This document shows, piece by piece, positions 1-64,000 of a DNA stretch of 64,000 nt. Made by a program: the position numbers and the translations under genes. The notes beneath the pieces were generated by a model that saw only the letters and a program-made list of their open reading frames with translations, had not been told where the DNA came from and searched no databases. Numbering within the stretch: the stretch's first letter is position 1; each line of letters starts with the position of its first letter. This DNA comes from Globodera rostochiensis (Eukaryota > Nematoda > Chromadorea > Rhabditida > Heteroderidae), in the NCBI GenBank assembly GCA_018350325.1, contig JAEVLN010000025.1, positions 248,001 through 312,000 of the forward strand, written 5' to 3'.

Positions 1-25
1 ATTGGCACACATCTCGTTTTTTGAG

Positions 26-646
26 CCGCTGTGTACATCGACCAAAGTGTCATCGAATTTCTCAAAAGAATTCGTCCCCTTTTCAAGTCCAAAGGGGCAA
101 TTCTTTCAATTGGGACATCCACCACCCAAAACCGCAGTTGGGAAATCATTTGGCCATTGATCAAAGACAACATTTGTGGATTTGAGTTGTCCCCCTCCAA
201 ACTCGACCGTTTGCGCCGTTTCTTTCCGGCCATTCTCCGCGGTTGCCCAAAACTCCGAATGATCCAAGCTTATGGTCTTTTACCCGAATCTCCGGCCGAT
301 GACAGCGCCGCCGATTCTTCTGGCCAAGCGTTGGCCAAATGGTTGCACACGCCCCGCGGGGATGGCCTTCCGAAGGTGTTGCGATGCAAATTTCGTTTGA
401 CAGAAATAGGAGGACTCAAATTGGTCAGTTTTGGAATTTGTTTTATTGGACTCTCCGATTTATACGTTTATTCCATTTTAGTCATTTTTCAATTCGACCG
501 CTCCGGCCTTTATCATCAAATCCGAATCAAAATTCGAACTATTTCCCTCATTTAACAATTTAAAAACGAAAATACTCAAATGGCCGTCCGCCGCCGTGGG
601 GTTGGCTATGAGTAGGGCCCGGATTTTAGGGACTAAAAAAACGTGA
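26..646 (+). CDS. F-box-family-like protein, 3' two exons (5' partial)
   Basis: Exons 26-423 and 482-646, joined in phase 0 across a GT-AG intron (gtcagt...ttttag). The protein contains [25 protein letters not shown] and the motif [15 protein letters not shown], which I recognise from a large cyst-nematode family annotated as F-box proteins; the F-box itself would be upstream of the window. The second exon starts [20 protein letters not shown], matching the family's FVN-ST-P-NFII segment, but then diverges and stops about 35 residues later. The divergence lies beside a dispersed repeat starting near 613 (TAGGGCCCGG), so the C-terminus is probably truncated or replaced. An in-frame stop at 22-24 supports an acceptor at 24-25 (ttttttgag). 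Family identity is from memory; function as an F-box adaptor is inference. Confidence 0.6.
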
Positions 647-1100
647 AATAGGGACATAATAGGGACTAAAAGACCCCTAAAATAGGGACTAAAACCCCCA
701 AAAAGTGGCAAAATAGGGACTAAAAAAGGTGCTAAACTGCCCAAATCCAGTCAATTTTTGCGTGAAACCCTTTAAAATCCATCATTTTTTATTAATTTTC
801 TTCTTACAATTGTAAATGTACTATTTTTCACATGTTTTTTGAAACTTTTATAAAAAAATATCCAATAAAATTTTTTTTGGAAAATATCAATCTTTGGGGG
901 GTAGATTTTTGTCCAAGAAAAAGTCTTTTTTTAGGGATGCATTTTTAGTTTGAAAAAAATTTTGACTTTTAGTGGGATATTTTTCGTTTTTATTGCAGTT
1001 TTAAGAAATTTTTGGAAAAATGTCTAAAATATTCCAAAGAAATTTTGGGCAAGATAGGGACTAAAAACGCAAAATCGTCGAAATAGGTAAGGGCGAACAT
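613..1100. repeat. degenerate dispersed repeat rich in 'agggactaaaa'
   Basis: Starts with TAGGGCCCGG and carries several copies of tagggactaaaa. The stretch ending near 770 (tcaatttttgcgtgaaaccc) recurs at 22836-22855, where it is followed by 'aaatatggac' repeats instead. No coding sequence is visible between 650 and 1560 apart from AT-rich repeat debris. Confidence 0.5.
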
Positions 1101-1559
1101 CTACGGCTTTTGAAGAAAAAAATAATGCAATTTTTTCAAAGTCGCTAAAAAGGTGGTAAGTTTTATATTAGAAAATTGTACACAGCATAAATTTTATTAT
1201 CCGAATGAAAACTAAAAATCCAGATTTTTTTTTTTAAATTTGAGCTGTTTTTGTTAGGAATATACTCAAAGCTTGAGTAGGTATATGTTTTTTGGTCCAA
1301 GAAATACGCCCGATCGAATTTTAATTTTAGTATATGACGCAAAAGAAGGTCCGAGTGAGCCCCGAAAATGAATGAACGAAGTATGAACGGAATTGGAGGG
1401 AATTAAAAATGAGAAAATGGACTAAACATTGAAATTGTTGCTTTTTTTTCTTTTCAATATAAATCTTTTTCCCAAAGCTTTGACGTTTGATAAACTTTAA
1501 ATTCTAGGTAAACGGGATTACCGCGGGAAAAGGGAAAAATCGGTCATACCGCCCAGAGC

Positions 1560-1668
1560 TCAAATCGAACGAAAAATCCGAGAAAAATTTTGTCCGGCAA
1601 CCATTCCCTGAAGAGTTACAGACCCGGGACTGAAGTGTCTTTTGACTGGAGACTCAGTTGCCCACTAA
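1560..1668 (-). repeat. dispersed repeat family A, minus orientation
   Basis: Contains gggactgaagtgtcttttg followed by ggagactcagttg. The same segment recurs near 3760-3810 (plus), 52785-52820 (plus), 53338-53380 (plus) and 59310-59355 (minus), often next to 'ggcaaccattccct' or 'cataacttgcttcaaagtgg'. It is a short interspersed repeat of unknown class. Confidence 0.6.
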
Positions 1669-1717
1669 TTAAAAAATGGAGAAAATCAGGCCTGCGCACG
1701 GTTGGCTCCTGTACCTT

Positions 1718-1786
1718 TCAACACTGGACATTTCAACACTGGACATTTCAACACTGATTTCAACACTGGACATTTCAACACTGATT
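1718..1786. repeat. minisatellite of 'ttcaacactggacat'
   Basis: Four to five copies of a 15-bp unit (caacactggacattt, some shortened to caacactgatttt). The inverted counterpart lies at 3537-3594. The pair flanks everything between, as terminal inverted arrays. Confidence 0.65.
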
Positions 1787-2644
1787 TTAAATTTTAAAAA
1801 TAAATTGATAGTGCCAAATTCAAAAATACCTAGTTATAATTAAATAAAGGCTTATTAATTAATCAGTCTTGCTGAGCTAAATGATACGAAATCGTTCTAA
1901 GTAACGAAGTGCGTCTTCGCCAGCCCTCTGGTCAAATTCTGCAAAAATCTGCTGAAGATTATGGTCCAGCGCCACATAAACGCTCTTCCTTTTTAGTCCT
2001 CTCCCTCTCACGCCATGCGCTGGTGCATTTCGATAATCCGTGACAATGATTTCCCAGTGATGAAACTCTTTCACCATTTGACTGACAAATTTGCTAAATA
2101 GCGGCTTAGGATCAAGGAGAGAGCCCCAAATTAGATGCCAGCCTTCCAAAGAATTGTTGCTTCTTGAAAGCCCTTCCTGAAGACGTTCAGTAACATTCCA
2201 GAACTAAGGGAACAATTGATTCAAACTCAATATAACAATTTTCAATGCCTCAATTGGAAACAAGGCATTGCGATGTTGCAAATTTTCGTGCTCAATCCAT
2301 GCACGAAGCCAACCATCACATCCATTCCCATACACTCCTCCCTGCTCGCCAGGAAAAATTTGCGGGTGAGCGACAACATATGACGGGCCGATGTATGTCA
2401 AAACAAAATATTTTAACAACTCTTAATGTAACGCTGATCACTATCAAAAAATTAAGCTAACCCAAAATTTCCATTACAATAACAAGGACCATTTAAATAT
2501 TTTCGAATTTCTCAAATTTCTTATCACATAGCATTTAGCTCAGCAAGACTGATTAATTAATAAGCCTTTATTTAATTATAACTAGGTATTTTTGAATTTG
2601 GCACTATCAATTTATTTTTAAAATTTAAAATCAGTGTTGAAATG
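1771..2644. mobile_element. 874-bp Mutator-like element with 113-bp terminal inverted repeats
   Basis: Positions 1771-1883 are the near-perfect reverse complement of 2532-2644 (from catttcaacactga inward to ctgagctaaatg). Between them is a minus-strand open region encoding a Mutator-like transposase C-terminus. Long inverted repeats plus this transposase signature fit a small, probably non-autonomous MULE. I could not define a clean 8-11 bp target duplication because the ends merge with the surrounding minisatellite. Confidence 0.65.
1877..2419 (-). pseudogene. Mutator-like transposase C-terminal fragment
   Basis: Two open stretches, about 2419-2204 and 2186-1877, lie in one frame separated by a single TAG, or joined by an intron (donor gtgtatggg, acceptor ttcccttag). 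The diagnostic segment reads WNVTERLQEGLSR then SNNSLEGWH. This corresponds to the WN-x-R-x-GLPRTNN-x-EGWH block that ends MULE transposases. YFVLTYIG upstream also fits that family. The catalytic DDE region is missing, so this is a remnant carried between inverted repeats. I am confident of the family and unsure whether any product is made. Confidence 0.6.
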
Positions 2645-2649
2645 TCCGC

Positions 2650-3535
2650 TGCTATACAACTCGCCTATGTAACACTTCGCCTACGTAACATTTCGCCTAC
2701 GCAACATTTCGCCTACAAAGCCAAAAGGCAACATTTCGCCTACAAGGTTTAAATGTTACAACTCGCCTATGTAACATTTCGCCTACCCAGCCAAAAAGCA
2801 ACATTTCGCCTACAAATTTTAAAATTTCGATTTTTAACATTTCCTTAGACAAATTGAAGGCGTATTTGGTAGATTAAGTCAGATCGAGGGCAAAAGCATT
2901 GTATAAATCCATTCTCGTTCTAAAAAGCTGGGTCTGAAAAGGAAGATCCAAGAAGGGAAAAGCCAAACGCAAAGCCTCAACAATTCGAGCAAGCAAAGAA
3001 GGACGTCACCTGCGAGGTTTTTGTGGAGATGGGGTGCCAATGCGTTTGACCCCCTCTGCAAATCAAAGAGGAGGGGCCGATCCTTTGAACAATTCTGGCA
3101 ATTAATTCGAGTGTTTGCACAAGTTTTTCCTTTGTTTTAGGGAGTCTAGTTTCAAATTCAACCGGGCACTCATAACGTCTACGTTTTTTGACTACAACTA
3201 CTCAATTCAAGTTGGGTTTCCTTCGCCAAGACCGCATTTGTTGTCAATGGAATGAGTTAATAAAATTTGAAGCTTTTATGCCTTCGCAATCGTTTGTCAA
3301 AGAAAAATTTTTTAAAAATCGAATTTTTAAAATTTGTAGGCGAAATGTTACTTTTTGACTGGGTAGGCGAAATGTAACATTTTAACCTTGTAGGCGAAAT
3401 GTTGCCTATTGGCTGTGTAGGCGAAATGTAAATAGGCGAAATGTTGCGTAGGCGAAGTGTTGCTTTTTGGCTTTGTAGGCGAAATGTTGCCTTTTGGCTG
3501 TGTAGGCGAAATGTTACATAGGCGAGTTGTAGTGG
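2650..3535. mobile_element. element bounded by inverted 'gcctacgtaacatttc' arrays
   Basis: Positions 2655-2830 hold repeated tcgcctac-g/a-aacatt units; 3330-3535 hold the inverse (gtaggcgaaatgtt), with shared spacers such as 'ttttggctttgtaggcg'. The roughly 500 bp between them has no recognisable gene. The structure parallels the neighbouring MULE, and both sit inside the 'caacactggacattt' arrays, giving nested inverted arrays from 1718 to 3594. Confidence 0.5.
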
Positions 3536-3536
3536 C

Positions 3537-3594
3537 GCCGAAATGTCCAGTGTTGAAATCAGTGTTGAAATGTCCAGTGTTGAAATGTCGGGTC
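3537..3594. repeat. inverted right copy of the 'aatgtccagtgttga' minisatellite
   Basis: About four units of gaaatgtccagtgtt, the reverse complement of the 1718-1786 array. It closes the nested structure. Confidence 0.6.
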
Positions 3595-3712
3595 ACCCGC
3601 ACGGTTACCCGTAACCGCGGTTATCAACCGTTATGGAATTTTAAAAGGTCGCGGTTAACGGTTATGACTAGGGTTGTCACCCCGACCCAGACCCCCGACC
3701 CTGCAAAGCAAT
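3595..3712 (+). repeat. truncated hAT-like end (ggttaacggttatg) abutting a TAGGGTTGTC element end
   Basis: The sequence acggttacccgtaaccgcgg through ggttaacggttatga matches the left end of the complete element at 55535. It is broken at 3672 by ACTAGGGTTGTC, the terminus of the short elements at 20299 and 37907. Both are partial copies. Confidence 0.5.
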
Positions 3713-3744
3713 GCGTTTTTATTTAAATCATTGAGTGTCTTTAT

Positions 3745-3900
3745 GTATTTTTCAGGCGTTGGACAACTGAGTCTCCACTGGAAAAGACACTTCAGTCCCG
3801 GCTCATAACTTGCTTCAAAGTGGTTTGCACAGAAAAATTTTCAAATTTGTAGTTAAAGTGGAGTCGAATGGTATATGATTTGTCGATTTTGAGCAACTTA
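3745..3900 (+). repeat. dispersed repeat family A, plus orientation
   Basis: Contains ggacaactgagtctccac and aagacacttcagtcccgg, then cataacttgcttcaaagtgg. It matches 53335-53470 over more than 100 bases. Nothing coding is seen from 3900 to 4015. Confidence 0.6.
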
Positions 3901-6900
3901 CGTAACTCAATTTTAGCCCCACAAACTTCTAGTGAATATTCCATAATTTATTAACCAAAAAAAGCAAAAAGTTCACTTTCTTGTTCAATGATAATCATGT
4001 ATCAACTCGTTAAATCCGTGACCAAAGTGAGCTCATATGTAGTCTAATCACATTGTTGTATTCAAAGTTCGTTCCAAAGTATGCTACGATTTGTTGCCAG
4101 GATCTGGTGGCGTAACGCATGGAAACAAATCGGCGGCATATGTAGTCTAATCACGAAGTTGCCATACTGATTCGTGACCAAAGTGAGCTCATATGTAGTC
4201 TAATCACGTAGTTGCCATACTGATTCGTGACCAAAGTATGCTACGGTTTGTCGCCAGGGTCTGACGGCGAAATGCATGGAAACAAATCGGCGGCAGAAGC
4301 GACAAACAAACCGGTAGTTTCTGCAAAATTAAACAAATATTTAATTAAGTAAAAAATAATTTTTACGAATTTAGTGTCATTTCATAAACAATGAATGCCT
4401 TTTATATTCTTTTTCTTTCTCACCCAAACGCTTTCCGTCCTTTGTGTAAATGATTTGGCGAGTTGCCAAATTGACGCCGGACTCATTCATCGGGAACCCC
4501 ATGCTTAATCACATGTCGGATCACGTAGTTGCCACCGGTCCCTGGGTCGTCCATGTTCAATCATATGCGAGATCACGTAGTTGCCATGCTGATCCGTGAC
4601 CAAAGTGAGCTCATATGTAGTCTAATCACGAAGTTGCCATACTGATTCGTGACCAAAGTGAGCTCATATGTAGTCTAATCACGTTGTTGTATTCAAAGTC
4701 CGGCCCAAAGTTGGCTACAATTTTGTCGCCAGGGTCTGACGGCGAAACGCATGGAAACAAATCGGCTGAAGCGACAAACAAACCGGTAGTTTCTGCAAAA
4801 TTAAACAAATATTTAATTAAGTAAAAAATTATTTTTAGAAATTTAGTGTCATTTCATAAACAATAAATTGCCCTTTAATTTAATTCTTTTTCTTTCTCAC
4901 CCAAACGCTTTCCGTCCTTTGTGTAAATAATTTGGCGAGTTGCCAAATTGACGCCGCACTCAGTCCTCGGGAACCCCATGCTCAATCTCATGTCGGACCA
5001 CGTAGTTGCCACCGGTCGCCGGGTCGTCCATGCATAATAATATACCAGATCACGTAGTTGCCATGCTGATCCGTGACCAAGTTGAGCTCATATGTAGTCT
5101 AATCACGTAGTTGCCATACTGATCCCACATATGTAGTCTAATCACGTTGTTGTATTCAAAGTTCGTTCCAAAGTATGCTACGATTTGTTGCCAGGATCTG
5201 GTGGCGTAACGCATGGAAACAAATCGGTGGCATATGTAGTCTAATCACGAAGTTGCAGATACTGATTCGTGACCAAAGTATGCTACGGTTTGTCGCCAGG
5301 GTCTGACGGCGAAATGCATGGAAACAAATCGGCGGCAGAAGCGACAAACAAACCGGTAGTTTCTGCAAAATTAAACAAATATTTAATTAAGTAAAAAATT
5401 ATTTTTACAAATTTAGTGTCATTTCATAAACAATGAATTGCCCTTTAATTTTATTCTTTTTCTTTCTCACCCAAACGCTTTCCGTCCTTTGTGTAAATGA
5501 TTTGGCGAGTTGCCAAATTGACGCCGGACTCATTCATCGGGAACCCCATACTTAATCACATGTCGGATCACGTAGTTGCCACCGGTCCCTGGGTCGTCCA
5601 TGTTCAATCATATGCGAGATCACGTAGTTGCCATGCTGATCCGTGACCAAAGAGAGCTCATATGTAGTCTAATCACGTAGTTGCCATACTGATCCCACAT
5701 ATGTAGTCTAATCACGTTGTTGTATTCAAAGTTCGTTCCAAAGTATGCTACGATTTGTTGCCAGGATCTGGTGCCGTAACGCATGGAAACAAATCGGCGG
5801 CATATGTAGTCTAATCACGAAGTTGCCATACTGATTCGTGACCAAGTTGAGCTCATATGTAGTCTAATCACGTAGTTGCCATACTGATTCGTGACCAGCT
5901 CATATGTAGTCTAATACGTAGTTGTATTCAAAGTTCGTTCTAAAGTATGCTACGATTTGTCGCCAGGGACTGACAGCGAAACGCATGGAAACAAATCGGC
6001 TGTATATGTAGTCTAATCACGTAGTTGCCATACTGATTCGTGACCAGCTCATATGTAGTCTAATCACGTAGTTGCCATACTGATTCGTGACCAAAGTATG
6101 CTACGGTTTGAATTTTGTCGCCAGGGTCTGACGGCGAAATGCATGGAAACAAATCGGCGGCAGAAGCGACAAATAAACCGGTAGTTTCTGCAAAATTAAA
6201 CAAATATTTAATTAAGTAAAAAATAATTTTTACGAATTTAGTGTCATTTCATAAACAATGAATGCCTTTTATATTCTTTTTCTTTCTCACCCAAACGCTT
6301 TCCGTCCTTTGTGTAAATGATTTGGCGAGTTGCCAAATTGACGCCGGACTCATTCATCGGGAACCCCATGCTTAATCACATGTCGGATCACGTAGTTGCC
6401 ACCGGTCCCTGGGTCGTCCATGTTCAATCATATGCGAGATCACGTAGTTGCCATGCTGATCCGTGACCAAAGAGAGCTCATATGTAGTCTACTCACGTAG
6501 TTGCCATACTGATCCCACATATGTAGTCTAATCACGTTGTTGTATTCAAAGTTCGTTCCAAAGTATGCTACGATTTGTTGCCAGGATCTGGTGGCGTAAC
6601 GCATGGAAACAAATCGGCGGCATATGTAGTCTAATCACGAAGTTGCCATACTGATTCGTGACCAAGTTGAGCTCATATGTAGTCTAATCACGTAGTTGCC
6701 ATACTGATTCGTGACCAAGTTGAGCTCATATGTAGTCTAATCACGTAGTTGCCATACTGATTCGTGACCAGCTCATATGTAGTCTAATACGTAGTTGTAT
6801 TCAAAGTTCGTTCTAAAGTATGCTACGATTTGTCGCCAGGGTCTGACAGCGAACCGCATGGAAACAAATCGGCTGCATATGTAGTCTAATCACGTAGTTG

Positions 6901-9900
6901 CCATACTGATCCCACATATGTAGTCTAATCACGTTGTTGTATTCAAAGTTCGTTCCAAAGTATGCTACGATTTGTTGCCAGGATCTGGTGGCGTAACGCA
7001 TGAAAACAAATCGGCGGCATATGTAGTCTAATCACGAAGTTGCCATACTGATTCGTGACCAAAGTGAGCTCATATGTAGTCTAATCACGTAGTTGCCATA
7101 CTGATTCGTGACCATAGTATGCTACGGTTTGTCGCCAGGGTCTGACGGCGAAATGCATAGGAAACAAATCGGCGGCAGAAGCGACAAACAAACCGGTAGT
7201 TTCTGCAAAATTAAACAAATATTTAATTAAGTAAAAAATAATTTTTACGAATTTAGTGTCATTTCATAAACAATGAATGCCTTTTATATTCTTTTTCTTT
7301 CTCACCCAAACGCTTTCCGTCCTTTGTGTAAATGATTTGGCGAGTTGCCAAATTGACGCCGGACTCATTCATCGGGAACCCCATGCTTAATCACATGTCG
7401 GATCACGTAGTTGCCACCGGTCCCTGGGTCGTCCATGTTCAATCATATGCGAGATCACGTAGTTGCCATGCTGATCCGTGACCAAAGTGAGCTCATATGT
7501 AGTCTAATCACGTAGTTGCCATACTGATCCGTGACCAAAGTGAGCTCATATGTAGTCTAATCACGAAGTTGCCATACTGATTCGTGACCAAAGTGAGCTC
7601 ATATGTAGTCTAATCACGTTGTTGTATTCAAAGTCCGGCCCAAAGTTGGCTACAATTTTGTCGCCAGGGTCTGACGGCGAAACGCATGGAAACAAATCGG
7701 CGGCAGAAGCGACAAACAAACCGGTAGTTTCTGCAAAATTAAACAAATATTTAATTAAGTAAAAAATTATTTTTAGAAATTTAGTGTCATTTCATAAACA
7801 ATGAATTGCCCTTTAATTTTATTCTTTTTCTTTCTCACCCAAACGCTTTCCGTCCTTTGTGTAAATAATTTGGCGAGTTGCCAAATTGACGCCGCACTCA
7901 GTCCTCGGGAACCCCATGCTCAATCACATGTCGGACCACGTAGTTGCCACCGGTCGCCGGGTCGTCCATGCATAATAATATACCAGATCACGTAGTTGCC
8001 ATGCTGATCCGTGACCAAGTTGAGCTCATATGTAGTCTAATCACGTAGTTGCCATACTGATCCCACATATGTAGTCTAATCACGTTGTTGTATTCAAAGT
8101 TCGTTCCAAAGTATGCTACGATTTGTTGCCAGGATCTGGTGGCGTAACGCATGGAAACAAATCGGCGGCATATGTAGTCTAATCACGAAGTTGCAGATAC
8201 TGATTCGTGACCAAAGTATGCTACGGTTTGTCGCCAGGGTCTGACGGCGAAATGCATGGAAACAAATCGGCGGCAGAAGCGACAAACAAACCGGTAGTTT
8301 CTGCAAAATTAAACAAATATTTAATTAAGTAAAAAATTATTTTTACAAATTTAGTGTCATTTCATAAACAATGAATTGCCCTTTAATTTTATTCTTTTTC
8401 TTTCTCACCCAAACGCTTTCCGTCCTTTGTGTAAATAATTTGGCGAGTTGCCAAATTGACGCCGCACTCAGTCCTCGGGAACCCCATGCTCAATCACATG
8501 TCGGATCACGTAGTTGCCACCGGTCCCTGGGTCGTCCATGCTCAATCATATGCGAGATCACGTAGTTGCCATGCTGATCCGTGACCAAAGTGAGCACATA
8601 TGTAGTCTAATCACGAAGTTGCCATACTGATTCGTGACCAAAGTGAGCTCATATGTAGTCTAATCACGTTGTTGTATTCAAAGTCCGGCCCAAAGTTGGC
8701 TACAATTTTGTCGCCAGGGTCTGACGGCGAAACGCATGGAAACAATCGGCGGCAGAAGCGACAAACAAACCGGTAGTTTCTGCAAAATTAAACAAATATT
8801 TAATTAAGTAAAAAATAATTTTTACGAATTTAGTGTCATTTCATAAACAATGAATGCCCTTTATATTCTTTTTCTTTCTCACCCAAACGCTTTCCGTCCT
8901 TTGTGTAAATGATTTGGCGAGTTGCCAAATTGACGCCGGACTCATTCATCGGGAACCCCATGCTTAATCACATGTCGGATCACTTAGTTGCCACCGGTCC
9001 CTGGGTCGTCCATGTTCAATCATATGCGAGATCACGTAGTTGCCATGCTGATCCGTGACCAAAGTGAGCTCGTATGTAGTCTAATCACGTAGTTGCCATA
9101 CTGATCCCTCATATGTAGTCTAATCACGTTGTTGTATTCAAAGTCCGGCCCAAAGTTGGCTACAATTTTGTCGCCAGGGTCTGACGGCGAAACGCATGGA
9201 AACAAATCGGCGGCAGAAGCGACAAACAAACCGGTAGTTTCTGCAAAATTAAACAAATATTTAATTAAGTAAAAAATTATTTTTAGAAATTTAGTGTCAT
9301 TTCATAAACAATGAATTGCCCTTTAATTTTATTCTTTTTCTTTCTCACCCAAACGCTTTCCGTCCTTTGTGTAAATAATTTGGCGAGTTGCCAAATTGAC
9401 GCCGCACTCAGTCCTCGGGAACCCCATGCTCAATCACATGTCGGACCACGTAGTTGCCACCGGTCGCCGGGTCGTCCATGCATAATAATATACCAGATCA
9501 CGTAGTTGCCATGCTGATCCGTGACCAAGTTGAGCTCATATGTAGTCTAATCACGTAGTTGCCATACTGATCCCACATATGTAGTCTAATCACGTTGTTG
9601 TATTCAAAGTTCGTTCCAAAGTATGCTACGATTTGTTGCCAGGATCTGGTGGCGTAACGCATGGAAACAAATCGGCGGCATATGTAGTCTAATCACGAAG
9701 TTGCAGATACTGATTCGTGACCAAAGTATGCTACGGTTTGTCGCCAGGGTCTGACGGCGAAATGCATGGAAACAAATCGGCGGCAGAAGCGACAAACAAA
9801 CCGGTAGTTTCTGCAAAATTAAACAAATATTTAATTAAGTAAAAAATTATTTACAAATTTAGTGTCATTTCATAAACTGCCCTTTAATTTTATTCTTTTT

Positions 9901-9909
9901 CTTTCTCAC

Positions 9910-10126
9910 CCAAACGCTTTCCGTCCTTTGTGTAAATGATTTGGCGAGTTGCCAAATTGACGCCGAACTCAGTCCTGGGAACCCTATGCTCAATCACATG
10001 TCGGATCATGTAGTTGCCACCGGTCGTTGGTCGTCCATGCTCAATCATATGCGAGATCACGTAGTTGCCATGCTGATCCGTGACCAAAGTGAGCACATAC
10101 GTTGTTGTATTCAAAGTCCGGCCCAA
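9910..10126 (-). pseudogene. array monomer with PUF x2 fused in frame to SPRY exon
   Basis: Small deletions in this copy restore one open frame: [18 protein letters not shown], a second unit GNYMIRHVIEHRVPRTEF, then [18 protein letters not shown] and a gtgaga donor. This is the one place where I see PUF and SPRY coding joined without a stop. The next exon downstream (acceptor near 9814) would add ETTGLFVASAADLFPC and then a stop. No start codon or promoter is evident. Confidence 0.5.
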
Positions 10127-12203
10127 AGTTGGCTACAATTTTGTCGCCAGGGTCTGACGGCGAAACGCATGGAAACAAATCGGCGGCAGAAGCGACAAAA
10201 CAAACCGGTAGTTTCTGCAAAATTAAACAAATATTTAATTAAGTAAAAAATAATTTTTACGAATTTAGTGTCATTTCATAAACAATGAATGCCCTTTATA
10301 TTCTTTTTCTTTCTCACCCAAACGCTTTCCGTCCTTTGTGTAAATGATTTGGCGAGTTGCCAAATTGACGCCGGACTCATTCATCGGGAACCCCATGCTT
10401 AATCACATGTCGGATCACTTAGTTGCCACCGGTCCCTGGGTCGTCCATGTTCAATCATATGCGAGATCACGTAGTTGCCATGCTGATCCGTGACCAAAGT
10501 GAGCTCGCATGTAGTCTAATCACGTAGTTGCCATACTGATCCGTGACCAAAGTGAGCTCATATGTAGTCTAATCACGAAGTTGCCATACTGATTCGTGAC
10601 CAAAGTGAGCTCATATGTAGTCTAATCACGTTGTTGTATTCAAAGTCCGGCCCAAAGTTGGCTACAATTTTGTCGCCAGGGTCTGACGGCGAAACGCATG
10701 GAAACAAATCGGCGGCAGAAGCGACAAACAAACCGGTAGTTTCTGCAAAATTAAACAAATATTTAATTAAGTAAAAAATTATTTTTAGAAATTTAGTGTC
10801 ATTTCATAAACAATGAATTGCCCTTTAATTTTATTCTTTTTCTTTCTCACCCAAACGCTTTCCGTCCTTTGTGTAAATAATTTGGCGAGTTGCCAAATTG
10901 ACGCCGCACTCAGTCCTCGGGAACCCCATGCTCAATCACATGTCGGACCACGTAGTTGCCACCGGTCGCCGGGTCGTCCATGCATAATAATATACCAGAT
11001 CACGTAGTTGCCATGCTGATCCGTGACCAAGTTGAGCTCATATGTAGTCTAATCACGTAGTTGCCATACTGATCCCACATATGTAGTCTAATCACGTTGT
11101 TGTATTCAAAGTTCGTTCCAAAGTATGCTACGATTTGTTGCCAGGATCTGGTGGCGTAACGCATGGAAACAAATCGGCGGCATATGTAGTCTAATCACGA
11201 AGTTGCAGATACTGATTCGTGACCAAAGTATGCTACGGTTTGTCGCCAGGGTCTGACGGCGAAATGCATGGAAACAAATCGGCGGCAGAAGCGACAAACA
11301 AACCGGTAGTTTCTGCAAAATTAAACAAATATTTAATTAAGTAAAAAATTATTTTACAAATTTAGTGTCATTTCATAAACAATGAATTGCCCTTTAATTT
11401 TATTCTTTTTCTTTCTCACCCAAACGCTTTCCGTCCTTTGTGTAAATAATTTGGCGAGTTGCCAAATTGACGCCGCACTCAGTCCTCGGGAACCCCATGC
11501 TCAATCACATGTCGGATCACGTAGTTGCCACCGGTCCCTGGGTCGTCCATGCTCAATCATATGCGAGATCACGTAGTTGCCATGCTGATCCGTGACCAAA
11601 GTGAGCACATATGTAGTCTAATCACGAAGTTGCCATACTGATTCGTGACCAAAGTGAGCTCATATGTAGTCTAATCACGTTGTTGTATTCAAAGTCCGGC
11701 CCAAAGTTGGCTACAATTTTGTCGCCAGGGTCTGACGGCGAAACGCATGGAAACAAATCGGCGGCAGAAGCGACAAACAAACCGGTAGTTTCTGCAAAAT
11801 TAAACAAATATTTAATTAAGTAAAAAATAATTTTTACGAATTTAGTGTCATTTCATAAACAATGAATGCCTTTTATATTCTTTTTCTTTCTCACCCAAAC
11901 GCTTTCCGTCCTTTGTGTAAATGATTTGGCGAGTTGCCAAATTGACGCCGGACTCATTCATCGGGAACCCCATGCTTAATCACATGTCGGATCACTTAGT
12001 TGCCACCGGTCCCTGGGTCGTCCATGTTCAATCATATGCGAGATCACGTAGTTGCCATGCTGATCCGTGACCAAAGTGAGCTCGCATGTAGTCTAATCAC
12101 GTAGTTGCCATACTGATCCGTGACCAAAGTGAGCTCATATGTAGTCTAATCACGAAGTTGCCATACTGATTCGTGACCAAAGTGAGCTCATATGTAGTCT
12201 AAT

Positions 12204-12482
12204 CACGTTGTTGTATTCAAAGTCCGGCCCAAAGTTGGCTACAATTTTGTCGCCAGGGTCTGACGGCGAAACGCATGGAAACAAATCGGCGGCAGAAGCG
12301 ACAAACAAACCGGTAGTTTCTGCAAAATTAAACAAATATTTAATTAAGTAAAAAATTATTTTTAGAAATTTAGTGTCATTTCATAAACAATGAATTGCCC
12401 TTTAATTTTATTCTTTTTCTTTCTCACCCAAACGCTTTCCGTCCTTTGTGTAAATAATTTGGCGAGTTGCCAAATTGACGCC
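12204..12482 (-). pseudogene. representative array monomer: SPRY exon pair
   Basis: Exon I is 12482-12428 ([18 protein letters not shown], phase 1). The intron is 12427-12320, and exon II is 12319-12204 (ETTGLFVASAADLFPCV, then [19 protein letters not shown]). Compared with the complete SPRY gene at 26911-27504, exon I starts in mid-domain, with upstream SPRY replaced by PUF sequence. Exon II runs into [14 protein letters not shown] and a stop, which is PUF sequence read out of frame. Intact splice sites with broken frames mark it as gene-derived satellite rather than a working gene. Confidence 0.7.
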
Positions 12483-15400
12483 GCACTCAGTCCTCGGGAA
12501 CCCCATGCTCAATCACATGTCGGACCACGTAGTTGCCACCGGTCGCCGGGTCGTCCATGCATAATAATATACCAGATCACGTAGTTGCCATGCTGATCCG
12601 TGACCAAGTTGAGCTCATATGTAGTCTAATCACGTAGTTGCCATACTGATCCCACATATGTAGTCTAATCACGTTGTTGTATTCAAAGTTCGTTCCAAAG
12701 TATGCTACGATTTGTTGCCAGGATCTGGTGGCGTAACGCATGGAAACAAATCGGCGGCATATGTAGTCTAATCACGAAGTTGCAGATACTGATTCGTGAC
12801 CAAAGTATGCTACGGTTTGTCGCCAGGGTCTGACGGCGAAATGCATGGAAACAAATCGGCGGCAGAAGCGACAAACAAACCGGTAGTTTCTGCAAAATTA
12901 AACAAATATTTAATTAAGTAAAAAATTATTTTTACAAATTTAGTGTCATTTCATAAACAATGAATTGCCCTTTAATTTTATTCTTTTTCTTTCTCACCCA
13001 AACGCTTTCCGTCCTTTGTGTAAATAATTTGGCGAGTTGCCAAATTGACGCCGCACTCAGTCCTCGGGAACCCCATGCTCAATCACATGTCGGATCACGT
13101 AGTTGCCACCGGTCCCTGGGTCGTCCATGCTCAATCATATGCGAGATCACGTAGTTGCCATGCTGATCCGTGACCAAAGTGAGCACATATGTAGTCTAAT
13201 CACGAAGTTGCCATACTGATTCGTGACCAAAGTGAGCTCATATGTAGTCTAATCACGTTGTTGTATTCAAAGTCCGGCCCAAAGTTGGCTACAATTTTGT
13301 CGCCAGGGTCTGACGGCGAAACGCATGGAAACAAATCGGCGGCAGAAGCGACAAACAAACCGGTAGTTTCTGCAAAATTAAACAAATATTTAATTAAGTA
13401 AAAAATAATTTTTACGAATTTAGTGTCATTTCATAAACAATGAATGCCCTTTATATTCTTTTTCTTTCTCACCCAAACGCTTTCCGTCCTTTGTGTAAAT
13501 GATTTGGCGAGTTGCCAAATTGACGCCGGACTCATTCATCGGGAACCCCATGCTTAATCACATGTCGGATCACTTAGTTGCCACCGGTCCCTGGGTCGTC
13601 CATGTTCAATCATATGCGAGATCACGTAGTTGCCATGCTGATCCGTGACCAAAGTGAGCTCGTATGTAGTCTAATCACGTAGTTGCCATACTGATCCGTG
13701 ACCAAAGTGAGCTCATATGTAGTCTAATCACGAAGTTGCCATACTGATTCGTGACCAAAGTGAGCTCATATGTAGTCTAATCACGTTGTTGTATTCAAAG
13801 TCCGGCCCAAAGTTGGCTACAATTTTGTCGCCAGGGTCTGACGGCGAAACGCATGGAAACAAATCGGCGGCAGAAGCGACAAACAAACCGGTAGTTTCTG
13901 CAAAATTAAACAAATATTTAATTAAGTAAAAAATTATTTTTAGAAATTTAGTGTCATTTCATAAACAATGAATTGCCCTTTAATTTTATTCTTTTTCTTT
14001 CTCACCCAAACGCTTTCCGTCCTTTGTGTAAATAATTTGGCGAGTTGCCAAATTGACGCCGCACTCAGTCCTCGGGAACCCCATGCTCAATCACATGTCG
14101 GACCACGTAGTTGCCACCGGTCGCCGGGTCGTCCATGCATAATAATATACCAGATCACGTAGTTGCCATGCTGATCCGTGACCAAGTTGAGCTCATATGT
14201 AGTCTAATCACGTAGTTGCCATACTGATCCCACATATGTAGTCTAATCACGTTGTTGTATTCAAAGTTCGTTCCAAAGTATGCTACGATTTGTTGCCAGG
14301 ATCTGGTGGCGTAACGCATGGAAACAAATCGGCGGCATATGTAGTCTAATCACGAAGTTGCAGATACTGATTCGTGACCAAAGTATGCTACGGTTTGTCG
14401 CCAGGGTCTGACGGCGAAATGCATGGAAACAAATCGGCGGCAGAAGCGACAAACAAACCGGTAGTTTCTGCAAAATTAAACAAATATTTAATTAAGTAAA
14501 AAATTATTTACAAATTTAGTGTCATTTCATAAACTGCCCTTTAATTTTATTCTTTTTCTTTCTCACCCAAACGCTTTCCGTCCTTTGTGTAAATGATTTG
14601 GCGAGTTGCCAAATTGACGCCGAACTCAGTCCTGGGAACCCTATGCTCAATCACATGTCGGATCATGTAGTTGCCACCGGTCGTTGGGTCGTCCATGCAT
14701 AATAATATACCAGATCACGTAGTTGCCATGCTGATCCGTGACCAAAGTGAGCACATACGTTGTTGTATTCAAAGTTCGTTCCAAAGTATGCTACGGTTTG
14801 TCGCCAGGGTCTGACGGCGAAACGCATGGAAACAAATCGGCGGCAGAAGCGACAAACAAACCGGTAGTTTCTGCAAAATTAAACAAATATTTAATTAAGT
14901 AAAAAATAATTTTTACGAATTTAGTGTCATTTCATAAACAATGAATGCCCTTTATATTTGTTTTCTTTCTCACCCAAACGCTTTCCGTCCTTTGTGTAAA
15001 TGATTTGGCGAGTTGCCAAATTGACGCCGGACTCATTCATCGGGAACCCCATGCTTAATCACATGTCGGATCACGTAGTTGCCACCGGTCCCTGGGTCGT
15101 CCATGCTCAATCATATGCGAGATCACGTAGTTGCCATGCTGATCCGTGACCAAAGTGAGCTCATATGTAGTCTAATCACGTTGTTGTATTCAAAGTTCGT
15201 TCCAAAGTATGCTACGATTTGTCGCCAGGATCTGGTAGCGTAACGCATGAAAACAAATCGGCGACATATGTAGTCTAATCACGTAGTTGCCATACTGATC
15301 CGTGACCAAAGTGAGCACATATGTAGTCTAATCACGTTGTTGTATTGAAAGTTCGTTCCAAAGTATGCTACGATTTGTTGCCAGGGTCTGACGTCGAAAC

Positions 15401-18400
15401 GCATGGAAACAAATCGGCGGCATATGTAGTCTAATCACCAAGTTGCCATGCTGATCCGTGACCAAAGTGAGCTCATATGTAGCCTAATCACGTAGCTGCC
15501 ATACTAATCCGTGACCAAAGTGAGCTCATATGTAGTATAATCACGTAGTTGCCATACTGATTCGTGACCAAAGTATGCTACGGTTTGTCGCCAGGGTCTG
15601 ACGGCGAAATGCATGGAAACAAATCGGCGGCAGAAGCGACAAACAAACCGGTAGTTTCTGCAAAATTAAACAAATATTTAATTAAGTAAAAAATAATTTT
15701 TACGAATTTAGTGTCATTTCATAAACAATGAATGCCCTTTATATTCTTTTTCTTTCTCACCCAAACGCTTTCCGTCCTTTGTGTAATGATTTGGCGAGTT
15801 GCCAAATTGACGCCGGACTCATTCATCGGGAACCCCATACTTAATCACATGTCGGATCACGTAGTTGCCACCGGTCCCTGGGTCGTCCATGCTCAATCAT
15901 ATGCGAGATCACGTAGTTGCCATGCTGATCCGTGACCAAAGTGAGCACATACGTTGTTGTATTCAAAGTTCGTTCCAAGTATGCTACGGTTTGTCGCCAG
16001 GGTCTGACGGCGAAACGCATGGAAACAAATCGGCGGCAGAAGCGACAAACAAACCGGTAGTTTCTGCAAAATTAAACAAATATTTAATTAAGTAAAAAAT
16101 TATTTTTACAAATTTAGTGTCATTTCATAAACAATGAATTGCCCTTTAATTTTATTCTTTTTCTTTCTCACCCAAACGCTTTCCGTCCTTTGTGTAAATA
16201 ATTTGGCGAGTTGCCAAATTGACGCCGCACTCAGTCCTCGGGAACCCCATGCTCAATCACATGTCGGATCACGTAGTTGCCACCGGTCCCTGGGTCGTCC
16301 ATGCTCAATCATATGCGAGATCACGTAGTTGCCATGCTGATCCGTGACCAAAGTGAGCACATATGTAGTCTAATCACGAAGTTGCCATACTGATTCGTGA
16401 CCAAAGTGAGCTCATATGTAGTCTAATCACGTTGTTGTATTCAAAGTCCGGCCCAAAGTTGGCTACAATTTTGTCGCCAGGGTCTGACGGCGAAACGCAT
16501 GGAAACAAATCGGCGGCAGAAGCGACAAACAAACCGGTAGTTTCTGCAAAATTAAACAAATATTTAATTAAGTAAAAAATTATTTTTAGAAATTTAGTGT
16601 CATTTCATAAACAATGAATTGCTCTTTAATTTTATTCTTTTTCTTTCTCACCCAAACGCTTTCCGTCCTTTGTGTAAATAATTTGGCGAGTTGCCAAATT
16701 GACGCCGCACTCATTCATCGGGAACCCCATGCTTAATCACATGTCGGATCACGTAGTTGCCACCGGTCCCTGGGTCGTCCATGTTCAATCATATGCGAGA
16801 TCACGTAGTTGCCATGCTGATCCGTGACCAAAGTGAGCTCGTATGTAGTCTAATCACGTAGTTGCCATACTGATCCGTGACCAAAGTGAGCTCATATGTA
16901 GTCTAATCACGAAGTTGCCATACTGATTCGTGACCAAAGTGAGCTCATATGTAGTCTAATCACGTTGTTGTATTCAAAGTCCGGCCCAAAGTTGGCTACA
17001 ATTTTGTCGCCAGGGTCTGACGGCGAAACGCATGGAAACAAATCGGCGGCAGAAGCGACAAACAAACCGGTAGTTTCTGCAAAATTAAACAAATATTTAA
17101 TTAAGTAAAAAATTATTTTTAGAAATTTAGTGTCATTTCATAAACAATGAATTGCCCTTTAATTTTATTCTTTTTCTTTCTCACCCAAACGCTTTCCGTC
17201 CTTTGTGTAAATAATTTGGCGAGTTGCCAAATTGACGCCGCACTCAGTCCTCGGGAACCCCATGCTCAATCACATGTCGGACCACGTAGTTGCCACCGGT
17301 CGCCGGGTCGTCCATGCATAATAATATACCAGATCACGTAATTGCCATGCTGATCCGTGACCAAGTTGAGCTCATATGTAGTCTAATCACGTAGTTGCCA
17401 TACTGATCCCACATATGTAGTCTAATCACGTTGTTGTATTCAAAGTTCGTTCCAAAGTATGCTACGATTTGTTGCCAGGATCTGGTGGCGTAACGCATGG
17501 AAACAAATCGGCGGCATATGTAGTCTAATCACGAAGTTGCAGATACTGATTCGTGACCAAAGTATGCTACGGTTTGTCGCCAGGGTCTGACGGCGAAATG
17601 CATGGAAACAAATCGGCGGCAGAAGCGACAAACAAACCGGTAGTTTCTGCAAAATTAAACAAATATTTAATTAAGTAAAAAATTATTTACAAATTTAGTG
17701 TCATTTCATAAACTGCCCTTTAATTTTATTCTTTTTCTTTCTCACCCAAACGCTTTCCGTCCTTTGTGTAAATGATTTGGCGAGTTGCCAAATTGACGCC
17801 GAACTCAGTCCTGGGAACCCTATGCTCAATCACATGTCGGATCATGTAGTTGCCACCGGTCGTTGGGTCGTCCATGCATAATAATATACCAGATCACGTA
17901 GTTGCCATGCTGATCCGTGACCAAAGTGAGCACATATTGTTGTATTCAAAGTTCGTTCCAAAGTATGCTACGGTTTGTCGCCAGGGTCTGACGGCGAAAC
18001 GCATGGAAACAAATCGGCGGCAGAAGCGACAAACAAACCGGTAGTTTCTGCAAAATTAAACAAATATTTAATTAAGTAAAAAATTATTTTTACAAATTTA
18101 GTGTCATTTCATAAACAATGAATTGCTCTTTAATTTTATTCTTTTTCTTTCTCACCCAAACGCTTTCCGTCCTTTGTGTATATAATTTGGCGAGTTGCCA
18201 AATTGACGCCGCACTCAGTCCTCGGGAACCCCATGCTCAATCACATGTCGGATCACGTAGTTGCCATGCTGATCCGCGACCAAAGTGAGCTCATACGTTG
18301 TTGTATTCAAAGTTCGTTCCAAAGTATGCTACGATTTGTTGCTAGGATCTGGTGGCGTAACGCATGAAAACAAATCGGCGGCATATGTAGTCTAATCACG

Positions 18401-20298
18401 TAGTTGCCATACTGATCCGTGACCAAAGTGAGCTCATATGTAGTCTAATCACGTAGTTGCCATACTGATTCGTGACCAAAGTATGCTACGGTTTGTCGCC
18501 AGGGTCTGACGGCGAAATGCATGGAAACAAATCGGCGGCAGAAGCAACAAACAAACCGGTAGTTTCTGCAAAATTAAACAAATATTTAATTAAGTAAAAA
18601 ATAATTTTTACGAATTTAGTGTCATTTCATAAACAATGAATGCCCTTTATATTTGTTTTCTTTCTCACCCAAACGCTTTCCGTCCTTTGTGTAAATGATT
18701 TGGCGAGTTGCCAAATTGACGCCGGACTCATTCATCGGGAACCCCATGCTTAATCACATGTCGGATCACGTAGTTGCCACCGGTCCCTGGGTCGTCCATG
18801 CTCAATCATATGCGAGATCACGTAGTTGCCATGCTGATCCGTGACCAAAGTGAGCTCATATGTAGTCTAATCACGTTGTTGTATTCAAAGTTCGTTCCAA
18901 AGTATGCTACGATTTGTCGCCAGGATCTGGTAGCGTAACGCATGAAAACAAATCGGCGACATATGTAGTCTAATCACGTAGTTGCCATACTGATCCGTGA
19001 CCAAAGTGAGCACATATGTAGTCTAATCACGTTGTTGTATTGAAAGTTCGTTCCAAAGTATGCTACGATTTGTTGCCAGGGTCTGACGTCGAAACGCATG
19101 GAAACAAATCGGCGGCATATGTAGTCTAATCACGAAGTTGCCATGCTGATCCGTGACCAAAGTGAGCTCATATGTAGCCTAATCACGTAGCTGCCATACT
19201 AATCCGTGACCAAAGTGAGCTCATATGTAGTCTAATCACGTAGTTGCCATACTGATTCGTGACCAAAGTATGCTACGGTTTGTCGCCAGGGTCTGACTGC
19301 GAAATGCATGGAAACAAATCGGCGGCAGAAGCGACAAACAAACCGGTAGTTTCTGCAAAATTAAACAAATATTTAATTAAGTAAAAAATAATTTTTACGA
19401 ATTTAGTGTCATTTCATAAACAATGAATGCCCTTTATATTCTTTTTCTTTCTCACCCAAACGCTTTCCGTCCTTTGTGTAAATGATTTGGCGAGTTGCCA
19501 AATTGACGCCGGACTCATTCATCGGGAACCCCATGCTTAATCACATGTCGGATCACGTAGTTGCCACCGGTCCCTGGGTCGTCCATGTTCAATCATATGC
19601 GAGATCACGTAGTTGCCATGCTGATCCGTGACCAAAGTGAGCTCATATGTAGTCTAATCACGTAGTTGCCATACTGATCCGTGACCAAAGTGAGCTCATA
19701 TGTAGTCTAATCACGAAGTTGCCATACTGATTCGTGACCAAAGTGAGCTCATATGTAGTCTAATCACGTTGTTGTATTCAAAGTCCTGCCCAAAGTTGGC
19801 TACAATTTTGTCGCCAGGGTCTGACGGCGAAACGCATGGAAACAAATCGGCGACATATGTAGTCTAATCACGTAGTTGCCATACTGATCCGTGACCAAAG
19901 TGAGCACATATGTAATCTAATCGCGTTGTTGTATTCAAAGTTCGTTCCAGCTACGATTTGTTGCCAGGGTCTGACGTCGAAACGCATGGAAACAAATCGG
20001 CGGCAGAAGCGACAAACAAACCGGTAGTTTCTGCAAAATTAAACAAATATTAATTAAGTAAAAAATTATTTTTACTAATTTAATGTCATTTCATAAACAA
20101 TGAATTGCCCTTTAATTTTATTCTTTTTCTTTCTCACCCAAACGATTAGATCAAAACGCCGGAGTAACATGCAAGGGGCAAGGGGGCCCAATTGTTACCC
20201 GAATAAAAAGAAAAATGGTAAATTTGCTCCAGTTGTAGGGAGTAGGTTACGTTTTGTTCCCACCGTTTTTTTCCCCAAAAATATTGCCATACTTGTAC

Positions 20299-20424
20299 TA
20301 GGGTTGTCGGTTCCTGGGAATTTTTCGGGTATCCGAACCGAGAACCGAACCGAAACTTCGGGTATATCTTAACTGGAAAAATCCAGGTTCTCCGGTTCGG
20401 TTCAGTTCGGAACCGAGAACCCTA
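20299..20424. mobile_element. 126-bp palindromic hAT-like MITE
   Basis: Ends TAGGGTTGTCGGTTC and CCGAGAACCCTA. It is flanked by acttgtac (20291-20298) and acttgtgc (20425-20432), an 8-bp target duplication with one mismatch. The interior is inverted copies of 'ggttcggttc' type sequence. It has no coding capacity. Class is inferred from 8-bp duplications and TAGGG ends. Confidence 0.75.
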
Positions 20425-20886
20425 ACTTGTGCATGAATAGAAACAGTCAGTTTTAAATTAATGGTTTTTCCTGGAGAGTGAAACACGTCCGGGGTTCGAA
20501 ATCGATCAAAAGAAGGTCAGATTCGGATTCTACTTCCCAGAAAAGCCCTAAAAACTCTTTTCTGACAAACTTACAAAACATTTTCTTTTTGAAAAATAAG
20601 CGGATGGATTTTTTTTGTAAAATTCTGGGTCTTTTTGCCATAAAGTCCGGATCCAAAAATGTCCGAAATCCGGTTACATCCCAGCTACCTACTCGGCACC
20701 GCCCAGTCCGACGCCGAGAACTTTCTTCAATCAAATACGGCAAATCTTTAACATTTTAAGCAATGGCAGAGTTCAGGCCATGACATTTTATGTTTTGTTC
20801 AATCGCTTAGCTTCACCGGACCGGACTGTTCAAATCGTTCACCGTAAAAGTTGCTCTCCCCTCCCCCCCCCCCCAGCAATTCAAAC

Positions 20887-21025
20887 CTTGAACCTTGCGG
20901 GTCCAGCGCAAACTCCACGACGTGTTTACCCAAATCGATGAGCTGGAGGTTGGCTGTACGTTTGTTGAGGTAATCGCTCAACAGCTTGGAACGGTGGCTG
21001 TGGCGGTCAGGAAATTGTGAAAGCT
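20887..21025 (-). CDS. Pumilio-family exon (PUF repeat 1)
   Basis: Acceptor ttttttcag and donor AAG-gtttga bound an exon reading DRHSHRSKLLSDYLNKRTAN then LQLIDLGKHVVEFALDPQGSR. This is the conserved start of a Pumilio homology domain (RSRLL-DF-NNR-PNLQL, then E-DQHGSR); S, R and the following Q of the first repeat normally contact adenine. It is paralogous to the exon at 59984-60104, including intron sequence after the donor (aattgctggggggggg). It lies directly upstream, on the same strand, of the SPRY/PUF array. No further canonical PUF exon is seen before the array, so this copy is probably broken. Confidence 0.7.
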
Positions 21026-21552
21026 CTGAAAAAACTCCAAGAGGCTCAGCGCCCGGGCCTCCCCACCCGAGCGGCAAGCCTCTAATTCAAACTAATTTAT
21101 ATTTCTAAAAATCTTGAAAACCTTGCAAATAATGTGTTCTAGATACATATCACGCAATGTGCCTACCAAGGACCTAACAGGGATATTTTAATACCTTCAC
21201 TTAACAAATTAGTGCTCAAACAAATACAAAAAAAAATATTTGGCTCCCCTCCCTCCCTCTACTTTACAAAATATCCATACCACCCCACACCACTATACAC
21301 GCATCCAAAACTTCATAGACTGTCAAGCACTGTGCTTTGCATTGGGCAGCTCTTAATGGTCACGCAAATTGTCTTCAGATCTTACTAGAAAAGGGGGCAA
21401 AGGTTGATGAAAAAAATAAGTGCTAGGCCCGGCACATGTGGAGAATTTGTAGTTATGAAAGCCCCAGCCACAACCACAACATTTTTAAAGACAAGCGCCA
21501 CACAAACCAACCTGCCTACATATTGATTGCAACGGCCAGACATGTAAACACT

Positions 21553-21732
21553 ACACTATTTTCCTTTTTCTCGCACACTCTTTCCTTCAGGATTTAATGA
21601 CAATCAATTAGTGGCGAGGAGAAAGGAAAATAATGTGACCGTTTAACGAAAAAGAGATTCGTCAAACGGGCACATTATAAGAAAAACGTTAGTCCTGAAG
21701 GAAAAAGAGTGCGAGAAAAAGGGAAATAGTGT
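21553..21732. mobile_element. 180-bp inverted-repeat element
   Basis: The left end acactattttcctttttctc through ctttccttcagga is the reverse complement of the right end tcctgaaggaaaaagagtg through ggaaatagtgt. The roughly 40-bp arms carry one or two mismatches. The interior is non-coding. The flanks 21100-21550 hold no recognisable gene. Confidence 0.6.
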
Positions 21733-21905
21733 CGCGCACCTATGCCAAATGGCGGCCATAGCCTGTGGTTAGAGAAATACATAAAACAAGAAATCGTTTC
21801 GATAATTGCTGAAATTTGTTGTTTAAATAATGAAAACCCTAAATGGCAGACAGAGGAGTATGGTCAGACACTATATCCCTACCATTAAATTTTCTTTCAC
21901 TCCGT

Positions 21906-22152
21906 CTGATCCAACTCCGTCTTGGGGCCAACTCCGTCTTGGGGCCAACTCCGTCTTGGGGCCAACTCCGTCTTGGGGCCAACTCCGTCTTGGGGCCAAC
22001 TCCGTCTTGGGGCCAACTCCGTCTTGGGGCCAACTCCGTCTTGGGGCCAACTCCGTCTTGGGGCCAACTCCGTCTTGGGGCCAACTCCGTCTTGGGGCCA
22101 ACTCCGTCTTGGGGCCAACTCCGTCTTGGGGCCAACTCCGTCTGAGCCAACT
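21906..22152. repeat. 17-bp minisatellite 'ccaactccgtcttgggg', about 14 copies
   Basis: Near-perfect head-to-tail units. Because 17 is not a multiple of 3, several frames stay open across it, giving meaningless ORFs. Two inverted units (cagacggagttgg) occur at 22519-22548, so the array is one end of a roughly 650-bp structure with inverted ends. Confidence 0.8.
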
Positions 22153-22284
22153 CCGTCTTCACAGTCCCGGTCAATCCCGGGTTTTCCCAAAAATCCGATC
22201 CCTGCCAACTCTACTTCCTTTTGGCTGGGGTAATATAGGTAACTAGAAAAGTTTAATGAGGCACAATAGCAGATTAACCGTTAA

Positions 22285-22352
22285 TAAAATAGCTTTCAAG
22301 CCTAAACTTAAGCCTAGGTCTAAGCTAGCTTAGGTTTAGGCCTGAGCCTAAC
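22285..22352. repeat. palindromic 'ctaagc/gcttag' cluster
   Basis: Alternating aagcctaggtctaagc and gcttaggtttaggcc motifs, related to the clusters at 36200-36345, 41195-41235 and 43015-43075. Confidence 0.5.
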
Positions 22353-22814
22353 CTCATTTAGGCCTTTATGAATAAAAAGTGCATAAGGTCTAGAAACACA
22401 TATTTGTGCCAAAATCCTAAAATGCTTCTTTAGATTTGATTTGAAATTCGATAAAACGGGGCCTTTTTCATGTTTCTCGATCTAAATACCGCCCAAAATC
22501 TTAAAAAAAAATTAATGGCTCAGACGGAGTTGGCCAGACGGAGTTGACCCCTACTCCTTTTTTGGAACCAACCATTCCAAACGAATTTGGTACCAATCGA
22601 AAGCTTTTGTTGGCTAGATTTTGTATTCAAATCAACAAGGTGATTAGATCCCTTTCAAAAAAAGTTATAATCGAAAATTACCAAAAAAACTTAGGGTTTC
22701 GCTCTTTCACATCATAACTTTTTAACGGTTTATATGATCGTTTAGTTTCTGTTAAATAAAAGCTTCTAAACATATATAGCTTTCGATTGGTATGCCTATT
22801 GATTAAAAATGTGC

Positions 22815-23225
22815 TAAAACTGACAAAATTCAATCAATTTTTGCGTGAAACCCTTGCAAAATATGGACTAAATATGGACAAAAATTGCAAAATATGGATG
22901 AAATATGGATAAAAAAATGTTTACTATAGCAAAAAAGGGCGCAAAATTTCCTAATAGAAATAAGAGCAATACAAATTTTTATATACAAATTAAAGGCATT
23001 TCTGAGAAAATTTTTGAAAATAAGCAGAATTTTAAAATTTTAATTTTCTTGGTGGCAGAATTTTTAATTGCGAAAATGTCAATTTTTAGGGGTGTATTTT
23101 TTGAAAATTTTAAAAATCGATCCTTAGGGGTGTGTTTTTCGTTTTTATTGCATTTTTGTTAAGAAATTTTTGAAAAATGACGAAATATGGAAATATGGAA
23201 TATGGATAAGCGAAATATGGATAAA
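22815..23225. repeat. 'aaatatggac/aaatatggat' dispersed repeat
   Basis: Repeated atatggat units bound an AT-rich core with 'ttgcgtgaaaccctt' shared with the 0.76-kb repeat, and the genome-typical 'tttttattgcatttttgttaag'. No gene is seen. Confidence 0.5.
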
Positions 23226-24860
23226 TTATAAAATGGGCTCTAGAAGCTCCAAGCTCGTGAGCGCCCAGTTGACCTCAATCGGGCCCCGGACGTTTGAGTA
23301 CCGTGTCGCAGTTTGAGGAGAGTGCCGCAGAGAGTGTGGCGCCGTTTGAGTGCTCCGGTCAGTGCCGGTAATACCTAAATGCGATGGGCAATCATCATGG
23401 CTAAGCCATTGGCCAACATGCAAAGAAATGCACCATTTATGCCTGTTAGGACGAAATAATTTTAAATAGAGTGGATGGCTTAATGTACAAACCTAAAACA
23501 TAGTTGTTTTGGTTGATACCCTAAAATTTTTGAATCGTATCTTTTTGCAATGTGCGTTTTTGCCAAATTTTAAAACAATGGGTTCGAAAAAAGCAAAAGC
23601 TTTGAATAGGCAAATTTCTTAGATTCTCACTTCCTTTTTTTTATACATCCACAGGAAAATGAATATGGCCCATTTTGAATTCGAACCCTTATTTGTTAGG
23701 CGACAACTTAAAAACTTTTAAAAATCAAATTTATCGATAAACAAATTTTTGTTGCTCGGGGCAAGAGACAAACTCACCAATTTCATAATAAAATCAATTC
23801 AAAATATAAAACAAATTTGACGAAATGCTGCGAAATTTAGAGAAGTGGATTTACCCGTAAAAAAATCAAATTTTTGTTACCCAAAAATGCACCCCAAGAT
23901 CGATGATATTTTCCAAAAAATTTTTTTATTATAAAAGTTTCCAAAATATGTGGAAAATATTAAATTACAATTGTGAGAGAGAAGCTGATAAAAATTGACA
24001 AATAATGTTTTACGCATAAATTGACTGATTTGGTACTCCAAAAAAATGTTTAAGCATTTGGAACATTTACGTCATAGCTGACAGATCATTCACTTCCGGC
24101 GATTCACAATGGCATTCAAAGTTTAGTAGAGAAAATTTCGAATTCGTTCTGCTGGCAATTTGGCGTATTTTTCCGTTTTTAGTGCATTTTTTACGCAATT
24201 TTTCAAAAAAATGTTCAATTTTTGGGTACATTTTCCGTTTTTACTGCATTTTAGTAAGGAATTTTTGAAAAACTCAATTTTTTTTTGCTAATTCTGTTGC
24301 ATAGAATTTAAAGGGGAGGCGCGAACGCCGTCCCCCACACTCAAAAATTTAGCTGTGGGCCTATCCCAGTTCGGGACCGCCCTGCGGGTCAGCCCCAACC
24401 GAAAGTGCAATGGTGGAGCCTCGCCACAGGAGTCCTGCCTCAGTGATCGCAGGAACTCCCCAGCCAGGTAAGTTTACGAAGGGTCGACCAGTCCATAAAC
24501 AAGCAATAGGCGAGGCAAATGTCCGATGGGGTGCAAAAGGGGAAAGGATGTGAGGAGAAAAGGCAGTGAATTGCACTCTCTCTCACTAACGCTCTCGTTT
24601 CTTTCTCCTTAGAATGTGCATTTCTCGTTGTATATACTCACATTTCCTTTCTCTAACTCCGCCGAAACTGAGGCACAGAGAAAGCAGCAGTCTGTCTTAT
24701 AGAGACAAACAACGAGAGAAAGAGAAAAAACGGGGAAAAGACTCAAACTTCAAAAAATGACTGTATTTTTTAAATTTTGGTTGCAAATCTCTTAACAAAT
24801 TGCGTTGTATTTCCTTTTTGTATAGCTTCTTTCGCCTTCCAAGTGTGAATTGTTCTTAAC
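23226..24860. other. no confident gene; AT-rich repeats and two unassigned GC-richer islands
   Basis: Islands at 23226-23430 and 24310-24475 stand out in composition. The second ends at a good donor (ccagccag-gtaagt) and is open on the plus strand (VGLSQFGTALRVSPNRKC...), but I recognise neither. Pyrimidine-rich 24570-24620 and purine-rich 24680-24735 look like short inverted arms. Everything else is low-complexity. Confidence 0.3.
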
Positions 24861-25114
24861 ATTTTCATTAAGTACTATTTTGTCGACGGTTTCCAAATTT
24901 GAACCGGTCCAAATCCGGTTTAAATGCTCGTCCCAATAACATTTTTGATTGCTCTATCGATGTATAACTTTGACAACCTTCGCATGAGCGGACAAGAAAA
25001 TTTATCCAAAAACAAAGAATAAAGAGAGAAAATAATGTTTTGATCGGTGCAAAAATAATAAAACCATGGTCATATCCCTTCAAAGAAGGAAAAAGTAATA
25101 AATTTAATCATTTT

Positions 25115-25578
25115 TCACTGTCCGATGGCTTTGTATTTAAAGTTTGGCCCAAAGTTTGCTTCAATTTTGCCGCCGGTTGCTTCAATTTTGCCGCCGGTTG
25201 CTTCTCCGTCGGAATCCCACGCAACAATCGGAAGCGCATCGGCGGCAGAAGAGACAATCAAATCGGCAGTATCTGTAAAAAACAGACAATAAATAAACAA
25301 ATAAACAAAGCGATAAATTAATAAAAAGAAATTAAAAAATATTGCTAATTTAATCAAATTTTTAGATGCACCGATTTCCCCAACATAAACAAGATATTTA
25401 GTTCCCTAAAAATCATGTTTTTTACAAATAAAAAACTTCTCCAAAAAACTTAGTATTTTTCCTTCTCACCCAAAAGCACTCCATTCTTCGTGCAAATGAA
25501 TTGGCGAGTTGCCAAATCCACACCGCATCCGACGACGTCGCCGACATCAAAAGGTTCAGCAGAAGGTGACTTCCAATT
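25115..25578 (-). CDS. SPRY-domain gene, C-terminal two exons
   Basis: Exon 25578-25470 encodes [20 protein letters not shown] then [11 protein letters not shown]. After a GT-AG intron, exon 25272-25115 encodes [19 protein letters not shown] through [15 protein letters not shown] and a stop. [20 protein letters not shown] and NFGPNFKY are hallmark segments of cyst-nematode SPRY proteins. Eight residues (EATGGKIE) are duplicated in tandem near the C-terminus. The 5' half is displaced: a transposon-like insert lies at 25622-25926 and a SPRY mid-domain fragment at 26036-26095. The locus is an inverted paralogue of 45741-46404, including introns and about 130 bp of 3' flank. It is probably a damaged copy; RanBPM/SPRYSEC-type protein binding would be the family role. 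Confidence 0.6.
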
Positions 25579-25621
25579 CTTTAAAACAAGCCATCATCAT
25601 TTTTCTGATCTCCTTGACAAT

Positions 25622-25926
25622 TAGAGTTGGACGGGACGGGATTTTCTAAAAAACAGGGACTGCGCAAGACGGGATCGGATTCGAACCGGGAAGGACAACG
25701 GGAAATTGCTTTTGGCGGTCTTTTACTGGCAACAAATCATTCTTATTGGGTTTCTGTGTTTTATTTGCAAAGAACGTTGCCGCAAAAATGCCAAATTTTC
25801 TCGAAGGTGATCTGAGCTCCGTGGTCGGGATTGGCACCGGGAATTCCCGTCCCAGTTCCGTGATTGGCCAAAACTGGGACCATGACTTCAAGAAACCGAA
25901 AATTTGCTATCGGTCTCGTCAACTCT
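25622..25926. mobile_element. hAT-like insert with TAGAGTTG ends inside SPRY intron
   Basis: Left end tagagttggacgggac; the right end (ggtctcgtcaactctt) is its approximate inverse. Subterminal sequence is rich in 'acgggat/gggaa'. A related, shorter copy (45577-45694) occupies the same intron of the paralogous SPRY gene, so the insertion predates the duplication. Confidence 0.5.
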
Positions 25927-26035
25927 TGTTAGAGTAACCTGAATTTAGTATCGTTTAATGGTCTGGAAAATCTATTTAAATTCGGTAGCAATGAGAGATT
26001 CGAACCCCGATGCTCCCATTTTGCATAGCCGTTGG

Positions 26036-26095
26036 ACCATAAAGATTGCCAAAACTTAGGTATCCGCAGGCTTCGCCAGGTCGTGTGGTCGCAAA
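26036..26095 (-). pseudogene. SPRY mid-domain fragment
   Basis: Minus-strand [20 protein letters not shown] matches [19 protein letters not shown] of the 45-kb gene. It is followed by a tRNA-like stretch (tggtccaacggctatgc ... ggggttcgaat). It meets the plus-strand coiled-coil exon head to head at about 26095. Confidence 0.5.
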
Positions 26096-27504
26096 ACGAA
26101 TGAATTGGTCGTCAGAAAGCTTGAACAGATGGAGGAATGGAGAAGAGTTGCAAAACTCGAGCTTGAAAATGTGAATATATTTATTAACAAACCAATCTCT
26201 TGCTATTTGTTCAGAAAGCACTCCATGTCGAGTCTGAACGCCAGAAGGAGTATCAGAAACAGCAGAAGCTGAACATCGATGCAAAGATGGAGGAGTATCA
26301 GAAACAACAGAAGCTGAACATCGATGCAAAGATGGAGGAGTATCAGAAACAACAGAAGCTGAACATCGATGCAAAGATGGATGAGTATCAGAAACAACAG
26401 AAGCTGAACATCGATGCAAAGATGGATGAGTATCAGAAACAACAGAAGCTGAACATCGATGCAAAGATGGAGGAGTATCAGAAACAACTGCGATTGAGCA
26501 TCGATGCAAACATGGAGGTGTATCTGAGTGAACACCGACTGAACATCGATGCGTTGACTGAAGACCAAAGGGGATATGGTAGGGGAATTGTTATTTGATG
26601 CTTTTTGTAAAATTGGTTTCATATTTCTTTGAAAATAATACAGTCAATTAATTGTCCAACATAATGGAAAGCATTTGGGTAAATATTTTGAATAAAAAAA
26701 TGTAAAAAGTGTTCATTTCAGTGGGGGGTCATTCTGTTTTCGCTGAAGAGCCAATTCCAAGAATTCATTGCGGCATTTTTTATTATGAAGTGACCATCTT
26801 TGTGAAAAGAAGGTAGGTGAGACGTATAAATTTTCTAAAACGATTTGTTTTGTTTTTGAGCTTTGAAATGCTTTAGAAGCATATTTAGAATTAAAACAAT
26901 TATATTTTAGTTATATTTCCATTGGATTCGCGTCAAAACAAATGCCATTGAACGGATGGGTTGGCGATTTTGAAGGCACTTTTGCATACGAAAGCGATGG
27001 CCGATTTTGGGGTCACGGATCTTCCGGCGGCAGCAATGGACGTCCTTTCAGTGGTGGAATGCCGTCGTTTGGCGTCGGCGACGTCATCGGTTGTGGCGTC
27101 AATTTGGCAACTCGCCAAATCATTTATACGAAGAACGGACGGCGTTTGGGTAAGAAATGAATAGAGCCCGGAATTTTGAAGAAAAAAACCTGGACCTGGA
27201 TTTTGGAAATGGCCTTGATCTGGATTTAACTGGATTGAAAATCCAGGGTTTTCAGGATGTCCCCAGATCTGGAGTGTTCCGGCGAAAATACCTGGATTTG
27301 GAGTCCAGGAAAATCCAGGTCCTATCCGGGGGCTCTAGAATTTGTAAATTATTTTAGGGTTTTTTGTGTTATTTGTTTGTTTTTGCAGAAACTACCGGTT
27401 CGTTTGTCTCTTTTGCCACCGATTTGTTTCCATGCGTTTCATTGTTAAACCCTGGCGACAAAATTGAAGCCAACTTTGGGCCGGACTTTGAATATATATT
27501 CTGA
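26090..27504 (+). CDS. coiled-coil plus SPRY protein (SPRYSEC-like)
   Basis: Exons 26090?-26170, 26215-26578, 26644-26678, 26722-26812, 26911-27149 and 27389-27504. The N-terminal helix includes [17 protein letters not shown]; then five to six copies of a 15-residue unit ([15 protein letters not shown]) form a charged coiled coil. The SPRY domain follows: [78 protein letters not shown] and NFGPDFEY, ending IF-stop. Phases agree from the third listed exon to the stop; the join between the coil exon and 26644 does not fit as drawn, so an exon or acceptor is misplaced or damaged there. No signal peptide is visible because the true start is not found. The family mediates protein binding, and secreted members act as effectors in plants. 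This gene's exons match those in the 4-20 kb array. Confidence 0.7.
27162..27337. mobile_element. 176-bp MITE in last SPRY intron (TAGAGCCCGG ends)
   Basis: Ends TAGAGCCCGG and CCGGGGGCTCTA. The interior consists of inverted 'cctggacctggatt/aatccaggt' repeats. The ends match the larger element at 41729-42575. No convincing 8-bp duplication is visible. It begins just after the donor gtaagaaatg without destroying it. Confidence 0.6.
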
Positions 27505-27659
27505 TGAGAAGATTTTTATTCTTTCGAAGTTTACGGGCGATGGATTTTGATTTTTAACATTTTATACAATTTGTTTTATTCTCAAATTTGTCTGATCTTC
27601 TGATTTTTGTAAATCTGCCGAATTTCCTTAGACGCGATTTCAACAGACGATTTTTATTC

Positions 27660-28560
27660 GAATCGGGGACCCCGGGCTCAAAAATAAATAAAGAGTAAAA
27701 TTCTCAAAAATAATGTTGTGCACGGTCGGTTTTAAACCGGGGGCCCCGGGTTTCGGTTAGGCCGGTTTTCCGAACCCCGGGTTTTGACTCAATTTGTTAA
27801 ATGATTTGCCACCAAATTTCAAAAAAAAAATTTCCCCGGTAGCCGAAAATTTCGATTTACGAATGGGATTTATTAGTGCTGCACGAGACCCAAAATTCCC
27901 CAATACCCGAGACTCGATACCGAGACCGATACCCAAAAAACCCGAGACTTTTCTCGAGTCGATACTTGATACCGAGACTTATTTGAAAATTTTTTAATTT
28001 TTTGGTTCAAAATTTGAAAATACAAAAAATGACATGTTTTTTGCGAATTCTGCTCTACTTTTAGGGGGGGAGGTCGGCGGTGCCGATAGGCGCCGCCGAA
28101 AAAATTTTGAATTTTTGACTCAATTTGTTATGAAATTTGCAACCAAATTTTTAAAAATGCGGTGATTTTGTAAGCTTTTTTACGTGTAGGAAGTAGGGGT
28201 GCGCCTATAGGCGCCGCCGGGGAAAAATGAATGTCTTATTGAATTCTGCTAAAAAAAATTGCAAAAAAATCACATTTTATTAGGTTTTCTGGGTGATTTA
28301 TTAAATTAAAAAATAACTAATTTAATTCTGGAAATAGAACCGCCGATACATAAGTTACGACATAGAATTTAACCACTGAGTCATAAGAGAATCAAAAGGA
28401 TTCGCTGTGCAAAAGATATTAAATTTGATTTCTCATTACGTATTTTTAAAATCTTTAGGCTCAGAATTCTGAAATGAATTCTCACAAAAAATGAGCCCCC
28501 CAGAGCCAAAATTCAAAACCCATTAACTTTTAGAATAGAATAGGGGGGTTCGAGGACGTC
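27660..28560. repeat. cluster of truncated MITE ends and GC-hairpin repeats
   Basis: 27720-27786 is a partial copy of the 30765 repeat (aatgttgtgcacggtcgg). 27880-27985 is half an element of 'cgagactcgatac' type related to 40409. 28070-28105 and 28195-28225 carry the GC hairpin ggcggtgcc-gata-ggcgccgcc. No gene is seen here or in 28560-29430. Confidence 0.45.
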
Positions 28561-29489
28561 GATTAGATTGGTTGAGGAACGAGTTGATATTTTCTTAAAG
28601 CCAACTTGAACTAATGACTCATTTTTTGGTAAAATTTTTCAACTTTTAGGAATAGGTTTTATAGCGTTAAAATTTTTCAATTTAAAAAAAATATAGACCC
28701 AAATTGATTTTGGTTTTTTCTCTCCAAAATGCATTTTATTTTTTCAAAATTAATTAATACATTATTGGTAATTTTTGCTCCATAATTTAAGGCCATATTT
28801 GGCAAATTTTATCCATATAATCCTCGCCTTGGTATCAAGTTTGCCTTAAACGAAAACCTTTTCGAAGTGCCCGGATATGAAATTTATCCAGACAAACAAA
28901 GAGAGAAACGGACATTAGAAAATTGTTTTAATAATTAAAGTGACGATTTTTATTTGTTACGGATGGTGGAGGCTAAAACGGCGAATCAGCAGAAAAAAAT
29001 AGTTAAATAATATTAAAAATCGCCACCTTATCGATAAGAAAAAAGAGAGAGAAATGCGAAAATGGTAAAAATCCGCGGTCGCCGTCAGTTTGGTGCCGAA
29101 ACTCAGCGCGCCAAAATGTCACGAAAAAAGCAACTCACTTTTAAGCTATTATTCTTTAAGAAAAGAAGAATCGGTTAGCTTTCACTTAAATGTTGAACTA
29201 TCGGAGAGCTTCTGAATATATCAATTTTGTTTGATTTGTTTTCCTAATGACTAAACTATGACTACTTATGCCAAAACAATCGGTGCCAAACTGTCCGGGT
29301 CCGGTAAAATCCATCAACTTTTTTCCTTCACAGAAGTAAAAATAAATAAACAATTTGAACGTTTTTCAATATCTCCTCCTGCTGATGTCATCGTAGCCAA
29401 ATTTGACAAAAACGACAACAAAAATGAGCAAAATGAACGTGGACACGACAGCCTGAGAAAATCAAATTCGATGACCAAAAACAATTGCA

Positions 29490-31828
29490 TGCCTTGAGGT
29501 CGTATATGAGCAGTGATCCAACCGCAAAGATGAGAACGGCGCCGACAAAGACCTGTGCGTGCGTCGTGTTATTTGTTTAGGACTTTTGGTTTGGATAAAT
29601 TTTATAAATGCATAAAGGTATATGATGTACCCGTCCGACGTCGTTCAACAGCGCGGGACAAATAGGCGCAAGCATTTCAAATATCTGATAAATATAAAAC
29701 TATTTTTGGGAGAAGTGATTGGAACTAGGATTGGAAAAAATGCAAATCGGGGACCCCGGGGTCAAGGAAAATGCAAATCGGGGACCCCAGGGTCAAGGAA
29801 AATGCAAATCGGGGACCCCGGGGTCAAGGAAAATGCAAACCGGGGACCCCAGGGTCAAGGAAAATGCAAATCGGGGACCCCGGGGTCAAGGAAAATGCAA
29901 ATCGAGGACCCCGGGGTCAAGGAAAATGCAAATCGGGGACCCCGGGGTCAAGGAAAATGCAAATCGGGGACCCCGGGGTCAAGGAAAATGCAAATCGGGG
30001 ACCCCGGGGTCAAGGAAAATGCAAATCGGGGACCCCGGGGTCAAGGAAAATGCAAATCGGGGACCCCGGGGTCAAGGAAAATGCAAATCGGGGACCCCGG
30101 GGTCAAGGAAAATGCAAATCGGGGACCCCGGGGTCAAGGAAAATGCAAATCGGGGACCCCGGGGTCAAGGAAAATGCAAATCGGGGACCCCGGGGTCAAG
30201 GAAAATGCAAATCGGGGACCCCGGGGTCAAGGAAAATGCAAATCGGGGACCCCGGGGTCAAGGAAAATGCAAATCGGGGACCCCGGGGTCAAGGAAAATG
30301 CAAATCGGGGACCCCGGGGTCAAGGAAAATGCAAATCGGGGACCCCGGGGTCAAGGAAAATGCAAATCGGGGACCCCGGGGTCAAGGAAAATGCAAATCG
30401 GGGGTCACCTTTCTGGCCGTATTTGGAATGTTGCCACAGCCTGGAATCCACTTCAATTTCGTCGACTCGCTCATCTGAGTCAATGTCTAAAGGAACACAA
30501 ATGTTTACTCAACCTCATTTGGTGCTTTGCCCGTTTCAGCTTTTACATGCTTTAAGAAGAAAAATGCCCAAAAATGTTCAGTAACATGGGGATCCAGACC
30601 CCCAAACACCGGAAGTACCTGCTTAAAATTGTTGTAGGCGGCGCCAATGCCAAACGGCATCTCCTAAAAACAGTCAAATTTTTGCAGAAATGCCTCATTG
30701 GAAAAAACCATAACATGTACAGGCAGTTTAGAGAATAAAGAGTGAAATTCTCAAAAAATAATGTTGTGCACGGTCGGTTTTAAACCGGGTCCCGGGTTTC
30801 GGTTAGGCCGGTTTCCTGAACCCCGGTTTTTGGTCTCGGTTTTTGGCCGACACCCGGCTAACCGAAAACAAAACCGGTTTTTGATTTCGGTTTTTGGCCA
30901 ACACCCGGCTAACCGAAAACAAAACCGGTTTTTGATTTCGGTTTTTGGCCAACACCCGGCTAACCGAAAACAAAACCGGTTTTTGACTAACCTAGGGGAT
31001 ACCCTCTTGATTTCCAAATTCGTAATTTTTAGACCAATTTTCTTAACAAAATCGCTAAAATCTAAAATTTATTATAAAATCTAATAAAAGCATTTATTTT
31101 GGCATAAATGTAAATTGTTAAATCAGGGCTCCCAAACAAAAATTTTCTGAAAAAAGTAGTTAACACGGAAAAAATAGCGCCTAAAATCGAACATCATTTT
31201 TAAAAAATTGCTTATAATTTTTTCATTTCGCAGTAAGTACCTGCCCAAAACTGTTGTAGACGGTGCCGATGCCAAACGGCATCTCCCAAAGCAAAATTTT
31301 TACAGAAATGCCATGTACCAGGGATGTAACCGGACGTCAAAAAAAGGCCGGTAACCGAAATTCCGAGCCCAAAAACATTGGGAAAATATCAAAATCAAAA
31401 ATTGCATTTTTCTAATTTTCTGACAAATTTTTCGCCCTTCCGCGATGCATTTACTGTCCCTTAAAAATTCACAATTTTCTCGGCGGCGCTTATTGGCACC
31501 GGCGACCTCCCCCCATCCAGAACTTATGAAAAAGCCTGCCAATCTTTGTAAATTTCCGATTTTTGCCAAAAAGTCAGGGTTTTCAGACCCAAAAATGTCT
31601 GGAATCCGGTTACATCTCTGCCATGTACGGAGAGTACACATTACCTGCAAATCGGGGAACCACCGTTTCAACTTCTCCATGTACAAAGCGTACGTTTCCG
31701 TTAAGGCCTAAAAGAAACAGAAAATTCGTGCGCTGTATCAACCAACGAACATCTAAAAATTGCTCTGGCAGATGGTTGTACAGTTCGGTGGGATACTTGC
31801 AAAAAGCGAAGATGGTGGCGAACAAAAT
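29490..31828 (-). CDS. unrecognised multi-exon gene, probable membrane protein
   Basis: Exons in order: A 31828-31751 (ILFATIFAFCKYPTELYNHL...), B 31707-31645 (ALTETYALYMEKLKRWFPDL), C 30663-30619 (EMPFGIGAAYNNFKQ), D 30486-30409 (TLTQMSESTKLKWIPGCGNI...), E 29684-29631 (IFEMLAPICPALLNDVGR) and F from 29552 (VFVGAVLIFAVGSLLIYDLK). All are phase 0 with good splice sites, which strongly supports one gene. Exon F is a transmembrane segment. A second, diverged exon C (31282-31241, MPFGIGTVYNSFGQ) precedes C with a poor acceptor. The 3' end is unclear (possible GC donor after DLK). Upstream, exon 32937-32786 could belong to it because its donor is also phase 0. The segment FAVG-x5-DL vaguely recalls TMEM214-type membrane segments; I do not assign that. 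Confidence 0.6.
29738..30405. repeat. 31-bp minisatellite, ~21 copies, within an intron
   Basis: Unit begins aaatcggggaccccggggtc and continues aaggaaaatgc; copies are almost identical. It contains the palindrome gaccccggggtc. Because 31 is not divisible by 3 and the unit lacks stops, all three plus frames are open for 230-320 codons; these are not genes. It starts right after the donor of exon D (minus), so it fills that intron. Confidence 0.85.
30765..30985. repeat. 'ccggtttttgatttcgg' tandem/inverted repeat
   Basis: Starts gtgcacggtcggttttaaac and continues with three tandem copies of roughly 55 bp (cggtttttggccaacacccg, then gctaaccgaaaacaaaac). The first 65 bp also occur at 27720-27786. 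It resembles the 'ccgaacc' MITE at 20299 with an expanded interior. Confidence 0.6.
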
Positions 31829-31910
31829 CTTTATGGAAATACAATGGAAAATCGAATTATAAATTGAAAATTAAAAAAACAGTTAATTAATAGGGGCCCT
31901 AAAATCCCGA

Positions 31911-32130
31911 ATGTCTCGTCGTTCTTAGACATACTGTAGGCGTCATGTGAACTCGTCAGTAATTGCTTTCGACATTTGTTGATTTTGACAGTAGAGGGAA
32001 ATTTAAAAAATTCATTCACAAAAATGGGCGCTAGGACTTTTCGAGTGGTTCGACAGTAGCGGACTTTTCGACAGTGAGAAAAAGATATAGAAACAAGACG
32101 CCTACAGTATATCTAAGAACGACGAGACAT
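31911..32130. mobile_element. 220-bp element with 34-bp terminal inverted repeats
   Basis: The left end atgtctcgtcgttcttagac through tgtaggcgtc matches the reverse complement of gacgcctacagtatatctaa through gacgagacat, with one mismatch. It has no coding potential; the target duplication is unclear. Confidence 0.65.
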
Positions 32131-32344
32131 CGAAATCACTCTGTCGAAAACACTGGACATCGGATTCCCCCACCCCCCCCCCCCCCCCGAAATGAAATTT
32201 AAAAATTTTGGAATTTTAACTAATGTCGTTAAATATTCAAAAAAATTTTCTCCGGTAGTGCCTATCGGCGCTAAAAATTACCGTATTTTTAAAATGTTGC
32301 TTACAAAACTCTTAATAAATTGAGACAAAAATTGAAAAAAAAAA

Positions 32345-32612
32345 ATTCTCGGCGGCGCCTTCGGCACCGCCGAAACGCCGCCCGACACCGGCGGCCATAC
32401 ATACAAAATATCTAGGTCGATTAATTAGAGACAGGACACCTATTTTTTGGGATCGGCGGCTAAATCCCAAAAACTAATTTTCTCGGCGGCGCCTTCGGCA
32501 CCGCCGAAACGCCGCCCGACACAGGCGGCCATACATACAAAATATCTAGGTCGATTAATTAGAGACAGGACACCTATTTTTTGGGACCGGGCGGCTAAAT
32601 CCCAAAAACTAC
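32345..32612. repeat. 135-bp direct duplication
   Basis: Two copies of tctcggcggcgccttcggca through ttagagacaggacacctatt and ggcggctaaatcccaaaaac, in tandem. Each includes the GC hairpin motif common in this window. A poly-C run (32169-32188) lies just upstream. Confidence 0.65.
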
Positions 32613-32785
32613 AACAACAAAAAAAGACGGTCGGGACCCGAATTCAATCCCGGCGGGATCCCGGATTCAGCCCGGAGGGATCTAAAATTTTTAAGATAAA
32701 GGACAAGAAAAGAGCATTGAATCCCGCCCGACTTCTACTTTCTCCGGCCACTAATGGAAATTACTGTAAGTGCCCGGCTTCTTAC

Positions 32786-32937
32786 CGCGGCACACACGGG
32801 GGCAGGAATGATTGCAAGTGCTAAGAGAACAACGCCGACGATGAACAGGATGCCATACCAGGGCTCGGCACTTTCACGCCATGATTTTGACGATGACGAC
32901 GATGTTGATCCACCTGACGATGATGATGATGATCTAC
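32786..32937 (-). CDS. exon of an unidentified membrane protein
   Basis: Minus-strand exon: serine-rich linker (RSSSSSSGGSTSSSSSKSW), then RESAEPWYGILFIVGVV and LLALAIIPAPVCAA, ending at a strong donor (gcg-gtaagaag). A Ser/Gly linker followed by a hydrophobic stretch of about 22 residues bounded by Trp fits a single-pass membrane protein. Phase 0 at the donor would allow joining to exon A at 31828. The opposite strand also has an ORF with an aspartate-rich tail, but it lacks splice support. Confidence 0.45.
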
Positions 32938-33453
32938 CTACAAGTGTTTAAAAAGTCAAAAAAAAAACAGTGAAAAGTCAAATTACAACATTGCCTTGGC
33001 ATTTCTCCTAGGGCTGAGAGCACAGCCCCGAACTCGGGATTTCGTTCTTCTAAGAATGCCGGCCCGGGAGTGGACGCAATTGCGCCTTTTGGGGTGCCGC
33101 AACTGCGGAAAGCGGTTTCGCGTTTTTAGCGCAATTTAGGTAAAAAATGTTTTAAACGAAATCGACGGCACTAAAACATCACCGAAGCCAGGCTTTTAGC
33201 ACATTTTAGTCCATATTTTGGCTTATTTGGTGGTTTTAAACCCATATAAATGCGGCTTCTAATTACGATCAACGGTACTGAAAAGTTGCGGCACTGAAGT
33301 GACCGGGTGCCCGCACTAACCGGCAAAACTCCGATTTTCATTAATCGGTGAAATGACTAAAATGCCAAATTTTTGAAAATTAATTCTCCTACCTCCGTCC
33401 GAATTTCGTCTGGCAGATGTTTTTCTTTCTGTAATTTATTATATATAAAAATG

Positions 33454-35560
33454 CTAAAATATTTGGGAATTAATCTCCAAACTTCGTTCGGCAGACGCTT
33501 TTCTTTCTGAAAATTCATTATAATATAAAAATTCAAAATATTTGGAAATTAATTCTCCCGAACTTCGTTCGGCAGACGCTTTTTCTTCGGAAAGCAAATG
33601 CCTAAGAGCGTCGTCCCGTCCGTTGAATGAAGCGGCAATGAACGCCAAAAGCCCACAGCAATCGATGCCCGTGCCGAAGTGTTTGACTAAACAAATTAAT
33701 GAAAAATTATTGCTTAATGTGCGAATTCTCTCCAAATTAAGGTTGCCATCCCGTCTCAACTCTGAAATTTTGTCTATTTTCGGACAAATCCACACAATGC
33801 CAATGCCGAAAATGTCAAATGCGATGTCGGCGTGGCATTCCTACACCTAATTGCTAAAGTTCAGAACACGAGCCTCTTTTGAAATTTAATTTTGAGATCT
33901 AATAGCAATGCTTTTTCTACAGCAAAGCCGATAAACAAATTTTGTTTTGTTTTTGTTGAATGACCCCACCGACCAATGTCCAAATGCCCGGCATGGCACG
34001 CAGCGCACACCATCTGTTTGATGTCCTGGTCGGAAGGTGACCACCCGAAAAACCCACAAATCCGGGTTAGCAGCTTAAAAGTATGAGATCAGGATCAGCC
34101 CTTACAAAAAGTTAAGAATAATTTTTAAACGTTATTCCATTTTAAAGTTTTCAAAAATAGTTTTTTTTTTGAGAATTCTGCTTCACTCCTGGAGGCGATA
34201 GGGTGGGGTGAATCACGTGAAAATTTTGAATTGTTGAGACTCAATTTGTGTGAAAATTTCTAGATATCAAACAACATAAGATCAGGAAAGACCAGTAAAC
34301 TCCCAAAAGAATCAGGAACACCCTGATAATTAAGGCACTAATGGTCACCCTGCCTGGTTAACGTTGGCTTTTCCATGCGCGACCAAAAGTTTGCACATTT
34401 CCAAATGTCCGTTGAAAGCGGCGATACGAAGGGGCGTCACTTTGTCTGAACAGAGCCATTATACCCACCAAATACGTACATATGTGGACAAAAATGTAAA
34501 ATGGACAAAAGGTCCAATAGACAAAAGGTACAATGGACAAAAGGTCCGGTATGCAAAAATTGGACAAATCAGAGTATGATCAATGATTCAATGAAATGAG
34601 TAAAAGTAAATATACAAACTAAAAATGGATTCCCCCATCAGATTTAAACGACCCGAGCTCTGCATTTCAAAAATTTTTGTAAATTAAAGTTTGCCCACTT
34701 ATCATTTGCCCGTCAACCATGACCGTGCCAGTTTCTCGTGGATCTGCTCCACGTTTAAGCTGAAAACAAACAAAAATTGTCCCAAATTACGATTTCAAAA
34801 AATTCCGAATTTGCACCAAAAGTCGGGCCATTCGAACGTGCCCATTTTTGGCGGCGTTGAAAAGACCGGCACTCAGCAAACGCTTCAATTTGTCGGCATC
34901 CAAATGTAGCGTGCGAAGCATGGAACGCATTTGCGCGGCATCATCCGACTGCGCCAACTTTATAAACTAAAAAATAAACATCATTTAGATTTGTCATTTG
35001 AGACCACATCAAAGGATGTATTTAAATTTGGCCATTTTGCCTTCATTAGCCAACTTTTGCTAGGACACCAAAAAACTCTGCCACACAAAATGAAATGTGC
35101 CAAAACATAAAAAGTGCCGACCGCATATTCTGCAAGAGCCTTCGCGTCCATCGCGCGCAGGAAATCGTACGCTTTCTTTATGCGCGAAAAGTTATCCGGA
35201 TCCCCCAGTATGTTCTGTTCCGATCTGGCAGCTAATGTTAAAAGAAAAACGTAAAAAAAAAAGTTATAAGAAGCGAAATCTTCAAAGTTAAAAGTCCCCC
35301 GCATGGTTTCAAAATTTCCGAAGAAGTTTATGAAAAGTTAAATGGTAATTCATAAAGCTAAAAGAACTTTTAAAATTACGCAAAATGAAAGTTTAAAGTT
35401 AGAATTAAAACTCGCCCATGTCCGGATGAGTTCTCCTCGACAGCTGATGAAACGCTGTCTTGATCCGCTGTATGTCACCGCAGGGGTTAAGCTCAAGCAC
35501 TTCGAAAGGGTCGAAATCCATATCAGTGGTGCCATTGTTATTGTTATTGTTGTTTGGCAT
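33454..35560 (-). CDS. J-domain (DnaJ) plus ankyrin-repeat protein, 301 residues
   Basis: Seven exons: 35560-35416, 35231-35107, 34966-34817, 34759-34699, 34445-34354, 34073-33974 and 33686-33454, 302 codons with all phases consistent. It starts MPNNNNNNNGTTDMDFDPF. A J domain follows: VLELNP-DIQRIKTAFHQLSR, the catalytic-loop HPD (THPDM), and helix III DNFSRIKKAYDFL. Then come ankyrin-like units: GLFNAAKNGHVRMARLL, KVTPLRIAAFNGHLEMCKLL, MVCAACHAGHLDI and GLLAFIAASFNGRDDALRHL. Keeping frame requires GC donors in introns 1 (atgg-gcgagt) and 5 (caaccag... read on this strand as cag-gcaggg). The C-terminus contains a tandem duplication (RKASAERS) from a 3' minisatellite continuing to 33410. The HPD motif predicts Hsp70 stimulation, with ankyrin repeats recruiting a partner. 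No signal peptide. Confidence 0.75.
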
Positions 35561-35919
35561 TTCTTATAAATAGTGTAAAGGTTACAATTGTTGAAGGTTC
35601 AAAGCAGATCTGTGCATTTATTATTAATCGGGTAACTGATCCGCGTCCGCCGGTCTGATCCGATCGATTCGGATCTAAACCGACCCTGAGACCCGGACCC
35701 AGGGCGCCTCCAAATTGTCCTAGACAATTCAGTCTTTTGTCGGTGGGACTCTTTGATGGCGTGCCGTGTCTGACTCTAGCGTGAGAATGCCGCCGCCGGC
35801 ACCGATTTTATGTGATGAATTTTTGAAGAAACAAAAAAATTCTCTTTGAAGGATCTAAGAAAATAATTTCAAACTGTCAGGAAATCAAACGCAACAACAA
35901 CAAAAACACAATGAATGAA

Positions 35920-36480
35920 TGAATGGGGGGGGGGGGGGGTCAACGGAATATGCAATAAATGAATAACAAAAACAAATATCCCCCCCCCCCCCCCAATTGT
36001 TTATTGGTCATTTCCTTCCCCCCCCTTGACCTAACGGACAAATCACAAAAAAAAACATTTTTGCCAATTCCTCCTTCATTTAACACAACGCTGCCATTTT
36101 AAGGCTATTTCCAAGTACAAGTAACATAACGGGACAATTTTATTAAATCCAATTTGTCCAAAATCGATTTTAGAGATCAAATTCATTAAGCTTACAAATT
36201 AGGCCTAAGCTACCCTGAGCTTAGAGGTTCGTTAGGCTTAGGCTTAGGCCTAAGCTACCCTGAGCTTAGAGGTTCGTTAGGCTTAGGCTTAGGCCTAAGC
36301 TACCCTGAGCTTAGAGGTTCGTTAGGCTTAGGCTTAAGCCACCCTGAGCTAAGAAAACTCCGGTCCGGCACCTGTCGTCAAAATATCCCCCCCCCCCCCC
36401 AAAATATCCCCCCCCCCCACAATTGTTTATTGGTCATTCCCTTTCCCTCATTTGACCTAACGGACAAATCACAAAAAACA
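35920..36480 (-). repeat. dispersed repeat with poly-G/poly-C tracts
   Basis: Contains gaatgaatgaatgggggg, runs of 13-14 G or C, then 'cctaacggacaaatcacaaa' and 'aaggctatttccaagtacaa'. The reverse complement recurs at 43010-43400 and partly at 40940-40985, 50345-50560 and 54840-54900. It sits next to the mini-protein ORF or its upstream region in three places. Confidence 0.6.
36200..36345. repeat. 45-bp repeat x3 containing (TTAGGC)2-3
   Basis: Units start at 36204, 36249 and 36294 (cctaagctaccctgagctt, then agaggttcgttaggcttagg). Each junction holds two or three TTAGGC hexamers, the canonical nematode telomere repeat, followed by inverted ctaagc. Confidence 0.65.
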
Positions 36481-36691
36481 TATTTTGTCAATTGCCCCTC
36501 GGCACATCACCAAATGTAAAAGCGAAATGTTTCTTTGCTTTTCTAATTAATAAGTTATAATCGTGCCAAAAGCCAAGCCGGTGCCAAACTCTCCGGTTTC
36601 TTGTTGTTCGTGCGCTTTGACCTTTTGGTGCATTTATATACGCATATTTAGCGCTTTTTAGGGCAACAATTTTGATTTGAGTTTCAATCAA

Positions 36692-36799
36692 ATGTTATTG
36701 TTTTTCTTTTTTTTGGTTGGGCTTCTGATCATTTTCATATTCTATCGAAAAGAGGAAGTCAATGCGTCGTCTGATGAGAAGACTGGTAGTGAAGATGAT

Positions 36800-36831
<32 letters not shown>

Positions 36832-36856
36832 CGACGATGAAACGGTAGATGTTTAG
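36692..36856 (+). CDS. 54-residue protein: membrane helix plus acidic tail
   Basis: A short single-exon ORF. MLLFFFFLVGLLIIFIFYRK forms an N-terminal hydrophobic segment of about 18 residues ending in positive charges. EEVNASSDEKTGSED follows, and then a run of about 17 Asp/Glu. The basic residues after the helix suggest a signal anchor with the acidic tail in the cytosol. A paralogue at 42912-42780 (minus) shares the sequence but has a 1-bp deletion. The preceding 170 bp (36510-36690) recur at 50160-50340 without the ORF. Repeat-borne location and short length leave real doubt, but conservation of both the helix and acidic tail argues for coding. Confidence 0.45.
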
Positions 36857-37289
36857 TGGCTGGAAGTGTGCAGTCGGGTTTTCGGTAAAAAAACGAACAA
36901 ACCCCCGAAAAAACCTGCCAAGCCTCTAGTGTAAGGGTGTCCGGTGCCGCACCGTACTCCTTTCGGGTCGGTCGGGAATCGTTTTCAGTAATTTGAAAAT
37001 TCAAATCCTGCAACTTTGTTCCCCATGGTAGGTCTCATTTGTCAGGGCTGAGCGATACTTTGGGGTTTTTGGCCTTCGAACTTCAAGTTTCGGCTAAATA
37101 CCTTGAGAGTTTCGTGAAAAATAAACCCCTAAAGGTCGAAATTTTTGGTTATTTTGGATAATTTTTTGCGATTATTATTTTTTTGTTGGGAGGCGTACTA
37201 AATTTTTAAAATGGACTTCCTGCTTCGAGTAGTTAGCCAAGCACTAAATAACACAAGTTCAGGCCGAAATGGTGTTCCAATTTTCTGAG

Positions 37290-39740
37290 TTTTTCGGTGC
37301 TGAGCGATGGCGATCAACGATCAAAGCTGGCATTTTGGAGAATGTGTTGGGTGCTAAAGTGTCACAAGCTAATTGTACCAACCCGCTCTTTGCAGCTGCA
37401 CTAAACGGTCACTTAAAAGCAGTCGAAATTTTGGTAAAATTAAATTTAAAGTTTTCTTTTTGTATAAAATCAGTACTTTTTACAGCTGGAAAACAAAGCG
37501 GAATATCTGCGCGCAACGTTTGAAATGACAAACGGGGGGAAAACGACAAGTGAGTGAGCCCATCGCCGTTCAACGAAATTGACCGAAGCCCCCCAGGGGA
37601 AGTGTTTGCCCTGAAAACCGAAAGACCGAATACAGACCGGGGAAATAATTTTTACCTTAACTGACGTTTGTAACCATTCGAAAGTTATTTAAGCGAAGTC
37701 TTTCACGATAGAAAAGTATCGAAAAAGTTATGACATGGTTTAATCTTGATTTTTATGCTTTTCAGGCCTTTTTCTTTGATATTTGTACAATCTCAAAGCT
37801 TAAGCTTAATAGTAAATTCTATTACGGTTTCAAAGCTTTTAGATGTCTGAAGCAGTTAAATTGAAGCAAGTTTATCCCGGGGGGGGGGGGGGAGCTGTAT
37901 TCAAACTAGGGTTGCCGCCGGGGGGGGGGGGGGGGGGGGGACGGGGAAAACCGGGGATCCCCGTTTTGTCGTCCCCGGTATCCCCGTTCCCCGGTTTGAC
38001 CAGGGATCCCCCCCTTCCCGGCGGCAACCCTAATTCAAACCAGTCACCAGTCTGCTGGGTTCGGTTCGGTAGCCTCCTAAAGGAGGATGTGTACGTAAAT
38101 TCCATTTATGGGTTTTGGATCAGGCGCGTTTTAACGTTCGCGCAATTCCTTTGCTGGTCTAACTTTTGATTTTTTTTCATGCGGAGTGACGTCACTTTGG
38201 ATCGCGACATCTGCAGGGCATTTGGAAGTGGTCCGACGTTTGGTAAAATATAAAATTTGGGCAATTAATTCACTAAAATAATCACTTTGCTGTTGTTTAA
38301 GCTGAAAGTGAAGGGAACGGACCCAAATGAAGGCGCCAAATTGACAATTGACGGGAAAGAGATAAGTGAGTGTAACTTTTGTTAGAATTTCTTCGGGTTG
38401 AGCAATCGAAAAAGTCCCGTAGCCAAGGAGGGGTGGGGGGGGCATTGGTGGCAGATGCCCTCCTCCCGAAAGTTATTGAGAAAACCCCCATAAGGGGGGG
38501 GGGGACTCTTCGTTTTGCAAAACTAATAATTTTTTGGCCAATTTTGCTGACAAATTACACCAAAAAATTTCTCGACGGAGTCTATTGGCGGCACCGCCGC
38601 TCCTTTTCCTCTCTAAAACTCGGGAAGGACACAAAAATCTGACCCCTAAAAATATTCTTTTTCGAGAAAATTTTCTTCTGGGAAAATTCTAATAAAAATG
38701 CAATAAACCACAAAAAATAAAATATACCCTTACGAATCGACTTCTTTTGGCTTCCCCCGCCCCTCACGAAATTTTTCGGCTACGGCCCTGAATCGAAATG
38801 ATCAAATTTTTTGTGTCAATTTTTGATTAAACTTATTTGGCATTGTTTTGCTTGGATTTTATTATGATTACGCGCCACAGATTTTGATTTTTAATGAAAA
38901 TTAAGCCGGCCTGTCGCCACTTTGTATCGTGACATCCGAAAGTATTTGCAATCTTTTGATCGAAAACAACGCGAATGTTAATCATCAAATGGGCAATGGA
39001 CAAACGCCGTTGTTCTGCGCGTGCATTCGCGGAAATTTGGAAATTGGTCAGAGCGTGTTGTTAGAATTAATTATATGGTTGTTTTTGGGGATTCTAATCG
39101 GTTGTTTTCGCGTAGATTGGGTGTTTTGGGGGATTCTGATCGCTTGTTTTCGCGTAGATTGGGTGGTTTTAGGGGATTCTGATCACGATTTGGTGTTTTT
39201 TCACGATTGATGTTTTGGTTAGATTGTGTGTTTTTGGGGGATTCTGATCCCGATTGGGTGTTGACCGATGTCCTAGTTGTCTAGAGAGTACTCAGAAACT
39301 TAACCAAAAAAAAATTCTTTTGTTTCGGGGATTCTTATCGCTTGTTTTCGTGTAGATTTGGATGTTTCGGGGACTCTGATCACGATCGGGTGTTTTGGGG
39401 GATTCTGATCACGATTTGGTATTTTTTCACGATTGGTGTTTTGGTTAGATTGGGTGTTTTTGGGATTCTGATTCCGATTGGGTGTTTTAGGGGACTCTTA
39501 CCACGATTGGGACGGGGATTCGATCATGATTAGGTGGCTCTTCGAAAATTCTTTCTATTTATGGGCTTCATATTATCACAATTTGTTTAGTTAAATGCCT
39601 CTTCGTGAATGGCGCGGACATAAACGCGGTTGACAAATTGGGCCGGACGCCGTTGATGGCCGCTGCATTCCATGGGCGTGCTGGGTTGGTGCGCTATTTG
39701 CTCGAAAAGGGTGCGCGCATTGATTTGGCCACAACCGAAG
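37290..39740 (+). CDS. ankyrin-repeat protein, six exons (ends open)
   Basis: Exons 37290-37433, 37486-37549, 38187-38242, 38302-38365, 38906-39046 and 39591-39740; phases agree throughout. Units: NPLFAAALNGHLKAVEIL, TSLWIATSAGHLEVVRRL, GNGQTPLFCACIRGNLEI and LGRTPLMAAAFHGRAGLVRY. LFVNGADINAVD and LLIENNANVNHQ are typical inter-repeat loops. The exon pattern (helix exon ending in L, then a small exon ending at A-gtgagtg) repeats twice and matches the minus-strand J-domain gene, so they are relatives. At the third exon the expected acceptor before GCGGAGTG reads 'cat' instead of 'cag' (38178-38180); use of the AG at 38185-38186 saves the frame with a one-codon change. The 5' start and any exons after 39740 are not found. 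Confidence 0.65.
37907..38032. mobile_element. 126-bp MITE with perfect 8-bp target duplication
   Basis: Ends TAGGGTTGCCGCCGGG and CCCGGCGGCAACCCTA; flanked by attcaaac on both sides (37899-37906, 38033-38040). The interior includes about 20 consecutive G, then gggatccccg/ggggatcccc inverted motifs. It lies in the second intron of the ankyrin gene. Confidence 0.85.
39085..39530. repeat. intronic degenerate tandem repeat
   Basis: Repeated 'gggattctgatc' and 'gattgggtgttttggg' units of about 35-55 bp inside the last ankyrin intron. No coding role. Confidence 0.6.
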
Positions 39741-39744
39741 GTGT

Positions 39745-40400
39745 TTTTTAATTGAATTTTCTTTTATCCCTAGAAGAAGGTGGTTGTTCTAAGGTTTTAG
39801 AGATCGTATAATTCGAATCTGACTTCAATTGCACATCATTTTGAACCCGAATTCGAACGAATTTCATACTGACAAAACCAAGCAACCGGGGGGATTGAGT
39901 AATTGACGATCGGGATATGGGATCAGAGGGATGGACAGAATTCCGTTGTTTTTTTAACTGTTTTTCCGTTAAAATGCCCTTACAAATTAGCGAAAAGTGG
40001 GATGAGGGCCGTTGAAGCAAAAAATGGCAGCCTTTTACTGTGGATATATTTTATACAATATTTATTGAAATCAACTTTTTTTTTTTTAATTCTTTGGTTG
40101 TTTTTGGGCCTTTTTCCCGTTAAAAAATCTTTCCCCGTTTTTTTAATAAATTTCCGGAAAATCTTTGAGAGTAATTGCCAATAGAATGCCAGATCCAGTT
40201 AAATGAAATTTATGTTCAGTAAATTTGAGGATTTTTTTAGCCGACGCCATTCAAATAAGCACGGTTTCCCCCTTCTCATATCGATTTAAATTTTTTTAAA
40301 TTTTCATTCACTGTCGAATTGTCCACTGTCCGATTGTCCATTTCTGTCGGATTGTCCTCAGTGTCGGATTGTCCACTGTCCACTGTCCAATTGTCCGGAC
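39745..40400. other. no gene seen; AT-rich spacer
   Basis: Low-complexity sequence; 40310-40400 holds tandem 'cactgtccgattgtc' units of about 15 bp. Confidence 0.4.
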
Positions 40401-40408
40401 CCCCATAT

Positions 40409-40518
40409 TAGGGCTGCTCGAGATTCTCGGTTCTCGAGTCGACGGGTTTTTGTGTCTCGGTCTCGAGTCTCGGGGTCATTTCTCGGTCTCGGTAAATTTC
40501 AATTCCCGAGCAGCCCTA
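40409..40518. mobile_element. 110-bp MITE (TAGGGCTGCTCGAG ends)
   Basis: Ends TAGGGCTGCTCGAGA and CCCGAGCAGCCCTA. Flanks ccccatat and ctacatat agree at 6 of 8 bases. The interior is 'tctcggtctcgag'. Related fragments lie at 27880-27985 and 40725-40890. The region 40890-41720 otherwise holds only repeats. Confidence 0.65.
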
Positions 40519-41728
40519 CTACATATTAGTGGTTTAAAGCAGTGACGGCTTATTAGGTATCTTGAATGTCGTCCCTATTTTAAGGCGGCAGGACGGCACA
40601 GAATTTTGCTGATCAATCGGGAAATAGAGAAATTTCAAAAATGTTGCGTGAAGCTGCGCAGAGAACGGCTGAAAGTTGAGCGGCACAATGTCGCATAATA
40701 ACTGAACATCGCACTTGAGGACTTGTCGAAATCTCGTATCGAGAATTTCGGTTAGCCTTTCGGTGGATTGCAAAATTTTTTTATTGTTTCGAGACCGAGA
40801 ATCTCGAAAAAAAGGGTTTTCGGTGGAAAAAAATCTCGGCAAAAAAAATTTAACCGAACTAGGATCGAGATTCTCGTACAACAATTACATTCGTTTTTAC
40901 ATTTTGGTGATGGAATAAATGTTCCAAGTTTCGAGGGGCAATTGACAAATATGTTTTGTGTGATTTGTCCGTTAGGTCAGAGGGGGAAAGGAATGACCAA
41001 GATTCTTGAGGCGTTTATTTTTTGAATCTTCGGGTATTTAGCCTTTAGCCGAAACACGAAGTTTGAAGAGCAAAAAACCCGAGTTACGCGCCCAACCCTG
41101 GGACCACTGTTGTTCAGTTCGCTTCCGGTCTGAATCCCCCCCCCCCTCCACCCCACAGCCAAAACTTCCCGAATCCCCTCAACGTCTTAGGCTAAGCCTA
41201 AGTTTGGTCTAAGTTAAGCTTAGTCTAGCTTAGTTTGCCACGTTTTTTCCACGGTTTAGTATCGAATGGACTTTCTCTCAATTTATAGGATATATTTTAA
41301 AAATTTGTAAACATCCTAAAAAGCTTCAAAAAAATTGCCGCATTTTTAAAATTTTTGGTTGCAATTCCCTTAACAAATTGAGTCAAAAACTCAAAATTTT
41401 CTCGGCGGCCCCTATCCCCCCCAGAAGTAAAGCAGAATTTGCAAAAAAGCATTTATTGAAAATTTCTTAACAAAAATGCAATAAAAAAGGATTCACCCCT
41501 AATAATCATTTTTCCCTCAACTGCCCACCCCCCCCCCCCAAAAAAATTTCAAGTTTAACTCCGATTTGACTTGTCCCCAAGCCCATAATTACTTCCTTTC
41601 TCAACCAAAATTGTTTAAAATGGTGAAAAGTGGTGATAAATATGCTAGTTAATGCTTGTTCGAGCAATTTATATTAAATTAAAGGCTTAAAAAAATTTCC
41701 CACGTTTTTGGGTTTTGCCTATAGAAAC

Positions 41729-42575
41729 TAGAGCCCGGCGGGAACGGGATTCCCGCGGGAAAAGTACGGGAATCCCGGCCCGTTCCCGTCTTTTTCGCCA
41801 GGCGGGATTTTTTACGGGAACGGGAAAAAGACGGGATTCCCGTTCGGGATTCCCGTCCCGTTCTTTTTGAAAACCCCGTTCCCGTTCCCGTTCCCGGAAA
41901 TTTTATTTCAGTATTTTTCCCGTTCCCGTTTATTTTTCTTGGCGAAATGTTTCAAAAATTTAACAATTTTGTACCAATTTTCATCACAAAAATGCTTAAA
42001 TTTCAAAATTTTTTAACGGCGGCGCCTATCGGCACCGCCGAACCCACCCAAAATGTGCTATATTCTGTTGGTTTCTGATTTTCTGAATCAATTAAGATTT
42101 CAAAAGCTTAAAAAAACTTCCGTATTTTTAAGATTTTGGTAGCAAATCTCTTATCAAATTGAGCAAAAAATGCAAAATTTTCTCGGCGGCGCCTATCGGC
42201 ATCGCCGACCCCCCCCCCCACACCTCGAGAAAAGAAATTCTCAAAAATTTGAATTTTGAAAAATTCGCAAATCGGAAAAAATTCGAAAATTTTGAGCAAT
42301 TTTCTTAACAAAAATGTTTTGAAAATTTTCCGACGGCGCCTATCGGCGTTGTCGGACCCTCCAATTGTATATCAGAAATTTATCCCAAAGTGCCCGCCAA
42401 AATAATTTCGAAAAATTCTTAGTTTAAAAATTTTCAAAATTTTTCCCGTTCCCGCGGGATTCCCGTTAAAAATTGAACGGGATTTCTACGGGAACGGGAA
42501 AAAGACGGGATTCCCGTCCCGTTCTTTTTGAAAACCCCGTTCCCGTTCCCGGAAATTTTTTTTTACCGGGCTCTA
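41729..42575. mobile_element. 847-bp hAT-like element with perfect 8-bp duplication
   Basis: Ends TAGAGCCCGG and CCGGGCTCTA, flanked by atagaaac at 41721-41728 and 42576-42583. Subterminal regions at both ends are long runs of 'acgggattcccgt/cccgttcccg'. The AT-rich body contains three GC hairpins (42018, 42187, 42335) and no transposase, so it is non-autonomous. Confidence 0.85.
42018..42039. repeat. GC hairpin motif, representative of ~16 in the window
   Basis: Arms GGCGGCGCC and GGCACCGCC around the loop TATC. Variants occur near 28083, 28207, 31482, 32268, 32350, 32483, 38577, 42187, 42335, 47893, 49010, 53066, 56082 and 63393, always in AT-rich DNA and often beside 'caaaattttctc' or 'tgactcaatttgttaa'. 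Role unknown. Confidence 0.6.
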
Positions 42576-42779
42576 ATAGAAACCCTGCTCAAATCCCCGT
42601 CTTCCTCCCCCGTTTATCATGCCTAAAAACGGAGATCGCCGATTGGTTTGTTTCATTCTGGCTGTTTTGGAATTTTGAAGCCGGACCTGATCGTGTTATT
42701 GAATCACAACACTTCTTGCTAGTTTTGTTCGGGTTTTTTTTGGATTTTTGTATGTTTTTTAACGAAACCCCGACCGCAC

Positions 42780-42912
42780 ACTTCCGGCCGCTTTACCTCT
42801 TCGTCGTCGTCTTTATTATCAGCCTCTCCAGACAAAGACGCATTGACTTCCTTTTTTTGATAGAATATGAAAATGATCAGGAGCCCCAACAAAAAAAGAA
42901 AATCAATAACAT
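42780..42912 (-). pseudogene. frameshifted paralogue of the 54-residue mini-protein
   Basis: Starts MLLIFFF; a base is missing from the hydrophobic stretch relative to 36692, leading to a stop after about 11 codons. The downstream frame still encodes LLIIFIFYQKKEVNASL and an acidic run. The flanks are homologous too. Confidence 0.55.
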
Positions 42913-43004
42913 TTGATTGAAACTCAAATCAAGATTATTGTCTTGAACCCTCTAATGCGCAAATAATTGCACCAAATAAGAACAAATATGCACGAAACGG
43001 TACA

Positions 43005-43990
43005 AATTTCTAGGCTAGGGTGGCTTAGGCCTAAGCCTAACGAAGTTCTAAGCTCAGGGTAGCTTAGGCCTAATTTGTAAGCTTAATGAATTTGAATCTA
43101 AAATTGTAGACAAATTGGATTAATAAAATTGTCCCGTTATGTTACTTGTACTTGGAAATAGCCTTAAAAGATGGCAGCAATGTTAAAGTGATGAAATGTG
43201 AAGGAGGAATTGCCAAAATATGTTTTTGTGATTTGTCCGTTAGGTCAAGGGGGGGGGGGGGGGGAGGGAAGGAAATGACCAATAAATTGGGGGGCGGGGA
43301 TATTTTGACGGATATTTGTTTTTTATTCATTCATTGCCATTCCGTTGACCCCTCCCCCCCCATTCATTCATCCCAATGTTTGTGTCACCCCCTTCACATT
43401 GTCCCCATCAATTTCGGTCATTTATTTTTAGGGGTGCCGGACCGGAGTCCGGCTAGATTTTTCCTGGATCCAGTTTTTATTCGGATAATCCCTCAAATTT
43501 TCAAAAATTGAGAATCCGCCTATTTATTTTGTTTTCTTGTTGTTTTGAGTCGTGCTGACTGCAATTGAATTCTGATTTAGGATTTCTAACGTTTGTTAAA
43601 ATAATAGCTCCAAAATTAAGATTTCTCATACCGGTTTCCGGACATTTTATTGGCGTCCGGCTAATTCGTCCCAATGTTTTTGTGTGCCGGCTGTACTTTC
43701 ACTGGACACGCCTTGCACCCCCTCACTTTTGACCCCCGGGGGCATTCATTGATTTTCTTGTTGTTGTTGGCATTGGCATTCCGCCAACCAAAGACCGAAC
43801 AGGGAAATCGATATTTGGCAAATGTTGGTCACACATAACCCATCGATTTTATCTAATTTAAAAAGAATCATCTTTCCCTTCTGGGGTTGAACAAGAGTCT
43901 TGACCACAAAATTCATTAATTGTTCAAATTCCTCCGATCGCGCCATCTAATGCTTTTTGTAGACATTTCTAAATGTTAATGTTCGACTTA
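43005..43990 (+). repeat. composite dispersed repeat, parallel to 54840-56610
   Basis: 43010-43400 is the inverse of 35900-36360. 43410-43990 matches 54930-55526 plus 56512-56610: 'ggggtgccggaccggagtc', 'ccggacattttattggcgtc', 'ttcaaattcctccgatcgc'. At 43883-43892 it preserves the uninterrupted site that carries a 977-bp insertion in the other copy. Confidence 0.65.
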
Positions 43991-44094
43991 ACGGAAATTT
44001 CCCCCCTTCCCCGGACCCCATCCATTCCCCTAATCACTCCTATCGGATGATCAATTTTATTCCATCCATTCGTCCGTCTCACTGTTTTTATTTC

Positions 44095-44204
44095 TTCCCC
44101 GGGGGGATTATTTCAAATATCAGCTTTTCCTTTCTTCCCCGGAGGGATTATTTCAAATATCAGCTTTTCCTTTCTTCCCGGAGGGATTATTTCAAATATC
44201 AGCA
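44095..44204 (+). repeat. three copies of the 'tttcaaatatcagcttttcc' minisatellite
   Basis: Same unit as the large array at 51105-52275; here directly upstream of the ankyrin-gene start at 44260, so it lies in its promoter or 5' leader. Confidence 0.75.
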
Positions 44205-44259
44205 GATCAAATCCCAATTGACCAAATTCCGACTGATCTTTTCTCTATATTTATTCAAA

Positions 44260-44869
44260 ATGAGCGCATCGTCTTCGCGACCAAACGACCAACCAAAATC
44301 ATCGGAGCGAAAACAGCTCGATGTTGCGCCTGGAACTTCTGTTGAGGCGGCAAATCGTTCAGTTGTATTGAGCGAGACGGAAGTACAGCTTGAGAAGCTG
44401 ACGTTGGACACTGCGCAGAAGAAGAACAGCGATGCGTGTGCCGATGGGGGCGAAGAGGTGCTTCATTTTGCGTATTTTATTCTGTCAGCGGCACATTTCG
44501 ATGCCACAATCGTTAAATTCATGAGAATGTATAAAAGAAATTACACAAATTCAGGTCAAAAAGTTCTTTAAACTTGCCGAACGTGGCGGCGCCGCGGGGA
44601 TGCGAGCAATGCTCAAAGGACCGAATGCCGACGTTTTGTTGAGTGCCAAAGTGAACGGTGTCACTGCGCTTTCCGTTGCTGTCCAAAATGGAAATACGGA
44701 AGTGGTCGAACTTTTGGTGAAAGAAATTAAAATTTGGGGTAATTAAAGAAATCATTTATATTATTTACAGAGAGCGAAAGGCGCAATGGACGAAAAGAAA
44801 AAGAGCCCAGTGTTATTCGGTGGGTCGCTAATAGTTTCAGGAGGGGTGGTTGGGGGAGTCGGCCTAAAA
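44260..44869 (+). CDS. short ankyrin-repeat protein
   Basis: Exons 44260-44457, 44555-44716 and 44771-44869, all phase 0. It starts MSASSSRPNDQPKSSERKQL, a polar leader, then GGEEVKKFFKLAERGG and GMRAMLKGPNADVLLSAK. One clear ankyrin unit follows, VNGVTALSVAVQNGNTEVVE. The third exon ends SPVLFGGSLIVSGGVVGG then VGLK at a gtaagaa donor. It resembles the ankyrin genes at 33.4 and 37.3 kb in exon plan (V/F-K-LA... helix first). The third exon must join something further; the SPRY exon at 45088 is next on the strand but needs a different phase. Start chosen at the first ATG after the upstream minisatellite. Confidence 0.65.
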
Positions 44870-45087
44870 GTAAGAAAAATTCAAACAATTTGGGCGGCAT
44901 TCAAAAGCATTTCTGTAAATGCTATAATTAAAACCGTTTAATTAAGTAATTATCACGCCAGATTATTTCCATCGATCTCAGTTTCTCGATAAAGTACCGA
45001 AATTTCTCAGAATTTTTGAGATGCCCCCCTCCCCCAAATACAATGGCTAATACGTCCCGGGTTTCATGAAATGTAAAAAAGATTCAG

Positions 45088-46404
45088 CGTTGACTCCCCA
45101 AAACCGATGGAATTCCGATTTATGTGACAACATCACTCTGTTTGAGCCCGATCGATTGATTGCCGAAACAAATGGATTGGGTTGGGTTAATATAAAATAA
45201 ATTGATTTAAAATCACTTTAAAGATATCAACACACTTTCATGTGTCTCTGCTGAATTGCCAATTCCAAAAAAGGATTCCGGCATTTTCTATTACGAAGTG
45301 AACATCTTAAAGTTAGAGGAAAACGCGTAAGTCTTTTAGAAAGCCTTTTTTTAACTTTTTAAGTACAAAATATTATTTAGCCAAGTCAGCATTGGACTTA
45401 ATACCACACAACCTGGCGAAGGCTGCTGCGGATACCAAAGCAATGGCATTCTTTTTGGTCGAACGGCTATGCCAAATGGGAGCATCGGGGTTCGAATTTC
45501 CTCTATGTCTACCGAGTTTAAATAGATTTTCCATCCAGACCATTAAACGATACATCATAAATTCAAATTACCTAATTAGAGTTGACGAGCCCAACGGGAA
45601 ATTCCCGGTTTCTTGAAATCCTGGTCCCAGTTTTCCGAATTCGAACGCATTTAGAACTTAAACCCCTAATTCGAACGTGTAAAAATTAACTCTAGTTGTC
45701 AAGGAGATCAGAACTAAATGATCCATGACTTCTTTTAAAGGATTGGAAGGTATCTTTTGCTGAACCTTTTGGTGTCGGCGACGTCGTCGGATGCGGTGTG
45801 GATTTGGCAACTCGCCAACTCATTTACACGAAGAATGGAGTGCTTTTGGGTGAGAAGAAAAATGACAAAATTTTTTGGAGAAGTTTTTATTTGTAAAAAA
45901 CGTGATTTTTGGGTAACTTAATTTGTTTATGTTGGGGGAATACTGTATTTCCTGTAATAGAACCCATGCTCTATTAACTTGGAAGCGATTTTTCAATTGA
46001 CTTTTCTTTTTATGGAAAAATTTAGTTATTCAATAATAAAACTTTCTATTCTGTCATTTTTTGGCAGGAAAAAAGCTCAAAATTGTCAAAAAAAAATTGC
46101 AAATTTGTTCACTTTTTCTGAAAAATATAGGTTGAACAATAGAGCCCCCATGGGCGCTATTACAGGATATACGGTAGGTGCATCTAAAAATTTAATTATC
46201 AGCAATATTTTTTAATTTTCTTTTTATTACGCTTTGTTTATTTGACTGTTTTTTACAGATACTGCCGATTTGTTTGTCTCTTCTGTCCTCGATTTCCTTC
46301 CGATTGTTGGGTTTTGTAATTCCGACGGCAAAATTGAAGCAACCGGCGGCAAAATTGAAGCAAACTTTGGGCCAAACTTTAAATACAAAGGCCCCGGACA
46401 GTGA
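45088..46404 (+). CDS. SPRY-domain protein (5' partial)
   Basis: Exons 45088-45180, 45224-45326, 45381-45489, 45741-45849 and 46259-46404; phases agree throughout. Order of motifs: [88 protein letters not shown], then [17 protein letters not shown] and [19 protein letters not shown]. This is a nearly full SPRY domain of cyst-nematode type. The third exon's donor (atcggg-gttcga) is weak and overlaps a tRNA-like sequence also present in the 26-kb copy, so an old short insertion may have damaged this exon. The 3' flank matches that of the 25-kb minus copy. No coiled-coil or secretory exon is found upstream. Confidence 0.65.
45577..45694. mobile_element. 118-bp insert with TAGAGTTG/AACTCTA ends in SPRY intron
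   Basis: Ends tagagttgacgagc and attaactcta; the interior has 'ttcgaacg' and 'gggaaattccc' inverted motifs. Shared with the larger insert at 25622 in the paralogue. Confidence 0.5.
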
Positions 46405-47060
46405 AAAATGATAAAATTTATTACTTTTTCCTTCTTTGAAGGGATATGACCATGGTTTTATTATTTTTGCACCGATCAAAACATTATTTTCTCTCTTTAT
46501 TCTTTGTTTTTGGATAAATTTTCTTGTCCGCTCATGCGAAGTTTGTCAAAGTTATGACATTTTGAGCAAATTAATGAGAAAATGGGGCACGGGGAAGGAC
46601 TCGCAGAAAATGGAAGTAAAAATGCCGTTTATTTTTAGAATATCTTTTTTATGTGCACTAACACGCGGGGATCCAACTACAAAATGGGTGCGTTCGTTTT
46701 GTGCCATGGGACGGACGGAGTTTTTAATTGAAAAGAGAAAGCATTTTAGGGAAAACGATGGAATTGTTGCGAGGAATTCTGAATCCGATCGAAGCTGGCC
46801 ATAAAGTGGGACTATTAAACATTTAAAAGTATTAAATTTCGAAAATGAGCAAATTTTGTTTAAATTTGTACCAAAGATTCGAACATTTTTCGAAAAAATT
46901 GCTTAAGAAAAATGCAATAAAACCCAAAAATGCACCCCCCAAAAATCGACTTTTTTTGGTACCCCCCCCCAGCAAAATCCTAAATACGACCCTGGGTTGG
47001 GGGGGGGGGGTCAAAAATTTCGGTTTTAGGGATTGTTTTATTTCATGTACATATGTACTT
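46405..47060. other. no gene; 3' flank shared with 25-kb SPRY locus
   Basis: 46405-46560 is the reverse complement of about 24960-25110. After 46830 the typical 'aaaaatgcaataaaa' repeat and poly-C/poly-G runs follow. Confidence 0.45.
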
Positions 47061-47081
47061 CGTTACCCTGATTTAATTAAG

Positions 47082-49239
47082 ATGCACATTCCTCTCCACC
47101 GGGACAGAATTTACTGTCTGGACAATGAAGCGTTTGAGCATTTGTGTCTCATCAAAAAGGCCAACGTTCAATACTCCCAGAAAGAGATGGCCGACTTTTC
47201 AAAGAGTTGGACTTGGGCAGAACAGAAACTTCAGCGAATGTTGAAGAACGTGTCCATGTTGAAGCCCCACCGTACATGGGGAACCTTGTCGCTCAACGAG
47301 GCCCGTCGGATCATCGTCGACTTGACTACCGCATTGGCAGACATGTCACAGGCCATTCAAGTGCATAATGCCAAAATATTTTGTTAGAAACCATCAGGCG
47401 TGCTCACGGATATCCGGATATCCGCGGATATATCCGGATATGGACGGATAACGGATATGGTTTTTCGGATATATCCGGATACGGACGGATAACGGATATG
47501 GGAACGTCACGGATACGGACGGATGACGGATATGACCCTAATATCCGCGGATATCCGTCGCATCCGTTGTTTTTTTACTGCTGAAGTAAAATTTATTAAA
47601 ACGATTTCTTAAATTGGTTTTCAAGGACATTTACAAGTTTGAACATGGCCTAGTGGTTAAATTTATAGGGTCAGGCTACTTTGGGTCGAGGGTTCCATAC
47701 CCTTTCACGATATCATTTTTATTTTATACTTTAACTCTTTCTTAGTATTCTTACAACTTGTTGAAAAAAAAAATCATACAAAAAATAAATTTTAAGCATT
47801 TGCATAAAATTAGTTCATTTTAGAACTCAATTACCTAAAAATTGGACGATTTTTCTTAGCATAAGTCTTTAAATAACCAATTTTTTCTCTCGGCGGCGCC
47901 TATCGGCACCGCCGACCTCCCCAGCCCCCCCCCCCTCCAGCCCCTCCAGCAAAAAAGCAGAATTCGAAATTTGGAGAAAACTTTAGTGATTTTTAAATAA
48001 TGCGGATATCCGCGGACATCCGCGGACGGATATCCGGATATGGAATTTTGGAACGTCACGGATACGGACGGATAACGGATATGAGATTTTGAGGACGGAC
48101 GGATACGGACGGATAACGGAAATGGGCTTTTGAGGACGGACGGATACGGATACGAAAATCCGTATCCGTGAGCACGCCTGGAAACCATTCTCACCAGGAC
48201 AACTTCATCAATGAGCGGAAGATGTTTGGTGACAAATGTTCATTGAACACATTGGCAAAGGACAAACAGCAGATGCTGCACGAGCGAACGCTGATTTATT
48301 CTAAGGCATCATTTGAGGATTTGAATTTAGTCTAATTGGTCACGCATTTGTTAATCAACATTCAGGCAGCTTCGTTCTGTTGCTTCCTGATAAAATGGGC
48401 GCTGAAGTCGTACAACGACAGCGCGGAGCCGTACATCCAGTCGTTCATCCAGCTTGAGAAACAAATGACTGAGCAAAGCAAAGGGGCAGCCGATCATGAA
48501 TTCCATACGAAGAAGTTGAAAGGGCTCGAAGTCAGTTTGATGGGATATAAGAAAAGCCCAAACTTAAACGCCAATCGAGATTACTGAGATCTTGGAAAAA
48601 AGCTCGGCGAGATCGACCGGTCCGGGCTCTACATTTGCTCTTTCTGACATAATATTGACCAGTGTTGGGGAAAGCTCCGAAGCTGTGTTTTTAAAAAGCT
48701 GAAGCCCGAAACTCCAATTTACTAGCACTGTTTTCCTGAGACTGAGTCGTCTCGACTGACCCCCGGGGGAAAAAACTTCTGCTGGGGGCGGGGAGGTGGG
48801 AGTCAGGGCTGTGTCGAAAGTAAAAAAAAAGTCGAAATCGAAAATCGAAACTGAAAAGTTCGAAATCGAAAATCGAAAGGAAAAAAACGTCGAAAATCGA
48901 AATTCGAAAATCGAAATTTCGACACAGCCCTGGTGACTATGAGATAAGGTCAACAATTGAGGCTTAAAAAAGAAATGAGCATGGGTTAGGTAATCACAAT
49001 TTTCCGGACGGCGCCTATTAGCACCGCCGACTCCCTCCTCCTACTCCTAAAAAACTTAATTTAAAAAACGAACCAAAAAAATCCTCAGAAAAATGTTTTT
49101 TTTTCTTTAAAATTTCTATGAATTTTTGCTAAACTGTTCCAAAAATGTTAAGGAATCGCTCCGTCTCTACAGAGAGCAAAAGGAGCTTATTGAAAATGCA
49201 AAATCCGACGCCAGCACAGAAACGGCAGAAAGCACGTGA
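47082..49239 (+). CDS. helical, coiled-coil-type protein of unknown function
   Basis: Exons 47082-47360, 48198-48329, 48366-48530 and 49153-49239 join in phase 0 throughout to give about 220 residues: KSWTWAEQKLQRMLKNVSML, EARRIIVDLTTALADMSQAI, then DNFINERKMFGDKCSLNTLA, DKQQMLHERTLIYSKASFED, SYNDSAEPYIQSFIQLEKQM and ESLRLYREQKELIENAK. It is almost entirely amphipathic helix with no membrane segment; a BAR- or spectrin-like bundle is possible, but I recognise no family. Intron 1 contains the complete hAT-like element 47395-48180 and intron 3 a MITE at 48804-48932. The second intron is only 36 bp. The ATG directly follows an acceptor (taattaag), so earlier exons may exist. Confidence 0.6.
47395..48180. 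mobile_element. 786-bp hAT-like element, perfect 8-bp duplication
   Basis: Ends CAGGCGTGCTCACGGAT and ATCCGTGAGCACGCCTG, flanked by gaaaccat (47387-47394 and 48181-48188). Both ends carry runs of 'cggatatccgcggatat'. The body is AT-rich with one GC hairpin (47893) and a tRNA-like segment. The body is homologous to that of 55535-56511. There is no transposase. Confidence 0.9.
47640..47712 (+). other. tRNA-like segment (A and B box) inside the element
   Basis: TGGCCTAGTGGTTAA (from 47646) fits a pol III A box and GGGTTCCATACCC (47690) a B box, with tRNA-like spacing of about 45 bp. The acceptor stem is not formed, so it is a tRNA-derived remnant or SINE head, not a tRNA gene. Confidence 0.5.
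48804..48932. mobile_element. 129-bp palindromic MITE in intron
   Basis: Ends CAGGGCTGTGTCGAAA and TTTCGACACAGCCCTG; filled with 'aaatcgaaaatcg' repeats. The flanks show no clear duplication. Confidence 0.6.
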
Positions 49240-50160
49240 ACATCACCAGAAAGCGTGTACTGAGGAGCAAGCGGTCGGCATTGGGTTTATGCCGAAGCCG
49301 AGCAAAAATGGAACGAGTAAGTTGAGGACGGAATTGGACGTCGTCATTTTTTTAAACATTTTTAAACGGCTCTGATCCTGATCTAATCGTACACATAAAA
49401 TCTGAATACCTAATTCAATAATCAATGATTAAGACAGTCAAGATTAGTCCATGGCAAAAACATCCGGCGTTCCCGATGAGTTAAGTTATTCCATTGTTTT
49501 GCATTATAATAATCAAATTTCCAATCCAACTTAAGCGCAACCTTCGTCGTCACGTCACGAGTCTTTCTCCTCGCCCGACCAACAAATTTCGGTAAAAAGA
49601 CGTGCGGTCTTTACATGCTTTTTAATCTTTTAAACGACTTTTCAAACAAAAAATTTTTATTTGAAAATAGAATCCACGAGTTTTGTACGATTTTTTGAGA
49701 GGTTTAATGTCATTTTTATTAAAGGGAACGAATCGGGGTAGGGGTATCATTCGAAAGCATGCAATGGGAAGAAGCTTTCAAACGCAAAAGCTAAGCTATT
49801 GGACAATCCCTTAAAAAGTTATGGCCGATTGTGGCCAAAAAAAGCGTTTCTGGTCATAACTTTTTTGAGAATTGTCCAATATTCGTGCCGAAACAATCGT
49901 TACAATAACAGAGTGCCGCCGCCGCCGCCGATGGACAAACAGCGTCGCTAAGATCGAATTGATGGAAGAGTTGAAGAACGTAAAGAGGCGGACAAAATTT
50001 TGTCCCCTGTTTTTTGACGATTTTTTCGACATTATCACTCAAAAATTTCCATTATTTTATCATTTTCTCAGAATTCTGCCACTTTGATTAGTTTTCCACT
50101 CTGTTTTGACCAATTTTGAATCCCGAACTATGAATTCGAACCTTTGGTTGAAATTCAAAA
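49240..50160. other. no confident gene
   Basis: A possible exon at 49908-49990 (acceptor aataacag; VAKIELMEELKNVKRR in one frame) follows a gccgccgcc run. It might be another exon of the 47-kb gene, but I cannot fix its phase. The rest is AT-rich. Confidence 0.3.
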
Positions 50161-50590
50161 TATTTGATTGAAACTCAAATCAAAATTGTTGCCCTAAAAA
50201 CCGCTAAATATGCGCATATAAATACACCAAAAGGTCAAATCGCGCGAAAAACAAGAAACCGGAGAGTTTGGCACCGGCTCGGCTTTTGGCGCGAACTTAT
50301 TAATTAGAAAAGCAAAAGAAACATTTCTTTTTTACATTTGGTGATGAAATATTAAATGGAAGAAGGAATTGCCAAAATATGTTTTTTGTGATTTGTCCGT
50401 TAGGTCAAGGGGGGGGGGGGGGGGGGAAATGACCAATAAACAATTGGGGGGGGGGGGGGGGGGGGATATTTTGACGGACATTTGTTTTTGTTATTCATTT
50501 ATTGCTCATTCTGTTGACCCCCCCCCCCCCCTCCCCCCAATTCATTCATTCATCCCAATGTTTGTGTGCCGCCTAAGCCTTCCTTAACAT
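50160..50590 (-). repeat. mini-protein upstream region plus poly-G repeat
   Basis: 50160-50345 is the inverse of 36510-36690. 50345-50560 carries runs of about 18 and more than 20 G and 14 C, with 'gatttgtccgttaggtcaag'. The mini-protein ORF is absent here. 50590-51100 shows nothing coding. Confidence 0.6.
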
Positions 50591-51104
50591 ATTTGTCACC
50601 ATCAAAATCCCGATCCGGCCAACTCTACTTATGTCTAGGGCCGAGATTTTCAGATTTTAACCTATTTTTTTGTAGAATAGGGGATCATAAGAGAAGCTCA
50701 AAAATAGCATTCATTTTTAAAATTTTAGAATTAGTGCGATTTTTTAGTCAATATAATGGCATTTTTCCTGAAAAATGCAATTTTTAGGCATTTTTCCGAA
50801 ATTCTTGAAGAAATCCAATATTTTAGGCACTTTTCCCCAAAATTTCATAAGAAATTTCTGCAATTTAAAAGGAAAAATGCACCCCTAAAAAATGATTTTT
50901 TCTTTGACCAAAAATCCACCCAAACATCGACATTTTCCCTAAAATTTTTTGATTTGAATTCATCATTCGGTTGGTGTGCAGTTAGCCCCATGAGGCTATG
51001 GAAAACACCATGTTTTCGAGCAATAAAATTGGGAATAAATCCGGCGGCATTCTCACGATAGAGTCAAAGATCTCGACCGAGATTTTCGAGTCCTTTCTCT
51101 AGTT

Positions 51105-52275
51105 TCAAATATCAGCTTCTCCTTCCTTCCTTGGGGGGTGTTTTAAATATCAGCGCCCGGGGGGATTATTTCAAATATCAGCTTTTCCTTTCTTCCCAGG
51201 AGGATGTTTCAAATATCAGCTTTTCCTTTCTTCCCCAGAGGGATTATTTCAAATATCAGCTTTTCATTTCTTCCCGGAGGGATTATTTCAAATATCAGCT
51301 TTTCATTTCTTCCCCGGAGGGATTATTTCAAATATCAGCTTTTCATTTCTTCCCCGGAGGGATTATTTCAAATATCAGCTTTTCCTTTCTTCCCCAGAGG
51401 GATTATTTCAAATATCAGCTTTTCATTTCTTCCCGGAGGAATTATTTCAAATATCAGCTTTTCCTTTCTTCCCAGGAGGATGTTTCAAATATCAGCTTTT
51501 CCTTTCTTCCCAGGAGGATGTTTCAAATATCAGCTTTTCCTTTCTTCCCAGGAGGATGTTTCAAATATCAGCTTTTCCTTTCTTCCCCAGAGGGATTATT
51601 TCAAATATCAGCTTTTCATTTCTTCCCAGGAGGATGCTTCAAATATCAGCTTTTCCTTTCTTCCCCAGAGGGATTATTTCAAATATCAGCTTTTCATTTC
51701 TTCCCAGGAGGATGCTTCAAATATCAGCTTTTCCTTTCTTCCCAGGAGGATGTTTCAAATATCAGCTTTTCCTTTCTTCCCAGGAGGATGTTTCAAATAT
51801 CAGCTTTTCCTTTCTTCCCCAGAGGGATTATTTCAAATATCAGCTTTTCCTTTCTTCCCAGGAGGATGTTTCAAATATCAGCTTTTCCTTTCTTCCCAGG
51901 AGGATGTTTCAAATATCAGCTTTTCCTTTCTTCCCCAGAGGGATTATTTCAAATATCAGCTTTTCCTTTCTTCCCAGGAGGATGCTTCAAATATCAGCTT
52001 TTCCTTTCTTCCCCAGAGGAATTATTTCAAATATCAGCTTTTCCTTTCTTCCCAGGAGGATGCTTCAAATATCAGCTTTTCCTTTCTTCCCCAGAGGGAT
52101 TATTTCAAATTTATCAGCTTTTCCTTTCTTCCCAGGAGGATGTTTCAAATATCAGCTTTTCCTTTCTTCCCCAGAGGGATTATTTCAAATATCAGCTTTT
52201 CCTTTCTTCCCAGGAGGATGTTTCAAATATCAGCTTTTCCTTTCTTCCCAGGAGGATGTTTCAAATATCAGCTTT
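51105..52275 (+). repeat. 38/40-bp minisatellite resembling tandem splice acceptors
   Basis: About 30 units made of tttcaaatatcagcttttcc followed by tttcttcccaggaggatg (38 bp) or tttcttccccagagggatta (40 bp). Each has a long pyrimidine tract ending CAG, i.e. a textbook 3' splice site, and the 38-bp form also supplies ATG. It is open in several frames for up to 425 codons, which is a by-product of the repeat. Confidence 0.85.
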
Positions 52276-52329
52276 TAAACATTTTGGTTGCAAATCTCAA
52301 CAAATTTTCGGAAATTTTCTTTTTTTTTA

Positions 52330-53480
52330 AATCTTCCTCCGCCCTCCGTCTCGCCCCACTACTTGCTCCGTCGGTTACCCGACATTTGCACCCCAGACAT
52401 TTGCGGCCCCAGCCAAAATATGACATTTGCGGCTCGACATTTCGCCGATTTCCAATATTTTTAAATAACCAAATCAACTAAAGTCAAACGTATGCATTTA
52501 CGTGTCAAGTAGATACCGGAATTTTGAAATGACCAGTGAAAAGTAACTACTTGCTCCGTCATCGCATGCTCGCTGTTGGCGGGCCGTTACACGGCCTTTC
52601 ATTATTATATCCGGCTTTTGTTACTTAAAATTCGTTTTTTCCTTAATTTTCTCATTTTTCCTTAATTTTCAAAATTTAAACCGGTTCAAAAACGCATTTT
52701 AATTCTCATTTTGATTTCATTAACAAATCCCTAATTTTTGAAAGCCTATATGAGTGATTTTTCCCTTTTTTTATCAGTGACAACTGAGTCCCCAGTCAAA
52801 AGACACTTCAGTCCCGGGTCTGTAACTCCGGCTCCTAGAAGTCGGTTGCACTTCTCCCATGCCTAGATCGATTTGTCTCATCGAGACTATTCAACGACAT
52901 ATCATTTGTCGGAATTGGTTCAGGAACAAAAAAGCCGCTATACTTCACAATATCCGTCGAGGATTTCTTAGGGGCGTACTTTTTCCTTTTTATTGCTTTT
53001 TTGTTAAGCAATTTTTCTCGGTTTCTGGGGGTGCATTTTCTGTTTTACTCCATTTTTTGGGCGGCTCGGCGGTGCCGATAAACGCCGCCGAGAAAATTTT
53101 TGTGATTTTGATGAAATTTGTATAAAAGTGAAAAAAAAAAGTGCTATATTCCACCTTATCTAACTTTTCTCTTATCTGCCTATGATGTTTAAAAAAGTTG
53201 CTTTTTCCTTAATTTTAAAAATTTTAAACCGGTTTAAAAACCCGTTTTAAATTCTCAATTTAGATTTTATATCGACAGACAGTAATTTTTAATGCCTATG
53301 TATATGAGTGATTTTACCCATTTTTTAATATTTGGACAACTGAGTCCCCAGTCAAAAAGACACTTCAGTCCCGGGCTCATAACTTGCTTCAAAGTGGTTT
53401 CCGCCAAAAAATTTTTACGGATTCGTGCGTTAGGCTTAGCGAGGAGTCGATTGATATATAATTCGTCCAATTTGGCGAGG
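52330..53480. repeat. inverted-repeat element debris and family A copies
   Basis: 52380-52445 repeats 'cccgacatttgc(a/g)'. 52540-52760 matches the right part of the element at 57450-58295 (acttgctccgtcatcgcatg, ccgttacacggcc, ttaaaccggttcaaaaac). Family A copies sit at 52785-52850 and 53335-53470. A GC hairpin lies at 53066. Confidence 0.55.
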
Positions 53481-53679
53481 TACCCATATACTGCAATTTT
53501 TCCCCTTTTTTTGTAACGATTTTGATTGCCTTTATTTCCCCATTCCCACTCTATCGCTTATCCCTCCCGAATTTGTCCTCTACAAAATGCGGAAAATTAA
53601 TTTCAAAATTTGATTCTTTACATTTTTATGCATGTTCAATTTTAACAGGTTCTTTACTCGCATTTAACATCCAACAATA

Positions 53680-54471
53680 ATGGCTCTTTTGAATACTCCA
53701 AATCCTCGAAAAGAAGGCGAATTTGTGACGGAGAAACGCTGTTCGTGCCCAACCTCGCAACTTTATGCCATCAAATTCAACAAGGTCAGGTCAAGTCGAG
53801 TGCGACGTCTTCAAATTTATTATTTTTGTTTGTTTTTTAGGTCCAATGCAAAGTAATGAGTCAGTGCAACAAAAATTGCGAGATTTTCTGTTATGCGTTT
53901 TTGGTGAGTTTTGATGGGAAAGGGAATAATTTTTTATAATTTTAGTATTTCATCATATTATTCGGGCCTCTTGCCTTGTTGATTGCAACCCACGGCTCGG
54001 GTCTGACGATAATATACATCAGTTTCGCCCTCTACAATGGTACTCTTATCATCATTGTGACGATGGCGTATGCAGCTCAGGCTGGTAGCGAAAAAATGAT
54101 GAAAAAAGATGTTTAATACACAAATTGGGCCCTATTTTTGTTGCAGAATTTACGCACACCGCGCTGGAGGTGCTGTACAAATGTCGCTCGTGTGGCCACG
54201 AAATGCACGTCACTTACGAAGTCTTACGTAGGCCTTTTTTCACTGAAAAATGATTTATCGCTATTTAGGCAACGCCCGTAGGCGGTCAGGTGGAGACATT
54301 TTCAACGCGTATGGACGTTACACCCGGACGTGCCAGGAACCGGAGCCGCTCTCCTTGAAAACCACGGCCTTTGATGACGTTGAACGCGCCTATCGCACCA
54401 TGCGTCCACACTACGACCACTACCACAACAGCTTATATTGGACGAGACAAATGATCAAACGCCTGCGTTGA
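53680..54471 (+). CDS. 196-residue two-pass membrane protein with CxxC motif, five exons
   Basis: Exons 53680-53784, 53841-53903, 53946-54084, 54147-54227 and 54269-54471, with strong sites and consistent phases. It starts MALLNTPNPRKEGEFVTEKR, then CSCPTSQLYAIKFNK and VQCKVMSQCNKNCEIFCYAF. Two hydrophobic stretches follow: YFIILFGPLALLIA and TIIYISFALYNGTLIIIVTM. Next is YKCRSCGHEMHVTYEVL (a C-x2-C metal-binding look) and a basic, tyrosine-rich tail (PHYDHYHNSLYWTRQMIKRL). The acceptor-like ttttaacag 30 bp before the ATG could be a trans-splice site. I do not recognise the family. This is the cleanest gene in the window and is free of insertions. Confidence 0.85.
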
Positions 54472-54839
54472 GCCGATGTGAGGAAAAGGCTCATTTTGTC
54501 ACATTTTATATTTTTTCATCAATTTTAGCGAGCAATGCACTCCAAGGGTGCCATGCCAATGCCATTATCGAATAGGGCTTTAAACGGATGTGCCTTATAT
54601 TAAAAATGAATGTATGTATGTATTTATGTGTGATACGATGACCGATGAGCATAACATATTAATATCATACTGCCATAAATATGTAAGATTTGTCATTTCA
54701 ATGGAAAAAGGGCATTTTTATTTTTTTACTCTCAATTGAAAATCTACATGATTTAAAATTTCACCAAATCAAAAAAAAAGTATAATCGGCCCGTTGTTTT
54801 TGCGAAAGAACATGTAAAAGAATTATTAAATTCTTATTG

Positions 54840-55526
54840 TGTACAAATTTAAGATGGGGGGGGGGGGGGGGGAACAATCAAACAAACACTTCCAGAGTGC
54901 AGCCTGAGCCTTCCTTAACATATTTGTCCCCATCAATTTCGGTCATTTATTTTTAGGGACGGGTGCCGGACCGGAGTCTGGCAGGATGTTTTCGGATTTG
55001 GGTCCGGAATCCGTGTTTTTGATCATTTCGGATTTATCCGGATAATCTCTCCAGTAAATTTTCAAAATTGAAAATCCGGTTCCGGAAATTTGATTTCACC
55101 GGGCCTATTTATTTTGTTTTCTTGTTGTTTTGAGTCCTGCTGACTGCAATTAATTTCTGCTTATGATGGGCACTTAAGAGAAAAAAACATAAAACATTAT
55201 CCCATTTTTTGATCAAATTTTCTTTAAGAAAAGCGTAGTTTTAGAAGAAATTCTTTGATTTTAATATTTTCAGATTTTATTTTGGACCATTTTGAAGCTT
55301 TTTAGGAATGAAAAGGCTTCGTGAAAATAATTTGTGGATTTTTAACGTTTGTTAAAATAATAGCTCCAAAATTAAGATTTCTCATACCGGTTTTCGGACA
55401 TTTTATTGGCGTCCGGCCAATTCGTCCCAATGTTTGTGTGTGCCGGCTGTACTTTCACTGGACACGCCATGTCTCACACAACCATCGATTTTATCTTATT
55501 TAAAAAGAATCATCTTTCCCCTCAGG
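54840..55526 (+). repeat. dispersed repeat paralogous to 43410-43890
   Basis: A run of about 16 G (54856-54871), then ggtgccggaccggagtctgg, ccggttttcggacattttat and ctgtactttcactggacacg, in the same order as at 43.4-43.9 kb. Confidence 0.65.
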
Positions 55527-55534
55527 GTTTGAAC

Positions 55535-56511
55535 CAGGCATGGACACGGTTACCCGTAACCGCGGTTATCCGCGAACGGTTATGGAATTTAAAAGGTCAC
55601 GGTTACGGGCGGTTAACGGTTATGAGATTTTGAGGACGGGCGGTTACGGTCGGTTAACGGTTATGGAATTTAAAAGGTCACGGTTACGGGCGGTTAACGG
55701 TTATGACCTCTAAAACCGCGGTTAACCGTCGTATCCGTTATTTTTTGGCTGCTGAGGCTTGAGATGATTTGCCTTATAATTTCTTTGACTTTTATTCACA
55801 TTTCACCAAATTACTTTATCGATCCAGTGGCTTAGTGGTGAAACTCTTCTACTGATTTTATTTGTTCTAGGTTCTAGCCCCATCCGCTGTAATCATTTTA
55901 TTTATATTTTAATATCCCTCCTTTTTTTAGTATTCTTACAATTTTTACAAAAATTTTAGCTATAAAAAGTAAAATTCTAAGTGTTTACATAAATAATTAG
56001 TGCATTTTTAAACGTCCAATCACCTAAATTTGACAATTTTTCTTAGCATAAGTCGGTAAATATTCAATTTTTTTCTCTCGGCGGCGCCTATCGGCACCGC
56101 CGAACCCCCAATCCCACTCTTAAAAATATTTTAGGAAACTAATGCGTAAAAAACAGAAAATATTACTCTAATCGGTCGCGCTTTGTTAGATTTTAATCAT
56201 GAAAGTGTTAGAAAGAGATTTAAAAATTTTATTCATTGACAAAATCTGATAAAAATCACTTGTTAAGTTCAATTCACATCAATTTTGATTTAATTTTAGA
56301 AGGACGCCACATCACGATCGGAAAAAAATAGTTTTAAAAATCGATTCTTCAAAATCTGGAAAACTTTATTGATTTTTAAATAATGCGGTTAACCGCGGAT
56401 AACCGCGGGCGGTTAACGGTTATGAGATTTTGAGGACGGGCGGTTAACGGTTATGAGATTTTTAAGACGGGCGGTTACGGTTAAGGAAATTCATAACCGT
56501 GTCCATGCCTG
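55535..56511. mobile_element. 977-bp hAT-like element, perfect 8-bp duplication
   Basis: Ends CAGGCATGGACACGGTTA and TAACCGTGTCCATGCCTG, flanked by gtttgaac (55527-55534 and 56512-56519). Subterminal runs of 'cggttaacggttatg' occur at both ends. The AT-rich body is homologous to that of 47395-48180 (ttagtattcttacaa, tttttcttagcataagtc, GC hairpin near 56082). It is inserted in a repeat whose empty version is at 43883. Confidence 0.9.
55820..55885 (+). other. tRNA-like segment inside the element
   Basis: TGGCTTAGTGGTGAAAC (55828) and AGGTTCTAGCCCC (55869) fit A and B boxes, in the same relative place as in the 47-kb element. Confidence 0.5.
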
Positions 56512-56699
56512 GTTTGAACAAGGTCTTGGCCAAAATTCATTAAATTGTTCAAATTCCTCCGGTCGCGCCGTCTAATGCTTTTTGTAGACATTTTTAAATG
56601 TTAGTGTTCGACTTAACGAAATTTCCTCCGTTCCCCAGGGACACGTTGGCTCCTCTACCCTCACCCCACTTCCATTTCCCACCCATTCCCCTAGTGGCA

Positions 56700-56945
56700 G
56701 GATGACATTTCATACACGCAACATTTCATACACTAAGCAAAAAAACGACACTTCATACACGCGACATTTCATACACGCGACACTTCATACACTAATTTGT
56801 AAGCAAAAAAACGACACTTCATACATTAACCCAAAATACGACATCTCATACACGCGACATTTCATACACGCGACACTTCATACACTAATTTGTAAGCAAA
56901 AAAACGACACTTCATACATTAACCCAAAATACGACATCTCATACT
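56700..56945. repeat. minisatellite 'cattcatacacgcgacattt'-type
   Basis: Repeated cttcatacacgcgac and ttcatacacgcgacatttca units with a duplicated block of about 93 bp containing taatttgtaagcaaaaaaac. Shares the 'acatttc' core with the arrays at 1.7-3.6 kb. Confidence 0.65.
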
Positions 56946-57100
56946 TTCATTTCTTCCCCGGAGGGATATTTCAAATATCAGCTTTTCATTTCTTCCCGGA
57001 GGAATTATTTCAAATATCAGCTTTTCCTTTCTTTCCCGGAGGGATTATTTCAAATATCAGTTTTTCCTTTCTTCCCCGGAGGGATTATTTCAAATATCAA
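56946..57100 (+). repeat. four copies of the 'tttcaaatatcag' minisatellite
   Basis: Same unit as 51105-52275, again with cttccccggagggatta. 57100-57180 follows with 'ccaaatatgcgcatatatat', related to the mini-protein upstream region. Confidence 0.7.
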
Positions 57101-57449
57101 TCGCCAAATATGCGCATATATATGCTCCAAAAAAAGGCCAAAATATGCCAAAAATGCCGAAATATGCACCGAAAAATGGCACTTTTACTGCACTAAATTG
57201 CTTAATACTTAATTTTTTCTTCTTTTAACGTATAAATAAGTAGATTTAAAGCCTTTTCGCGTATTATTTGGTATTTTTGGGAAGTTGAACAAATTTGAAA
57301 AAAGTTTCGAAATTTTAACCGCTAGGCCAGCTCATCGCCTTTGGCCATTTCAGCGCCAGACAGCCATTTCAGTGCCGACATTTTTTATATATTTTTTTGG
57401 CTAAAGTGTCGTTAAGGTACCTCGCTCGAAATTTGACAAGTCATATATC

Positions 57450-58295
57450 AATCGACTCCACTCTAAGCCTAACGCACGAATCTTCAAAAATTTTTGCGCG
57501 GAAACCACTTTGAAGAAAGTTATGGCCCTTCAAAGTTGGCCAAAAACCATAGTGGGGACCCTTTTGGTCAACATTTTTGAAAATATTTTTTGTTCTAAAA
57601 ATGGTCTGCAAATATGTTATTTTATGCCCTGATTACGAATTTGTCAATAAAAACATAAAATTGAGAATTTAAAACGGTTTTTGAATTGGTTTAAAATTTG
57701 AAAATTAAGGAAAAAGCGACTTTTGAGTAACAGAAGCCGGATAAAATAATGAAAGGCCGTGTAACGGCCCGCCAACAGCGAGCATGCGATGACGGAGCAA
57801 GTAGTGGGGCGAGACGGAGGGCGGAGGAAGAAGTCTGACGAGCGCCACTGGGGGGCGAGCGCGCGGGGACCCGCGGAGCGGTCGCGCGCGAGACCCCGCC
57901 GGGGGGGGGGGGGGTGACGCGCGGACTTCTTCCGGAGCCCGGAGTCTCGCCCCACCTACTGGCCGCCGTAGTCGAGTGTGCGGTACTTTGGCTGCTATTT
58001 TCCACTTACTGTCTAATTTTTCCCCTATCGGGCTTTGGTTTAATTACCTTTTTATTTTAATTTTCAAATTTTTAAACCGGTTCAAAAACTCTTTAAATTC
58101 TCAATTTTATGTTTTTATTGACAAATTCGTAATCAGGGCATAAAATAACATATTTGCAGACCATTTTTAGAACAAAAAATATTTTCAAAAATGTTGACCA
58201 AAAGGGTCCTCCCTATGGTTTTTGGCCAACTTTGAAGGGCCATAACTTTCTTCAAAGTGGTTTCCGCGCAAAAATTTTTGCAGATTCGTGCGTTT
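57450..58295. mobile_element. ~850-bp fold-back element with ~240-bp arms and GC-rich core
   Basis: 57475-57720 (cgcacgaatcttcaaaaatt ... gaaaattaaggaaaaa) is the inverse of about 58048-58292. The core 57760-57970 is very GC-rich (gcgcgcggggacccgcgg, a run of 14 G) and also has internal inverse symmetry (gaggaagaagtc / gacttcttcc). A partial relative is at 52360-52760. No transposase is seen. Confidence 0.65.
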
Positions 58296-58437
58296 TGTAA
58301 TTTCGTCCAACCAAAAATGGAAATTCCAAAAATTTGTAAAAAGCCGCCCAAAAACTTTAAAAATCATAAAAATTTAATAAATTGTTTCCTCAATACAAAT
58401 CCTCATCAAAAGACATAAAAAACCAATTTGCATCAGT

Positions 58438-58506
58438 CGGGGGTTGAACCCATTGAACCCACACCCACAACACTTCCGACATACATCAATACCAACTAGA
58501 CCAGAC
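58438..58506 (-). other. tRNA-derived SINE-like segment
   Basis: On the minus strand TGGTCTAGTTGGTAT (A box) is followed about 50 bp later by GGGTTCAATGG and GGGTTCAACCCCC (B-box forms). The AT-rich 3' tail ends near 58370. No complete cloverleaf. Confidence 0.45.
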
Positions 58507-58639
58507 GATATTCTAGTTCTCCTCAAAAATTCCATGCTTATTACTCCGCTTGTGTAATTTGTGAGCATCGAGTCTTTTTAAATTGAAGATTTGGCAAAAC
58601 GTCAATAATTTTGAATAAACTAGCATTATTCACTAACAA

Positions 58640-58812
58640 TTTTCAATCCCGCAAATCCCGCACCTAAATTGCGGATCCCGCTGCGTGATTGCAATTCAAA
58701 ATCGCGTGCGGGATTGGATTTGCGGGATAAATCCCGCAAATCGCAAAAAATGCGGGATTGCGGCGCGGGATCCCGCAAAATCCCGCGCGGGATCAATCCC
58801 GCGCCGCACTCT
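58640..58812. repeat. 'gcgggatcccgc' palindromic repeat
   Basis: Clustered aatcccgcaaatcccgc and gcgggattgcggcgcgggat motifs, resembling the subterminal runs of the hAT-like elements, but I could not define ends. Confidence 0.5.
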
Positions 58813-59051
58813 AGTCTCTACTGATCACGATTCTTAGGACAAACTAGACTATTACCTAATTGCCCAGCTTTCATTGCTTCGGTTTAATGTTAAAAATTTA
58901 TTGGTTTTTTTGGCAATTTTGTCTGAACAAATGCTTCATTGTCTTTTCATTTTAAATTACAATTTTTATGTTACCCTTTTGTTTCATTTATTATTCAAAA
59001 TGTTTTCAATCGGCGCTTTTTAGCATTTAGAAATTAACGAAATCGCTCAAA

Positions 59052-59900
59052 ATGATCGCCCGATTCATTCGCAGTTTTCTGAACGGCCAACAACACATTC
59101 ACAAGGTTTGCAAATCTTTTTTTATTATTTGAGTTGGATTTTGTTTTGGCCACGGGCAGTTATTTTGAAAAATTGTAAAAACAAAGGAAAATATGGATCA
59201 TACGGGCCAGATTCCAAATCGAACAAAATATATATCATTCGATGCCTCTCGGTCTGCAATATAAGAATCCGAAAAAAAAATTTTCGGCAACCATTCCCTA
59301 AAGAGTTACAGACCTGGGACTGAAGTGTCTTTTGACTGGGGACTCAGTTGTCCAATGATTAAAAAATGGGCCAAATCACTCATATTGGCTTTCAAAATTA
59401 GAAATTAGTGGATGAAAATTAAAAACGACCCGTTTTTGAAAGTCGGCCGGCATCCAAATGGCGTCTGATCGTGTCCCATCATATCTAGATGGATTTGTCT
59501 CGTCGAGAGCTTTCGAATGATACTAAATTTTGTGTAATTTTGCTATACATTTTGAGTAAATCGTTTGATTTTGCTTTTCGAGAAATTGTCGGGACAAAAG
59601 CAAGCATTTTTGTTTAGATTTTGCGCTTTATTAGTAAAAACGCACACGAAAATGCTCTAAGAGTTAGAGGGGTTCGGTTTTTTTAAAAAGCGATGGTCGA
59701 AAATAAGTATTTTATGCTTTTAGGCTTAGGCTTAGCCTCCTCATTCGTACGCAAATATTTTTTAGATTCGACAAGTTCAAACTGTTCGCCTGACGTTTTT
59801 GCATCAATACATCAAAAACGAGTGCCCGCCGGCCGCCGTTCTTTCATGCGCCGCTCGCGCGGCGTCCTCGTCGTCGTCCAGTAAATTTTCGAAATTTTAA
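59052..59900 (+). CDS. small two-exon protein, 62 residues, unknown
   Basis: Exon 59052-59105 (MIARFIRSFLNGQQHIHK) ends at gtttgc; exon 59766-59900 starts after attttttag and encodes IRQVQTVRLTFLHQYIKNEC then PPAAVLSCAARAASSSSSSK and a stop; phase 0. The Arg-rich amphipathic start could be a mitochondrial presequence. The intron carries a family A repeat (59280-59400). No family recognised. Confidence 0.4.
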
Positions 59901-59983
59901 GCCCGCAAGAAAATTAATCCACAAATAAATAATTTTTTCTTGAACCAGTTCGGGGTTCTTTTTTCAGTTTTCGTATATTTTAG

Positions 59984-62900
59984 ACCGGCCCAGCCAGCGT
60001 TCCAAGCTGTTGAACGATTTCCACAACAAACGTACAGCCAACCTCCAACTCAACGATTTGGGTAAACACGTCGTGGAGTTTGCGCTGGACCCGCAAGGTT
60101 CAAGGTGGGAAGAATTGCTGGGGGGGGGGAGACCAAGTTTTGGTGAACGATTTGAACAGCCTGGACTTCCCATGACGTCTAATTTTTTTTGAATCAGACA
60201 AATTTAATATCACTCAAAAGCTCGATGAATTTTCATAAGCTGAGCGATTGAACAAAATACTAAATAGTCATAGCATGAAACGGCCGTTTTTTTTTTCATT
60301 TTTCTTGTTATAGGTGGCTTTAAGAAACTGACCAATCGATGTGCCCAGCCATAAAGGCATTAGTGTTGAGTAGAGTAGGCCGGGACCGGGATTGAGAAAA
60401 TTAAAAACCCGGGATTTTATAAGGGGGAAATTCAGTCCCAAGATTGGAGACTTCAGTACCAGTCCCGGTCTCGGCCTAATCCCTGTGGCCAAAAAACTCA
60501 AATCGTTTATTTCCTAAGCTCGGGGTCGGTAATTTCCCAAACTCGGGTCGACGAATAAGCCAAATGAACGGAAAAAGATGGAAACAATGAAATGCTTTAT
60601 TGGAAACGTCGAGTCAGAAACGATCGGTGCGGTTATGGAAAATGTTGAGTCAAAAGGGTGGTTCCGATTGGTGGTTTAGGGAAAAGGTTGAGTCAGAAAG
60701 TGGTTCGGTTCGGTGGTTTGTTGAGAGTCGTTTTTGCCGTTGCAAATGTGGAAAAAGTGAGAGAGGGTCCTTGGCACATCCTTTCTTTTATACGGGCTTG
60801 GGCGGGGCAGGGGCCCTGGGCAGGGCAACAGACGGGCCGGTGGAGGGGAGGACCCCATTCGATGGGCGGAGGAGAGTCGTGGCATTGGCAAAACATCCCT
60901 CGATTAGATCAGCACACCATATCGTCGAGACGAGCACTTTCTGTGGGATTAAGGAAAAAAAAAGGGAAACGGGGAAGTGGGACGAGCCCAGATTAATGAA
61001 TTGTATATGAGAAATAAGACATTATTCCCGTGCCATTAATTTCCAATGGTCCTAATCCTAAAACCCCTTGGTGTTTATTTTGCTTAGAAGAAGGCAAATT
61101 GGTGAAATAATAATGAAAAGCAATTTAAGACAATTTTGTCGAAGACAGCCTACTCTAGTGTTGAGTAAGGCTGTCGGTTTCAAACCGAGGCATTTTTTGG
61201 TTTGCTTAAACGAATAATGTTGGTTCAGTTACCGGTTTTGGTTTGGTTTGGTTATCGGTTCGGAATTAACCAATGTTTATTTTTTGCCTTGCCGAATATT
61301 GGCGTTGACCCCAAAGAAAAGTTGCAGGTTTTGGATCCCCTCAATTTGCGACTGATTGGTTTCGTCAAAACAAATTGCTCACTTCCCAAGAAATCTTTCA
61401 ATCCAAAACTGTCAATCATTTTTATCAAATTGTACCATTTTAGTACAAAAAAACAAATCTATTGATTGATTGATTATATTGTATAATTTGCATTAATCAT
61501 TTTGCCAGGTTCATCCAGCAAAAGTTGGGGCGTGCCAGTCCGACGGAGAAGACTCAGCTGGTGGACGAATTGTGTGGCCACGTGGTGACATTGGCCCAGC
61601 ACATGAACGGCTCTCACGTGATCCAAAAGGCGTTGAAATCGGTGGACAAAACGTCACAAATTGAGGCAAAATCATTAATTTTAAATCGTTTTGTTTAAGC
61701 CGGTTTTTAGACCTTGGTACTAAAGTGCCCCTTTTACCTAGGGACTCAAATGCTTGACTATTTATGTAAAAGTAATTGTTTTAGATAATCAATGAGATAT
61801 TGGCGCAAGTGATTCCCCTGTCCCTCCATGAATACGGTAATTTGGTGATTCGATGTGTGCTTGAACACTGCACGGAGCAGCAAAAGCGTCCCGTGCTGGA
61901 ACAACTGCACGAGAATGTGTCCACTTTGGTCACTGATAAGTACGGCAGCTTCGTGATCCGACACGTGATTGAGCATGGACTTCCCGAAGACCGGGAGCCT
62001 ATTGTGCACATTCTGCAAGAGAATGTGTCCACTTTGGTCACGGATCAGTATGGCAACTACGTGATCCAACACGTGATTGAGCATGGACTGCCCAAAGACC
62101 GGGAGCCTATTGTGCACATTCTGAAGGACGACATTATGAAGTGTGCACAGCACAAGTTCGCCTCCAACGTCATCTTGAAGTGTTTGATCTGCGGGACGGC
62201 GGAGCAGAAAAAGGCGCTGTTCGACAACGTCTGTGGGGGGTGAGTTGCTTTTTGCATTAAATGTGTAAGGGACGTTTTATTTTTAAAGAGGGCTGCAGAC
62301 GCTTCAAAATGTTCGACAATTGATGGCTGACGAATTTGGCAGTCATGTGATTCAGGTCCTTGAAAATTCATTGTGACAAATTAATTAGTTGAAAAGAGGC
62401 AAAAAACTATTTTTGCTCTCTCTTCAAATTTGTCAATTCTTTCCATTTTTAGCCGCAAAACATAATTTAATTACTAAGTAGAAGCCCCTAAAATAGCCCA
62501 AAAAATTGAATGAATAAAAGGGAAATTACCTATTTAGGAAAAAAAATTCAGAAATTTTTCGAATACGGCACGGACGATCAGAAAGCTCAGCTGGTGGACG
62601 CATTGCGTGGCCACGTGTTGACATTGTCCCTGCAAATATACGGCGGTCCTGTGATCCAAACGGCGTTGAAATCGGTGGACAAAGCGTCACAAATTGAGGC
62701 AAAATCATTTTATTTTATTTTTGCTTTTTGGTGGCAATAAATAATGTTTTAAAGATAATCGAAGAATTGACGCCGCGTGCGTGTGTGATTAAGTGCATCA
62801 AAGATCATTATGGAAGCCATGTCATTAACACGGTGAATAACACCAATATACAACAATTATATAAATGTGTTGTTTGAGTCTTAACCGGAGCTCCCGGGTG

Positions 62901-63015
62901 TGGGGGGTTAGCTTCATTGGAAACTGTTAAAGATTCTTTGCAGTTATTTGAATTCATCGAACCACAACGGCTTCAGTTTGTCGTTGATGCCATACTGTAC
63001 AGTCCATCGGATTCT
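59984..63015 (+). CDS. Pumilio/PUF RNA-binding protein with rearranged repeats (both ends open)
   Basis: Exons 59984-60104, 61509-61665, 61785-62239, 62289-62355, 62552-62698, 62755-62832 and 62944-63015; all phases agree. PUF repeats bind one RNA base each. Order seen: repeat 1 (LGKHVVEFALDPQGSRFIQQ), a repeat-3-like unit (GHVVTLAQHMNGSHVIQKAL), units like 5, 6, 6 and 7 ([56 protein letters not shown]), then a repeat-2 type (RQLMADEFGSHVIQKFFEYG), another repeat-3 (LQIYGGPVIQTALKS), repeat 4 (DHYGSHVIN) and LFEFIEPQRLQFVVDA. Base-contact triplets are mostly non-canonical (S-H-Q, N-L-R, S-F-R, G-P-Q). Introns after SQIE at 61665 and 62698 start GC (gag-gcaaaatc). Exons 2-3 and 5-6 are an intragenic duplication. 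A 1.4-kb first intron holds a MITE and a minus-strand promoter-like site. Confidence 0.75.
60376..60478. mobile_element. 103-bp MITE (TAGGCCGGGACCGGG ends)
   Basis: Ends TAGGCCGGGACCGGGA and TCCCGGTCTCGGCCTA; no matching 8-bp flanks. Confidence 0.5.
60580..60792 (-). promoter_or_regulatory. TATA-box transcription unit candidate on minus strand
   Basis: CGTATAAAAG (60785-60792 on this strand) is preceded by a GC-rich stretch (cccctgccccgcccaagc). About 190 bp downstream CCAATAAAGC gives a poly-A signal (near 60600). Between them repeats of 'ctgactcaac' occur every 40-55 bp, with a short ORF (MCQGPSLTFSTFATAK...). It may be a short RNA gene or a relic promoter. Confidence 0.35.
61150..61280. 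repeat. half MITE 'ggctgtcggtttcaaaccg'
   Basis: Starts aaggctgtcggtttcaaacc and continues with ggttttggtttggtttgg and ttatcggttcgg; it resembles one end of the 20299 element within the PUF intron. Confidence 0.45.
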
Positions 63016-63099
63016 GTACGTTTTTATCAGACTTTGTTGTTTGTTATCAAACAATATTGGACTATTAGAAAGCTTTAATCGAGTAGAAGATATGTTTCA

Positions 63100-63700
63100 A
63101 CTAGGGTTGCAGCCGGGGGGGGAGGGATCCCCGGTCAAACCGGGGACGGGGATACCGGGGACAGACAAACCGGGGATCCCCGTTTTCGGGGATAAGCAAA
63201 CCGGGGAACGGGGATCCCCGTACGGGGATGGGAAAAATCCATTTTTAGGGGTGGATTTTTGAAAAATTGCAATTTTTTGGGGGACTTTTTTTAAAAATCG
63301 AAATTTCTTCAAATTAAAGTGCACTCCAAGAAAAGGCTTTTCTTATGGCAAATATGCACTACAAAGATTTAATTTTTTGGTGAGGAGAGCCCGACGGTGC
63401 CGACAGGCGCCGTCGGGAAAAATTTTTGGATTTTGGTTAAGAAATTTCACCAAAATTTTGGCAAAATTAAGAATTTTGCTTCGAAATTTCAGAAAAAAAA
63501 GGGAAGACAAACCAATAGGCCACCCATTCACTTGAGTAGACTCACCTAAAAGTAGGGTTGGACAAGACCGGATATTATCCGGGTCCCCCGGATAGCGGTT
63601 CCACCGGTTCCTTGACACCCGGATACCGGTACCGGATAGTAATTTATGCCCGGATACCCGTCCGGATACCGGATAATTTTCGTTTTTTGAAAATAATAAT
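63100..63700. repeat. two truncated TAGGGTTG elements
   Basis: 63102-63225 starts CTAGGGTTGCAGCCGGGG with gggatccccg motifs (as at 37907). 63555-63690 starts TAGGGTTGGACAAGACCGG with 'accggatacc' motifs. Neither has its second end. A GC hairpin is at 63393. 63700-64000 is AT-rich with no gene. Confidence 0.55.
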
Positions 63701-64000
63701 TAAAATTTTATAAAAAATCAAATTTTAAGCAATTTTTTCCAAAAAGTAAATAAACGCATAAAATAAATTAATAAAATCAAATACAATTAAGTGGATAGTT
63801 AATTTCATTTGTCAATAACTCTTCTATATCTGAAACAGGCTACGGTCAAACCATACCCAGGAATTTTTGAGGGGAGGTGGCTGATTCAAAAAAAAAAAAT
63901 TCGATTTTAAGTGTGCATTTTTTTGCTTTTTATTGCATTTTTGTTAAGCAGTTTTTGAGAAAAATGTTCGATTTTGTAGTGGTGAATTTTTGGTATTTAT

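What the first reader, a model, noticed from the sequence alone, without database searches (positions are those of the whole stretch)
4015..20143. A satellite built from two unrelated protein domains: SPRY exons fused to Pumilio repeats
Sequence shows about 29 monomers in which SPRY splice donor, intron, acceptor and C-terminal exon alternate with fragments of a PUF repeat. Monomers are organised in a ~1577-bp higher-order unit of three. The join sits at microhomology (aac-a/t-acgtgatt) shared by the two domains. Most frames are broken, yet SPRY codons and splice sites stay intact. Both parent families are expanded in this window. Either this is a gene-derived satellite of a new kind, or a factory that recombines SPRY and PUF coding blocks.
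Basis: partly seen in the sequence, partly recalled or inferred. Interest (0 to 1): 0.9.

Follow-up and report, generated by a model that had tools for sequence, protein, structure and literature searches.

The report
Satellite made from two gene scraps
In what is likely a cyst-nematode genome, a 16-kb tandem DNA array is built from repeated scraps of two unrelated genes (SPRY and Pumilio), none of its 28 exon-like stretches is open to translation, and it likely grew by copying errors between repeats.

Summary
On the minus strand, window 4014-20143 is a tandem array in which SPRY exon pieces with their intron alternate with pieces of Pumilio (PUF) repeats: 29 GT...AG introns, 28 PUF-to-SPRY joins, 68 copies of a 53-bp PUF piece. 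The 1577-bp three-monomer unit exists but is regular mainly over 10.2-14.5 kb. The joins were found nowhere else in the 92.6-Mb assembly among the best 40 candidates of each of four searches.

The claim of specially preserved SPRY codons and splice sites fails: intron and exon vary alike (10 of 108 versus 10 of 135 columns, p = 0.64), 33 of 47 SPRY exon-2 copies are one base short at the same place, and 0 of 28 acceptor-to-donor stretches are open in any frame. No exported 'factory' product was found.

New context: the PUF pieces match PUF-derived minisatellites at C23, C20 and C9. Best reading: a PUF minisatellite joined a SPRY exon pair, rearranged at short direct repeats (one join lies on a shared 7-bp word) and was amplified by unequal exchange. 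A silencing role is untested.

The parts
4014..20143 (-). Composite SPRY-PUF tandem array, 29 intron-bearing monomers
10194..14516 (-). Most regular stretch of the 1577/1578-bp higher-order unit (monomers of 570, 528 and about 480 bp); coordinates are the matching stretches plus their shifted partner
   Evidence: shift 1577 at 99.2% over 10194-11364 and shift 1578 at 99.4% over 11342-12938
8883..8950 (-). Example of PUF-to-SPRY exon-1 join (J2) followed by the SPRY exon-1 piece up to the donor
   Evidence: 28 J2 joins; in 14 of 16 matches outside the array the similarity begins exactly at the join
8780..8882 (-). Example SPRY intron, 103 bp, GT...AG
   Evidence: 29 introns
8665..8779 (-). Example SPRY exon-2 piece (this copy has a one-base deletion) ending at the SPRY-to-PUF join J1
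   Evidence: 26 exact J1 joins
8206..8224 (-). Example of a second SPRY-to-PUF join (J3) on the shared word ACTTTGG
   Evidence: 12 copies; in 18 J1-type units the word recurs 37, 39 or 52 bp on, so J3 equals a deletion between direct repeats
8158..8174 (-). Example of PUF-to-SPRY exon-2 join without intron (J4)
   Evidence: 19 of 47 exon-2 cores are preceded by the PUF piece; 18 by a stricter pattern
7454..7624 (-). Example run of the 53-bp PUF piece (3.2 copies)
   Evidence: 68 copies in the array
26867..27494 (+). Pieces of a neighbouring SPRY gene; its exon-2 piece (27389-27494) is the best match to exon 2 of two of three array units tested (89.6 and 90.6% over 106 bp)
   Evidence: (PF00622, E 5.3e-10 for the upstream exon)
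61785..62243 (+). Neighbouring PUF gene piece with four PUF repeat matches; 36 bases at 62030-62065 identical to the array
   Evidence: (PF00806, E 4.9e-34)

Best explanation
The array is a tandem repeat made of scraps of a SPRY gene and of Pumilio (PUF) repeats, closed to translation in all 28 of its exon-like stretches, and it likely arose when a PUF-derived minisatellite joined a SPRY exon-intron-exon piece and the joined unit was amplified by unequal exchange. Shown: the composition, the joins, the monomer types, the closed frames, and that related PUF-only minisatellites exist elsewhere in the same genome. Inferred: the order of events. A PUF domain is itself a run of 108-bp coding repeats, so slippage or unequal exchange could break it into 51-53-bp and about 105-bp units; one such minisatellite would have captured SPRY sequence; later joins would have formed inside the array by deletion between direct repeats (ACTTTGG is read within a Y/N-F-G codon run in SPRY and one base out of step, as T-L-V, in PUF, so a crossing through it changes frame); blocks of three monomers were then copied. 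The array is most likely inert, and its intact-looking introns reflect recent copying.
For: Landmark decomposition and intron list. Among the 23 of 29 monomers of 390-620 bp, monomers of one size type are 98-100% alike and of different types 92-99%, with block copies at 1577/1578, 3179 and 3695 bp, as unequal exchange would give. Mean pairwise difference: exon-1 piece 2.7%, intron 2.2%, exon-2 piece 1.3%, PUF piece 8.3%; variable columns intron versus exon p = 0.64. 33 of 47 exon-2 copies one base short; 0 of 28 exon-like stretches open in any frame. Shared word and its spacing. The 53-bp PUF piece matches a 52-bp x 30 array on C23 at 84-90% and the Pa-Pb piece a 51-bp x 11 array on C20 at 78-89%; further PUF arrays on C9 (three) and C23. 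In the four PUF arrays of which DNA was fetched (L054, L055, L056, L063) no SPRY part of two test monomers aligned. SPRY-PUF joins found only here.
Against: No raw reads were available, so copy number and even the array's length rest on one assembly. No single SPRY gene held is the best match to exon 1, intron and exon 2 at once, so the parent is not pinned down. The overlap of about 3 bases at J1 is too short to show microhomology for that join. The exon-2 piece is the least variable part (1.3%), which could be read as constraint, though on 6 variable columns of 71. Each genome search scored only its best 40 candidates (of 92 to 494).
Confidence: 0.75

Rival explanations
1. Silencing array: it is transcribed and feeds RdRP-made small RNAs that would act on SPRY and PUF genes, much as Su(Ste) repeats feed small RNAs against Stellate.
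For: The array shares perfect stretches of 22 bases or more with both neighbouring genes (22-32 bases with SPRY at 27 kb, 36 bases with PUF at 62 kb) and with 19 of 33 further held loci of the two families; the reversed array gave 0 of those 33. Of the 12 of these loci that came from family searches alone 3 match; the other 21 were picked for similarity or place and 16 match. Globodera pallida makes 22-26-nt 5'-triphosphate small RNAs, those matching transposons mostly antisense (PMC4323106, passages). The array is in the opposite orientation to both neighbouring genes.
Against: No transcript or small-RNA data; any gene-derived repeat shares such words with its parents; no promoter was tested.
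Confidence: 0.08
2. Recombination factory or coding reservoir that assembles new SPRY-PUF proteins or feeds sequence back to SPRY genes by gene conversion.
For: GT...AG ends in all 29 introns; in 10 of 28 units examined the SPRY pieces read without stop to the J1 join.
Against: 0 of 28 exon-like stretches open in any frame; no SPRY-PUF join found elsewhere; exon columns vary as often as intron columns; 33 of 47 exon-2 copies one base short. Gene conversion itself was not tested.
Confidence: 0.04
3. Assembly artefact: a short true repeat inflated or scrambled by the assembler.
For: Tandem arrays are error-prone; no reads can be seen here.
Against: The array-side part of each flank has one match only among the scored candidates; monomers differ by scattered substitutions and indels in a consistent type pattern; no N in the window.
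Confidence: 0.08
4. Satellite carried by a transposable element, as reported for oyster arrays in Helentrons.
For: A palindromic repeat element ends at about 3914, some 100 bp before the array, and its end repeat has 40 other scored matches in the genome, among them five inverted pairs 438-513 bp apart (for the window).
Against: The right flank shows no match to it, both inverted ends of the element lie left of the array, and no second locus with the composite was found.
Confidence: 0.05

Closest known systems
Su(Ste)/Stellate repeats of Drosophila (PMC9741089, passages read)
   Same: Chimeric gene-derived tandem array; a non-homologous recombination between gene families preceded the amplification
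   Different: Su(Ste) units carry a transposon that gives a promoter, 627 units were counted, and they make piRNAs against Stellate; here no promoter, RNA or target effect is shown, there are 29 intron units, and coding pieces of two protein domains are joined
Alpha-satellite-like higher-order repeats (recalled)
   Same: Monomers of distinct types recur in a fixed order with near-identical copies of the block
   Different: Here the monomer is made of gene exon pieces, an intron and PUF-repeat pieces; 16 kb, one locus found
PUF-derived minisatellites of the same genome (C23, C20, C9)
   Same: 51-52-bp or about 105-bp units cut from PUF repeats, related in sequence to the PUF pieces of the array
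   Different: No SPRY part aligned in the four of them that were fetched
Satellite-like arrays carried by Helentrons in oyster (PMC7492417, seen only in a search listing)
   Same: Short satellite-like tandem arrays
   Different: Those are dispersed with a mobile element; this composite was found at one locus

Membership tests
Satellite / higher-order tandem repeat | Head-to-tail monomers homogenised within types | tested here: met
Satellite / higher-order tandem repeat | Higher-order block copied as a unit | tested here: met
   1577/1578-bp block at 99% over 10.2-14.5 kb, irregular elsewhere
Satellite / higher-order tandem repeat | Not protein-coding | tested here: met
   0 of 28 exon-like stretches open; longest stop-free run 89 codons on the minus strand, 127 on the plus strand; no expression data
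SPRY gene (SPRYSEC-like or other) | SPRY-coding DNA | tested here: met
   By DNA similarity: 7 of the 16 non-array matches overlap PF00622 matches (150 of 429 candidates scored there); a 35-residue exon-2 piece alone hit no Pfam family
SPRY gene (SPRYSEC-like or other) | Complete open SPRY domain | tested here: not met
   Only the end of exon 1 and an exon-2 piece are present and the stretches are closed
SPRY gene (SPRYSEC-like or other) | Secretion signal | not tested
   No start region is present to test
PUF (Pumilio) gene | Run of intact PUF repeats | tested here: not met
   One 22-residue piece hits PF00806 at E 1.9e-4, 21.5 bits against a cut-off of 26.3; the 53-bp unit is not a multiple of three
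Su(Ste)-type silencing array | Chimeric gene-derived tandem units | tested here: met
Su(Ste)-type silencing array | Small RNAs that repress a gene family | not testable with these tools
   No small-RNA or transcript data; only shared 22-base words counted
Transposon-carried satellite | Array inside element ends, at several loci | tested here: not met

The most novel reading that the evidence does not exclude
PUF repeats are a satellite-generating engine in this genome: coding tandem repeats decay into minisatellites, one of which captured exons and intron of a second gene family and became a two-family array that gives rise to small RNAs coupling the silencing of the SPRY and PUF families.
Probability: 0.06. 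Interest if true: 0.75.

Novelty: new variant of a known kind. Interest (0 to 1): 0.42.

Why it matters
It shows, in one locus with both parent families still present, how coding domains can turn into satellite DNA: a tandem-repeat domain likely supplies the first minisatellite, and a second gene family is pulled in. The PUF-only arrays on other contigs are sister cases in which the steps can be compared. It also warns annotators: intact-looking exons and splice sites in such an array are not evidence of genes, and could inflate counts of SPRY genes.

Tried and rejected
Rejected: preserved SPRY coding; tandem multi-exon gene; factory that exports fusions; origin from one identifiable SPRY parent (the best match differs for exon 1, intron and exon 2, and for one of three units exon 2 is nearest to C7 instead of the window's gene); strong microhomology at J1 (by eye about 3 bases). 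Led nowhere: I had no collection of other nematode assemblies to search, so the join could not be sought in sister species. Paper searches for PUF in cyst nematodes gave nothing on point: one search listed 20 of 113 papers, none of the 20 holding 'pumilio'; one maize paper; one microRNA review; three papers; all seen as listings only. Searches for gene-derived chimeric satellites (8, 7, 0 and 3 papers) gave Su(Ste) as the nearest precedent.

Full report
What is there. The window is G000:C18:248001-312000 of an unnamed 92.6-Mb assembly in 80 contigs. On the minus strand, 4014-20143 is a tandem array. Reading 5' to 3' on that strand, a typical unit holds a SPRY exon-2 piece, a SPRY-to-PUF join, one to several copies of a 53-bp PUF piece, two joined PUF pieces (Pa, Pb), a PUF-to-SPRY join, the end of SPRY exon 1, the donor and an intron. 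A landmark search, keeping matches with at least 60% of the landmark, found 29 acceptors, 28 donors, 28 joins, 28 Pb, 27 Pa, 46 exon-2 cores and 68 copies of the 53-bp piece. Exact strings gave 29 donors and 29 acceptors, pairing as introns of 99, 103, 107 or 108 bp with GT...AG ends. Those strings required conserved ends, so '29 of 29' is partly built in; the landmark counts agree.

Order within the array. Monomers of 570, 528 and about 480 bp recur in that order. In the matrix of the 23 of 29 monomers of 390-620 bp, those of one type are 98-100% alike and those of different types 92-99%. The 1577/1578-bp block is regular over about 10.2-14.5 kb, with a further stretch at 7159-7536; elsewhere shifts of 1502, 1510, 3179, 3695, 820, 787, 533 and 480 bp show other block copies. 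The array-side part of each flank has one match only among the candidates scored (40 of 423 and 40 of 48).

Parents. In a search with a 310-bp stretch across the PUF-to-SPRY join, 29 of 45 matches lie in the array; the 16 others match SPRY only, 14 beginning exactly at the join, one a base later and one seven bases later (40 of 494 candidates scored). Seven of the 16 overlap PF00622 matches (150 of 429 candidates scored). Three array units were compared with 23 held loci and the rest of the window: exon 2 is nearest to the window's own SPRY gene in two units (89.6 and 90.6% over 106 bp) and to C7 in the third; exon 1 is nearest to C47 (94.6% over 56 bp) in two and equally near C23, C20 and C47 (92.9%) in the third; the intron is nearest to C47 (75-78%) in all three. 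So no single parent is identified. A PUF piece of 22 residues hits PF00806 at E 1.9e-4, below the cut-off, and the array shares 36 identical bases with the PUF gene at 62 kb.

Sister arrays. The 53-bp piece matches a 52-bp x 30 array on C23 (84-90%). Pa-Pb matches a 51-bp x 11 array on C20 (78-89%). A 106-bp x 17 array lies on C9 with two similar runs nearby, and PUF matches run in tandem over about 5.7 kb at C23:4519619-4525327 (the C9 runs may be copies of one another). In the four arrays of which DNA was fetched, no SPRY part of two test monomers aligned. So PUF repeats have become minisatellites more than once in this genome, and the composite carries pieces related to two of them.

Joins. 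Four join types were counted: J1 SPRY end to PUF (26 exact), J2 PUF to exon 1 (28), J3 SPRY to PUF on ACTTTGG (12), J4 PUF to exon 2 without intron (19 of 47 exon-2 cores; 18 by a stricter pattern). In 18 J1-type units the word ACTTTGG occurs in the SPRY part and again 37, 39 or 52 bp on in the PUF part, so J3 equals a deletion between direct repeats inside an older unit; that it arose so is inference. At J1 the overlap with SPRY genes is about 3 bases by eye, too few to prove microhomology.

Is it coding? The sequence says no. 0 of 28 acceptor-to-donor stretches are open in any frame; the longest stop-free run is 89 codons on the minus strand, 127 on the plus. Of 47 exon-2 cores, 33 are one base short at the same place, which in the SPRY frame brings up a TAG, 13 are unshifted there and 1 is otherwise altered. 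27 of 28 exon-1 pieces keep their length. Against this, in 10 of 28 units the SPRY pieces read without stop as far as the J1 join. Mean pairwise difference is 2.7% (exon 1), 2.2% (intron), 1.3% (exon 2, first 66 bp) and 8.3% (PUF, 110 bp); variable columns are 10 of 108 in the intron and 10 of 135 in the exon pieces, Fisher p = 0.64. The exon-2 figure is lower than the intron's, against my reading, but on 6 variable columns.

Function. I hold it most likely inert. The rival I take most seriously is a silencing array. The array shares perfect words of 22 bases or more with the neighbouring SPRY and PUF genes and with 19 of 33 further held loci of the two families; the reversed array gave 0 of 33. 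That set is biased: of the 12 loci that came from family searches alone 3 match. Globodera pallida is reported to make RdRP-type small RNAs, those matching transposons mostly antisense, and clade IV to lack PIWI (PMC4323106, passages). No RNA data could be tested.

Known kinds. Su(Ste) is the nearest precedent that I read about (PMC9741089, passages): a chimeric, gene-derived tandem array. This one differs in being made of two protein domains with an intron, and in having no shown role. I file it as a new variant of a known kind.

Noticed in passing
G000 C23:4472941-4474518, C20:548294-548859, C9:1072311-1074376, C9:1079958-1081916, C9:1087496-1088196, C23:4519619-4525327 (L054, L055, L056, L063 in part): PUF-derived tandem arrays with units of 51, 52, about 105 bp or complex; the C20 units are 17 codons long and partly open.
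   Followed up: partly
G000 contigs C18, C23, C28, C80: PUF repeats are numerous: 682 first-look candidates, 150 scored, all but 4 of those on four contigs; no paper on a PUF expansion in cyst nematodes was found.
   Followed up: no
window 1572-3914: Palindromic repeat element with inverted end repeats and tandem-repeat arms (1709-1787 and 2661-2823 against 3333-3589); its end of about 155 bp has 40 other scored matches in the genome, five inverted pairs 438-513 bp apart among them.
   Followed up: partly
window 24974-25321 and 46192-46545: By eye, open frames in opposite orientation that are nearly alike over about 75 residues, beside the SPRY fragments at 25 kb and 45-46 kb; perhaps an inverted segmental duplication.
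   Followed up: no
window 26246-26552: 45-bp x 6.8 tandem repeat in frame within a 136-residue open frame, perhaps coding.
   Followed up: no
window 29737-30403 and 51169-52276: Two other tandem arrays (31 bp x 21.5; 38/78/116 bp), not related to SPRY or PUF by eye, open in several frames.
   Followed up: no
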